Made by a program: the position numbers and the translations under genes. Below are positions 1 through 64,000 of a stretch of 64,000 nt of DNA, one piece after another. Below the pieces are notes generated by a model, which saw only the letters and a list, made by a program, of their open reading frames with translations, was not told where the DNA came from and made no database searches. Numbering within the stretch: position 1 is the stretch's first letter; every line of letters starts with the position of its first letter. Source of the DNA: Adineta ricciae (taxonomy: Eukaryota; Rotifera; Eurotatoria; Adinetida; Adinetidae); the NCBI GenBank assembly GCA_905250025.1, contig CAJNOJ010000153.1, positions 1 to 64,000 of the forward strand, read 5' to 3'.

Positions 1-888
1 CACTTGGCTTGATCATACAGATCCACGACATACCGCTCAGCACAGGAATCATATAACCTGGAAGCCAGTAGAAAATGAACTGAGCGGTCATAATTGTGAA
101 ATAGAAGAGAAGCTGATTGGAAAGAAACTTTTGCCCCAAAGTCAACTGGTTACAATCGCCATATACATTCGACCGACCATTAGTTTGATTCTGATTCAAG
201 ATGCGTAATAAAGCAATGGAAGGAAAATTCGAAGGCCATACTTCACTTGATGGCCAAACGAGAAAACGACGAAGAATACCTATAGATTTACTCATTCAAC
301 AACAAAGAATAGTCAAGTTCGTTATGAAAGCGTACCAGCTAGTCCAAAACCGAGAAACTGGATGGAAACAACAAAGAAGAACATGTAAACAAACTTGAAA
401 GAGGGCCTTTGCTCTTGATATTCTAAATAACTGATCACTGATATGTCATAAACATTGGCGAATCGCCATCCGATATTGGCCATTATCAAAACGATTGTAT
501 GCTCCTTCATGCTCCACGGGTCGGCGTTTATCTTCGACCATACTCTACCAAGAATATGTGCAGCTAAAATAGCCATAACAGGAGTAATAATATTATACAG
601 ATTAGTAACATAATACCACATATGATAGAATGACATTGCACCAAGAAATATCAGTCCGATAGTGAACGAACGAATTGTCAACGACTTAACACTTTGATCA
701 TCTTTGTTCGGGCAAATTCCAGCGACTTCTTCGAATGCTGTTTGTTCCGCATCGCAGTAGACAGGAATTCCAAGGGGCATTGGATTGTCATCTTGGTGAT
801 TTTCGATTTGTATCGAATACACCAACTGAGCCAATTCAACATCTTCGCTGGTTTGACTATCGTCGCCATGTGTGGATATGATAGACAT
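1..888 (-). CDS. Oligopeptide transporter (OPT family), N-terminal part, runs off the left edge
   Basis: Proton-coupled OPT-family membrane transporter for small peptides or metal chelates, at a cell membrane. Two exons fit: 888-336 and 279-1, joined across a 56-bp GT-AG intron (335-280) that restores the reading frame at GFGLAG/ILRRF. The first ~75 residues are hydrophilic. Then come membrane segments and the family signature around KEHTIVLIMAN, followed in exon 2 by a long loop with VWPS and FIFYWLPGYMIPVLS, all in the order expected for OPT proteins. The start is placed at the ATG at 888, because an in-frame upstream extension opens only with GTG. Roughly 275 residues are visible; full OPT proteins have 650-750, so most of the gene lies to the left. 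No lesion is seen. Family confident, substrate unknown. Confidence 0.85.
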
Positions 889-1086
889 TGGATTGTGATA
901 ATGTTTTATAGGTATATAATAGTTAAATGTAATCACAAGCGTCGATAAATTATCTTTATGACCAGGAAAAACCTGTATATTACATCGATATTCTTCTATA
1001 CATACAGCAGAAATCGAAAAAAAAAGAATATATGGTTTGAAAGAAGAAACAAAATATTTTGTACAATGTTTTTCTTTCTGGCTTCA

Positions 1087-3744
1087 ACACAGTCGCTAAT
1101 AGACACAGTTATTTTATCATGTGAGCTGTCAGATTCGATTCTTTTTATTTTCAAATATATGACCACATTCTTCTCGCCTAATTGCTAGTTTTTCTTTGCT
1201 CATTAAGCATTAGTCTCAAAAGCAGTATCTTAATTGCCGCCTCCGCATCCATGTGATAATTGATCATATACATTGCCAACTGACAGCATATACACAAATT
1301 CGTCATATTCTTCAAGAGGAACAGTGTATAGTAGAATCTTGATTAGTGAGCAACCTTCTGGTATGATCAATCTATCTTACTGCGCGCTCTTCACTCCCAT
1401 CTGGTGATGACATCGGAAAGATCTTACCCCTATTTTGAATTTTCGTATATATTTTCTTTCCCCATTTTTAATAAAAAAGACATTCACAAATGATGGTATT
1501 CTTATTTTTCTACTGAGAGTTGAAATTCACCTTTTGATTTAGTTCAATATGACAAGGGATGCCATCTGACCTTCTCTCCCATTACCAAATTCTTTCAAAA
1601 ATCTTAGTTTATAGTGAAGAACATTCTAAGACGATTCCTACTGACTTTTAATATATTCCGGTGATCTGAAATCTGTTCTATATCATTGGATTGTTTTTCA
1701 AAAATAAACTGAAGGTACAAAAAACTACTCATCAATAATGAATAAGTGCATATGATAATCTGAAGCAAAGTTTGGAAAACCGAAGTCAGAAGAAAGTCTC
1801 AAAACAATTATTAGCTAAGATGGAAAGATATGTCTATTAGAAAACGTTGGATCATATATCGAATTTCAGATACAGTAGAACCAAAACACAAGCTTTCTGT
1901 CTATTATACAGATTAATAATGGTATTCGTCTAACTTATAATTAATTTTTGGATGAAGCCTTTGTTATTTGCACACAGTCAATGTATTCAGTATCGTTGCA
2001 GACGTTATAACAGAGAAGAAAAGATTAAATAACGAACTTTCCCTAATGTAATATCGATACAGCTAGTTTCGACTTGGTGTTGTTGTTGTGTATGACGGAT
2101 GTAATTTCATCATACCACGAAATCGAGAGAAAAGAAAGAAAGAATTGCACCATCTGCAATCTTGTGCAACATAAATAAGGGCATCAGAAGGAGTGAAAGA
2201 GACGAGCCATGATCGATGGCTAAACACAACTCTGAAGTTATGAGACAGAAGCATATCTTTCGGTTCTTCGGAACCACAGTCATCGATCAATTCGACACTC
2301 GTTTTTTTTTCTCATAAAACTGGTAAACATGAACTTTAACATCTTCGCCCTCAAGATTAACTTTCTTGTTTACGCGATTATAAAACAGAAAATACCATTT
2401 TTTACATATGAAAGNACACAGTCGCTAATAGACACAGTTATTTTATCATGTGAGCTGTCAGATTCGATTCTTTTTATTTTCAAATATATGACCACATTCT
2501 TCTCGCCTAATTGCTAGTTTTTTCTTTGCTCATTAAGCATTAGTCTCAAAAGCAGTATCTTAATTGCCGCCTCCGCATCCATGTGATAATTGATCATATA
2601 CATTGCCAACTGACAGCATATACACAAATTCGTCATATTCTTCAAGAGGAGCAGTGTATAGTAGAATCTTGATTAGTGAGCAGCCTTCTCGTATGATCAA
2701 TCTATCTTACTACACGCTCTGCACTCCCATCTGGTGATGACATCGGAAAGATCTTACCCCTATTTTGAATTTTCGTATATATTTTCTTTCCCCATTTTTA
2801 TAAAGAAGACATTCACAAATGATGGTATTCTTATTTCTACTGAGAGTTGAAATTCACCTTTTGATTTAGTTCAATACGACAAGGGATGCCATCTGACATT
2901 CTCTCCCATCACTAAACTCTTTCAAAAATCTTAGTTTATAGTGAAGAACATTCTAAGACGCTACCTACTGACTTTTAATATATTCCGGCGGTCTGAAATC
3001 TGTTCTATATCATTGAATTGTTTTTCTCAAAAATAAACTGAAGATACGAAGAACTACTCATCAATAATGAATAAGTGAATATGATAATCTGAAGGAAAAT
3101 TTGGAAAACCGTAGTCAGAAGACAGTCTCAAAACAATTGTTAGCTAAGATGGAAAGATTTGTCTAGAAAACGTTGGATCATATCGAATTTCAGATACAGT
3201 AATATACCAAAAGACAAGCTTTCTATCTATTATACAGATTGATAATGGTATTCGTCTAACTTATAATTAATTTTTGGAGGAAGCCTTTGATATTTGTACA
3301 TAGTCAGTGCATTCAGTATCGTTGCAGACGTTATAACAGAGAAGAAAAGATTAAACAACGAACTTTCCCTAATGCAATATCGATACAGTTAGTTTCGACT
3401 TGGTGTTGTTGTTGTGTACGACGGGTGTAATTTCATCATACCACGAAATCGATAGAAAAGAAAGAAAGAATTGCACCATCTACAACCTTGTGCAACATAA
3501 ATAAGGACATCAGAAGGAATGAAAGAGACGAGCCATGATCGATGGCTAAACACAACTCTGAAGTTATGAGACAGAAGCATATCTTTCGGTTCTTCGGAAC
3601 CACAGTCATCGATCAATTCGACACTCGTTTTTTTTTCTCATAAAACTGCATGGTAAACATGAACTTTAACATCTTCGCCCTCAAGATTAACTTTCTTGTT
3701 TACGCGGTTATAAAACAGAAAATATCAGTTTTTACATATGAAAG
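1087..3744. repeat. Duplicated block 1: 1087-2414 repeated at 2416-3744 across a single N (2415)
   Basis: The sequence starting at 1087 (ACACAGTCGC) starts again directly after the N at 2415. The sequence ending at 2414 (CATATGAAAG) ends again at 3744 before continuing into unique sequence. The copies differ by scattered substitutions and small indels, a few percent by eye. There is no convincing gene inside: only short ORFs whose differences between copies are mostly amino-acid changing. The pattern is that of two contigs covering the same locus placed end to end. Confidence 0.9.
1230..1370 (-). other. Possible terminal exon of an unidentified gene (copy 1)
   Basis: Reading on the minus strand there is an open stretch of about 45 codons that ends at a TAA (1230-1232), with peptide pieces PLEEYDEFVYML and LSHGCGGGN. 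The same stretch is open in the other copy at 2560-2700. It begins after an in-frame stop, close to a possible acceptor AG, so it would have to be the last exon of a spliced gene. Two amino-acid changes separate the copies. No family is recognised, and it could be chance. Confidence 0.2.
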
Positions 3745-3799
3745 TTAACATAATTTTGAGAAGTGCTCGTCAGAAATGTTAAATATCCACAAACCATGA

Positions 3800-3805
3800 T
3801 ATAAA
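3800..3805 (+). promoter_or_regulatory. TATA box of lysozyme copy 1
   Basis: TATAAA lies 54 bp before the start codon and is preserved in the other copy at 5677-5682, inside a well-conserved upstream stretch. Spacing fits a start of transcription near 3830. Confidence 0.45.
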
Positions 3806-3853
3806 CTACCGAATATTAAAAAAGGGGTATTAAGTTCGAGAGACAAGTAAGAA

Positions 3854-4264
3854 ATGATTTCGAAAATGTTGATTGCTTGCGTGTTAGTGCTTGTGCCACT
3901 GATCGTCAATGCTGGTATTGATGATGTATGTCTTGCGTGCATCTGCCAAGTTGAATCAGGCTGTCAACCTCTTGGATGTCGTTGGGATGTTTATTCCAAT
4001 TCGTGTGGTTATTATCAATTAAAAAAAGGTTATTGGCAAGATTGTGGTTCACCAGGTGGTTCGCTCGAGGCGTGTGCTGCTGACAAGAGTTGTGCTGATC
4101 GATGTGTACGGGCTTATATGCAACGATATGCGAACCGATGTACTGGTGGTCGTACACCAACTTGCCGAGATTATGCTCGCGTTCACAATGGAGGACCTAG
4201 TGGATGCAAATCGACAAGCACAATTGGTTATGGTAATCGTGTTATGTCATGCTATTATAAGTAA
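3854..4264 (+). CDS. Invertebrate-type (i-type) lysozyme, copy 1
   Basis: Secreted muramidase of the destabilase/i-type family, which cleaves bacterial peptidoglycan; in invertebrates it serves digestion and defence. Single exon, 136 residues. A signal peptide ends around residue 20 (VPLIVNA). The catalytic pair of the family is present: Glu34 in CQVESGC and Asp45 in GCRWD. The hallmark SCGYYQLKKGYWQDCG and the C-terminal TPTCRDYARVHNGGP are intact, with many cysteines at family positions. A TATA box lies upstream and AATAAA at 4298-4303 downstream. The gene is followed on the same strand by the VWD-like gene. Near-identical to 5732-6142 and probably its allele. Confidence 0.93.
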   Translation: MISKMLIACVLVLVPLIVNAGIDDVCLACICQVESGCQPLGCRWDVYSNSCGYYQLKKGYWQDCGSPGGSLEACAADKSCADRCVRAYMQRYANRCTGGRTPTCRDYARVHNGGPSGCKSTSTIGYGNRVMSCYYK

Positions 4265-4939
4265 AAAAATGATTGTCTTTTATCTTTCATTATTTGAAAT
4301 AAAAAGCTGAATTGTTCTAATCTTTTTTTTGAATACAATAGAATCTGAGTGAGAAAATTCCCTTGATTGTTATTTTCGTAGAGTGTCATACAATGGTTTC
4401 TTTCAAATTGTGTAAGCGCTCATACGTATGAGTATTGGCTAAGTAAACAATCGCTCTGTGCATAGAGTATGCATTAAACTCCTCCACATAATAGAAGCCT
4501 CATGAATGTTTTAAACTACAATTAGTCGAGTTTCTACAGATTATCAAAAATTTACAAGAGTATACCAACGTTTTTGAAATAGATTGTACCATTTTTTTAC
4601 TTTAACCCCTTTTTATTTCTCAAAATGTATTGTAGAAATCTAAAAACGTTTACAGAAGACACTAGAGAAGTTTTTAAATGCATGGGACTTGTAATATTAC
4701 TAGTAAATTGAAACTTCAGCAGGGGTCTCTTTCATCGGGAGGGCTTTATTATAAATGAATTTTTCTTCGTTGTTTATTGTTCGAATGACGCAATGAGAAA
4801 ATTCCCAGATCGAAAAAGAAATCGCTGCACTGCATACTTATATAAGCGAACGACATCGCTAATCAGTCATTTCTTCAACATTTTACAATTGAAAAAGTTT
4901 TCAGAGTTACTTTATTCGTTTATATCTGCACTGATCAAC
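4265..4939 (+). promoter_or_regulatory. Lysozyme 3' region and TATA promoter of the VWD-like gene
   Basis: There is no gene here. AATAAA at 4298-4303 follows the lysozyme stop. TATATAAG at 4839-4846 lies about 100 bp before the VWD-like start and is preserved in the second copy at 6717-6724. An upstream in-frame ATG at 4793 precedes the TATA box, so it is not used as the start. The rest is AT-rich without recognised signals. Confidence 0.5.
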
Positions 4940-5423
4940 ATGTTTAGCCTCTTGCAATCTCAGCATCCACCACAATGTTCACAATCTGGATGTGGCAAAC
5001 CGGTTGATTGCAAATGCACTACTTGCCAGAAGGAGTTTTGCATGTTTCACTTTATGGACGATAAACGTGGGCATCAATTTAAGTCAGAAGATGATGTACA
5101 AGGACAGGCATATAGTGATCCACACTTTGTTGGCTTCAACAATCAAACTTTTGATCGACATCCGACTGGTGACGCTATTCTGTTCAAAAATTCATCCGCA
5201 CAATTCGAAATACATATTCGTAATCAAAAAGTGTCTTTCCACTCAAATTCAAGCCCGGCAATTATCAAAGCCATCGCTATTCGTGTTGGTGATGAGATTA
5301 TTCAGTACGCTGTAGATCGTACTTTTCAGATTGATGGTAAACCGCACAAATTAGATGGTATTGGTATAGCCACTCCGAAAACACGCACCACGATCATTGA
5401 AGAAAATAAAAATACGTTCCATG
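4940..5423 (+). CDS. VWD-like domain protein with B-box-like finger, copy 1, cut by contig end
   Basis: Function unknown. The N-terminus carries a short cysteine/histidine cluster resembling a B-box zinc finger (CGKPVDCKCTTCQKEFC, then H residues). It is followed by the start of a von Willebrand factor D-like domain (DPHFVGFNNQTFDRHPTGDA). There is no signal peptide, so a cytoplasmic role is possible, which is unusual for VWD domains. Start chosen at 4940, after the TATA box. The reading frame is open to the N at 5424, where the contig ends. Unlike the second copy, codon 15 is CAA (Gln), so the N-terminus here is intact. Confidence 0.6.
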
Positions 5424-5676
5424 NGGCTAAACACACCTCTGAAGTTATGAGACAGAAGCATATCTTTCGGTTCTTCGGAACCACAGTCATCGATCAATTC
5501 GACACTCGTTTTTTTTTCTCATAAAACTGGTAAACATGAACTTTAACATCTTCGCCCTCAAGATTAACTTTCTTGTTTACGCGATTATAAAACAGAAAAT
5601 ACCATTTTTTACATATGAAAGTTAACATAATTTTGAGAAGTGCTCGTCAGAAATGTTAAATACCCACAAACCATGA

Positions 5677-5682
5677 TATAAA
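5677..5682 (+). promoter_or_regulatory. TATA box of lysozyme copy 2
   Basis: TATAAA 50 bp upstream of the second lysozyme start, matching 3800-3805. Confidence 0.45.
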
Positions 5683-5731
5683 CTACCGAATATAAAAGAA
5701 ATGGTTATTAAGTTCGAGAGACAAGTAAGAA

Positions 5732-6142
5732 ATGATTTCGAAAACGTTGATTGCTTGTGTGTTAGTGCTTGTGCCACTGATCGTCAATGCTAGTATTGAT
5801 GATGCATGCCTTGCGTGCATCTGCCAAGTTGAATCAGGCTGTCAACCTCTTGGGTGTCGTTGGGATGTTTATTCCAATTCGTGTGGTTATTATCAATTGA
5901 AAAAAGGTTATTGGCAAGATTGTGGTTCACCAGGTGGTTCGCTCCAGGCGTGTGCTGCTGACAAGGATTGTGCTGATCAATGTGTACGGGCTTATATGCA
6001 ACGATATGCGAACCGATGTACTGGTGGTCGTACACCAACTTGCCGAGATTATGCTCGCGTTCACAATGGAGGACCTGGCGGATGCAAATCGGCAAGCACA
6101 ATTGGTTATGGTAATCGTGTTATGTCATGCTATTCTAAGTAA
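5732..6142 (+). CDS. Invertebrate-type (i-type) lysozyme, copy 2
   Basis: The same 136-residue secreted i-type lysozyme as 3854-4264, with the signal peptide, catalytic Glu34 and Asp45 and the SCGYYQ signature all kept. By eye it differs from copy 1 at nine residues (positions 5, 21, 25, and several in the second half), against only about four or five silent changes. That is many replacements for an allelic pair. Changes include loss or gain of charge (Glu to Gln, Arg to Gln, Ser to Asp), which could shift surface charge. No cysteine is altered. Confidence 0.93.
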   Translation: MISKTLIACVLVLVPLIVNASIDDACLACICQVESGCQPLGCRWDVYSNSCGYYQLKKGYWQDCGSPGGSLQACAADKDCADQCVRAYMQRYANRCTGGRTPTCRDYARVHNGGPGGCKSASTIGYGNRVMSCYSK

Positions 6143-6817
6143 AAAAATGATTGTCTTTTATGTTTCATTATTTGAAATAAAAAGCTGGATTGTTCTAATC
6201 TTTTTTTTTGAATACAATAGAATCTGAGTGAGAAAATTCCCTTGATTGATATTTTCGTAGAGTGTCATACAATGGTTTCTTTCAAATTGTGTAAGCGCTC
6301 ATACGTATGAGTATTGGCTAGGTAAACAATCGCTCTGTGCATAGAGTATGCATTAAACTCCTCCACATAATAGAAGCCTCATGAATGTTTTAAACTACAA
6401 TTAGTCGAGTTTCTACAGATTATCGGACATTTACAAGAGTATACCAACGTTTTTGAAATAGATTTTACTATTTTTTTACTTTAACCCCTTTTATTTCTCA
6501 AAATTTATTGTAGAAATCTAAAAACGTTTACAGAAGACACTAGAGAAGTTTTTTAAATACAGGGGGCTTGTAATATTACTAGTAAATTGAAACTTCAGCA
6601 GGGGTTTCTTTCACCGGGAGGGATTTATTATAAATGAATTTTTCTTAGTCGTTTATTATTCGAATGACGCAGTGAGAAAATTCCCAGATCGAAAAGAAAT
6701 CACCGCACTGCATAGTTATATAAGCGAACGACATCGCTAATCAGTCATTTCTTCAACATTTTACAATTGAAAAAGTTTTCACAGTTACTTTATTCGTTTA
6801 TATCTGCATTAATCAAC

Positions 6818-7948
6818 ATGGCTAGCCTCTTGAAATCTCAGCTTCCATCACAATGTTCATAATATGGATGTGGCAAACCGGTTGATTGCAAATGCACTAC
6901 TTGCCAGAAGGAGTTTTGCATGTTTCACTTTATGGACGATAAACGTGGGCATCAATTTAAGCCAGAAGATGATGTACAAGGACCGGCATACAGTGCTCCA
7001 CACTTTGTTGGCTTCAACAATCAAACTTTCGATCGACATCCGACTGGTGACGCTATTCTGTTCAAAAATTCATCCGCACAATTCGAAATACATATTCGTA
7101 ATCAAAAAGTGTCTTTCCACTCAAATTCAAGCCCGGCAGTTATCAAAGCCATCGCTATTCGTGTTGGTGATGAGATTATTCAGTACGCTGTAGATCGTAC
7201 TTTTCAGATTGATGGTAAACCGCACAAATTAGATGGTATTGGTATAGCCACTCCGAAAACACGCACCACGATCATTGAAGAAAATAAAAATACGTTCCAT
7301 GTGTATACTACTATTGGTCATAAAGTAACCGTTTATAACAGTTACGGTTATAATTTAAATATAACACTGAAACTACCTCGAGAGCAAGCTGTAAATGGTG
7401 AACCTAGTCTTCTTGGCCAACTCAACGGAAAATACGGGGATATTATTGTTCCCACAAAAAGCTTTATCTCTATTGATCAAATAAACGATACACAACGAGC
7501 TGCTGCTGCTAGGAGAATCACTAATAACGTGGATGTAAGTAAGGAGGAATTAACAAGACGTGCCGAAGAACTTTTGGCCCAACGAGGAATCACTCATGCG
7601 CCTACAGTTAAGAATCTGGTATATGATTATTTGCATATTCCAGCTGAAATACGTGACCAAGTCATTGCAGAAAATATACCACAAGTTAAAGAACAAATTA
7701 CAAAGCGAGAAGAACTAGTGGAAAAACAAAAACAAGCGGGTTACGATTATTGTTCTCTCAATGCTATCAAAGGTCAGGTACAAGAAGAACAAGAAGAAGA
7801 CGGATATCTTGAAAAACTCGAAAAAAGAATTACTCAACTGGAGAGAAACATGGCAATGATATCAATTACAACACCAAATGCTGGAAAACGTCGATTGGAA
7901 AATCTAGAAGCAAGAATTCTCGAACTCGAAAAACAATTTGCGAAATAA
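6818..7948 (+). pseudogene. VWD-like domain protein with C-terminal coiled coil, copy 2, premature stop at codon 15
   Basis: This full-length second copy shows the complete architecture: B-box-like cysteine cluster, VWD-like beta-rich domain (DRHPTGDAILF through LLGQLNGKYGD), then a long charged helical tail likely to form a coiled coil (LEKLEKRITQLERNM, LENLEARILELEKQF). Codon 15 is TAA (6860-6862), whereas copy 1 has CAA, so translation from the conserved ATG at 6818 would stop after 14 residues. An in-frame ATG at 6920 could still give a 342-residue protein lacking most of the cysteine cluster. AATAAA lies at 7986-7991. Either a broken allele or an N-terminally shortened form. Confidence 0.65.
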
Positions 7949-8162
7949 CTTTTTTTGCCCGTGTTATGCCCTTCTAAAGATTCATAATAAACTTAATTCC
8001 GCACTTTCAGAATCAATATAGATACGAAGTTAAAGTGAAGGTTAAAAACTGTCTTTCCCGAAGAGAATACAATTTGGATTTGATGTCTGATATATTTTTA
8101 GCAGGTGACAGAAACGTGAAATGACGAATGTTGCTATACATTTGTTAACGAAGAACGACAAG

Positions 8163-11100
8163 CTAGAGAGTTTCATTATCGACAGTACTGCAGCTATTGT
8201 TCTCGTTACTTTCCAACATCCTATTCACCACGTTTCGAGAACGTTCGGCATTGGCTCTAAAGACTTGCAGTTCCGGATGATCGGAAGGTAATGTTTGCTG
8301 TGCGAGATCAACAGCACGTTGGAAATATGAAAGTGCATTGGAGTGTTCATTCATACATTCGTATAACAGACCTATGTCAATCAGAATAGTCGACAAGGCC
8401 AGATGATTTTCGGGGAAAAGTATTTGTCCGATTTCAAATTCCTTTTGACGATGTAAAAGCGCTTTCGGATAATCGTGCAGATTTTCGCATAACGTTGCAA
8501 TATTGCTGTGAGTATATAGCAATTCGANATCAACAGCACGTTGGAAATATGAAAGTGCATTGGAGTGTTCATTCATACATTCGTATAACAGACCTATGTC
8601 AATCAGAATAGTCGACAAGGCCAGATGATTTTCGGGGAAAAGTATTTGTCCGATTTCAAATTCCTTTTGACGATGTAAAAGCGCTTTCGGATAATCGTGC
8701 AGATTTTCGCATAACGTTGCAATATTGCTGTGAGTATATAGCAATTCGACATGATTGGAAGGGCGAATTTTTCTGTAGATATCAAGTAGTTTCTCACAAT
8801 ATAGAAGTGCCTTGCTGAATTCTTCTTTTTCGAAACACGCTGCACTAAAGTTTTTATAACACTGGATGAAGTTGGGGTGATCGGAAGGAAGTATTCGATG
8901 ATAAATTTCCAGTGCTTTTTCATAAAATGAGATGGCTTTTGAATAATCTTTGATGCCAAAATATGCAGCACCAATGTTATTGTAGGAAATACCTAAATCG
9001 GAATGATCAGTAGATAACATATTTTGACGAATATTTAACGCTTTTTCGTAAAACGATATCGCTTTCAAGTATTCCTCCGTGCTGAGATATACATTGCCCA
9101 TGTTGACATAACAACTAGCTAAAAAACCGTCATGTGATGAGGTCAGCGTATGATATATTTCAAGAGCCCTTTCATGAAAACTAATTGCTTGCGAATAGTC
9201 GGCCATCAGACGATACGTTGAACCCATGTGATCATAAGAAATAGCAACGTCGTAATGGTTCACAGGATATATGTTTTGGCGAATCTTCAGTCCTTCTTCG
9301 TAATGCCAAAGAGCTTTAGAACACTCACCCATAAGTGTATACACTAAACCAATATTGTTATACGATAATGCCACCAACGGATGATTCGAAGTGAATACTG
9401 TTTGGCAGAGTTCTAACGACTTTCTATGGTATTCGAGTGCTTTAAAGTACTCGCCAAGATTTTCGCAGACTCCACCAAGATTGTTATATAAACTAATAAA
9501 AATCGAGTGATTTGATGGCAATATTCTCACGCAGATTTTCAGTGCTTTCTCATAAATTTCCAGTGCTTTTGTATACTTTCCCATTTTGTGCAGAGTCAAA
9601 CCGAAGTTATTGTACGCTAAGGCTAAATTCGGATGGTAAGAAGGAAGTATTTTCTGATAAATATCAAGTGATTTCTTGTAGTATTCAAGCGCGTCGGAAT
9701 AGCTATCTGTGTACATATAAACTAGAGCCATGTTGTTATATATAGTAGCAACGGTGAAATCGTTTGGATTACTTTGTTTTTCTGCTATATTGAGCGCTGT
9801 TTGATACAGATGAAGTGGTGTAGAATAGTCACCCATATTCAAATGCAGCAAACCCATACTATTGTAGAGATTAATTAGATTCGAATCATTTTTCGTGTGC
9901 AATCTTTGACTAATCTCCATGCATCTTTCATAAGACACGAGAGCATCTTTGTAATTGCCCTCATTATCATAAATGGACCCAAGGCCTAGATAAATATGTA
10001 CCTTTGCATTATCATCAGATACTAAATTAAGCATTGCCTCATATAATTGCTTCGCTTTACCATATTCTCCTAATCTCAGTAACAATTTTCCTAGTTGATA
10101 CTGTCCTGATGAGTCTGGTTCGATTTCTTCTCGTATTTTCTTAGTAACATCACAGAGTTGTTGATCATTATCCTTCGTCAACGAAAGTTTCACCTGCCAA
10201 AATCGATCATCACCCTTTACACTGTCAATATCACCTATCCGAAAAACGGTATGCATAGAGAATAAAAACTCTTGTTCCTGATCGAATTGAGTGACACCGG
10301 AGAGACGCGCAAAAGGAAATGAAGAGATCGATGTATCTATTGTCATCTCGAAAATAACTGCAACTAAATCTGTCGAATCTCGAATACTCTCAGCAAGCAT
10401 ATAGGCGACTTGTCTGTCTATACTCGTTGATAAGAAATTATTGAATGATATCAGTCCACCCTTGGTTTTCACCAATCGTTCAAAATCTTCTTTTGATAAA
10501 CCTTGTCCTCGATATACAGATATTGATTCCAATAGATCAGATATGTTTTGTTTCACGTAGAGTTGTTCAATATTTTCATGAAGGTCATGTATAAAAAATC
10601 CCATTAATAAAATCTCATCAATTTCTTGAGTGCGTAAAGCACGATTTACCATCAAATAAATGTAAGATTGTGAAGTATACCACCATATAGGCGGTTTCAA
10701 CTTGTATTCGCGCTCTAATTTGACATAATTCTCACTTCCAGCGGAAGAATCCTCCTCTTTCTCACGTAAAAACTCGGTCAAATGTTTAATAGCGAAATCA
10801 ACATCATAATTAATTCCTAAGATAATCTCCTTCAGAATCTGCGAGTACATAAACGTTTGATCCACATGATTTTGATCTGAATCCGATACATTATCTAATG
10901 TCAGGAAACTCAATGACATCAAATTTTCTGCATACTGTTGTATAGCTTGTTTCAGCGAATCACAAATGGAGCNCTCCTCTTTCTCACGTAAAAACTCGGT
11001 CAAATGTTTAATAGCGAAATCAACATCATAATTAATTCCTAAGATAATCTCCTTCAGAATCTGCGAGTACATAAACGTTTGATCCACATGATTTTGATCT

Positions 11101-11615
11101 GAATCCGATACATTATCTAATGTCAGGAAACTCAATGACATCAAATTTTCTTCATACTGTTGTATAGCTTGTTTCAGCGAATCACAAATGGAGCCGATTT
11201 CGGTAAAAGTGCCTTTCACTTTCAGCCAATGCTCAGCTACGATGATGTTATTCAAGAAGATATAAATAGAATGAAGTTGAGGTATATCATAAATGAGCGG
11301 TATTATGTATTGAGCAATGGTGCCGGATACAATCATAAATACTTTTTCATGCTTTATTTCTGTAAGACAATCAATACAGGCATCGACATCATCGAATATG
11401 TCTATATGATTGACGATCCGGCGTAATTGTTCGACGAAATCAGCGTTTGGTTCGCTATTATTTGAATTCAACCAAATTACGAGGAAATTTTGAAACATAC
11501 GGCTTGTTTTCACTCCCTTCGGTTTTTCATTAACTGTTTCAACATATGGTAATGTGAAATCTGACGATAATTGTGTTGCTGCATTCATCTGAAAGAAGGA
11601 ATCATATATTCCCAT
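8163..11615 (-). CDS. ADP-ribosyltransferase-TPR protein (length inflated by two assembly repeats)
   Basis: Predicted cytoplasmic mono-ADP-ribosyltransferase joined to kinesin-light-chain-like TPR repeats. After a first ~150-residue alpha/beta region (FLVIWLNSN through VSGTIAQYIIPL) comes an ART domain with all three R-S-E parts: VYRGQGL, FLSTS, and EQE in FDQEQEFLF. About a dozen 42-residue TPR units follow (pattern YNNIGLVY-ALEYYEKSL). Single exon, ATG at 11615. Two Ns (8528, 10973) each sit between exact or near-exact 221-bp repeats. The 222-bp offset keeps frame, so the 1150-residue reading is an artefact and the real protein is about 1002 residues. Substrate unknown; related genes lie at 31452, 34857 and 44676. 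TPRs suggest protein partners. Confidence 0.85.
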   Translation of the reverse strand: MGIYDSFFQMNAATQLSSDFTLPYVETVNEKPKGVKTSRMFQNFLVIWLNSNNSEPNADFVEQLRRIVNHIDIFDDVDACIDCLTEIKHEKVFMIVSGTIAQYIIPLIYDIPQLHSIYIFLNNIIVAEHWLKVKGTFTEIGSICDSLKQAIQQYEENLMSLSFLTLDNVSDSDQNHVDQTFMYSQILKEIILGINYDVDFAIKHLTEFLREKEEXSICDSLKQAIQQYAENLMSLSFLTLDNVSDSDQNHVDQTFMYSQILKEIILGINYDVDFAIKHLTEFLREKEEDSSAGSENYVKLEREYKLKPPIWWYTSQSYIYLMVNRALRTQEIDEILLMGFFIHDLHENIEQLYVKQNISDLLESISVYRGQGLSKEDFERLVKTKGGLISFNNFLSTSIDRQVAYMLAESIRDSTDLVAVIFEMTIDTSISSFPFARLSGVTQFDQEQEFLFSMHTVFRIGDIDSVKGDDRFWQVKLSLTKDNDQQLCDVTKKIREEIEPDSSGQYQLGKLLLRLGEYGKAKQLYEAMLNLVSDDNAKVHIYLGLGSIYDNEGNYKDALVSYERCMEISQRLHTKNDSNLINLYNSMGLLHLNMGDYSTPLHLYQTALNIAEKQSNPNDFTVATIYNNMALVYMYTDSYSDALEYYKKSLDIYQKILPSYHPNLALAYNNFGLTLHKMGKYTKALEIYEKALKICVRILPSNHSIFISLYNNLGGVCENLGEYFKALEYHRKSLELCQTVFTSNHPLVALSYNNIGLVYTLMGECSKALWHYEEGLKIRQNIYPVNHYDVAISYDHMGSTYRLMADYSQAISFHERALEIYHTLTSSHDGFLASCYVNMGNVYLSTEEYLKAISFYEKALNIRQNMLSTDHSDLGISYNNIGAAYFGIKDYSKAISFYEKALEIYHRILPSDHPNFIQCYKNFSAACFEKEEFSKALLYCEKLLDIYRKIRPSNHVELLYTHSNIATLCENLHDYPKALLHRQKEFEIGQILFPENHLALSTILIDIGLLYECMNEHSNALSYFQRAVDXELLYTHSNIATLCENLHDYPKALLHRQKEFEIGQILFPENHLALSTILIDIGLLYECMNEHSNALSYFQRAVDLAQQTLPSDHPELQVFRANAERSRNVVNRMLESNENNSCSTVDNETL
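8307..8749. repeat. Duplicated block 3: 221-bp repeat flanking N at 8528
   Basis: 8307-8527 is repeated at 8529-8749 with no difference seen, around one N. It falls in the TPR part of the ART-TPR gene. Offset 222 bp, in frame. Best read as an unmerged contig overlap. Confidence 0.9.
10752..11194. repeat. Duplicated block 4: 221-bp repeat flanking N at 10973
   Basis: 10752-10972 is repeated at 10974-11194 around one N, with a single mismatch seen near 10930/11152. The unit length is the same as in block 3, which points to an assembler setting rather than biology. Confidence 0.9.
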
Positions 11616-12152
11616 GAATACATCATATTTACTTATAGCCAGTATTCTAACTGTACGACAGAATTTCGATTCGCTTCCTAACAGATACGAAAATACTGAC
11701 TATCATAATAAAAACATTCTGGTTCTATTTAATTTGTAATGTTGATTAGTGAATCAAAACAGAGAAAAAAAAATAGATTCTTATCGTTGCGTCAGAGCAC
11801 ATTTTGGGAGTTAGTCAAGCATGAATAGCGATGAGTAAAATATTTCTTTACACGCTTTATAACTTATTCTGTCCATTTACGTCAATGACGTCAATAATTC
11901 AAGAGAGACAGAGAATAAACCAACTACGATCGTAACATAGTACTTGATCTTCAACTGTTGGTTTTGTTATTATAGAAAGCTCGAATTAACTTTTCTTGGC
12001 AAAGCGTTGAAATAATTATGAACAATTCGATATAGATATTCGATCGATATTTCGCTTTTAACATCAGAAATAATCCATGACTAACTAGAGGAAAATTTAT
12101 TCATAAAAAGTTAACATAATGACACTCATACGAATGGTCATTATCTGATTCT
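11616..12152. other. Intergenic region upstream of the ART-TPR gene
   Basis: No coding sequence is seen. It holds the likely promoter of the minus-strand ART-TPR gene, with two adjacent CRE-like sites (11877-11893). The rest is AT-rich. Confidence 0.4.
11877..11893. promoter_or_regulatory. Two adjacent CRE-like sites
   Basis: TTACGTCA (11877-11884) and the palindromic TGACGTCA (11886-11893) lie one base apart, about 265 bp upstream of the ART-TPR start. The second is a perfect CREB/ATF consensus. Function is inferred from the motif only. Confidence 0.3.
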
Positions 12153-12600
12153 CTAACTGTGTCTGACTCTTTTGCAGATACATCTGATGTTGTCCGATGG
12201 AAATTTCTTTAGTCGTGTTGCTTGTTCACTGTACCATTCTTGTGTTCGACAAAAACGAGCAAAACTTTCACAAATCAATCGAAGTAGATGAAACCTAAGA
12301 CTATGAGGATGTTCAAGCTGTTGCTTTTTCGAGCGTATCATCTTGATAATGAACTATGTACAATTGTCGAACCTTCCTTCCGACTTTTCGACTACCACGG
12401 GCAATGAATAACGGTAACGTCGTTGCTTGGACACGAGCTTCTCGTTTCTTCTGTCTCCAGAAGTGTATGATGGATATATCGTCTGCTGTTAGATCAATAA
12501 CAATACCGTGATGAAAATAATCCTATGGATTTGCAGTGGCAATATATGCGCCGGGAGAGAGATGCGTCTGAGTGGAATCGATACTAAGCAATTTTGAATT
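12153..12600 (-). pseudogene. LRAT-domain protein, broken by a stop and a frameshift
   Basis: Remnant of an LRAT/NlpC-P60-like fold protein, a family of thiol acyltransferases or hydrolases. The minus strand reads SPGAYIATANP, an in-frame TAG (12523-12525), then YFHHGIVIDL and ISIIHFW, which match the His part of the LRAT active site. In another frame it continues to ICESFARFCRTQEWYSEQA, which matches the conserved Cys block NCESFA. The frame changes at an A-run near 12325-12329. Order and spacing fit one gene with a nonsense codon and a one-base frameshift. A short intron at the TAG cannot be fully excluded. The 5' end is unclear and may extend towards 12760. Confidence 0.6.
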
Positions 12601-12867
12601 GCTTGATTGAAAGTCAATATTGCAGATTCGTAAAATGATATAAATGATCGGTGATGACGAAAAATAACACATAGTGTTGGCTTTCGCTCATTCCGTCCCA
12701 CCCAAACGTTTACCTGATTGTACGAGTAGAGAACAAAACGCTGCTGATCGAATAAGCACTTTAAATATAGGTGAAAGAGTAATAACGATATATAGATGTC
12801 TATCGCTATCAGTGATCATTTATTATGTGAGGATTATTAACAATTTCTAAAGTCGAAAATGATCGTG

Positions 12868-15441
12868 TCACGGGAGAGGCAACGCTATTTCTTGAGAATT
12901 ATTTTGTATAGTAGTTATGACTTGTCGACGCGTTGCATCATCGACCAATGCTTCCCAATGAGGACTTCCTTCGGCTATCCAAGTTAGATTACCAAATATA
13001 TAGAGGGCACGTCTTGCACGTGTCAACATGACGTTTAAGCGATGTTCATCACTCAAGAATCCAATGGTTTCGCCATAGTTGGAGTTTCCGCTTCTTACGC
13101 ACGATATTAGAACGATGTCCTTTTCTTTTCCTTGTGCACTATCAACAGTAAGAACTTCTATATGGCGTGGAAATTCAAGTGATCGTTCGCGAAATTTAGT
13201 CATTTGACTCTTGTATGGCGTAATAACAACGATACGTTTCTCTATTTCGATAAATTCTTCAACATCTTTCACATAAGGTTGTCGATTGGCAAGACGTTCA
13301 AGTAGTTTAATGCAGAACTTTTTAATGAAGATTCGCTCTTCCTTGTTATTCGATGAACCGCCATTAGGAGGACATGTATGACGCGTGTAAGTCAAATTAT
13401 ATAAATAGTAAGGTTCCATAGGATAATCAGGCCAATAATTCATTACACTCTCGTCTGTTTCTAAGTTACCGTTATAGAAATGCTCATTGGGAAAGCGACT
13501 TATTTCGTCATGCATACGATACTGTTTGGTTAGCATGGTTACATTTTCGTTGGAGATCAAATCATAAAGTCTGGTATAAAGCGATTGTGAAAGATTATGC
13601 CGTTGACCAGCAGGACTAAGAACGCAGGGAGGAAGTTGTTTGGGATCACCTACTAGTATAATTTTCGAGCAACCAAAGTAGAACGGTAACAGACAATCTG
13701 GCTCAAGACTTTGACAAGCTATCGAACAGAAATGACTTGTTAACATCAAGAAGTAAGCATTGGATAGTCCTACCTTCATCGATAATAATGAATTCGACAT
13801 TTTTTCTCATCTTCATGTGAACGAGAGTGTTATTAGCCGAGTAATTCAGTGTCGAAACGATAACTTTCGCGCTTTGTAGAATGCCTTCTTTGATAGAATC
13901 TACTCGCTGGTTGATTCGTGGTTCGTCGTTGCGCATCATTTGAACGAGTCGTTTCATAGTTAATGATTCGAGAAAGTATTCACAAACATTATAGTCAAGA
14001 GGTGCTTCACGACCAACTCGAACCAGTTTATCTACGAAACACATAAGCATATATAGTCCTATACGGGAAATAATCACTAATCACGATTACCTTCTTTGTC
14101 GTCTGGATCCAGTTCATCTAATACTCGTTTGAACAATTCATCACAGGCATTATTTGATGGTGCACAGAGTAAAATTTTTTGGTCTTTTTTTAACAGCGGT
14201 ATAAGAGTAATGACAACACCGGCAATGGTTTTACTTTTCCCAGTGCCTTTAAACAGAAATATTTGATTAACTTCGAACTAAACTATTTCTAACCTGGTGG
14301 ACCATGAACAAGATGCATATGGCTACTGTTATTTTCATTGAACATCTGTATTGCATATCTAATAACATCTCTTTGATTCTCGTTAAAGTCTCCATTGATA
14401 TGTTCATTATTTCGAATGTTTATATGTTGAAAATAGGGATCCGTATCATCCGGCATCAACATACTTGTCTGCTTTTCGAACTTTGGCAAATTGAAAACAG
14501 CACTAATCTGTCTTCGACATGATGTCAAATTGCTCAGCTTAGTGACAGAAATTTCCCGTGGTGAAGGATTGCAAATTTTTGTGATGGCATCTGAACACTT
14601 TTTTGAAGTGTAAAGGACAATGTCGGATTGGACCTTGACGATCTTGTCACTCGAACTTACTTCGACATTTTCCGGCCATCGGTCAAAGGTGTGAACGATA
14701 ATAGCAAAGAAACTTTTTTGTTGACTTGGAAGTTTAATATTAATCAGAACAATATCTCCAAGACCAAGCTTAGGAAATATTCGAGTAAATGAAAAATCGA
14801 TGTCGAAAGAATATGATCCGAAAATCAGAGTTGTTGGGATAACTTTTTCAGAGTGATGTGTGGGTTGTGTTTCTTGCGGTTCATATCTTCTGATTTGAAT
14901 GATGATGTCACCATCTCTATTGAATAACTCATTGGATATCAGCGGCTTGGCGTCATCGATGATGCTCTCCCATAATTCATGATAGAGAAGAGGCATGAAG
15001 CATCGTTCGTAGAAGTCTTGTGCTGCTCTTTCAAATTCTAAAGTGTTCACAACAGAAAACGTTTGACTATATACTCGTATTCCTCCGAATTATATTACCG
15101 AATGAGTGCGGTACATTCAATAAAGGTTCAGGGGTCAAAGTCGTGTGAAATGCGTGCTTCATTCCAATTTTTTGTGTTAAATTATGAGGCACCCATCGAG
15201 TTACTATACGATCAAATAACACTCTTATATTTCCATGGACTTTTTCCGACCAAAGAGACCCATGAGATGAAGTGTGAAAGCCTGCTTCCCGCAAAAGTAT
15301 TCTATTGCAATTGAAAAGATATAAAGCTGTTATTGCTCCTCTTTTGAATGTGTATAAGATGCGTGCTCTGATCCAAAGATGTGAACTTTGCGGATCATTA
15401 CATTGCAATTGAAACCACGTTCTTGCTCTGTAATCGTCCAT
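12868..15441 (-). CDS. Superfamily 1 RNA/DNA helicase of the UPF1/Sen1 type
   Basis: ATP-driven helicase of the UPF1-like group, whose members act in RNA decay, transcription termination or repair. Five exons fit: 15441-15099, 15037-14294, 14246-14091, 14058-13774, 13718-12868. All have GT-AG introns of 32-61 bp and sum to 2379 bp, an exact 793 codons (792 residues). All helicase motifs are in order: Walker A GPPGTGKSKT around residue 362 (split by intron 2), motif II DEACQ near 508 (split by intron 4), GDPKQLPP, QYRM, VDSAQGKEKD, and LNVMLTRARRALYIFG. The N-terminal 350 residues resemble the Sen1/senataxin stalk-barrel region, but there is no CH zinc domain as in UPF1. An in-frame ATG at 15477 is an alternative start, but an acceptor-like site lies just before 15441. 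Intact. Confidence 0.9.
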
Positions 15442-16100
15442 TTCTAAAGAAAATAAACTATTATAAAACCAGTGCATTCACAACCAAAACCAACCAGCTC
15501 ACATGTACCATTGAAAGAAAAAAAATAAATTGTCGCTCCGTTACTAATAAACGTAGTTTCTTACGTTCTCTTCCCTTGTCGCTTTCTCTAATTTTAAATC
15601 TGCATTGTCACTTTGTTTTCTCTCTTTCACACGATAAGCTCATTTAACTAAACAATATAATGTAATAATAAATTTCTACAAAAAAAAAACATATTCAAGT
15701 TCGAAAGACTATACGTATAAAATCAATCTTATCGATACTATAAGTGCCAGTCACATCAAAGTAATTAGAGATTATAACCGTCACACATTTGATTTTGATT
15801 TTACTTTTGAATGCAACAATACATTTTTCAATATATTAACACGTGTTCACTCATTACATAAAAACACTAATACACGTCCTATTTCGTCAAATCAATGTAC
15901 ATGCAAGCATCGAGACGGCGTACTGTCGTTTTCGCTCTCGTCGTCCATGTTGACAAAAAAGGAAGGTTTTTCTTACGCGCATAAACATGTGACAAGTTAC
16001 CGTCAGTATACTTCACCAGATTTCACCTTTCTTATATTTTTCATTACAAGATGATGAACCCGCAATAAATCCTACTGGTACCGACAATATTTTGATTTAG
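15442..16100. other. Intergenic region between divergent genes
   Basis: Lies between the helicase (leftward) and the ART-TM-NHL pseudogene (rightward), so it should hold both promoters. AT-rich with an A-run at about 15680. No TATA box at a convincing distance and no ORF of note. The duplicated block 5 begins within it at 15994. Confidence 0.35.
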
Positions 16101-17977
16101 CTCGATGAAAAAGCATTGGATTCCACGTCACCTAGTACTCAACTTATGATTGATATGCTCAAAAGCATATCGAATATTAATTGCAAATTGTACAACAGTG
16201 CAGAATTATTCCTTGCAGAAGCTAATACTATAGCTAGAACAGGCAGAGTGATACTTGTTACATCTGGATGGTTCGCAGAGAGACTTTTCCCTGAATTATC
16301 AACATCTAAGTCCTCACTTTGTTCTTAGTGATGATCGTGAAGAATTTAAATTCTATAAACAATATATTGAACTGTTGCAAAATTATCCATAGACATCGGA
16401 TAATAGGAAAAAAAAGATGCTACCCAGAGAAGAAAGATCGATGAATTCCAATACAGTTATATACCTGAGACAGCAATTAAATGATATACTAAAGATAGTT
16501 TTCTATATCGTTTGGTGAATAAAGCATTGCGATCGTTGGATATGGAACAGATTATTATCTTTCGACCTTTTATCAGAGATTTATGCAAACAACTTCAAAC
16601 ATTACACGAGCAAAACCAATCAGACACGCCATTAACAGTGTTTCGTGGACATGCAGATATGACTGTAAAGCAGTTTGCGACCATCGAGAGAAACGTTGGT
16701 AGTTTGATATCATTCAATGGGTTTCTATCAACTACAAAGGACTTTGATGTTGCTTTAGTATATGCTGGAGTTTCATCAGCTCAGAAGAGATCAGTCGTGT
16801 TTGAAATTCGAACCAATTACAAGTCGACAAATGTGGTGTTTGCTGACGTTGCAGCATATTCAGATATTCCGGAAGAAGAAGTTCTATTTAGTCTTTGTTC
16901 TGTATTTAAAATTGATAATATTCAAAATGATGAACAAAATGAATTGTCAAAGGTTATTTTGAGCACTCCAAATGAAGATCCAGTGGCTATTCCAGAACAG
17001 AGAAACTATCGTTTACCTTTTCTATACCAATACTCTCAGAAAACATATCTTATCAGAATATGCGCTGCGATCCTTTTCACGATGATAATAGCACTAGGTG
17101 CTCTGTTTGGTGTGATACTTAAATTTCAAAATCACAATGGAAGACCATATGACTGTGATGGTGCGAATTGTGTAGATGTTAGCACAACGTCAGGTAATGC
17201 ATATTTAGTGACATGTTCTTTACCTAACTTTATCTATTTAATGTGACACTTATTTTCTTGACACAACGATCGCAACAGCATCAACGTGTATGTGTCTCTT
17301 CTCCCTTATTTAAGATGAATATTCGATATTTGAACGATAGCCTATCATATTTTTAATCAGTAGGAGCAGACTGTATTCCAGTTGGATGGAATTATAAAGG
17401 CGACTTGATAACAAGTGATCAACCTTATGTTCACCTAACTGTCGATCATGATTCAAATGTGTATGTTGCTCACGAAAAAATGAAGAGTTTGGATAAATGG
17501 TCGCCTCAAGGTACACTTTTGAAGCGATTATATCAATATCAATTTTGGAATCGAAGCTTGAATATTTTCAAAATAACAGATGACAATAATGGATCATGGG
17601 TGAGCGTAGGATACGATTTTAATCGTATTTTGAAATACTCAAATGGATCAGAATTGGGAGAAACGATCATCGCTGGAACACTTCTTCACATGTTTTCACA
17701 CACGAAGGAAGTAGATATCGATGCGTATACAATAGCTGTTGATCAAACTGGTTATGTTATCTTGGGTGAATTGCATCGAGTATCAATATGGTCACCCGAT
17801 GGAAAATTTCATAGTACAATTATGAATAAACATCGAATTCATGAGCCTGTAGGATAAGAAATATACACGAGGAAAATCGTAATTGACAGATTAGGAGATA
17901 TCTATGCTTGTGTCAATCCTGGACGAATAGTAAGATTCAATAGAACTTCTAGTACATGTAAACACAGTATCGTGTGA
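16101..17977 (+). pseudogene. ART-transmembrane-NHL-like gene, degenerate, copy 1
   Basis: Remnant of a membrane-anchored ART. The order is: N-terminal alpha/beta part (ILVTSGWFAERLFPEL, cf. the ART-TPR genes), a frame break near 16315, a TAG near 16390, then an ART domain (VFRGHADM, FLSTTKD, PEEEVLF = R-S-E), a membrane segment (ICAAILFTMIIALGALFGV), an intron (GTAATGCAT...AATCAG, about 17197-17365) and a beta-propeller-like part (HLTVDHDSNVYVA, DQTGYVILGEL). An in-frame TAA at 17855-17857 is followed by 39 further coding-like codons. The break near 16315 and both of these stops are shared with copy 2. Private to this copy is TGA at 16482-16484, where copy 2 has the conserved Trp of WYTKDS. 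An acceptor-like TTTAG precedes 16101, so an upstream exon may be missing. Confidence 0.7.
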
Positions 17978-18223
17978 TTGACTTTTAAACGGCAATCTTT
18001 TAGTCAACGACTTGTATTTAATTTTGTTTTACTGATATTATATGTTGAATAAAAATTTAATAGTAGATGTATTTTGATGAAAGCGAACATAATGTAAGAG
18101 AAAACACTAATATTCGGTGTGCACAGAAAAAAGAAATGATTGTACTTGAGGTCGAAGCAGAACTTCGAATTTAGAAGACACGAGTGCTACCATTACACCC
18201 TCACCCTCAAGGCAACATTTATT

Positions 18224-19556
18224 TTAATTGGAATCAATTTCAAATTTTTGTATTCGGTGATTTACTGAGTCAACGACATAAAGGTTTCCTTGATGATCAA
18301 ACGATAAACCGGTTGGATAGGATAATTGATTCAATTCATGTCCATATCCATTCCCACCAGCAACAATACTTCCTTTTTTCGCTCCTTCGATCCAACGCAT
18401 GACTCGATTATTTCCATGATCCGCTACGTAGATTTGATTCAGCTGATCGAGAAGAATTCCTTGTGGGCCAGATAATTGCTTCAAACTATTTCCTTCGCCA
18501 TTTCCTCCGGCAATAATAATACCTTGTCTTGCACCTTTCAACCATTTCATTACACGATGATTTGCACAATCCGATATATATACCGAGCCATCACGGTCAA
18601 CAAAGATGGAACTGGGATGATTAAGTTGATTCAAATTCGATCCTCTTCCATTGACACCAGCCACTAATTTCCCATTTCCATCTCCGATTTGCCACTTTCT
18701 CACTTCATGTTTCTCGTCATCAGCAGTGTAAAGAAATCCGTCTCGATCAAGCGCTAAGCCAGAACATTGTATTTTAGCGATAATCACTCGTTCTGCCTGT
18801 TCCTTATCTCGAAACCATTGAACAATTCGTTTGTTTCCATAGTCACTAATGATAAAGCAATTCTTTTCTTTGTCAAGAATCATATCTCTCGGTGAATTCA
18901 ACTGATTCATTTCTTTCCCTTTTCCATTTCCACCAGCAACAGTTTCGCAAGGACATTCATTTGATCTCCATTTCACAATACGATCGTTGTCTGAATCAAC
19001 AATATAAATTGTTTGATCGTCAATCAATATGCTCGAACGATTCATTAACTGATTTCCTGCAGTTATGTCAATCCCAAATTCTTTCCATCTCGTGTCTAAA
19101 TGAGAATTTATCTGAATGGTGACAATCTCAATCGCAATACTCCTTACTTGATCGATCAATGAGATTAATTTTGTTGATAAATAATGTTGGATTTTCTTCA
19201 ATGAGAATGTATTTTGGTTGATTGAGTTCTTCGGTTAATTCAATCAATCTTTGTTTGAGTTCATCACATTTCTGTGTGTTATGAATCTGTTTCAATTGTT
19301 CGGTTATACCGGCAAATTGATAATCTATTCGTCGAAATGATTTCTTCAGCGATATGATTGCTTCTCGTCGACATTCTTCAGCTGCTTGTCTTATTTTATT
19401 GATGGAATCATTTTCCCATTGATCAATTTGTTTCATCAACGAATGTTCTGGCAAGTTTTGTTTAAATTCAACAAACTTTTGTAAAAATAACTCTCGTTCA
19501 TTTTCCACAGCTTCAATTTCTTCACTGAGTTTCTGCTGCTCTGTATTCTTGGCCAT
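18224..19556 (-). CDS. Coiled-coil NHL-repeat protein, copy 1
   Basis: TRIM-NHL-like protein without RING or B-box. Two exons (19556-19148, 19095-18224; 52-bp intron) total 1281 bp, giving 426 residues. Residues 1 to about 135 are a charged coiled coil (ENERELFLQKFVEFKQ, EQLKQIHNTQ). The rest is a six-bladed NHL propeller with repeats of the type GNLYVVDSVNHRIQKF and IYVADHGNNRVMRW spaced about 45 residues apart, separated by VAGGNG turns. NHL propellers bind RNA or protein. The ATG at 19556 gives the family-typical start MAKNTEQQ. It lies just downstream of the channel gene on the same strand (about 160 bp) and tail-to-tail with the ART pseudogene. Nearly identical to 23482-24814. Confidence 0.88.
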
Positions 19557-19715
19557 GATGAATAAGTTTGAAATTACACGAAGAAATGTGCTCCTTAGAT
19601 GTAATTGCACAAGAAAAACAAAATTTTTCGCAATATGTGCAATATCAAGCATTTCACAAGATAGCTTTATTCGAACGCAAAAGCAATAGTTATGAGATCA
19701 AGTAAGATTAGTTCG

Positions 19716-21183
19716 CTATGATAACTGATGTCTCATTTCGATTGTTGTATTTGTCATCGGCTCAACAATAGAGTTCATTTTATTTTTGCGTTCCATGATA
19801 AAATGATGCACAAGTCGATAGATAAGTTCACACAATTCAATCACACTCAGCGCGCTCAATCCAATCCATCTAAACAATACGTAGTTGAAAAGAAATGTTA
19901 ATTTTTAAACGAGAATTTCACGTTCTACTTACAATCCTGTTTGTCCGCCAATGGCAGAGAAAGTATCGACTACTGTTAGTTTAGCTTCTTGATTATATTC
20001 AATAGTATATTTGCTGCTACACGATACTTGAACTTTCAGATAATTTCGATCGAAATAATAATCAAAATTTTGTGCGATGTCACTGGGAAGTAAAATACTG
20101 TCATTTGACGATAAAGTTCCTATGCTATTAGACCAATATTCTCGATCTCCCTCCGACGGCGCACCTTGTGCACTAACAATCGGCTGAAAATCGACGTGTT
20201 TACATTGAGAAGCACATCGCGAACACCATTTTGATTGAAGGGAATCGTTCGATACTAATCGTTGTCTGGCAAGAATCGCACACGCAATTTGGCCAGTGAA
20301 CATGTTGCAACCCGTTGCCGAAATAAGAACATTATCATGTGTAAATATCTTTCGAGTGAAAAATGGAACAGGAAAAACGCATGAGCATTGAGAATATATA
20401 TAAGATTGTTGACATAATTCTAAACATAACGATTCCGAGTAGACAATCTCAGTCGAAGCAATCGGATCGAGAAATGTTGATGCATAAAGAGCACGTAGAT
20501 CATCACTAACAGTTGTTGTACAATTCGAATAAGGAGCTGCTAAGAATGTGGTTTCGCTTTTTTGATAGGTTATCAGATGTGATGCACCTGGTCGGAGAAA
20601 AATACCTGTTTCAATTGGCACAGGAAGTTCATCATTGTCATGCAGAGTTATAAGAACGCCATTATCGTACCATATCGAAGGGAAAAAGAGCTCTTGTGGA
20701 ACGTAAAACCACAATGTGAGACCATCTCGTACAACCAGTGTCTCGCCATAGTCATTCACTGTAAACACTGTTCCTGATGCTTTCCAGTTGAATGTATAAC
20801 AATTACCCATGACTGGTGATATCGATGCTGTAAATGCATTCGAACAATCAATTCCATTATAATCACATTTGAGCAAGACATCACTCAACTGAAAACCGAT
20901 TGAAACCAATTCGTCGGTTTGATTTCGAGTGAATAAATCGACGATGAGCGGAATCAACAGTGAATTGAGAACGGTCTGATTAGCTGTTAAGTTAGATGAT
21001 GTTAAACGATGATAATAAGAAACTAACGATTGATTTATGTTATCGTATCGATAAGGATTTCCATTGCAAATAGTAACAGCAGGAAATGGCATGCGACGAT
21101 CGAGTCGTATGTCAACTTTAGTTTGCGTTGGATAAGAACAATACTGTAGAATATTTGATATAACAAAATACAACATCATACCG
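19716..21183 (-). CDS. DEG/ENaC sodium channel, copy 1, N-terminus lost in the gap
   Basis: Amiloride-sensitive/FMRFamide-gated type cation channel subunit at the plasma membrane. Exons: beyond 21183 to 19933, and 19869-19716, with a 63-bp intron whose acceptor TTTAG is intact here. Visible features are the post-TM1 motif PFPAVTICNGNPYR, a long extracellular loop with many Asn-X-Thr/Ser sites and paired cysteines (CLELCQQSYIYSQCSC; WCSRCASQC), and the second membrane segment with the selectivity-filter region GGQTGL followed by WIGLSALSVIELCELIY. The first ~58 residues including TM1 are missing because the contig ends at the 59-N gap. Otherwise no lesion. Confidence 0.88.
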
Positions 21184-21242
21184 NNNNNNNNNNNNNNNNN
21201 NNNNNNNNNNNNNNNNNNNNNNNNNNNNNNNNNNNNNNNNNN
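21184..21242. other. Assembly gap (59 Ns)
   Basis: A run of N, the only long gap in the window. It interrupts the channel gene on its left and the 5' flank of the second ART pseudogene on its right. Confidence 0.99.
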
Positions 21243-21349
21243 AAGTTACCGTCAGTATACTTCACCAGATTTCACCTTTCTTATATTTTTCATTACAAGA
21301 TGATGAACCCGCAATAAATCCTACTGGTACCGACAATATTTTGATTTAG

Positions 21350-23226
21350 CTCGATGAAAAAGCATTGGATTCCACATCACCTAGTACTCAACTTATGATT
21401 GATATGCTCAAAAGCATATCGAATATTAATTGCAAATTGTACAACAGTGCAGAATTATTCCTTGCAGAAGTTAATACTATAGCTAGAACAGGCAGAGTGA
21501 TACTTGTTACATCTGGATGGTTCGCAGAGAGACTTTTCCCTGAATTATCAACATCTAAGTCCTCACTTTGTTCTTAGTGATGATCGCGAAGAATTTAAAT
21601 TCTATAAACAATATATTGAACTGTTGCAAAATTATCCATAGACATCGGATAATAGGAAAAAAATGATGCTACCCAGAGAAGAAAGATCGATGAATTCCAA
21701 TACAGTTATATACCTGAGACAGCAATCAAATGGTATACTAAAGATAGTTTTCTATATCGTTTGGTGAATAAAGTATTGCGATCGTTGGATATGGAACAGA
21801 TTATTATCTTTCGACCTTTTATCAGAGATTTATGCAAACAACTTCAAACATTACACGAGCAAAACCAATCAGACACACCATTAACAGTGTTTCGTGGACA
21901 TGCAGATATGACTGTAAAGCAGTTTACGACAATCGAGAGAAACGTTGGTAGTTTGATATCATTCAATGGGTTTCTATCAACTACAAAGGACTTTGATGTT
22001 GCATTAGTATATGCTGGAGTTTCATCAGCTCAGAAGAGATCAGTCGTGTTTGAAATTCGAACCAATTACAAGTCGACAAATGTGGTGTTTGCTGACGTTG
22101 CAGCATATTCAGAAATCCCAGAGGAAGAAGTTTTATTTAGTCTTTGCTCTGTATTTAAAATTAATAATATTCAAAATGATGAACAAAATGAATTGTCAAA
22201 GGTTATTTTGAGCACTCCAAATGAAGATCCAGTGGCTATTCCAGAACAGAGAAACTATCGTTTGCCTTTTCTATACCAATACTGTCGGAAAACATATCTT
22301 ATCGGAATATGCGCTGTGATCCTTTTCACAATGATAATAACGCTAGGTGCTCTCTTTGGTGTAATACTTAAATTTCAAAATCATAATGGAAGACCATATG
22401 ACTGTGTTGGTGCGAATTGTGCAGATGTTAGCACAACGTCAGGTAATGCATATTTAGTGACATGTTCTTTACCTAACTTTATCTATTTAATGTGGCACTT
22501 ATTTTCTTGACACAACGATCGCAACAGCATCAACGTGTATGTGTCTCTTCTCCCTTATTTAAGATGAATATTCGATATTTGAACGATAGCCTATCATATT
22601 TTTAATCAGTAGGAGCAGATTGCATTCCAGTTGGATGGAATTATAAAGGCGACTTGATAACAACTGATCAACCTTATGTTCACCTAACTGTCGATCATGA
22701 TTCAAATGTGTATGTTGCTCACGAAAAAATGAAGAGTTTGGATAAATGGTCGCCTCAAGGTACATTTTTGAGGCAATTATATCAATGTCAATTTTGGAAT
22801 CGAAGCTTGAATATTTTCAAAATAATAGATGACAATAATGGATCATTGGTGAGCGTAGAATACGATTTTAATCGTATTTTGAAATACTCGAATGGATCAG
22901 AATTGGGAGAAACGATCATCACTGGAACACTTCTTCGCATGTTTTCACACACGAAGGCAGTAGATATCGATGCGTATACAATAGCTGTTGATCAAACTGG
23001 TTATGTTATCCTGGGTGAATTGCATCGAGTATCAATATGGTCACCCGATGGAAAATTCCATAGTACAATTATGAATAAACATCGAATTCATGAGTCTGTA
23101 GGATAAGAAATATACACGAGGAAAATCGTAATTGACAGATTAGGAGATATGTATGCTTATGTCAATCCTGGACGAATAGTAAGATTCAATAGAACTTCTA
23201 GTACATGTAAACACAGTATCGTGTGA
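21350..23226 (+). pseudogene. ART-transmembrane-NHL-like gene, degenerate, copy 2
   Basis: Same layout as 16101-17977: alpha/beta N-terminal piece, ART domain with R-S-E parts, one membrane helix, intron, propeller-like tail. It shares the N-terminal frame break (near 21564), a TAG near 21640 and the TAA at 23104-23106. It keeps Trp (TGG at 21731-21733) where copy 1 has TGA, so the region KWYTKDSFLYRLVNK to the membrane helix is open. A shortened ART-TM product of about 250-270 residues from this copy cannot be ruled out. Lesions shared by both copies are older than their split. Confidence 0.65.
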
Positions 23227-23481
23227 TTGATTTTTAATCGGCAATCTTTTAGTCAACGACTTGTATTTAATTTTGTTATTTTATGGATATTATATGTTGA
23301 ATAAAAATTTAACAGTAGATGTATTTTGATGAAAGCGAACACAATGTGAGAGAAAACACTAATATTCGATGTGTACAGAAAAAAGAAATGATTGTACTTG
23401 AGGTCGAAGCAGAACTTCGAATTTAGAAGATACGAGTGCTACCATTACACCCTCACCCTCGCCCTCAAGGCAACATTTATT

Positions 23482-24814
23482 TTAATTGGAATCAATTTCA
23501 AATTTTTGTATTCGGTTATTTACTGAGTCAACGACATAAAGGTTTCCTTGATGATCAAACGATAAACCGGTTGGATAGAATAATTGATTCAATTCATGTC
23601 CATATCCATTCCCACCAGCAACAATACTTCCTTTTTTCGCTCCTTCGATCCAACGCATGACTCGATTATTTCCATGATCCACTACGTAGATTTGATTCAG
23701 CTGATCGAGAAGAATTCCTTGTGGGCCAGATAATTGCTTCAAACTATTTCCTTCGCCATTTCCTCCGGCAATAATAATACCTTGTCTTGCACCTTTCAAC
23801 CATTTCATTACACGATGATTTGCACAATCCGATATATATACCGAGCCATCACGGTCAACAAAGATGGAACTGGGATGATTAAGTTGATTCAAATTCGATC
23901 CTCTTCCATTGACACCAGCCACTAATTTCCCATTTCCATCTCCGATTTGCCACTTTCTCACTTCATGTTTCTCGTCATCAGCAGTGTAAAGAAATCCGTC
24001 TCGATCAAGCGCTAAGCCAGAACATTGTATTTTAGCGATAATCACTCGTTCTGCCTGTTCCTTATCTCGAAACCATTGAACAATTCGTTTGTTTCCATAG
24101 TCACTAATGATAAAGCAATTCTTTTCTTTGTCAAGAATCATATCTCTCGGTGAATTCAACTGATTCATTTCTTTCCCTTTTCCATTTCCACCAGCAACAG
24201 TTTCGCAAGGACATTCATTTGATCTCCATTTCACAATACGATCGTTGTCTGAATCAACAATATAAATTGTTTGATCGTCAATCAATATGCTCGAACGATT
24301 CATTAACTGATTTCCTGCAGTTATGTCAATCCCAAATTCTTTCCATCTCGTGTCTAAATGAGAATTTATCTGAATGGTGACAATCTCAATCGCAATACTC
24401 CTTACTTGATCGATCAATGAGATTAATTTTGTTGATAAATAATGTTGGATTTTCTTCAATGAGAATGTATTTTGGTTGATTGAGTTCTTCGGTTAATTCA
24501 ATCAATCTTTGTTTGAGTTCATCACATTTCTGTGTGTTATGAATCTGTTTCAATTGTTCGGTTATACCGGCAAATTGATAATCTATTCGTCGAAATGATT
24601 TCTTCAGCGATATGATTGCTTCTCGTCGACATTCTTCAGCTGCTTGTCTTATTTTATTGATGGAATCATTTTCCCATTGATCAATTTGTTTCATCAACGA
24701 ATGTTCTGGCAAGTTTTGTTTAAATTCAACAAACTTTTGTAAAAATAACTCTCGTTCATTTTCCACGGCTTGAATTTCTTCACTGAGTTTCTGCTGCTCT
24801 GTATTCTTGGCCAT
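23482..24814 (-). CDS. Coiled-coil NHL-repeat protein, copy 2
   Basis: Same two-exon, 426-residue gene as 18224-19556 (exons 24814-24406 and 24353-23482). Only about four residues differ (Glu/Gln in the coiled coil; Ala/Val, Ser/Phe and His/Asn in the last blades). Long stretches, e.g. 23739-24350, look identical to copy 1. That is much closer than the flanking genes, which suggests recent conversion or strong constraint on this gene. Confidence 0.88.
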
Positions 24815-24973
24815 GATGAATAAGTTTGAAATTACACGAAGAAATGTGCTCCTTAGATGTAATTGCACAAGAAAAACAAAATGTTTCACAATATTTGCAA
24901 TAACAAGTATTTCATAAGATAGCTTTATTCGAACATAAAAGCAATAATTATGAGATCAAGTAAGATTAGTTCG

Positions 24974-26611
24974 CTATGATAACTGATGTCTCATTTCGAT
25001 TGTTGTATTTGTCATGGGCTCAACAGTAGAGTTCATTTTGTTTTTTCGTTCCATGATAAAGTGATGCACAAGTCGATAGATAAGTTCACACAATTCAATC
25101 ACACTCAGCGCGCTCAATCCGATCCATATAAACAGTACGTAATTGAGAAGAAATGTTAATTTTCAAACGAGAATTTCACGTTCTACTTACAATCCTGATT
25201 GTCCGCCAATGGCAGAGAAAGTATCGATTACTGTTAGTTTAGCTTCTTGATTATATTCAATAGTATATTTGCTGCTACACGATACTTGAACTTTCAGATA
25301 ATTTCGATCGAAATAATAATCAAAATTTTGTGCAATATTACTGGGAAGTAAAACGCTGACATTGGATGATGGATTTAATATGATCTTGGACCAATATTCT
25401 CGATCTCCTTCCGACGGCGCATCTTGTGCGCTGACAGTCGTTTGAAAGTCGATGTGTTTACATTGAGAAGCGCATCGCGAACACCATTTTGATTGAAGCG
25501 AATCGTTCGATACTAATCGTTGTCTGGCAAGAATCGCACACGCAATTTGGCCAGTGAATATGTTACAAGCCTTCGCCGAAATAAGAACATTATCATTCGT
25601 AAATATCTTTCGAGTGAAAAATGGAATAGGAAAAATACATGAGCATTGAGAATATATATAAGATTGTTGACATAATTCTAAACATAATGATTCAGAATAG
25701 ACAACCTCGGTTGAAGCAATTGGATCGAGAAATGTTGATGCATACAGATCACGTAGATCATCACTAACAGCTGTTGTACAATTCGAATAAGGAGCTGCTA
25801 AGAATGTGGTTTCGCTTTTTTGGTATGTTATCAAATGTGATGCACCTGGTCGGAGAAAAATACCTGTTTCAGTTGGCACAGGAAGCTCATCATTATCATG
25901 CAGAGTTATAAGAACGCCATTATCGTACCATATCGAAGGGAAAAAGAGCTCTTGTGGAATATAAAACCACAATGTGAGACCATCTCGTGCAACCAGTGTC
26001 TCGCCATAGTCATTCACTGTAAACACTGTTCCTGATGCTTTCCAGTTGAATGTATAACAATTACCCATGACTGGTGATACCGATACTGTAAATGCATTCG
26101 AACAATCAATTCCATTATAATCACAGTTGAGTAAGACATCACTCAGCTGAAAACCGATTGAAACCAATTCATCGGTTTGATTTCGAGTGAACAAATCGAC
26201 GATGAGCGGAATCAACAGTGAATTGAGAATGGTCTGATTAGCTGTTAAGTTAGATGATGTTAAACGATGATAATAAGAAACTAATGATTGGTTTATGTTA
26301 TCGTATCGATAAGGATTTCCATTGCAAATAGTAACAGCAGGAAATGGCATGCGACGATCGAGTCGTATGTCAACTTTAGTTTGCGTTGGATAAGAACAAT
26401 ACTGTAGAATATTTGATATAACAAAATAGAACATCATACCGCATGTTACAGTGAATGAAAAGAACCAAAAGAGTCGATTCAATGTAGAATAAGCACGACC
26501 TACACTGCGTAGGCCATGTGTTGAAGTGGCAATTAAATAATCGAGTACAATCGATTGACGACGTTGTTCAATGAAATTTTTTGAGCTGGTGGAGCCACTG
26601 ATATCATCCAT
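24974..26611 (-). CDS. DEG/ENaC sodium channel, copy 2, splice acceptor altered
   Basis: Complete version of the channel: exon 26611-25191 and last exon 25127-24974, 524 residues if spliced as in copy 1. It shows TM1 (FWFFSFTVTCGMMFYFVIS), the PFPAVTICNG motif, a cysteine-rich extracellular domain, and TM2 with GGQSGL/WIGLSALS. The intron acceptor is TTTAG in copy 1 but TTTAT here (position 25128), so the last intron lacks a normal AG. If it is retained, an immediate TAA would remove TM2. A cluster of replacements lies in the loop near REYWSK. Likely a non-functional or mis-spliced allele. Confidence 0.8.
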
Positions 26612-26896
26612 CGGTCGTGTAGCGTGAAAGATTTTATTTTCTTAAATGATACTCACTGAAATGACAAATAGCACTTTCAATTTACTTTTAAGTTGTCAAA
26701 GAGAAATACTTAATTAATCGAGAGTTGACCGAATTTCGAGCAATGTGAAAATTAAATCGTCCTTTATGACTTTTTCTGATGAGAGAAAAACTTTAAAAAT
26801 GACAAGGGCGGATGTTGTTAGCAATTATAATAGATGTATTCTCTCTTATTATAAACTTTATCTTCACGATTCAGAAAAGATCAAAATGTAGATAGT

Positions 26897-27343
26897 TCAG
26901 TGGAATGCGTGCGGATTGATCACGAGTGTCACCTTAGCATACGACAAATACCATGGAGACACCTTTGCTCTTTCCTTGGAAAGTATACTTGATACAATCA
27001 GTTCGTTGGGAGCTATTTGAAAGATAGATTGACCCATATGTACTTGTACTCTATCATCGATTATAAGAGCCACTTGTTGTGTATCACATTTGAAATGGAT
27101 GACGACAAAAACATCTCCGTGTTGAGTAGGATCGAAATAGGCAATGATAGTCATGTTTGATCGAGGTCTGATTACATCAGTACTGATGCTGACTGTGGTA
27201 GAAGGTGAAGTTTGAGTGTTCTCGTATGTCAGAGTGACAGTAGAGTTGTTAATCATGATCAGTTCCAGATGGTTCTCGGGAGGCAATGCAACCACAATGA
27301 AAACCATCGATAGTATAAGAGCAGAGATCACGACGCGTAACAT
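26897..27343 (-). CDS. Small secreted protein of unknown family
   Basis: Single exon of 148 residues, ATG at 27341-27343. Residues 1-20 form a clear signal peptide (LILSMVFIVVALPP). The mature part is predicted beta-rich, threonine/serine/valine-rich, with three Asn-X-Ser/Thr sites and only one cysteine (FKCDTQQ), so it is unlikely to be disulfide-knitted. It lies outside the duplicated blocks, between the channel and F-box genes, all on the minus strand. No family recognised; a coding call rests on the signal peptide and the long open frame. Confidence 0.6.
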   Translation of the reverse strand: MLRVVISALILSMVFIVVALPPENHLELIMINNSTVTLTYENTQTSPSTTVSISTDVIRPRSNMTIIAYFDPTQHGDVFVVIHFKCDTQQVALIIDDRVQVHMGQSIFQIAPNELIVSSILSKERAKVSPWYLSYAKVTLVINPHAFH

Positions 27344-27483
27344 TCTGTAGTGTAGTCAACAATGACCGATTTTACTTACACAGAGGTCTTCGTTTTCTGC
27401 GTCGTATAAAGGGAGAACATAGATAAACACAAAACATTTTATCTAAATTTACATTCTTTTATTTCACAACATCAACACACACA

Positions 27484-29272
27484 TCATCTATTATATTTTC
27501 GTTTCAAAATGATATCGGTCATGTGCCGACTGATTGTATAATCAAACAGGAGTTTTTCGAAATCAATCATTGTCTGTAGTTGTTTGACCGTTTCATCATC
27601 TGCTAATGGCATGGCAAAGGATAAGAATTGCAATGGATGATCAGAAATTTTCAATAGAATAATTCGTAGAAATAGATCTATGTCTAAACTACCGATAGTA
27701 CCAATTTTAAGATACGTCATTTGTGGACAATACGTAAGAAGGAAACAGATTTCTTCAATATGATTCATTTGTTCTAAATAAATTTTCGTGATTTGATTTT
27801 CTTTTGAAATTTTCTTTAAAATTTCAAGTTCATCATTTGATAAAGATTTCGCTTGCGTTGTTGATAAAGAAGATATTTTCAATGCAATGAGTTTTGGTAA
27901 CAGATTCAGAATTTGAATTAATTTCTCAATGGTAATGTAATCAATTTCTAAATAACCGATCTCTCGAATTCCGACGATTTTTCTAAAGAAAGTGAGGAAA
28001 TCGTCCGAATAAAGCTGATTTTTCAGCATAAGTCGCAATGTTAAATTGTTGTCAATGTCATCCAACGTAAGTTCGTACCATTGTTTCCTAACAAAGAAAG
28101 TGTATTCATATATTTCTAAGAGAAACTTGACGCATATACTTATAAGGATAAATGCTGACGACAATATTGCGTTTATTGACTACGATATTCAGTATCCATT
28201 GTCGTTGAACCCAAAATGGAGCATAAAACCGATTAAGTTGAATGTTGCCTTCCAAGATTTCGCATCCATTGGAATTAAAGTTCCATTCTGGATACGTCAA
28301 ATGACATATTTTCAATTGAGGAAAATGTTTTTCGATCAAACTCGCCCATTGGTCGGCGTCAAAACGAGTTACACCGTGAAAATCCGGAATGTAGTCAATC
28401 TTGCATCGAAAGAATCGTAATTCAGGAAGACGAATCCTTTCTAAATGTAACCTCAAAGCATCGAATTTCGTTTCACATCTTTCAATCACAAGATGCGTCA
28501 AGTTTTTCAAAATAATCGGCACGGTATATTCAACATTTTCTTCTTCCGCGTCCAGCTGGTCGTCGACTACGTACGCCAATATTAAACGGCGAAGTTTCGG
28601 CGTGTAAGTAAGAAAAGGATATACTTCTTGAAAACTGCACGATTGACCCATGAAAAGTCGTGTGATACCGCTCATTTGCTTAGGAGTAGAAATCGATAAG
28701 AGACGTACTTTTCGATTATCGTGGATACCTGTATCGAACTCGAAAGAGTTTAATTTTGGTAGAGCAAACGCCAGTTGATACGCATAATTGATTTGTTTTA
28801 AAGTCAACGAAGATTGTGTATCAATTTTAAGGGAAAACAAACGCGGTAATTCCCTTAGGTTTTGTAGAAGTCTATAAAGTGGATCTGCTTCGATGGTGTA
28901 GAAGACAAGCGATTCGAGACGAATGTATTGTGAGTTGACAATGAATAATGACGCGGTAAGATATTGCGAATCGTTGACATCTATATGGATGGAAAGTATT
29001 TGGGACTGATGATGACGCATGATTTGACGGTAACTCTTTGTGAACATTTCGTACGACGTTGATTCATTCGATATGATTTTGTACGCAAGTGAACACGAGC
29101 GAAGTATTTGCTGGAAACGAAAATTTAGATTTGAAAATGCTTCATATATTTCACATCCGGCAAGATAATCGAAGATTTCATAAAAACATTCGTTCGATAG
29201 ATTTTCAATGGTACTTATCGATCGACCATTTTCAGCTAATTTCATACAAAACGAATCAAAACTTTTTTTCAT
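27484..29272 (-). CDS. F-box protein with divergent leucine-rich-like tail, copy 1
   Basis: Probable substrate-recognition subunit of an SCF ubiquitin ligase. Two exons (29272-28140, 28087-27484; 52-bp GT-AG intron) total 1737 bp, giving 578 residues. Residues 18-60 fit an F-box (IENLSNECFYEIFDYLAGCEIYEAFSNLN). The rest has repeated leucine-rich strands (LTHLVIERCETKFDALRLHL, LPELRFFRC), a pattern seen in large divergent F-box families. Upstream of the ATG at 29272 lies an A7 run. The other copy has A9 there and an in-frame longer N-terminus from 32806, so this copy either uses the inner ATG or has lost about 20 N-terminal residues. Head-to-head with the GPCR pseudogene (about 430 bp apart). 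Confidence 0.75.
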
Positions 29273-29702
29273 CCGAAACCTTACTTCGTAATCTTTTCTT
29301 TACACAATCGACGGATGATCTTCGCTTGATGCTCATCATGAGATTGACCTCCAAGTGATATAAATACCCGCTTTCTCAATCAGAGAAAGGAACCCATGGC
29401 TATTGAATTACAACGCCGACCAATCGAAATTCATTTGAACGTGAATATCATTCGACTCCATCTTCAGGATATACAGATGAATGAACGATCTACTCGTCAT
29501 CTTTGTTTTTTTCTTCGTGAGAATGACGCAAGTGAAAAATATTTCATTCTGTGTTAATCAAGATAACAACATTCAGTCATAGCTTTATTTTAATTGAAAT
29601 AAATGTTAATTTCTTCAGGAAATCAACAGGAAGACAGTAGAAAGACTGTAGGAGTTGTCTGTGATTATAAGATGCATAGTTTTGACAGACAAACTTGTCA
29701 CA

Positions 29703-30620
29703 ATGAATAACAGCGTTGGAAAGCAAGAAAGTTCTTTACCGTTTCAAGTTTTGTATTTTACTCATTTTACAAATTCCGTCGATCATATTTTATTTGTTGA
29801 TATTCACATTCTTTATTAAACATACTGCAATTTTAAAAATAACAAAAAATAAAGGTCTATCGCTTTCGTTTATAGTCAACTTCTGTGAAGCAGCATTTGA
29901 TCTACCGATGATAATAGATTTCTATCGATTTGGCTATGTTTACCCGACAACATCAGCCTATTGTACATGGTGGACATTTTTTGAATATACTCTCAGTGTT
30001 TCAAGTGAATTTCTCATGGCAGTTATTTCCGTTCAACGTCATATATGTTTATATTCAATGAAAATCTCTTACGTGTCCGTAGAAAACGTTTTCTATACCA
30101 TTATTGTCCACTATTTCTCGCAATTGCGTATCCAACATTTCTTTACTTAGGTCTTGTTGTCATTCATCCATGTGATGGTACTCAATGGGATTATGCATCC
30201 ATCTTGTGCGGTCTAAGTAATTGTTATCTTGAAAATAGTTATCTGTTAGCGATACTGGACTGGGCGTTAGACAATGGAGTGCGACTACTAGTTATTCTTG
30301 TACTTATCCTGCGAGTTGTTTATAAAAAACGTCGTTTACAACAATCTGTATCGTGAAAAAAACAGAGACGTATGACAATTCAATTATTAATGATTTCGTC
30401 TTTGTATTTTATCGCAGTGATCGAACAAATTGTGGACTCAAGATATGTCGCTAAAATTCAGTCCAACTACGTTTTTGAATTTCTCTATCTTGCTTGTCTC
30501 TTAATGCCAATACTTTGTATTGCAATTGTTCCAGAGTTTTACCAATGGCTACGCAGGTTGTCTGGACTACAAGTGCTAGCAAACAATAACATCGTACCAC
30601 TACGATCGATGAACATATAG
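29703..30620 (+). pseudogene. Class-A (rhodopsin-like) orphan GPCR, copy 1, several lesions
   Basis: Seven-membrane-segment receptor remnant at about 300 residues. TM1 (ILLILQIPSIIFYLLIFTFF), TM2 and its flank (IVNFCEAAFDLP), TM3 with ISVQRH in place of DRY, TM4-TM5, and TM6-TM7 can be followed, but across frames. Compared with copy 2, the start region lacks about 16 bp (frame lost after ATG 29703), two extra bases occur in CATATATG near 30040, and TGG TGG (Trp-Trp) reads TCG TGA near 30352. Three independent lesions make this copy non-functional. The ligand class cannot be told; bdelloids have many such receptors. Confidence 0.75.
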
Positions 30621-31451
30621 TAACGAGAAGATGATATATTTTCATCTTGGATGAGCTATTTACGAATAGAGGCAAAAAAGTTTGCAATATCTTTCGCTAG
30701 GCTATAGACTAATATAATATAAAAGATGTAAATTGCGGTCGTGGGCAAATATGTGCAAGAAAGAAAACTTGTGCAGTCGCCATCAAGATGGTGCAAAAAG
30801 TGAAGACGGAGAGAACGAAGAAAAATATCAATAATTCATGCCCATACACGCACATGGTATATTGCTAGTCCGATTATTCTTGCTTCTCACAGCACGCTTT
30901 CTCTTTTTCTTGTGCTTCCTTTTTTTTGTTATTTACATCCAATTTGTTTGTGTTATACTTCCTACAAATAGTAGACGAATGTTTTAACTTTTTTTTTCAT
31001 TTTTTTGTTTTTTTCGTCGCAAAACTTTGCTATGCGTATTCAGAATTCTTTTTAGCACTAACATGATCCAATGGATCACAAGACGAATGTTCGGAGCTTT
31101 TCAGTATCCTTCTCTTTCTAGTTGTGAAACATCTTTTTCTTACATTGACCAGTTGTCAGCAAGATTCGAGTACTTCCAAGACGAATTCGCCAAGGTGTGC
31201 TTTTCGAACTTGATCGCACTGACTATAAGCAGAACTTGACTCGTAATAATTTTTACTGTACACCTTTAAAACAGTTATGAATATAAGAAATTCAGTATTG
31301 TTTACTCAAGTTGGTAAGTTCCAGTCTCGGTTTTACTAAAACGAGTCAGAAAAGCGCTATTTGGAGAATAACACCAACTTGACGGAACTGATCGAAGGCG
31401 GAACATTGTTTCTCTCAAGAAAACTGTGTTTTAGACATAAATTAGTTCATT
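30621..31451. other. Intergenic region with T-rich tracts, upstream of ART-TPR
   Basis: No ORF of note. Several pyrimidine tracts (about 30895-30945 and 30985-31020) and AT-rich DNA, with a matching but diverged counterpart at 34104-34856. The likely promoter of the ART-TPR gene that starts at 31452. Confidence 0.35.
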
Positions 31452-31910
31452 ATGAATAACAATGATGCTAAAAATGTTTTTATGGACGAACACGTTTCCT
31501 TTTGGGTCGAGAAACAGGGTGATAAAGGATTGATATTCAAATGGCATGAACGTAATGAAAACGACGTAGTTGAAGTTTTCGACCATTTGAGCACGTCCGC
31601 AGGTAATACGCAATCATCAGTGAGGTCAAACGCAACTGATCTTCCAACTCACCTTAAACATTCGTGCTCGAAAAATAGCAATAATATTGAGGTGATTTGG
31701 TTAGATAGTAATGCTAATAATAACGACGATTGCTTAGATACACAAGCTAGGCTTGATACACTCATTCAATCTTCACAGGTATTTTTGGATTCGGACGAAT
31801 GTGTTGATTACATTGTATCCAGTGATGATCGCGCAGTCTTTCTTGTCACATCAGGTTCGCTTGGTCGTATTCTGGTTCCACTTATTCATAACACTGATCA
31901 GATTATTGGC
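31452..31910 (+). CDS. ART-TPR protein, N-terminal 153 residues, cut by contig end
   Basis: Start of the same gene that is complete at 34857-38009. It reads the shared N-terminal alpha/beta domain (IEVIWLDSN, AVFLVTSGSLGRILVPLIH) and stops at the N at 31911 before the ART domain. The first 38 residues differ strongly from the other copy, while residues 39-153 are almost identical. The ATG at 31452 aligns with 34857, which supports 34857 as the true start there. Confidence 0.8.
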
Positions 31911-31911
31911 N

Positions 31912-32806
31912 CTTTCTAAATGTAACCTCAAAGCATCGAATTTCGTTTCACATCTTTCAATCACAAGATGCGTCAAGTTTTTCAAAATAATCGGCACGGT
32001 ATATTCAACATTTTCTTCTTCCGCGTCCAGCTGGTCGTCGACTACGTACGCTAATATTAAACGGCGAAGTTCCGGCGTATAAGTAAGAAAAGGATATACT
32101 TCTTGAAAACTGCACGATTGACCCATGAAAAGTCGTGTGATACCGCTCATTTGCTTAGGAGTAGAAATCGATAAGAGACGTATTCTTCGATTATCGTGGG
32201 TATCTGTATCGAACTCGAAAGAGTTTAATTTTGGTAGAGCAAACGCCAGTTGATACGCATAATTGATCTGTTTTAAAGTCAACGAAGATTGTGTATCAAT
32301 TTTAAGGGAAAACAAACGCGGTAATTCCCTTAGGTTTTGTAGAAGTCTATAAAGTGGATCTGCTTCGATGGTGTAGAAGACGAGCGATTCGAGACGAATG
32401 TATTGTGAGTTGACAATGAATAATGACGCGGTAAGATATCGCGAATCATTGACATCTATATGGATGGAACGTATTTGGGACTGATGATTTGACGGTAACT
32501 CTTTCTGGACATTTTGTAAGCCGTTGATTCATTCGATATGATTTTGTATACAAATGAACACGAGCGAAGTATTTGCTGGAAACGAAAATTTAGATTTGAA
32601 AATGCTTCGTATATTTCACATCCGGCAAGATAATCGAAGATTTCATAAAAACATTCGTTCGATAGATTTTCAATGGTACTTATCGATCGACCATTTTCAA
32701 CTAATTCCATACAAAACGAATCAAAACTTTTTTTTTCATCCGAAACCTTACTTCGCAATCTTTTCTTTACGCAATCGACGGATGATCTTCGCTTGATGCT
32801 CATCAT
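31912..32806 (-). pseudogene. F-box protein, copy 2, frameshifted and cut by contig end
   Basis: Partial second copy of the F-box gene. The start at 32806 (ATG ATG) gives MMSIKRRSSVDC before the F-box, a longer N-terminus than copy 1. Around 32484-32490 ten bases present in copy 1 are missing, which shifts the frame after SYRQI and leads to a stop about ten codons later. Further downstream the original frame resumes (FSLKIDTQSSL onwards) to the N at 31911, with no other lesion. The second exon is not present because the contig starts mid-gene. Confidence 0.75.
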
Positions 32807-33166
32807 GAGATTAACCTCCAAGTGATATAAATACCCGCTTTCTCAATCAGAGAAAGGAACCCATGGCTATTGAATTACAACGCCGGCCAATCGAAATTCA
32901 TTTGAACGTGAATACCATTCGACTCCATCTTCAGGATATACAGATGAATGAACGATCTACTCATCTTTGTTTCGTTCTTCGTGAGAATGACGCAAGTGAA
33001 AAAGATTTCATTCTGTGTTAATCAAGATAACAACATTCAGACATAGCTTTCTTTTAATTGAAATAAATGTTAATTTCTTCAGGAAATCAACAGGAAGACA
33101 GTAGAAAGACTGTAGGAGTCGTTTGTGATTATAAGATGCATAGTTTTGACAGACAAACTTGTCAAA

Positions 33167-34103
33167 ATGAATAACAGCGTTGGAAACCAATTGGAAAGCG
33201 AGAAAGTTCGACTTCTTTATCGTGTCAGGTTTTGTATTTTACTCATTTTACAAATTCCGTCGATCATATTTTATTTGTTGATATTCATATTCTTTATTGA
33301 ACATACTGCACTTTTGAAAATAACAAAAAATAAAGGTCTATTGCTTTTGCTTATAGTCAACTTCTGTGAAGCAGCATTTGATCTACCGATAACAATAGAT
33401 TTCTATCGGTTTGGTTATGTTTACCCGACAACATCAGCCTATTGTACATGGTGGACATTTTTTGAATATACTCTCAGTGTTTCAAGTGAATTTCTCATGG
33501 CATAGTTATTTCCGTTCAACGTCATATGTTTATATTCAATGAAAACCTCTCACGTGTCCGTAGAAAACGTTTTCTATACTATTATTTTTCACTATTTCTC
33601 GCAATTGCGTATCCAACATTCCTTTACTTAGGTCTTGTTGTCATTTATCCATGTGATAGTACTCAATGGGATTATGCATCCATCTTGTGCGGTCTAAGCA
33701 ATTGTTATCTTGAAAATAGTTATCTGTTAGTGACACTGGACTGGGCGTTAGACAATGGAATGCGACTACTAGTTATTCTTGTACTTATCCTGCGAGTTGT
33801 TTATAAAAAACGTCGTTTACAACAATCTGTATGGTGGAAAAAACAGAGACGTATGACAATTCAATTATTAATGATTTCGTCTTTGTATTTTATCGCAGTG
33901 ATCGAACAAATTGTGGACTCAAGTTATGCTACTGAAATTCAGGCCAACTACGTGTTTGAACTTCTCTACCTTATTTGCCTCTTAATGCCAATACTTTGTA
34001 TTGCAATTGTTTTAGAGTTTCACTGATGGCTATACGCATGTTGTCTGAAATACAAGTGTTAGCAAACAATAACATCGTACCACTACGATCGATGAACATA
34101 TAG
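33167..34103 (+). pseudogene. Class-A orphan GPCR, copy 2, frameshift and C-terminal stop
   Basis: Second copy of the GPCR. Its first 113 residues are open (NNSVGNQLESEKVRLLY into TM1-TM3). Two inserted bases after EFLMA (near 33503) then create a stop; copy 1 reads MAVISVQRH there. The remaining frame from 33526 runs intact through TM4-TM7, including WWKKQRR where copy 1 has a stop. CAA becomes TGA in the C-tail (about 34024-34026), followed by a small insertion. So each copy is broken, mostly at different places. Confidence 0.75.
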
Positions 34104-34856
34104 TAACGAGAAGATGATATTTTTCATCTTGGATAAACTATTTACGAATAGAGGTAGAAGAGTTTGCAATATCTTTCGCTAGGCTATAGACTAATATAAT
34201 ATAAAAGGTGTAAATTGCGGCCGTGGGCAAATATGTGCAAGAAAGAAAAAAGTTGTAGTTATCCTCAAGACGGTGCAAAAGTATCAACAATTCATGCATA
34301 CCCACGCACATGGTATATTGCTAGTCTGATTATTCTTGCTTCTCACAACACCCTTACTCTTTTTTTTGTGCTTTCTTTTTTTGTTCTTTAACTTACATCC
34401 AATTTGTTTGTGTTATGCTTTCTACAAATAGTAGACGAGTGTTTTAAGTTTTTCTTTCACTTTTCTCGTCACAAAACTTTGAGATGCACATTCAGGATTC
34501 TTTTCAGTGTCTTTCTCTTTCTAGTTGTGAAATATCTTTTTCTTACATTTACCAGTTTTTAGCAAGATTCGAGTACTTTCGAGACGAATTCGCCAAAGTA
34601 TGCTTTTCGAACTTGATCACATTAATTCTAAGTAGAATTTGATTCGTAATAATATTTTTATTCTACACCGTTAAAACAGTTATAAATTGAAGAGATTCAG
34701 TTTTCTTTATTCAATTTAGTAATCTCGAGCTTCAGTTTTACTAAAACGAGCAATAAAAGCGTTGTGTGGAGAATAACGTCAATTTCAAGGAACTGAATGA
34801 AGGATGAACATAATTTCTCTCCACAAAACTGCGTTTTAGATACAACTCGGGTCAAA
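34104..34856. other. Intergenic region upstream of the ART-TPR gene
   Basis: Counterpart of 30621-31451 with indels and higher divergence. Pyrimidine tracts, no gene seen. An ATG at 34797 in frame with the ART-TPR gene is not kept in the other copy and is taken as 5' leader. Confidence 0.35.
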
Positions 34857-37800
34857 ATGAATAAAAATGATGAGAAAGCTATTTTTACAGACGGAAAATT
34901 CTCTTGTTGGATAGAGGAGCAGGGTGATCTCAAAATCAACTTCGGATGGCATGAACATAATGAAAACGACGTAGTTGAAGTTTTCGACCATTTGAGCACG
35001 TCCGCAGGTAATACGCAATCATCAGTGAGGTCAAACGCAACTGATCTTCCAACTCACCTTAAACATTCGTGCTCGACAAATAGCAATAATATTGAAGTGA
35101 TTTGGTTAGATAGTAATGCTGATAATAACGACGATTGCTTAGATACACAAGCTAGGCTTGGTACACTCATTCAATCTTCACAGGTATTTTTGGATTCGGA
35201 CGAATGTGTTGATTACATTGTATCCAGTGATGATCGCGCAGTCTTTCTTGTCACATCAGGTTCGCTTGGTCGTATTCTGGTTCCACTTATTCATAACACT
35301 GATCAGATTATTGGCATATATGTATACTGTGCGAATGTGGGTACTCATATTCAATGGGCACAACGTTATGTCAAAATATACGGCATTTTCAATGAGAAGA
35401 ATACGCTGTTTACGAAGCTCATACAAGATCTTGAGTCATTCGATACGTCATTCGACACTTTTAGTATGTCAGGTATGATAGATACGAAAAAAGAAACATC
35501 AATAAAAGATTTAAGAGCTAAAGAGCAATCTATAGTTTGGTATCAATTGATTATCGAAGCATTATTACGTTTGGAGGATACATCAGATGAAAAAGCAGAG
35601 ATGGTCGCCGAATGTCGAAAACATTATGTCAATGATGAGATTGAATGTTTAAAAATATGTGACTTTGAAAATAACTTTACTCCAAATGATGCAATTCGAT
35701 GGTATACAAGGGACTCGTTTTTATATCGGTTATTCAACAAAGCAATGAGAACGCAAGATGTTCCCTTTATTTACAAATTTCGTTTTTTCCTAAAAGCACT
35801 GTACAATCAATTGGCGCGTGTTTATAATTGTGAAACGATCCATGCGCAGCCGATTAAAGAAGTTTATCGAGGTCAAATGATACGTATCGAAGAACTACAA
35901 CGGTTAAAAGACAATGTTGGTTATGCCGTTTCCTTCCATTCATTTCTATCGGCAACGAGAGACAAACAAGTTGCAGCTATTTTCTCTGGCAATGGTAAAG
36001 GCCGACCATTTTTTGAATCGGTCGTTTTCTGCATTAAAATACTTGGCGACTTTCATCCGTATATTGAGACAAACTTGCGTGTAATGAATTCGGCAGGAAT
36101 CGATGGAAAACCATTTGCAGATATTACGAACTACGCAACCTACGGTGGAGAACAAGAGATCTTATTTGCAATGGGATCAGTGTTCAAAGTATTGTCTATT
36201 AAGCTAGTTGATAACATCTGGTATGCTAAGTGTAATTTCTATTCCGGAGGAATAGGAAATTTCTTGAGATACGAATTCAGATCGTGGAATGTCCTTCTTG
36301 GATATAACCCTCGAATGGACGTTATCGGAGATTTCCTACTTCAGCTAAATAATTACGCCGATGCGATTACTTTTTATATTTCCTCAGCTAAGGATCAATC
36401 GGATCACTTAGCAGTTGCATGGGCAAATTATAAACTGGGAAGATTATACATGCGAAAAGGTGAATATCAGACTGCTCTTGATTACTTGCAAAAAGCAGAG
36501 AATTTGATGTTGCTGCATGTGGATATCACAGATTTTTGGCTAAAAAATGTTTTTGAGACAACTGGCGATACCTACATGCGACGTGCTCAACAGCAATCTG
36601 ATCCTAAGAGCGATTATGAATATGCCATAGTAAATTATAAAAAAGCGCTTAACACTGTCATTAAGAAAAAGGACAACGGAGTGAAGCAAAATCCATTAGA
36701 ATTTCAAGCAACTAAAGTTATCTTAGGTTCAAGCAACGAAGAAGTTATGCAAGCTGAAATTAGTTACAAGATATTCAAAGCTTATTGCCAGATGAACAAC
36801 CATGCAGACAGTGAATATTTTAGAGAAGTATTCTTAACAACCCTTCTTTCAAATTCGATATACAGTTATGAACAATCAAAAATCAATACGCATGAAGTTT
36901 TTACTGCTGGTGTAGATTCCAGAACAGCAGATACCGTAGCAATTCGACAGCGGTTATTCAGTCATGTATCTTACATTGTAGAAGGAGCCGTGGTACCAAA
37001 TCATCTTGAAATGTACAAGAGATGTACTGAATTAATTCGGTTGGCTATCGAAGAAGAAAAGAAACTAATTCTTTGCAAATTTCTATCAGACATGTGTTCA
37101 CCATTTTATCCTAATCCATACGATATTCTCATCTTTTATCACAAGTACAATCTATTCAGCGGTAGCAAATACGAGAACGATTACTCACAGTATATCATCC
37201 ACCAAAAAAATATTCTTAACGCTGATTGCTCAAATGCTCCATCTGGATTCAGTCTGTATATGCGTCTATCTCTCACAGATTTTTATCTAGACACTACGCT
37301 TGAAAAAAGATTAGCTTCTGAAGAACTGGATCAAATATTCTTAATTCAAATGATGGATTTTCATTCTGCTCTGTGGATTCAAAGGCGAGACTTGCTTAAC
37401 ATAAGCAACGGTTCCTGTTTTGATTATCAAGAAAAATTTGTACTTGCAAGATACTATTCATATTACGAAAACCCACCTACATCCATCGGCGATGCTTATC
37501 AGCGCTTGCGAATGTATGAAAGTCAGTTGAAACTTCTTATAACAATGGATCTAACTAAAGCAGCTCTAGCAAATCCGTATCGAAATATCGCTCGAATCTA
37601 TAGTTACCTCTACGAATACGCAATGGCGTTGGAGAACTATGAGAAATGTTTAGAAATTGTTCATACACATATGTCACCGAATGTTTCATTTTTGAGAAGA
37701 ACATATGCACTTATCGCGCATGAAATTGTTGAACTTTATTTAAATACGAATGCTGTTGCACATGCAAGGGATCTTATGAAGTTATGGCTTAATTTTGCAC

Positions 37801-38009
37801 ACAAATATGCCGTTTCTGATCATGTACAACTTGCTGCTGTATACTCTCGTTTAATTGATATATGTATGCGACAAGAAGACTACGATTTATGTTTGGAATA
37901 TGCAGAGCAAGAATTAATGCATCTTCAATCAGTGCAACAGCCTGAGAATGAACGTATAATGGAGTGCAAAGAAAAACTAGAAAGTTTTAGAAAGCAACGT
38001 TCTACTTGA
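34857..38009 (+). CDS. ADP-ribosyltransferase-TPR protein, complete copy
   Basis: Single-exon, 1050-residue predicted mono-ADP-ribosyltransferase. Residues about 60-200 form the alpha/beta domain shared with the other ART genes here (VIWLDSN, FLVTSGSLGRILVPLIHN, IYVYC). The ART domain spans about 280-470: Arg338 in VYRGQM, FLSAT near 364 (the usual STS is SAT), and Glu431/Glu433 in GGEQEILFAMGS, so the R-S-E triad is largely kept. TPR units follow (AWANYKLGRLYMRKGEYQTA; YRNIARIYSYLYEYAMALENY) with a long, less repetitive middle. AATAAA at 38040-38045 follows, and the chitinase gene ends only 77 bp away, tail-to-tail. Partner copies: 31452-31910 and 44676-47479. Confidence 0.88.
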   Translation: MNKNDEKAIFTDGKFSCWIEEQGDLKINFGWHEHNENDVVEVFDHLSTSAGNTQSSVRSNATDLPTHLKHSCSTNSNNIEVIWLDSNADNNDDCLDTQARLGTLIQSSQVFLDSDECVDYIVSSDDRAVFLVTSGSLGRILVPLIHNTDQIIGIYVYCANVGTHIQWAQRYVKIYGIFNEKNTLFTKLIQDLESFDTSFDTFSMSGMIDTKKETSIKDLRAKEQSIVWYQLIIEALLRLEDTSDEKAEMVAECRKHYVNDEIECLKICDFENNFTPNDAIRWYTRDSFLYRLFNKAMRTQDVPFIYKFRFFLKALYNQLARVYNCETIHAQPIKEVYRGQMIRIEELQRLKDNVGYAVSFHSFLSATRDKQVAAIFSGNGKGRPFFESVVFCIKILGDFHPYIETNLRVMNSAGIDGKPFADITNYATYGGEQEILFAMGSVFKVLSIKLVDNIWYAKCNFYSGGIGNFLRYEFRSWNVLLGYNPRMDVIGDFLLQLNNYADAITFYISSAKDQSDHLAVAWANYKLGRLYMRKGEYQTALDYLQKAENLMLLHVDITDFWLKNVFETTGDTYMRRAQQQSDPKSDYEYAIVNYKKALNTVIKKKDNGVKQNPLEFQATKVILGSSNEEVMQAEISYKIFKAYCQMNNHADSEYFREVFLTTLLSNSIYSYEQSKINTHEVFTAGVDSRTADTVAIRQRLFSHVSYIVEGAVVPNHLEMYKRCTELIRLAIEEEKKLILCKFLSDMCSPFYPNPYDILIFYHKYNLFSGSKYENDYSQYIIHQKNILNADCSNAPSGFSLYMRLSLTDFYLDTTLEKRLASEELDQIFLIQMMDFHSALWIQRRDLLNISNGSCFDYQEKFVLARYYSYYENPPTSIGDAYQRLRMYESQLKLLITMDLTKAALANPYRNIARIYSYLYEYAMALENYEKCLEIVHTHMSPNVSFLRRTYALIAHEIVELYLNTNAVAHARDLMKLWLNFAHKYAVSDHVQLAAVYSRLIDICMRQEDYDLCLEYAEQELMHLQSVQQPENERIMECKEKLESFRKQRST

Positions 38010-38039
38010 AAGGAGAACCTGCCAATACAATAATAATTG

Positions 38040-38045
38040 AATAAA
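38040..38045 (+). promoter_or_regulatory. Poly(A) signal of the ART-TPR gene
   Basis: AATAAA 31 bp after the stop codon, also present after the second copy near 47510. It lies in the 77-bp gap between two convergent genes. Confidence 0.5.
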
Positions 38046-38085
38046 GAAAGCCTTTTCTTAGCGAAGAGATGTCGTTAGGAAATGT

Positions 38086-41000
38086 TTAATGTTTTGATTT
38101 AAAACGATATGAAGGATTCTTTTTGAAGTCAATACAGCCATCGCATGCACAAAATTGATCACCTGTTCCACAATAGCCGCCGTTGGAACAGCAGTGAGCA
38201 TTTTTGTCGTCGGGATTACAAATCGGAAAAGTATGACCAGTGATTGGAGGAATGTCCGCACCGCATCGACCTCGCTTGCCGTCCGGTGCATCGAGTAAGT
38301 ACCAGAGTGGAGGATCAATCGTTGGTCGAACCGGTTCTTCGGTTAAGAGATTAGGATTTTCTTCGTAATTGATTCCTAGTCCTGTACAGTGCTTATCCGA
38401 TTTACCACAGTAACCCTCGGGTGAGCAACAGGAGTAGCCAGGATCGTCGGGATCACAAACCGGATAATAACCTTTGTATAGCGGAGCTGACCGGCCACAC
38501 ATGCCTGCTTTCTCTTCGCTATCTTCCATTGTCCACCAACGCTTTTCGTCAAGAGGCGAGCATTTATAAGAGTACGATGACGGATTTGTCTGTTTGCATA
38601 GTGGTGCATCGCCAACTATTTTCATCATTGTTAGATTGGAATCATCTTGATCGATCGCCCAGATCATCAGACCCCCTAAATTATTGTCCGCAGCGTAATC
38701 TGCTTTGTATTTCAATGACCTTGGACTTTCGTAACCTAAATAGATTTGTTCTTGATTGTTGAAAGCAAACGTTGATTTCGTCTTTTCATGAAACTGTTCT
38801 CGGTAATTTGCATTGGTTAACCATGATTCTTTAATTTCATTCCAAGGAGCGAAACCGCCCACAAATCTACCGTTTACTGCCGATGCTCTTCTCCACATCG
38901 GATCACTCGGATCGATCGATTCTCGATCAACATTTCGCCAAAAGCGACCATAAAATGGAACTCCCATATTGATCTTATGTGGTTGCTTTGTCTTACATAC
39001 GTAGTATTTCACTGTCCAATGCACATTCGTTTTGCCTGAAAATCGAGGAGGCATACCGAAATACAGAGGCGCCGGTGGTCCTGTATATGCACCCCATTTG
39101 GATTCCCAAGCACCAAAGAAATCGTAGGTCATGATATTAACGAAATCCGCGTATTTCAATAGCCCGGGTAAATCAAACCCCGGATCGAGCGTCCATTGAC
39201 CAGCTGCCGAAGCAAATGATAGCAAACAGCCAGGCCGATGTCTGTCTAGAGCTTGTCGTAGTTCTCTCATGAGTATAACATAGTTTTGTTTATCTTGTGG
39301 TACACCTTCGTTAGCACCTCCTGTGACGGGATACTCCCAATCGATATCAATCCCATCCATTTGATGCTCGTCGAGTAATTTTAATGCCGAAGCGATGAAA
39401 CGAACGCGTTTCTCGGGTGAAGCAGCAATAGAACTGAAATATTGCGAATTTTCCCATCCGCCGACCGCAAACATGTACTTTATATCTGGGAAGGCATCTT
39501 GCAGACGTTTAAGACGATCCAAACGTTGTCGAGCAATTCTTGTGTCTTCTTCAACATTTGCACTGTGTGTTCGATCGGCACTACCCAAAAGTATATTACC
39601 GTTAGCTTCCACTTCGAAAAATGCAAAGATAATGTGTGTTAAACGGTGCGCATGCTGAGAAGTTATCTTGCCTGTACCCCACGACGGGTAATACCCAATA
39701 ATACGTTTACCACATTTCGCTGCTTGACTAATATTATCACCTCCTTCATCGGATGATTCATCATCACCTTCGTCGTCACCTTCGATAATGTCATAATTTG
39801 CGTCGTCGAAGATACTCAATGAGCTTAAACCGAACAAAGCGGCCATGCCTCTGGCTTCTGCCGGTGTGCAACCTCGTACTTCTCTATTTTCTTCATCGAC
39901 TTGACGTTTTGATTTTTTCTGCTTTTTCTGCTTCGGTGGTTTATTATCACGTTTCTTTTGATCCATCATTAGATCTGTATGCCAAATATCAGCTTCTTTT
40001 TTATCTAACGACATTGCCGATGCACACTGAGCGCCATTGACTGTCAAACCACTTGGTCGTCCTTTAACTGCATCTCGGTATCCGAACAAGAAGGGATTTC
40101 TTGCTACAAAATAATATGGATCGGAGCTAAGGTGTGCTATAATTTCCCCTTGTGAAACAGGCGTGAAAATTTTGATGAATTCTGCTCGATCTTTTCTTGT
40201 TAATTTAGAATTGTCCGATATGAAACCTACAACATGTGTACGACCGTTTCGGTTGTAACAGATCATTTTCCAGAAGCAGGAAGGTACAGCGACACCGCCG
40301 ACAAGTTTGGTTCTGCCGCGAGCTTTCGGACAAACACCAGTGACGACGAGACTTGGCGGATATTTATGATTATGACATCGAATATGTGCTTCAATCATGC
40401 GCCATGGAACTTGATTTGTAATAGCGTTTTGCGGTGCGAGATTAATACGTAAATTGGAACTGAATGATGCGTCACGAGAATAACTGAGGATTTCACTCGG
40501 CGTTAAATGTCCGTGATCATATCCCGAACCATTGTATGCATTCCGACTTGCTTGAGAATCCTTCAGTTCTCTACATGGATGATGCGTGTAACCCTTAGTG
40601 CGTTTACCAGCTGTTGTCATCATATCATTGATTTTGTCCAGTACACACATGGACCATATGGGTAAATTGCGTCTTTTATCGAATAAAACAACATAAGCAT
40701 TGATGCGATCTGTTTTAATTGCAATCAAAGGATGATTATTATTTGGACATGGTTCAGGTTCGCATTTAGGCTCTGGCTTCCAAATGGCACGATTCTTGTT
40801 TACAGTATCTCGATGACACACAGCATTGATATCATTCGTTGCTTTATAGAGAAATTCGCATTCGTATCGACATCTCGACCCGATAGATTTAGCATGACAG
40901 TCATTGAGAGATTGTGCTATGATCTTGTCATTTTTTCTGTTCACGTCTGGCTTACGGCACCTGGGCCCACCTCGATCTTTACCATCATCGTCGTCGTCGT

Positions 41001-44000
41001 CATCACAGTCTCGATCATGTTTATTTCCAGCCAAATCACGTTTCACTTGTCGTATCTTGCAATTGCGTTTTTTGTCGTTTTCGTTCTTCTTATCTTTCTT
41101 TCCGTTCTTCGATTTCTTCAGTTGGTCTTTGACATTGTTTCTTGACTTACCAATGGAGTCTTTGATTCCTTTGCCCACTTTCGAAGCAGCTTTACCAACA
41201 CCCGGTAATGGAACAACAGCCAATGCATCGAAACCCACATTTGCTATACCTTCGAGTGCACCTTTCACATCTCCTTTGCCTATGGCTTTACCAACTTTAA
41301 TCACATTTTCACCAAGACTTTTGACATCTTTAACAATACCAATGCTCATGAATTCGTCTTTTGCTGCTTTTGTGTCCCCATTGACCAGGTGACCAAGCGT
41401 TTTAACTGCTTTAATTGGTGTCTCGACGACTTCCTTCGCTGCGTTAAAAAGAGGTTTAACAATTTTGTTTCCAACCCACTTAGCAGCTTTTTTAATAAGA
41501 CCAAAAAGTCGTCGTTGTCGAATCACAGCCGCCGAATTGATTTCTGTTTCATTTCGTTTACTTAAACTTGTTTGATATCCATTCAATGTTGAATATGTCT
41601 GTTCATTTGTCGATGACGATATAGGATAAAAACATTCGCGTGTATCTGTCGTGGGATAAAACAATGGCATGTCATCAATATCATTCAGGGTCAATTTGGA
41701 ATTGAAATAACGTGAATAAATTTCACCGAATTTATCTTGAACAACAGTGGTTTCATTTTGAAAATAAGTACAAGTTAAAACTTCATTCGTATACTTGATC
41801 GAAATGTATTGACATGATAAGTTTAATGGTGAAACAAACAGACATCGATGCAGACAAGTGTCTAAACAAGTATCGTAATTGCTGGTGGACGGACATGGGA
41901 TAGCATCTTGTTTGAGGTGGGAACTCTGATCAGCAACGGCGAAATCGAGCGTACGATCGAATGCCATTCGCATAGAGGTAAAATTATTATTGGGAAGGAA
42001 CGGTCGAATGAAACAATGGCGATTTTGAAATTTAACATTCTTGTTTACATATCCCGGTCGATCAGTGCCCATTTTACATTCACGTGTATTGAAATCGTAG
42101 GAAAATTTTTGACATTGAATACTCCGTTGACATAAACTGTAACATTGATCGAACGAAATGAATGTTGATGAGGATGAATATAAATCACACTGAGGTATAA
42201 ATTGAAACTTTTGCTGAGGATATTGCATCCAATAACGACGTTTTCCTGCTTGATTCCAATCACTATAACTTGTCAGATACTGGCAATCTAACGTTAATTC
42301 ATCGAAATCAATGGCAATACATGAAGGGTTTTGCTTCATGAAGCATTCAGTCATGCAAATGTTTAGTTTTCTCTCTTTGCGTTCTTTTTCGTGTTGCAGA
42401 TTTGTGGTCATCGGACATATGGGTAGATTTCTATCATTGATCAATGCTGAATTCGGTTCTGTTTTCAAACATTCTTGACATCCGGTTACTTGATTACAAC
42501 CGTTCATATTCGACAAGTAGCAATTTGGATTATAAAAACTATCGATTTGTGATGATGCAGATGTATTCGTCGATACTTCACATAATGATTTCGTTTTCGA
42601 GAGCTGGCGCTCATAGTTAACATCGTCTTCTTCAATAAAACGCCATTGATTCGAACTGTTACCGTAGATAAGTTGGAAATTGATCACTGACAGATATCCA
42701 TAGGACAGAAACATGTTGCTATCGTCTTCGTTAGTATCGAATAACTGACATGAATTGGAATGGAAATGATATGTTATTGATAAACAATTTCTTGTTACTT
42801 GACACATCTGTAAACACTCTAAAGCTGAATCTGCCTTTCGTCGTTCTCCTTGGCCGGAAATTCGTGTATTCCTTGTATAAAGCCAATTTTGAATAAGACC
42901 TGTCGGTTGTTTGATGAGAACAGTTTTCCATTGGTCTGTTTGATTGGTTAATTGCAAGCGTTCGCTATCCGCACGCATTCGATCGAATGTTAAACATGTT
43001 TTCTCGGTTTCGGAATAGGAATATCCAATACATTGTTTATCATCGACACAAGTCATAAAGCATTGTTCGAAATCCAGATTGTGCTTTGTCGATCGTGGTG
43101 GATTATCTTCTTGATTAATGACGACGCCGAGCATTTTATCGAATGGAGGTAGATTTGGACACAGGTCACATAAATGAATTCCGTCAGTGGAATTTTCGAA
43201 GACGACCACCGCGTCTCGATTCGGATCGAGATCGGTGCACATCAACGGTTCTGAATTGAGTTGAAAATCATTTGCTTCTAAGAGAAGATACTTTGTGTAA
43301 GCGATATAAGCGTCCAATGGTGATAGTGATGAATCAGTTGCATTGTCTATCGACTCAGTTTCATCACTATCTTCTATAGAGAAAAACAAAACACAACTGA
43401 TCAAGTGCATGAGAGATGGTGGAAGTTTGATCACTTACGAAATTCATAGACGAGATATTTTTCATTTTGAATCAATGTTCGTTCATTACATTTCATTGTT
43501 GCATAGCATGAACTGACAACAACATCAGCCGATGTGTCGGAATCGTCATCAGTTTCTTCTCTTTCATCGCTTAAATGATTCCACATACAAAAACGTTTTT
43601 TCCGTATTTCGCACCACTGTAAACAATCTGTTAAGGTTAATGGAATAGAAGATTTGCGCCGACCATTGCTCACACATAGGTGCCCTTCGTTCACATTCGT
43701 AAACATGATCCACTGTTGATTTTTAATCGCGATATTTTTATCTGTCTCACTAAATTTCCATTCTCCTCGATTATCAATCATCAATGTTTGATTCGTATGC
43801 TTCTGCACTATTTTACATCGATCGTTGTTTCCTTTTAGGATTTCGAATTGTTGGTTTTCGTCTGATGTGTCCAATGACCATTGATACAAGAGTGATGAAT
43901 CCGGAGATGGCTGTTTGATAGCCAACGCTTTTTGTGTTGCCATACAGACAATCACGTAGAGTGTCGCTTTGTCTACTTGGACAGGTAGAAATTGCCATTC

Positions 44001-44455
44001 TTGATGTTTAGTTTCACTTTTTGGTCGAAGACTGATACCAGAATTCTCAATTGATGTGGAGAATTTGCCACAGTCTAAATAGCCATGTTCGGAGAATATT
44101 TTATAGGATTTGTCTTCTTTAGATATGCAAATATTCTCTTCGTCGGAAGTGTTTGGAGGTAAAACTTCCTTTTCACTCGAACAATATTCGTCTGTGTTAC
44201 CGCAACTAGAATTATATTTGCATAAAGCTGAATCTTTTTGGTAAATATAGTATTAATATACTGACTATCCATACTGTGAACAGCACATATTTGCGTCAGG
44301 ACAGCCACAGATCCGACAATCACCAACTATAAACTCACGAAGAGTTACGGCTGTATCATAATCGGCTGTGTTACATACCTCGAGTTTTATCGATAAGAGC
44401 CAAATCCGGTGTTGTTATTGCTGATTTATCACAGTGCTCTTTCGTTGAACCACAA
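38086..44455 (-). CDS. Giant secreted chitinase-nuclease proprotein, copy 1, 5' exons missing
   Basis: Same gene as 47556-54380 (see there for domains). Exons 5-8 of that model are present: 44455-44379, 44326-44266, 44205-43439 and 43373-38086, all with the same splice sites. The last exon alone codes for about 1760 residues. It keeps both basic sites (RQRR and KSKR), the endonuclease motif DHGHL, GH18 DGIDIDWE and the two C-terminal hevein domains. Exons 1-4 (signal peptide and the first hevein units) are not found: the sequence left of exon 5 diverges abruptly at about 44459. Compared with copy 2 there is one extra Lys in the KKDKK run and scattered replacements. No stop or frameshift. Confidence 0.85.
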
Positions 44456-44458
44456 CTA

Positions 44459-44674
44459 ACGAGGGAACATATTTAGGTGATTAAGCGATTTAGATCCCAT
44501 CTTTTGGTGATAGATAGACCTCAATGAGGTATGAAAAACCTCAAGAGGATTCGTGCCCTCGCGCCTTTATTTCAAAGATACTGAGTTCTCAGGATGTATA
44601 CGAAAAGAGACTGAAATGAAGGATGATCGTTTTTATAGAACAGTAGAGTTTTCAGGTGAAAACTTTTTTCAGTT
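44459..44674. other. Unmatched tail at the left-hand contig end
   Basis: 216 bp with no counterpart upstream of exon 5 in the second copy (53929 onwards), ending at the N. It contains a short inverted repeat, ACCTCA-A-TGAGGT, near 44518. No coding signal. Either a real structural difference between haplotypes or a chimeric contig end. Confidence 0.6.
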
Positions 44675-44675
44675 N

Positions 44676-47479
44676 GTGTTGATTACATTGTATCCAGTGA
44701 TGATCGCGCAGTCTTTCTTGTCACATCAGGTTCGCTTGGTCGTATTCTGGTTCCACTTATTCATAACACTGATCAGATTATTGGCATATATGTATATTGT
44801 GCGAATGTCGGTACTCATATTCAATGGGCACAACGTTATGTCAAAATATACGGCATTTTCAATGAGAAGAATACGTTGTTTACGAAGCTCATACAAGATC
44901 TTGAGTCATTCGATACGTCATTCGACACTTTTAGTATGTCAGGTATGATAGATACGAGAAAAGAAACATCAATAAAAGATTTAAGAGCTAAAGAGCAATC
45001 TATAGTTTGGTATCAATTGATTATCGAAGCATTATTACGTTTAGAGGACATGCCTGATGAAAAAGCAGAGATGATTGCAGAATGTCGAAAACATTATGCT
45101 AATGATGAGATTGAATACGTAAAAATACGCGAATTTGAAAATAACTTTACTCCAAATGATGCAATTCGGTGGTATACAAGAGATTCGTTTTTATATCGGT
45201 TATTCAACAAAGCAATGAGAACACAAGATGTTCCCTTTATTTACAAATTTCGTTTTTTCCTAAAAGCACTGTACAATCAATTGGCGCATGTTTATAATTG
45301 TGAAACGATCCATGCACAGCCAATTAAAAAAGTTTACCGAGGTCAAATGATTCGTATCGAAGAATTACAACGGTTAAAAGACAATGTTGGTTATGCCGTT
45401 TCCTTCCATTCATTTCTATCAGCAACGAGAGACAAACAAGTTGCTGCTATTTTCTCTGGCAATGGTAAAGGCAGACCATTTTTTGAATCAGTTGTCTTCT
45501 GCATTGAAATACTTGGTGACATTTATCCATATATTGAGACAAACTTGCGTGTAGTGAATTCGGCAGGAATCGATGGAAAACCATTTGCAGATATTACGAA
45601 CTACGCTACGTACGGTGGAGAGCAAGAAATCTTATTTGCAATGGAATCAGTGTTCGAAGTATCGTCTATTAAGTTAGTTGATAACATCTGGTATGTTAAG
45701 TGTCATTTCTATTCTGGAGGAGTGGGAAATTTCTTGAGATACGAATTTAGTTCGTGGAATGTCCTTCTTGGATATAATCCTCGAATCGATGTCATCGGAG
45801 ATTTCTTACTTGAAATGAATAATTACACTGATGCCATTACTTTTTATATTTCCTCCGCGAATGATCAATCGGATCATTTAGCAGTCGCATGGGCAGATTA
45901 TAAACTAGGAAGATTATACATGCGAAAAGGTGAATATCAGACTGCTCTCGACTACTTGCAAAACGCAGAGAATACAATGCTGCTACATGTAGATGTCACA
46001 GATTTTTGGCTAAAAAATATTTTTGAGACAACTGGCGATACCTATATACGACGTGCTCAACAGCAATCTGATTCTAAGGACGATTATGAACGTGCCGTAG
46101 TAAATTATAAAAAAGCACTTGATACTGTCATTAAGAAAAAGGACGACGGAGGGAAGCAAAACCCATCAGAATTCCAAGCAACTAAGATGATAATAGGTTC
46201 AGGCAATGAAGAAGTTATGCGTGCCGAGATTAGTTACAAGATATTCAAAGTATATTGCCAGATGAACAACCATGCAGAGGGTGAATGCTATGGAGACGTA
46301 TTCTTAGCAACTCTTCTTTCGCATTCAACTTATAATTACGAACAATCAAAAATCAATAAACGAGAAGTTTTTGCTATTGCTTCAGATTCTAGAACAATAG
46401 ATACTGTAAAACTTCGACAGCTGCTATTCAGTAATGTATCTTACATTGTAGAAGGAGCCATGATACCAAATCATCGTGAAATGTACAAGAGATACACTGA
46501 ATTAATTCGGTTGACTATCAAAGAAGAAAATAAATTAATCCTTTGCAAATTTATAGCTGATATGTGTTCACGATCTTATCCAAATCCATACGATATTCTC
46601 GTCTTTTATCACAAGTACAATCTATTCAGCGGTAGTAGATACGAGAACGATTACTCAGAGTATCTCATCTTCCAAGAAAACATTTTTATGATTGATTGCA
46701 CAAATGCACCATCTATGTTCGCCCAATATTTGCGTATATGTTTCACTGCTGCTTATCTGAATGTTACACTTGAAAAAAGATTAGATTCTGAGGAGCTGGA
46801 TCAAATATGCTTAATTCAAATGATGGATTTTCATTCTGCTCTGTGGATTCAAAGGCGAGACTTGAGAGGCACGAATGACGATGAGTGTTTTGACTATCAA
46901 GAAGGGTTTATACTTTCTAAATACTATTCATATTACGAAAACCCACCTACATCCATCGGCGATGCTTATCAGCATTTGCGAATGTACGAAAGTCAACTGA
47001 AACTCCTTATAACAATGGATCTAACGAAAGCAGCTCTAGCAAATCCCTATCGAAATATTGCTCGAATCTACAGTTACCTCTACGAATATTCTATGGCGTT
47101 GGAGAACTATGAAAAATGTTTAGAAATTGTTTATACACATATGTCACCGAATGTTTCATTTTTGAGACGAACATATGCACTTATCGCGCATGAAATCGTT
47201 GAACTTTATTTAAATACGAATGCTGTTGCACATGCAAGGGATCTTATGAAGTTATGGCTTAATTTTGCACACAAATATGCCGTTTCTGATCATGTACAAC
47301 TTGCTGCTGTATACTCTCGTTTAATTGATATATGCATGCGACAAGAAGACTACGATTTATGTTTGGAATATGCAGAGCAAGAACTAATGCATCTTCAATC
47401 AGTGCAACAGCCTGATAATCAACGTATATTGGTGTGCAAAGAAAAACTAGAAAGTTTTAGAAAGCAACGTTCTACTTGA
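44676..47479 (+). CDS. ART-TPR protein, copy lacking its first ~116 residues (contig start)
   Basis: Open from the N at 44675 to the stop at 47479, about 934 residues, in the same frame as 35206-38009. Carries the end of the alpha/beta domain, the full ART domain (VYRGQM, FLSAT, GGEQEILFAMES) and the TPR part. The last 155 residues differ from the other copy at only about six sites, but a 43-residue stretch coded by 46655-46783 differs at 19 sites. The beginning is missing only because the contig starts here. Confidence 0.85.
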
Positions 47480-47555
47480 AAGGAGAACCTGCCAATACAA
47501 TAATAATTGAATAAAGAAAGCTTTTTCTTAGCGAAGAGATATCGTTAGGAAATGT

Positions 47556-50500
47556 TTAATGTTTTGATTTAAAACGATATGAAGGATTCTTTTTGAAGTC
47601 AATACAGCCATCGCATGCACAAAATTGATCACCTGTTCCACAATAACCACCGTTGGAACAGCAGTGAGCATTTTTGTCGTCGGGATTACAAATCGGGAAA
47701 GTATGACCAGTGATTGGAGGAATGTCCGGACCGCATCGACCTCGCTTGCCGTCCGGTGCATCAAGTAAGTACCAGAGTGGAGGATTAATCGTTGGTCGAA
47801 CCGGTTCTTCGGTTAAGAGATTAGGATTTTCTTCGTAATTGACTCCTAGTCCTGTACAATGCTTATCCGATTTACCACAGTAACCCTCGGGTGAGCAACA
47901 GGAGTAGCCAGGATCGTCGGGATCACAAACAGGATAATAACCTTTGTATAGCGGAGCTGACCGGCCACACATGCCTGCTTTCTCTTCGCTATCTTCCATT
48001 GTCCACCAACGCTTTTCGTCAAGAGGCGAGCATTTATAAGAGTGCGATGACGGATTTGTCTGTTTGCACAGTGGTGCATCGCCAACTATTTTCATCATTG
48101 TTAAATCGGAATCATCTTGATCGATTGCCCAGATCATCAGACCCCCTAAATTATTGTCCGCAGCGTAATCTGCTTTGTATTTCAATGATCTTGGACTTTC
48201 GTAACCTAAATAGATTTGTTCTTGATTGTTGAAAGCAAAAGTTGATTTTGTCTTTTCATGAAACTGTTCTCTATAATTTGCATTTGTTAACCATGATTCT
48301 TTAATTTCATTCCAAGGAGCAAAACCGCCAACAAATTTACCGTTTACTGCCGATGCTCTTCTCCACATCGGATCACTTGGATCGATCGATTCTCGATCGA
48401 CATTTCGCCAAAAGCGACCATAAAATGGAACACCCATATTGATCTTATGTGGTTGCTTTGTCTTACATACATAGTATTTCACTGTCCAATGCACATTCGT
48501 TTTGCCTGAAAATCGAGGAGGCATACCGAAGTACAGAGGCGCCGGTGGTCCTGTATATGCACCCCATTTGGATTCCCAAGCACCAAAGAAATCGTAGGTC
48601 ATGATATTAACGAAATCCGCGTATTTCAATAGCCCGGGTAAATCAAACCCCGGATCGAGCGTCCATTGACCAGCTGCCGAAGCAAACGATAGCAAACAGC
48701 CAGGCCGATGTCTGTCTAGAGCTTGTCGTAGTTCTCTCATGAGTATAACATAGTTTTGTTTATCTTGTGGTACACCTTCGTTAGCACCTCCTGTGACAGG
48801 ATACTCCCAATCGATATCAATCCCATCCATTTGATGCTCGTCGAGTAATTTTAATGCCGAAGCGATGAAACGAACGCGTTTCTCGGGCGAAGCGGCAATA
48901 GAACTGAAATATTGCGAATTTTCCCATCCGCCGACCGCAAACATGTACTTTATATTTGGGAAGGCATCTTGCAGACGTTTAAGACGATCCAAGCGTTGTC
49001 GAGCAATTCTTGTGTCTTCTTCAACATTTGAACTGTGTGTTCGATCGGCACTACCCAAAAGTATATTACCGTTAGCTTCCACTTCGAAAAATGCAAAGAT
49101 AATGTGTGTTAAACGTTGCGCATGCTGAGAAGTTATCTTGCCTGTACCCCACGACGGGTAATACCCAATAATACGTTTACCACATTTCCCTGCTTGACTA
49201 ATATTATCACCTCCTTCATCGGATGATTCATCATCACCTTCGTCGTCACCTTCGATAATGTCATAATTTGCGTCATCGAAGATACTCAATGAGCTTAAAC
49301 CGAACAAAGCGGCCATGCCCCTGGCTTCTGCCGGTGTGCAACCTCGTACTTCTCTATTTTCTTCATCAGCTTGACGTTTTGATTTTTTCTGTTTTTTCTG
49401 CTTTGGTGGTTTATTATCACGTTTCTTTTGATCCATCATTAGATCTGTATGCCAAATATCAGCTTCTTTTTTATCTAACGACATTGCCGATGCACACTGA
49501 GCGCCATTCACCGTCAAACCACTTGGTCGTCCTTTAACTGCATCTCGGTATCCGAACAAGAAGGGATTTCTTGCTGCAAAATAAAATGGATCCGAGCTGA
49601 GGTGTGCTATTATTTCACCTTGTGAAACAGGCGTGAAGATTTTGATGAATTCTGCTCGATCTTTTCTTGTTAATTTAGAATTGTCCGATATGAAACCTAC
49701 AACATGAGTACGACCGTTTCGGTTGTAACAGATCATTTTCCAGAAGCAGGAAGGTACAGCGACACCGCCGACAAGTTTGGTTCTGCCGCGAGCTTTCGGA
49801 CAAACACCAGTGACGACGAGACTTGGCAGATATTTATGATTATGACATCGAATATGTGCTTCAATCATGCGCCATGGAACTTGATTTGTAATAGCGTTTT
49901 GCGGTGCGAGATTAATGCGTAAATTGGAGCTGAATGATGCGTCACGAGAATAACTGAGAATTTCACTCGGCGTTAAATGTCCGTGATCGTATCCCGAACC
50001 ATTGTATGCATTCCGACTTGCTTGAAAATCCTTCAGTTCTCTACATGGATGATGCGTGTAACCCTTAGTGCGTTTACCAGCTGTTGTCATCATATCATTG
50101 ATTTTGTCCAGTACACACATAGACCATATGGGTAAATTGCGTTTTTTATCGAATAAAACAACATAAGCATTGATGCGATCTGTTTTAATTGCAATCAAAG
50201 GATGATTATTATTTGGACATGGTTCAGGTTCGCATTTAGGCTCTGGCTTCCAAATGGCACGATTCTTGTTTACAGTATCTCGATGACACACAGCATTGAT
50301 ATCATTCGTTGCTTTATAGAGAAATTCGCATTCGTATCGACATCTCGACCCGATAGATTTAGCATGACAGTCATTGAGAGATTGTGCTATGATCTTGTCA
50401 TTTTTTCTGTTCACGTCTGGCTTACGGCACCTGGGCCCACCTCGATCTTTACCATCGTCATCGTCGTCGTCATCACAGTCTCGATCATGTTTATTTCCAG

Positions 50501-53500
50501 CCAAATCACGTTTCATTTGCCGTATCTTGCAATTGCGTTTTTTGTCGTTTTCGTTCTTATCTTTCTTTCCGTTCTTCGATTTCTTCAGTTGGTCTTTGAC
50601 ATCGTCTCTTGACTTGCCAATGGAGCCTTTGATTCCTTTGCCCACTTTCGAAGCGGCTTTACCAACACCCGGTAATGGAACAACAGCCAATGCGTCTAGG
50701 CCAACATCCGCTAGACCTTCGAATGCACCTTTCACATCCCCTTTACCTATGGCTTTACCAACTTTGATCACATTTTCACCAAGACTTTTGACATCTTTAA
50801 CAATACCAATGCTCATGAATTCGTCTTTTGCTGCTTTCGTGTCCCCATTGACCAGGTGACCAAGCGTTTTAACTGCTTTAATTGGTGTCTCGACGATTTC
50901 CTTCGCTGCGTTAAAAAGAGGTTTAACAATTTTGTTTCCAACCCACTTAGCAGCTTTTTTAATAAAACCAAGAAATCGTCGTTGTCGTATCACAGCTGCT
51001 GAATTGATTTCTGTTTCATTTCGTTTACTTAAACTTGTTTGATATCCATTCAGTGTTGAATACGTCTGCTCATTTTTCGATGACGATATAGGATAAAAAC
51101 ATTCACGCGTATCTGTCGTTGGATAAAACAATGGCATGTCATCGATATCATTCAGGGTCAATTTGGAATTAAAATAACGTGAATAAATTTCACCGAATTT
51201 ATCTTGAACAACAGTGGTTTCATTTTGAAAATAAGTACAAGTTAAAACTTCATTCGTATACTTGATTGAAACATATTGACATGATAAGTTTAATGGTGAA
51301 ACAAACAGACACCGATGCAGACAAGTGTCTAAACAAGTATCGTAATTGCTGGTGGACGGACATGGGATAGCATCTTGTTTGAGGTGAGAACTCTGATCAG
51401 CAAGGGCGAAATCGAGCGTACGATCGAATGCCATTCGCATAGAGGTAAAATTATTATTGGCAAGGAACGGTCGAATGAAACAATGGCGATTTTGAAATTT
51501 AGCATTCTTGTTTACATATCCCGGTCGATCAGTGCCCATTTTACATTCACGTGTATTGAAATCGTAGGAAAATTTTTGACATTGAATACTCCGTTGACAT
51601 AAACTGTAACATTGATCGAACGAAATGAATGTTGATGAGGATGAATATAAATCACACTGAGGTATAAATTGAAACTTTTGCTGAGGATATTGCATCCAAT
51701 AACGACGTTTTCCTGCTTGATTCCAATCACTATAACTTGTCAGATACTGGCAATCTAACGTTAATTCATCGAAATCAATGGCGATACATGAAGGGTTTTG
51801 CTTCATGAAGCATTCAGTCATGCAAATGTTCAATTTTCTCTCTTTGCGTTCTTTTTCGTGTTGCAGATTTGTGGTCATTGGACATATGGGTAGATTTCTA
51901 TCATTGATCGATGCTGAATTCGGTTCTGTTTTCAAACATTCTTGACATCCGGTTACTTGATTACAACCGTTCATATTCGACAAGTAGCAATTTGGATTGT
52001 AAAAACTATCGATGTGTGATGATGCAGATGTATTCGTCGACACTTCACATAATGATTTCGTTTTCGAGAGTTGGTGATCATAGGTAACATCGTCTTCTTC
52101 AATAAAACGCCATTGATTCGAATTGTTACCGTAGATAAGTTGGAAATTGATCATTGACAGATATCCATAGGACAGAAACATGTTGCTACCGTCTTCGTTA
52201 GTATCGAATAACTGACACGAATTGGAATGGAAATGATATGTTATTGATAAGCAATCTCTTGTTACTTGACACATCTGTAAACACTCTAAAACTGAATCTG
52301 CCTTTCGTCGCTCTCCTTGGCCGGAAATTCGTGTATTCCTTGTATAAACCCAATTTTGAATAAGACCTGTCGGTTGTTTGATGAGAACAGTTGTCCATTG
52401 GTCTGTTTGATTGGCTAATTGCAAGCGTTCACTATCCGCACGTATTCGATCGAATGTTAAACATGTTTTCTCGGTTTCGGAATAGGAATATCCAATACAT
52501 TGCTTATCATCGACACAAGTCATAAAGCATTGTTCGAAATCCAGATTGTGCTTTGTCGATCGTGGTGGATTATCTTCTTGATTAATGACGATGCCGAGCA
52601 TTTTATCGAATGGAGGTAGATTCGGACATAGGTCACATAAATGAATTCCGTCAGTGGAATTTTCGAAGACGACCACCGCGTCTCGATTCGGATCGAGATC
52701 GGTGCACATCAAGGGTTCTGAATTGAGTTGAAAATCATTTGCTTCTAAGAGAAGATACTTTGTGTAAGCGATATAAGCGTCCAATGGTGATAGTGATGAA
52801 TCAGTTGCATTGTCTATCGACTCAGTTTCATCACTATCTTCTATAGAGAAAAACAAAACACAACTGATCAAGTGCATGAGAGATGGTGGAAGTTTGATCA
52901 CTTACGAAATTCATAGACGAGATATTTTTCATTTTGAATCAATGTTCGTTCATTACATTTCATTGTTGCATAGCATGAACTGACAACAACATCAGCCGAT
53001 GTGTCGGAATCGTCATCAGTTTCTTCTCTTTCATCGCTTAAATGATTCCACATACAAAAACGTTTTTTCCGTATTTCGCACCATTGTAAACAATCTGTTA
53101 AGGTTAATGGAATAGAAGATTTGCGCCGACCATTGCTCACACATAGGTGCCCTTCGTTCACATTCGTAAACATGATCCACTGTTGATTTTTAATCGTGAT
53201 ATTTTTATCTGTCTCACCAAATTTCCATTCTCCTCGATTATCAATCATCAATGTTAGATTCGTATGTTTCTGCACTATTTTACAACGATTGTTGTTTCCT
53301 TTCAGGATTTCGAATTGTTGGTTTTCGTCTGATGTGTCCAAAGACCATTGATACAAGAATGATGAGTCCGGAGATGGCTGTTTGATAGCCAACGCTTTTT
53401 GTGTTGCCATACAGACAATCACGTAGAGTGTCGCTTTGTCTACTTGGATAGGTAGAAATTGCCATTCTTGATGTTTAGTTTCACTTTTTGGTCGAAGACT

Positions 53501-54380
53501 GATATCAGACTTCTCAACTGATGTGGAGAATTTGCCACAGTCTAAATAACCATGTTCGGAGAATATTTTATAGGATTTGTCTTCTTTAGGTATGCAGATA
53601 TTCTCTTCGTCGGAAGTGTTTGGAGGTAAAACTTCCTTTTCGTTCGAACAATATTCGCCTGTGTTGCCGCAGCTAGAATTATATTTGCATAAAGCTGAAT
53701 CTTTTTGGTAAATATAGTATTAATATACTGACTATCCATACTGTGAACAGCACATATTTGCATCAGGACAGCCACAGATCCGACAATCACCAACTATAAA
53801 CTCACGAAGAGTTACGGCTGTATCATGATCGGCTGTGCTACATACCTCGAGTTTTATCGATAAGAGCCGAATCCGGTGTTGTTATTGGTGATTTGTCACA
53901 GTGCTCCTTCGTTGAACCACAACTAATCGATACATAAGTGTGACGATGTTAGGCAATAGGTTCAATACTTACTAGCCGTATGGCGAACAGCAAAGGCCCG
54001 GTTCACACCCACAGATGCGACAATCGCCATCTGAAAAATACTTTCTCAATTGAAATCATCTCTCATAGATCAATTCAATACTTACTTCTGATTGTAATAT
54101 TCTTGCTTGATCGAGTCAAGTCATTTTTACAATGTTCAGGGGTGTCTCCACAACTTAGTTTATGAAAAATGTAGGTATGAATGGAATCTACATGATCGTA
54201 TCGACTTACAAGCCGTATTCAGAGCAGCATAGATCACCGGGACATCCTTCTAGTTTGCAGTTACCATATACTGAAGATGAATGGGAGAGTAGTATTAACT
54301 TGTTGAATGTCTCTCATTAACTCACCATAGATGATGAGAAACGAAATCAAGACAATAGAAAGTCGAATATCGAAGATCAT
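47556..54380 (-). CDS. Giant secreted multidomain chitinase-nuclease proprotein, complete copy
   Basis: Eight exons fit: 54380-54326, 54270-54210, 54153-54086, 54030-53973, 53922-53846, 53793-53733, 53672-52906, 52840-47556, totalling 6432 bp, exactly 2144 codons (2143 residues). Order: signal peptide (IRLSIVLISFLIIYG); three hevein-like chitin-binding domains (e.g. CCSPYGYCG); a trefoil-like region (KNQQWIMFTN); PAN/apple-like cysteine repeats; a furin-type RQRR site (1001-1004); a lysine-rich amphipathic region (FGLIKKAAKWVGNKIVK); Lys-rich and poly-Asp linkers; a sushi-like segment; a DNA/RNA non-specific endonuclease domain (YDHGHLTPS at 1333-1341, His1337 catalytic; the usual Arg of DRGH is His); a KSKR site (1535-1538); a GH18 domain (GYYPSWG; DGIDIDWE at 1721-1728); two hevein-like domains (about 2004-2131). 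Likely degrades chitin and extracellular nucleic acid. Confidence 0.88.
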
Positions 54381-54946
54381 GTCTGTTTCTCACTTTTTTC
54401 CATATAAAGTAATGATAAAAATAAAATGAAAATGCATTAAAAGGAGATTCGATTTCAAAATTTGTGTTTGGTTTTTCTCCCATCCTAGAGCAGATACCGA
54501 TTACATCTATGAAGAAAGAGAACTTATCTTTTGATTTGTAATGTAATATTGCAATGATAGGGCGTGGAATGTGCAAAATTAAATGTAAACAAGTATTCTA
54601 TCTTTTGAGGGTTAGTCGGTCTGTTCTATTCGAAAGCCAGAAATACGATAGTAGTTTAATATTTTCTAAATTCAAAGAATGAAGCAAACCGTCGGACGAA
54701 TAAAGATGTTGGTTTATTCGTCCATTATTGTATTCAGTTGATCAACTAGATATAGCTTGTTTTGCATGCCTCCTTCATCGTTTATTGATAAAAATCATTC
54801 AAACACATCGGAAATAGATGTGAACATATAAGCAGAGCCAAGCTTCGACTCTCAGTACAAACGAAACTCGTGAAAATAATCAGCGACACATGCTAATGAT
54901 CTAGTCCATGATCTTTAAACTAAATATATGAGCTTTGCACAACAGT
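54381..54946. other. Intergenic region, chitinase promoter side
   Basis: Lies upstream of the minus-strand chitinase and downstream of the minus-strand B-box NHL gene. AT-rich, no TATA box at a clear position, no coding signal. Confidence 0.35.
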
Positions 54947-56376
54947 TCAATTTCTATCAGTTTCGAATTTTTGCGTTGTGCTGTTTGAATAATCAAGAAC
55001 GTAAAGATTGCCTTGTCGATCGAACGACAAACCTAGAGCATTTGGTTGACGAACGATGGCATCACCTTGAGCTGCTTCTTTCGACCAGCGTACTACTCGG
55101 TTATTATCATAATCTGCCACATAGAGAGTCCCCAATTCATCGACGATTATTCCACAAGGATGTGACAATTGGTTTAAATGATATCCCTGACCCTGTCCAC
55201 CAGCAACGACAATACCTACTTTTGCATCTTTCGTCCACTTCATTATACGATGGTTTTGGTAATCTGATACATAGACTGAAAAGTTTTGATCGACGGCGAT
55301 GCCATAAGGATTTTTCAGCTGATCGAGACGAGTTCCTGATCCATTTCCCCCAGCTACAATTGTCCCATTTGCGTCTCCTATTTTCAATCGCCTCACTTCG
55401 TGCTTATCCCAGTCGGCAATATAAAGATCTCCATGTCTATCCATAGCCAAACCGTGACAACTAACATTTGAAAGGATTGTTTCTGCAGCTGTGCCATTTC
55501 GGCGAGGCCATCGGACTACTCGTCTGTTACCACAATCACCAATGATCAAACAATCATTGTTTTGATCTCTATGAACGATCACCGATTTTGGTGAATTCAA
55601 TTGCCCGTTATTGCCCGCTATTACTTTTACACTAGTTTCACCAATCTTCCATTCCACAATACGGTTATTGCCAGTGTCGGCTACGATTATACTTTGATTG
55701 CTATCATCGATACACATACCCCACGGCCGGTTTAGTTCATTTCTTCCAAATACAGTGATCCCGTTTTGTTTCCATTTTACATTGGTATTGATCTTGCCAT
55801 CTGAAATAGATACGGAATCGCCAAAGAACGAAGTCAATTCAATTAATATATACACGTACTTGAGAAAACAATGACACGAATCGGAGAAATGAATGATGAA
55901 GATTCTTGCTGTATTGAAATATTTGATGATTTCACAAAGTTTTCTTTTAATTCGTCCAAGTTTTCTTTCAATCGAATCAGATGAATTTCATTGAAGTCGT
56001 TTTCTTCTCGAATATTTCTCAGCTGCTCCGTGAATTTGCACAATTCAGTTTCAATTGTATTAGTATGTTTGTTGATATACTGTCTTACTAATTGTCTTGA
56101 CATTTCTGCCCTTTCTTGAATCTTCGTAATCGAGTCCCTTTCCCATTGGTTGACTTCGTCGATTAATGAATGTTTTTCTGGATTCGTTTTTTGTTCCGTT
56201 AGGATTTGTCGAAAAAGATTTCGTTGATTTTCTAATTCATCTAGTTCTATGCTAAGTGTTATATTATGTTCGTTGAGATGATTCAAACAAAAACTTTGTA
56301 GACAACCTTCGCATTTATATGCAACTCTATCTTTTCCACATGTAACACAATGAGTTTTACCAGTCGATGTCGCCAT
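54947..56376 (-). CDS. B-box, coiled-coil and NHL-repeat protein (TRIM-NHL-like without RING)
   Basis: Two exons (56376-55860, 55800-54947; 59-bp intron) total 1371 bp, giving 456 residues. Residues about 9-37 form a B-box-type zinc finger (CVTCGKDRVAYKCEGCLQSFC, then H). Residues 40-165 are a coiled coil (ELENQRNLFRQILTEQ). The rest is a six-blade NHL propeller (IIVADTGNNRIVEW, LYVADYDNNRVVRW). No RING finger precedes the B-box, so ubiquitin-ligase activity is not expected from this protein alone. Paralogous to 18224-19556 and 23482-24814, which lack the B-box and share the intron position at the coiled coil/propeller border. Intact, single copy in the window. Confidence 0.9.
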
Positions 56377-56715
56377 GTCGGTTGAATTCGTTGATTTACA
56401 TATGTTTGAAAGTGAGTAACGAAATATAAGGCAGCTTTGTATGTCGACGTGTCAACAAATAAGGTAGAGAACACGAATGAGATTTTCTCCTAATCATTAA
56501 AATGATGTCGCTCACAAGAAAAAGAATATTGTAGAATAAAACAACTTCAGTTTTAGTTGCGCAATACGTTTCCTTTCTTTGCATGCGAAGAGGTGAAAGC
56601 CACGATTTTGAATGGATGCGAGAATTGAATGCTCTCACAAAACTTCACTCTCCCATACATTAGTGCGATTATTTCATATTTATCGTTGTGTTGTCGGCGC
56701 ACAGAAAGAAAAGGT
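56377..56715. other. Intergenic region between the B-box NHL gene and tRNA-Arg
   Basis: Contains the B-box NHL 5' side. No ORF beyond short shadows and no recognised motif. Confidence 0.35.
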
Positions 56716-56722
56716 AAAAAAA
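56716..56722 (-). terminator. RNA polymerase III terminator of tRNA-Arg
   Basis: A run of seven A on the + strand (T7 on the transcript strand), one base after the end of the tRNA. Confidence 0.8.
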
Positions 56723-56723
56723 T

Positions 56724-56793
56724 GAGCGTACCTGGAATCGAACCAGGGTTCCGAGTTCCGTAGACGCGAGCGCTGCCACTACACCATACGCCC
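56724..56793 (-). tRNA. tRNA-Arg (anticodon ACG)
   Basis: A 70-nt cloverleaf on the minus strand: 7-bp acceptor stem GGGCGTA/TACGCTC (one G-U), 4-bp D stem, anticodon stem CGCGT/ACTCG with loop CTACGGA giving ACG, 4-nt variable loop, and T arm CCTGG-TTCGATT-CCAGG. No intron. The third pair of the anticodon stem is a C-U mismatch, the only weakness. B box (GGTTCGATTCC) and A box (TGGTGTAGTGGC) fit internal Pol III promoters, and a T7 terminator follows. Confidence 0.92.
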
Positions 56794-57039
56794 GTTGTGT
56801 TTGAACAGGCATCTAAGTTTCGAAGCGAACCATTATTTTCAGACAGTGGAATCATATATCGAAAACATTTGTAGAACTGACAGCAGAGAATAAAGTGATG
56901 TAAACACTTTCATTCTTGCATATGTGAATCATATTTTAAAAAAAGGTAATCGAATTATACAGCCTTATATAGTGACGTATTTTATCCTTGGTCTAGATAT
57001 GCATGAATACACTTAATTATATACATATGATTGAAGAAG

Positions 57040-58990
57040 AAGTCGGAGGAAAAATGGAAAGCTTTGCAGCAAATCGTTCAGATGCGCCAAGTCGGTGTAC
57101 ATATATTCTTCATGGTGATCAGACAAAATGTCTAGATCATCTGACTTTCGAGTTCGTTTTCCTTCTTGAGATAAGTCTTTTCCTACGTCTACGTTTTAGA
57201 CAAAAATCACATCGGTAGAAAATCTACAATAATGTCCTGGAGTTAATTGGTGATACACTACTTGTACTGTTAATCGTTTAAGGCAAGATGCAGGCATTCA
57301 ATGTAATGTTTGTAAGTTAATTATATATACTCATTTGAGCAATAATTTTACTGAGTATTTGAATTTAGTGACAAAACTGGAATATATGGATCCTGGTGGT
57401 AGTATCAAAGATCGAATTGGTTTATGTATGATTGAACAAGCTGAAAGGAATGGATCGTTGAAATCTAATGATACTATCATTGAATCGACAGCTGGAAACA
57501 CAGGTGTTGGGTTAGTATCGGTCTGCGCAGTAAAAAACTATCGATGTATTATACTGTTTTACCAGAAAAAATGAGTAAAGAAAGGCAAACATCAGAATCA
57601 CATTTTTGGGTTTTGTCTTATGGTTTGCTATTCAGATAGACGTACCTCGGGCATTGGGTGCAGAAATTGTTCGTACGCCAACGATTGCACCGTTCGATTT
57701 ACATGAATCAGATATTGCTGTAGCTCATCGATCGAAAAGCAATATTCCTAATTCACATATCCTAGATCAATATCGACATTCTTATAATTCCATCGCACAT
57801 TATGATACAACAGCAGAAGAAATTTTTCAAGCATGCAACAGTGAGTATAAGATTCGTCGAGATATCTACAACTCAATAGTTTGATTTTGTTATAGGACAA
57901 GTTGACATGATCGTCGTCAGAGCTGGAATATGCAATCTAGAAATGTATAACGAGTATTGGTAAATGACAGATGTTTAATTTCAGGAGGAACACTATCTGA
58001 TCTGTCGAGAAAATTAAAAGAAAAATGCCCGAATTGCATCGTCATTGGTGGTGTTAATGTCGACGGTTCATTGTTAGCGCAACCAGAAGCAATGAACTCA
58101 ATTGGAAGCACGTTCTATAAAGTAATTCTCTGCTTTTCAACTTCTTTCACATATCTCATTGAGAATTGATTTTGGATCGAAGAAATCGAGTAGGGAATAT
58201 TCTGTATCTACGGAATATGGATAAAATTGAAATGAATATAGGCATGGTTTTATTCCAACTGTACTCGATTGATCGTTAGCTGATCGTTGGTATAAAAGCT
58301 CTGAAAAAACATCATTTCAATGTGCAAGGAAATCAATTAAAGCCGAAGGCATCCTTTGTAGTGGATGGTCCGGCGCAGCTATGGCATGTGCTTTACAAGC
58401 ATGTAAAGATTTTCAATTGACCGAAAATCAAAATTGTGTTGTTATTTCCCGGATTTCATCTGAAGCTATATTTAAAAATTTCAACCGACTTTCACATTAA
58501 TCGAATTTAATTTGTTTTTATTAACACAGTTCGAAATTTCTGAGCATTGATTGGATGTATGACCGTCGTTTTCTGGATATTGACGAGAAACCAACTTCTG
58601 AATGGCGACAAATACGTCTTGTATCAAATTTATTAATTCATCACCGCGTTACAGTATCAGCAGAAACAACAATTCAATCAGTGCTTGATATTATGCATGC
58701 GAGAGGTTTCGATCAAATACCTGTTACTTCAGATAAAGCGTAAATTTGAATTCCTAAATATTCGCTTAGGTGTTGCGTAACTTTTGATAAAGTATTATTG
58801 AGTATGACGAAAATGTCCGAAACTATCGTGAAGATGTTGCATGGTGCAATTAATACTGCAGATCCGGTGTAAAAAATAATGACAGATAAATTTCCATTGG
58901 TAGATTCGTCTTGTATTATGTAATCCAGAAATGTGGTGGACGAACAATTCGTCGCCATGATAATTTTTCGCACAAGTATTTACTCGTGTA
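57040..58990 (+). pseudogene. CBS: Cystathionine beta-synthase, degenerate
   Basis: Pieces in the order of animal CBS, the PLP enzyme joining serine and homocysteine: haem-region trace (RSDAPSRCTY near 57080), YNNVLELIGDT, the PLP-lysine block GGSIKDRIG (57390-57420), [83 protein letters not shown], and a regulatory CBS domain (LDIMHARGFDQIPVTSDK) with a tail (KFPLVDSSC). Small introns are visible, but the gene is broken. There is a frameshift after YRCII, loss of the PLP phosphate loop GTGGT (now AGIC, then GGT), TGA inside VLD-SLADRWYK, damage after CVVI, and TAA in ADPV-KIM. Several lesions make function implausible. Confidence 0.8.
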
Positions 58991-59328
58991 ATTAATTACT
59001 CGTTACAAGATGAGCGTAATGCATGGATAGAGAGAGAGAGATGTAAACATCGCATAGGGATTAATCCATTATTAAAACGCAAAAATGTAATTTAAAAAAA
59101 TTAACGATATGCAATGAAACATACTCAAGAAAAAGCAGCTAAGTATTTCATACTGCAACAAGGTTCTCGATTAGTTTTGTAAGTGAGAGGGACCGGATTC
59201 TCCCATTTTCCTCCTCCCTAATCGGAGATTCTGTAGTCCAGATTAAAATACCATCAAACACTAGTGAGTCTTTTTTTGTATAAAAAACGGTTTTTATCAG
59301 AAATTCTTCGGTCTTGGTGGTTTATACC
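58991..59328. other. Spacer between CBS pseudogene and the G-rich patch
   Basis: AT-rich with a short GA run near 59031-59042. No gene or recognised element. Confidence 0.3.
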
Positions 59329-59371
59329 GGGTGTGGATGGGGTGAGGGTGTGGGTGAGGGTTAGGGTGGGG
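59329..59371 (+). repeat. Telomere-like G-rich hexamer patch
   Basis: Seven consecutive units with a 5-6 base period ending in G-runs: TGTGGA, TGGGG, TGAGGG, TGTGGG, TGAGGG, TTAGGG, TGGGG. TGTGGG is the telomeric unit reported for the bdelloid Adineta vaga and TTAGGG the common animal unit. The block could fold into a G-quadruplex. It lies about 140 bp before a LINE fragment. Confidence 0.55.
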
Positions 59372-59509
59372 CTGGATACACCAAATCCACTCATATTCTT
59401 CAGCTTTCCAGGATACGCTTCTATTTGGTTATCGTGTTGGATACACTGACTCAGCTGCATATGGTAACGCAGTGAATTGTCTGCTTTTGGATGAATACCG
59501 GGTGTAACG

Positions 59510-60807
59510 GGATTATGACATCACTCAACAAATTACCCAATCTCTGCTCCACAACTCATTCACTCCGGTCGTTTACATTGACTTCTTGCAAGCTTTTGAT
59601 AAGCTCTGGCAGCAGGCTTTACTATTGAAGTTAAATAGGCTAAACTGCCCATCGCCCTATCTTATCTGGATTGCAAACTACTTCACCGAACGATCACTCA
59701 AAATTGACTATGGGGGTATAGAATCAACATTAGTTGAAGTAGAGCGAGGAGCACCTCAAGGAAGCTGTATTGGTCCGGTAATGCATGTCATCAGCCATCA
59801 CGACATCCCTTACATTTTTGAAAATCCTATCCATGTACATGCCTATGTTGATGATATAGCAATCGCCTACATCCCATCTTTTCATTTGAAATCAAAATCT
59901 CAAATTGGAGAAATGAATGAACGCATCAACAGGGACCTGGGAAAACTATTAAGATATTCGAATGATTGGCATCAGCCACTTAACCCCAACAAAACTGAAT
60001 TTGTAGTTTACCATAAATCAATTCAATGCCCCAAACTCGACATTTACTATGATGGGGTGAAAATTATACAAAAGAAAAATTTCAAATATCTTGGCTTTCA
60101 TCTAGATGCAAAGTTGTCCTTTCGGAATATGATCGATGCTCAATATTTAAAATTAAGAGAAGCCTATATTATATTAATTAAAGTTTATTCACCGGCAGTT
60201 TCCCTCATTTTCGAAATTAAAAATGAAATTTTTCAATACATATATATGGCCTCACATGTACATGATGGCAACAATTTACTGTCCTTTCTCTAATACGTCT
60301 TGTGAACGTGAGCAGCTTTTTATCGGCAATACTTGAGACTGATACACTGTTTGTTTCAATGTCCTACAGTAGACTTACATCAACATTTTCAACTGCCCAC
60401 GATTGAAAAACATTCAGCTGTACGAACCGGTGTTTTTGGAATGTGCATTACAATACAAATTTTTATTTAACACGATCTATTATCATTATCGAATTAAAGC
60501 AAATATTAAGTACATGCCAGCAAGTCGACCAACCAAGAGACTAACGTCATATCTTGATAATGAGGAGCATACCTTTTTCGATCGTCTATGCGGGTTTGTC
60601 TTGAACTAAATCATTTCATACCTCGATGTGCAGGTTCCTTTCTTCCTATACATCAGATTAGTATTCATAGACTTGTTAATGTTCACTTATGCTTTCTTTT
60701 GTTTTTCTCAAGTTGTCGTTCTCTCTTTGAAGCTCACATTATGATAAGACGGTCAGCGCCTAATGGCGAATTCGTCATAAGAAATAAATAAAGCGTTAAA
60801 AAAAAAA
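59510..60807 (+). mobile_element. Decayed non-LTR (LINE) retrotransposon, 5'-truncated
   Basis: Reverse-transcriptase fragment. The frame from about 59516 reads VVYIDFLQAFDKL (RT motif A), LKLNRLNCPSPYLIWI, RGAPQGSCIGPV (motif B) and AYVDDIAIAY (motif C, with YVDD), then PNKTEFVVYH and FKYLGFHLD, all typical of LINE RTs. There is no endonuclease domain upstream, so the copy is 5'-truncated. After 60293 the frame is broken by stops, with further fragments to 60780. The 3' end has AATAAATAAAGCG followed by an A-run (about 60797-60806), a normal LINE tail. No target-site duplication was identified. Inactive. Confidence 0.8.
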
Positions 60808-61206
60808 ACTTTTCTCTTTAGCTATAGCGAATAGATTTAGTTTAATAACCAGCATTGATTTACTTGATGTCATTGCTAAACGCAATGAATCAAATCAAAT
60901 CGCATAACAAAGTTACCTTCATCATACATAGATAAGGAAATCAAGGACGATACAATCAAGCAAGTCCTTGACTCAGATTATGTGAAAACATGATAGAAAA
61001 GATAAAGAGGACACAATCATTCGGACCTTCACATTTATCTTTTTTTCGGTTTACCTTCAATTTTTGTGCTTATTTAAGTATACAAATATAGATTTTTTGT
61101 CTCAACTCTTTGAGTAACCGTTTCGTTGTATAACAAGAGTTGTGTCACGATGAACGCATGTCTTTCTTTTAGATTTACTGCTGCATCTTCAGTGTGAGAA
61201 ACACAA
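60808..61206. other. Intergenic region upstream of the decarboxylase
   Basis: AT-rich. TTATTTAAG near 61070 is a possible TATA-like site about 135 bp before the start. No gene seen. Confidence 0.3.
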
Positions 61207-62896
61207 ATGGACGTGTTGATCGAACAGGTCTTGATGAAATTGCGAGAACCATTACACGATATGGAATCTATCTCGCAATGGAAGATGCAGATGTTCACAT
61301 TTATCGATAGAATTGCTGAACTTAAAGTATCTTCTACCAACTCAGGTAGTAGTGAGAATATCTCTCTCGATCCAGTCGATTGGTCCGCAGCGCGTCACAT
61401 AGCTCATGAGATGCTCGATGCATCATTGAACTTTATTCAAACCATACGAGATCGACCTATTTGGCGACCGGTACCAGAAGATGTACGTACTATTTTAGAA
61501 GATGCACCTGTTCCTGAACGAAGTCGATCATTAGCGGATGTTTGTAATGACATACTAACATACGTGTTACCCTATCCACGTGGAAATATACATCCTCGTT
61601 ATTGGGGATGGGTGAAAACTGAAGGAACGGTTGGGGGTGTACTGGCAGATATGATAACATCAACCATTAATCCAAATTCTGCCGGTGGTCAGTTCTACAG
61701 TGGTTATTATGTGGAACGTGCTGTAATTGACTGGATGCGGCAATTGTTTGGATTTCCTAGGATGAAGAATGCTGGCGTGCTCACCACTGGAACGTCGATG
61801 GCGACAATCATGAGTCTTGCAGCAGCTCGCCAACGAGCTATCAAGAATGTTAGAGAAGATGGACTTGTTAACGGGCCACAGCTGATGGCCTATGCGTCGA
61901 CAGAAGCACATGGGTGTTTGGAAAAGGCACTTCAATTATTAGGACTAGGATCAAAAGCATTACATCTCATTTCGATTGATGATGACTTTCGCATCAAGAC
62001 CGACCAACTCAAAATAGCCATACAGAATGATCGAGCTAAGGGTTTAATTCCATTTTGCATCATTGGAAATGCAGGTAAACAGAAGAGTTCATTCAATTCT
62101 CTGAAGAATGATCTGAGTTTAGTATTTTGCTTATTTTATAGGGACAGTAAACACGGGTGCATTCGATGATCTCGTCGAGCTTTCTACGATCGCGCGAACA
62201 GAAAACGTTTGGTTACATGTAGATGGAGCATTTGGAAGTTCTGTTATTCTTGATCCTCAACGTCGTCATCTAGTGGCTGGTCTTGATCAAGCAGATTCAC
62301 TTGCATTCGATTTTCACAAATGGTTTCATTGTCCATACGAAGCTGGTTGTATACTCGTTCGTCATGGTCTGGATCTCCAATCGACCTTCTCAATGGAACA
62401 ATCGATTTTAGGTATCGTCCGAAAAGATTCCATAAATGATGCGCTTCCATTTACTCAATTAACTCCTGATCTATCCCGTTCGTGCCGCGCACTGAAAGTA
62501 TGGTTTACACTTCAGGAGCATGGTACTCTCAAAATCGGCAAAAAGATTGCTGACAACTGTGATCAGACGCAGTATTTTCTATCATTACTCGAGAAATCCA
62601 AGCACACTATTGATATCATTCGCCCTGTCACATTAAACATAATCAATTTTCGATTCGAACCTGTTGAACTTGATACGACCAATCATGAACTGATCGACAA
62701 TCTCAATATTCGCCTTGCCAATGATGTGCAATTCTCAGGTATTGCTTATCCATCAACCAGTTGCATTCGAAATCGCTCCTATATTCGTGTGTGTATTGTA
62801 AGCCATCGAAGTACGCACGAAGACGTTGATATATTTGTAGAAACATTGTTGAAACTGTATGAAATTCGACTCGCCAAGAGTCAACAAACAAATTGA
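61207..62896 (+). CDS. PLP-dependent group II amino-acid decarboxylase
   Basis: Cytosolic enzyme of the aromatic-amino-acid/glutamate decarboxylase superfamily; exact substrate unknown. Two exons (61207-62074, 62142-62896; 67-bp GT-AG intron) total 1623 bp, giving 540 residues. Evidence: substrate-side motif HPRYWGWV, NPNSAGGQFYSGYYVERAVIDWM, the PLP-ring contact STEAHGCLEKA, the Asp of HVDGAFG that binds the pyridine nitrogen, and the Schiff-base Lys349 in FDFHKW. The HPRYWGWV/NPNSAGG pattern looks more like a bacterial or fungal clade than animal DOPA or histidine decarboxylase, so horizontal origin is possible, although the gene carries a typical local intron. Intact, with AATAAA near 62988. 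Confidence 0.88.
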
Positions 62897-63005
62897 TAAT
62901 TTTTGTTATATCGAAAGTAAAAGTAGATCTACTCGAGATGCTCGTTACTGTTTAGTGCTAATTTGCCATATTTATTGTCAATCAAAGAAATAAATAGTTA
63001 AGAGG

Positions 63006-63838
63006 TTAGTCAAGAAACTTCTTCTGAAACATAACGATGAGCAATGCTCCAGTGATCAATTTATAAATAGCAGATGTTGACATTGATACTGCCGAGTTAC
63101 ATTTGTCTCCATTACAACAACAAACCCAATATCTGCTTCTGTCAATGATTTTCCACGAGCATTCATTCCAAGCACAGATGCCCGATAGAGCGACTCCTCG
63201 ATCTACAGATGCATAGTCTTCATTCGAAGTGCTTCGACGCTACAAACAAATATCGAACACGTGAGTAGTATGAATATTCAACTTACGTAGCACCAGCCCG
63301 TTCTCGAATCTGCTGTCGACACTCCTACACTCTTTCGATTAAATGGTTTTGGACAATTCGTACAATCATAGCAGAGGGTTGTCGGAGGATCCCCATTACA
63401 TAGACTACCGTCACAACAGCAAACCCATGTTTTAGCACCGTTTACTATCTGCCAGGAACATCCTTTGGTGTAACATAGTCCAGGCGGAGCAGCATTTCGA
63501 GTAAAAGTGGCATCGGACGAATCTGAATTACTCATCATCTGAAATTATTTAGAATGAGATTCTTTTTCATTAGTTATTCAACTTACAGAACACCAGCCTG
63601 TAGACGTGTAAACTTGCATAACAGACGAGAGATCAGGAGTAAATGGCTTTGGACAACCTACGCAGGAATAACATACACCAGCGCCGCGTTCATTTGATAT
63701 ATTTAATGCTGAGTTGTCACATTCACACACACCTCCAATTAAAACTTTATTTTCTTATCGTTTTAAGTTATTCTTACCGGTAAACAATAGAATTATCGAC
63801 AATATTATGTATGAAGTATGCATGGGAGAAGTATTCAT
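63006..63838 (-). CDS. Two-unit Ly6/three-finger-like protein, probably GPI-anchored
   Basis: Four exons fit: 63838-63778, 63744-63587, 63538-63287, 63239-63006, total 705 bp, exactly 235 codons (234 residues); introns are 33-48 bp. A signal peptide (SYIILSIILLFTG) is followed by two copies of a cysteine-rich unit. Each has CY-C-CPKPF..., a TGWC element ending an exon, then C-CSW-IV...WVCCC-G-CN, the CCCxGxxCN end being characteristic of Ly6/three-finger folds. The last exon ends in a hydrophobic tail (LITGALLIVMF) suited to a GPI anchor. The exon borders fall at the same place in both units (after TGWC), pointing to internal duplication. Likely a cell-surface protein; ligand unknown. Confidence 0.75.
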
Positions 63839-64000
63839 AGGAATGTAAAAAATAACAAATCAACACTACTTTTATAGTATCACGTTGCACCAATCTTATC
63901 ATCGTGAAACTACAGCTAAAATGACGTTAGTGGTATCTATGTGTTCTGACTCAGTGTTTCATGAATACGTCAACTCATCAACTTCTGAAGATAAGATTGA
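63839..64000. other. Right-edge flank of the Ly6-like gene
   Basis: Probable 5' flank of the minus-strand Ly6-like gene. No coding signal up to the end of the window. Confidence 0.3.

Follow-up and report, generated by a model that had tools for sequence, protein, structure and literature searches.

A gene of the rotifer Adineta ricciae whose product unites a GH18 chitinase, a nuclease and chitin-binding domains in one chain

Structure of the gene and modules of its product

The gene examined here, gene B, lies on the minus strand of contig CAJNOJ010000153.1 of A. ricciae, at 54380-47556 of the window, by which we mean the whole stretch of 64,000 nucleotides that was analysed. The translated model has eight exons and GT-AG introns of 50-65 nt, and its product contains 2143 amino acids, i.e. 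2144 codons with the stop; the exon number and the exact codon sum claimed in an earlier note on this DNA were borne out by the model. An ART-TPR gene adjoins this locus. TGTGGG arrays are present in the genome, but they carry little weight, since the control, a rotation of the same repeat, had equal counts. The very short introns, the ART-TPR neighbour, the 207 NHL-repeat matches mentioned below and these arrays would suit a bdelloid rotifer.

From the N-terminus, protein B consists of a hydrophobic leader, three ChtBD1 domains, a ricin-B-like lectin, PAN domains, the basic site RQRR (residues 1001-1004), an amphipathic linker, a CCP-like cysteine segment, an Endonuclease_NS domain, a second basic site, KSKR (1535-1538), an acidic spacer, a GH18 domain, and two C-terminal ChtBD1 domains (Table 1). 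The first 20 residues are hydrophobic when read by eye only, and they are likely to form a signal peptide.

Table 1. Features of gene B and of the second copy in the window (window positions).
Feature	Positions	Strand	Basis
Exon 1: start codon and hydrophobic N-terminus	54326..54380	-	Gene model; by eye
Exons 2-6 and start of exon 7: three N-terminal ChtBD1, each intron-split	53640..54270	-	Chitin_bind_1 4.1e-21, three stretches
Ricin-B-like lectin match, exon 7	53234..53473	-	RicinB_lectin_2 1.6e-9, exon 7 frame
Exon 8: PAN region to C-terminus, 1761 codons and stop	47556..52840	-	Open frame
PAN/Apple region, 3-4 PAN_1 stretches, best 52191-52343	50988..52802	-	Pfam
RQRR basic site (paralogue: RKRR)	50976..50987	-	Sequence and alignment
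Amphipathic linker module, 45% identity with paralogue	50613..50975	-	Segment comparison
CCP(sushi)-like segment, six cysteines, without Pfam match	50220..50438	-	Cysteines, alignment
Endonuclease_NS domain with H1337, N1359, E1376	49653..50177	-	Pfam, alignment
KSKR basic site (paralogue: KTKR)	49374..49385	-	Sequence and alignment
Acidic spacer, net charge -15 (paralogue -13)	49191..49373	-	Charge sum
GH18 catalytic domain with DGIDIDWE	48114..49175	-	Pfam, motif
C-terminal region, two ChtBD1 domains	47559..48032	-	Pfam
Exons 5-8 of second copy, in frame	38086..44455	-	Alignment, translation
End of multi-copy element with terminal inverted repeats, in intron 4 of second copy	44460..44674		TAA target duplication 44457-44459

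When the exon 8 frame was searched against Pfam, matches were obtained to Glyco_hydro_18 (PF00704, 3e-90), Endonuclease_NS (PF01223, 1.1e-21), PAN_1 (3.1e-11 over three stretches, and 9.8e-14 over four stretches in a second search, passing the cut-off of 21.4 bits) and Chitin_bind_1 (PF00187, 1.8e-6; 28.5 bits against a cut-off of 27.8, best stretch 1744-1766). The last family scored 24.7 bits, under its cut-off, when 47559-49205 was searched alone. Exon 8 reads open throughout and carries the PAN domains, the nuclease, the GH18 domain and the C-terminal chitin-binding domains, the nuclease, KSKR and GH18 sharing one uninterrupted exon. Since this exon is open on its own, the fusion is not an error of the gene model, and the single chain with chitin-binding domains, nuclease and GH18 chitinase proposed in the earlier note was upheld by the open exon together with the Pfam matches. 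The three families named in that note were all found in the protein, but the PAN and ricin-B-like domains had been missed.

The motifs DHGHL of the Endonuclease_NS-type domain (at residue 1334) and DGIDIDWE of the GH18 domain (complete, at residue 1721) were both found as the note had given them, and the GH18 domain also contains MTYD. Residues H1337, N1359 and E1376 of the nuclease align to EXOG; by this alignment we take H1337 to be the catalytic histidine and N1359 the metal-binding asparagine, with an aligned glutamate. Like the EXOG, ENDOG and Serratia nucleases (PF01223), the domain matches Endonuclease_NS and has the aligned H, N and E residues; unlike them, it is cysteine-rich and belongs to a chain with a chitinase. 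At the nuclease motif, DHGH stands in both window copies and DRGH in the full-length paralogue described below, a difference by which the nuclease of the window could be weakened. The 'sushi' module of the earlier note gave no Pfam match when E<=10 was asked (most matches weaker than about 0.1 are discarded by the HMMER filters); its six cysteines are all kept in the paralogue, and the segment may at best be called CCP-like.

Among solved structures, exon 8 matched 157 distinct PDB sequences at E<=0.01, and all 60 of those listed cover GH18. The top whole-sequence match, 5gzu_A (4.1e-82), is the sum of two GH18 domains, the best single one having 6.8e-44; the best single-domain match among those listed was 8hw6_A (2e-58). 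Relatives of the nuclease with solved structures matched at E of about 1e-6 or weaker. The NCBIfam model ChiD_Serratia scored 117 bits, far below its 750-bit cut-off.

The second window copy, the paralogue and selection

The window holds a second copy of the gene, whose exons 5-8 are in frame. The earlier claim that all modules are in frame in both copies held for these exons, but at that place the second copy is without the start, the putative signal peptide and the first chitin-binding domain. The sequence is joined through a single N at 31911 and through another at 44675. The 110 bases ahead of the first join recur unchanged directly behind the second. The piece in the middle (31912-44674) could be aligned at 89.8% with the tail of the piece ahead of it and at 95.3% with the head of the one behind it. 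The outer pieces thus share 110 identical bases, and each of them aligns with the middle piece; on these grounds the second copy is most likely gene B in its other haplotype, set in tandem by scaffolding, and a tandem gene duplication is disfavoured.

The homology of the second copy to gene B ends at 44459, within intron 4. The missing 5' part (exons 1-4) was found on the same contig at 96110-96882, about 52 kb away and 95% identical, close to another copy of gene B's NHL neighbour. Both broken ends bear the same multi-copy sequence (44 matches) in opposite orientation and with identical inverted termini; TAA flanks the insertion on each side, and the empty site in gene B has one TAA (53924-53926). 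The position of the 5' part, the shared element at both broken ends and the flanking TAA together indicate that the second haplotype probably has all exons, with a transposon in intron 4.

To find relatives of the gene, the genome of A. ricciae itself (130.5 Mb, 1033 contigs) was searched. Exon 8 gave 28 matches, two of which were the window copies; besides these, only one locus, on contig C43, matches nearly the whole exon, the others matching GH18 alone. A spliced alignment guided by protein B gave a stop-free model on C43, which has 15 GT-AG introns and encodes 2128 residues; this model is forced by homology to B, and its first intron is doubtful. The two proteins are identical at 1030 of 2064 aligned residues, and C43 keeps the modules of gene B, order included. 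Five introns agree in place and phase and a sixth lies within one residue, and C43 has six extra introns inside the stretch equivalent to exon 8 of gene B. The NHL neighbour of gene B has 207 genome matches, and among those listed none lies on C43; for want of this shared neighbour we call C43 a paralogue only, and not an ohnologue.

Identity between the two proteins is highest in the C-terminal ChtBD1 region (77%) and GH18 (72%), followed by the nuclease and the N-terminal ChtBD1 domains (52% each), the linker (Table 1), the PAN region and the acidic spacer (40% each), the ricin-B-like part (35%), the CCP-like segment (34%) and the segment just before KSKR (29%). The cysteines of B are largely kept in C43: 20/20 in the N-terminal part, 32/34 in PAN, 6/6 in the CCP-like segment, 6/7 in the nuclease, 3/4 in GH18 and 15/15 in the C-terminal part.

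At the level of exons, the genome search gave 13 nuclease matches, and 115 GH18 matches were listed. Among the matches listed, GH18 lies within 10 kb of a nuclease match only in the two window copies, at C43 and at one C140 piece, where some 3.5-4 kb, including a frame that looks unrelated, lie between the two, which were judged by eye not to be fused. Also by eye, the nuclease matches at C12:739 kb and at C17:257 kb are presumably of the EXOG/ENDOG kind, and we take the C140 and C127:75 kb pieces to be of a small, different type. Apart from C43, the nearest GH18 in this genome spans 119 residues on C245, with 44% identity.

Between the window copies, dN was 0.0128 and dS 0.084 over 2063 codons (dN/dS 0.15). 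By segment, dN/dS was 0.09 in GH18, 0.11 in the nuclease, 0.13 in the C-terminal part, 0.16 in PAN, 0.17 in both the acidic spacer and the N-terminal ChtBD1 domains, 0.22 in the linker and 0.30 in residues 151-395, which include the ricin-B-like part; the CCP-like segment has zero changes in 71 codons. The counts of changes per segment are small, and every computable dN/dS is well under 1. The results showed purifying selection along the chain. As C43 keeps the modules in order and dN/dS is 0.15, the architecture is more than chance, and the joining of chitin-binding domains, nuclease and GH18 in one chain is confirmed as real and kept by selection. The single open exon and the same module order in C43 rule out two separate genes. 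The region is disturbed by single-N joins and haplotype duplication, as would suit an artefact of the gene model or the assembly uniting separate genes; we regard such an artefact as having a negligible chance, as the stretch from nuclease to GH18 is one open exon in both window copies, and the same order occurs on C43 and has been reported from other animals.

The basic sites RQRR and KSKR lie in linkers as the earlier note had placed them and are conserved in C43; the segments adjoining them are 29-45% identical between the two proteins. They are not the only such motifs: protein B contains four [KR]x[KR]R motifs, compared with 1.7 in shuffles, the other two being at 328 and 1668; the C43 protein also has additional ones, and in both proteins one lies inside GH18 (RLKR, KLKR, a few residues apart). 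The fragment that cutting at both sites would free (1005-1538) has a net charge of about +41 in B and about +18 in C43 (sums of segments), and the spacer after KSKR is acidic in both. The hydrophobic moment of the linker is about 2.0 in both paralogues, and its highest 19-residue hydropathy (KD19) is 1.35 and 1.21, which falls below the level usual for a transmembrane segment.

Relation to Chitinase PE and origin of the parts

The earlier note did not recognise this architecture, a statement now overtaken, since it was published in 2022 as Chitinase PE (ChtPE; Diaphorina citri ChtPE and Acyrthosiphon pisum Cht7) in a paper (PMC9933517) whose passages on distribution place full-domain orthologues in a few dispersed (sap-sucking) insects, spider mites, springtails and rotifers. 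The note had also held that a database full of identical architectures in other animals would speak against its reading, and the presence of ChtPE in several animal groups comes near to this. The layout given there is a signal peptide, a long N-terminal region with PAN/Apple, a central DNA/RNA non-specific endonuclease, GH18 and then ChtBD1 domains; gene B has the PAN/Apple, endonuclease, GH18 and ChtBD1 domains in the same order. Judged by its domains, gene B is a rotifer ChtPE, and the architecture is already in print and not new. The tree of that paper includes A. ricciae CAF1372083.1, which may be gene B or its paralogue.

Gene B differs in having three ChtBD1 domains and a ricin-B-like domain before the PAN region, whereas in the passages of PMC9933517 on insects only PAN is recognisable in the N-terminal region; our description of gene B further includes the basic sites, the linker and the acidic spacer. 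Bemisia tabaci Cht8 and Cht9 share GH18 and ChtBD1 and cluster with ChtPE in the 2022 tree, but are given there as being without PAN and endonuclease (PMC9933517), and according to the part of PMC8002649 on these genes, they are single-exon.

The authors of the 2022 paper suspected horizontal transfer, the source being unclear to them in the passages on this point (PMC9933517). As to whether the nuclease had recently been acquired from bacteria or viruses, no relative was confirmed among 161 prokaryote and 62 viral pattern-matching stretches, in one scan each, both pattern-seeded and able to miss relatives. For GH18, at least 575 prokaryote relatives were confirmed among the 595 stretches listed, the best 80 being 29-38% identical. 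In the loci of these best 80, the nuclease, PAN and linker parts gave no tblastn match at E<=0.01.

Possible functions of the protein

We infer the secretion, cleavage, activity and target of the gene B product, and its job is probably antifungal defence or digestion. Our favoured reading, held with modest confidence, is that of a secreted ChtPE-type protein, a chitin-targeted chitinase/nuclease whose precursor would be cut at the basic sites and which would act on chitinous targets. The ChtBD1, ricin-B-like and PAN modules would bind chitin and perhaps other glycans; the chain would be made as a precursor, which a protease of the furin/PC/Kex2 type would cleave at the two conserved sites; the protein would dock on hyphae, spores, ingested microbes or similar chitin-bearing targets, the wall of which GH18 would open by chitin hydrolysis, and the cationic nuclease part, of the non-specific EXOG/Serratia type, would degrade nucleic acid that the target sets free or that becomes accessible inside it. 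Until cleavage, the nuclease may be kept quiet by the acidic spacer that follows KSKR. Counting against this reading are the charge of the C43 fragment, which is lower than that of B, and DHGH; motif presence alone is weak.

Digestion fits the anatomy of gene B nearly as well as defence. The possibility exists, though we consider it the minority case, that the protein is a digestive enzyme, a chitinase/nuclease secreted in the gut to act on fungal, algal or bacterial food and serving nucleotide salvage, with no role in defence; this overlaps the favoured reading in all but purpose. Nucleases and chitinases are commonly secreted for digestion. In the expression passages of PMC9933517, D. citri ChtPE is expressed at every stage and in every tissue, most strongly in head, thorax and midgut. 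On the other hand, a single covalent chain that combines five ChtBD1 domains with PAN modules, lectin-like modules and conserved basic sites would seem to exceed digestive need. Bdelloids raise the expression of putative glucanases under fungal attack, although the passages of PMC11258130 on infection name glucanases and no chitinase of the ChtPE kind. This up-regulation and the many binding modules put defence slightly ahead of digestion.

It is also conceivable, if unlikely, that the protein is a weapon like the killer toxins, in which chitin docking and GH18 deliver the nuclease into living fungal cells via the amphipathic linker. Chitinase-bearing yeast killer toxins deliver a toxic subunit. 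Zymocin and the D. hansenii pDH5A ORF2 combine chitin binding, GH18 and a nuclease part, and ORF2 has Kex2-type motifs as well, a parallel to the chitin-binding and GH18 module, nuclease and putative processing sites of gene B according to the descriptions of these toxins in PMC8472843 and PMC11119588. The same descriptions give zymocin as separate subunits, with a tRNA-degrading gamma subunit, and ORF2 as having a NucA/NucB fragment in place of Endonuclease_NS, and they name no PAN domain. Neither type of cargo was found in gene B by Pfam, where Endonuclease_NS is the sole nuclease family matched, so that the nuclease family differs. The linker is conserved, with the same hydrophobic moment in both paralogues, but its hydropathy maximum does not make it a clear membrane segment. 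By analogy, we think it quite unlikely that ChtPE is the animal counterpart of chitinase-guided killer toxins, i.e. one proprotein, activated by a convertase at both conserved basic sites and breaching the living fungal cell by chitin docking and GH18 activity, with the amphipathic segment delivering the nuclease. A structural or developmental role, in which chitin of the egg shell or trophi, or at hatching, would be remodelled and the nuclease would be inactive or just carried along, is very unlikely in our judgement. It would agree with the C-terminal ChtBD1 region and GH18 being the best-conserved parts and with DHGH departing from the DRGH of the paralogue; the low dN/dS of the nuclease, its 52% identity to the paralogue and its kept H, N and E argue for a nuclease in use, and the independent RNAi study of D. 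citri, as cited in PMC9933517, lists molting effects only for Cht5, Cht7, Cht10-1 and Cht10-2.

ChtPE is a patchily distributed fusion, the history of which the 2022 paper, in its discussion of origin, could not explain (PMC9933517). The present locus adds a rotifer ChtPE gene model with a full-length paralogue, extra lectin-like domains, purifying selection along the chain and a nuclease fragment flanked by two conserved sites of the processing type. With these, the question of why there is a nuclease within a chitinase becomes testable in animals for which RNA-seq challenges by a natural fungal pathogen have been published.

Scaffold joins and a probable second haplotype

Single Ns mark the scaffold joins at 31911 and 44675, and the outer assembly pieces flanking 31912-44674 share an exact overlap of 110 bases. 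Judged from the sequence, the middle piece (31912-44674) looks like the other haplotype placed in tandem; the same assembly artefact therefore probably explains the direct repeats, spaced by about 3.4 kb, that lie between roughly 28.4 and 35 kb.

Surroundings of the chitinase gene

The stretch from 35206 onward (+) is homologous to the ART-TPR gene region, with an identity of 80-97%. The NHL-repeat family had 207 matches in the genome, and the copy at C153:97166-98077 was 89% identical to the member at 54947-55987 and contained one in-frame TAG. The transposon ends had 44 matches across the genome, and we take the element to be PIF/Harbinger-like. By eye, we also observed frames resembling cysteine synthase at 57254-57884 (+) and a reverse-transcriptase-like frame at 59508-60293 (+).

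Features in the window, elsewhere on its contig (C153) and at two other loci of the genome (L047, L048)
Feature	Position	Strand	Remark
Transposon end	44460-44674		Multi-copy, inverted termini, TAA target duplication
Matching transposon end	C153:95924-96103		Multi-copy, inverted termini, TAA target duplication
ADP-ribosyltransferase (ART) plus TPR protein gene	44676-47479	+	Between the two chitinase copies
NHL-repeat gene	54947-55987	-	Family with 207 genomic matches
Small nuclease-like protein piece	L047 7598-7990	+	
Small nuclease-like protein piece	L048 1967-2200	+	

Other nuclease-like pieces and intron history

The two small nuclease-like pieces, one of which contains DAGHIIGNQ, look by eye to be of a type distinct from the ChtPE nuclease; a gap of about 3.5-4 kb separates the L047 piece from a further GH18 gene, on contig C140.

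Six introns of the model of the diverged full-length paralogue on contig C43 (L046) are absent from exon 8 of the window gene. On sequence comparison, this suggests that the window gene lost introns as a block towards its 3' end, or else that the C43 gene gained them.
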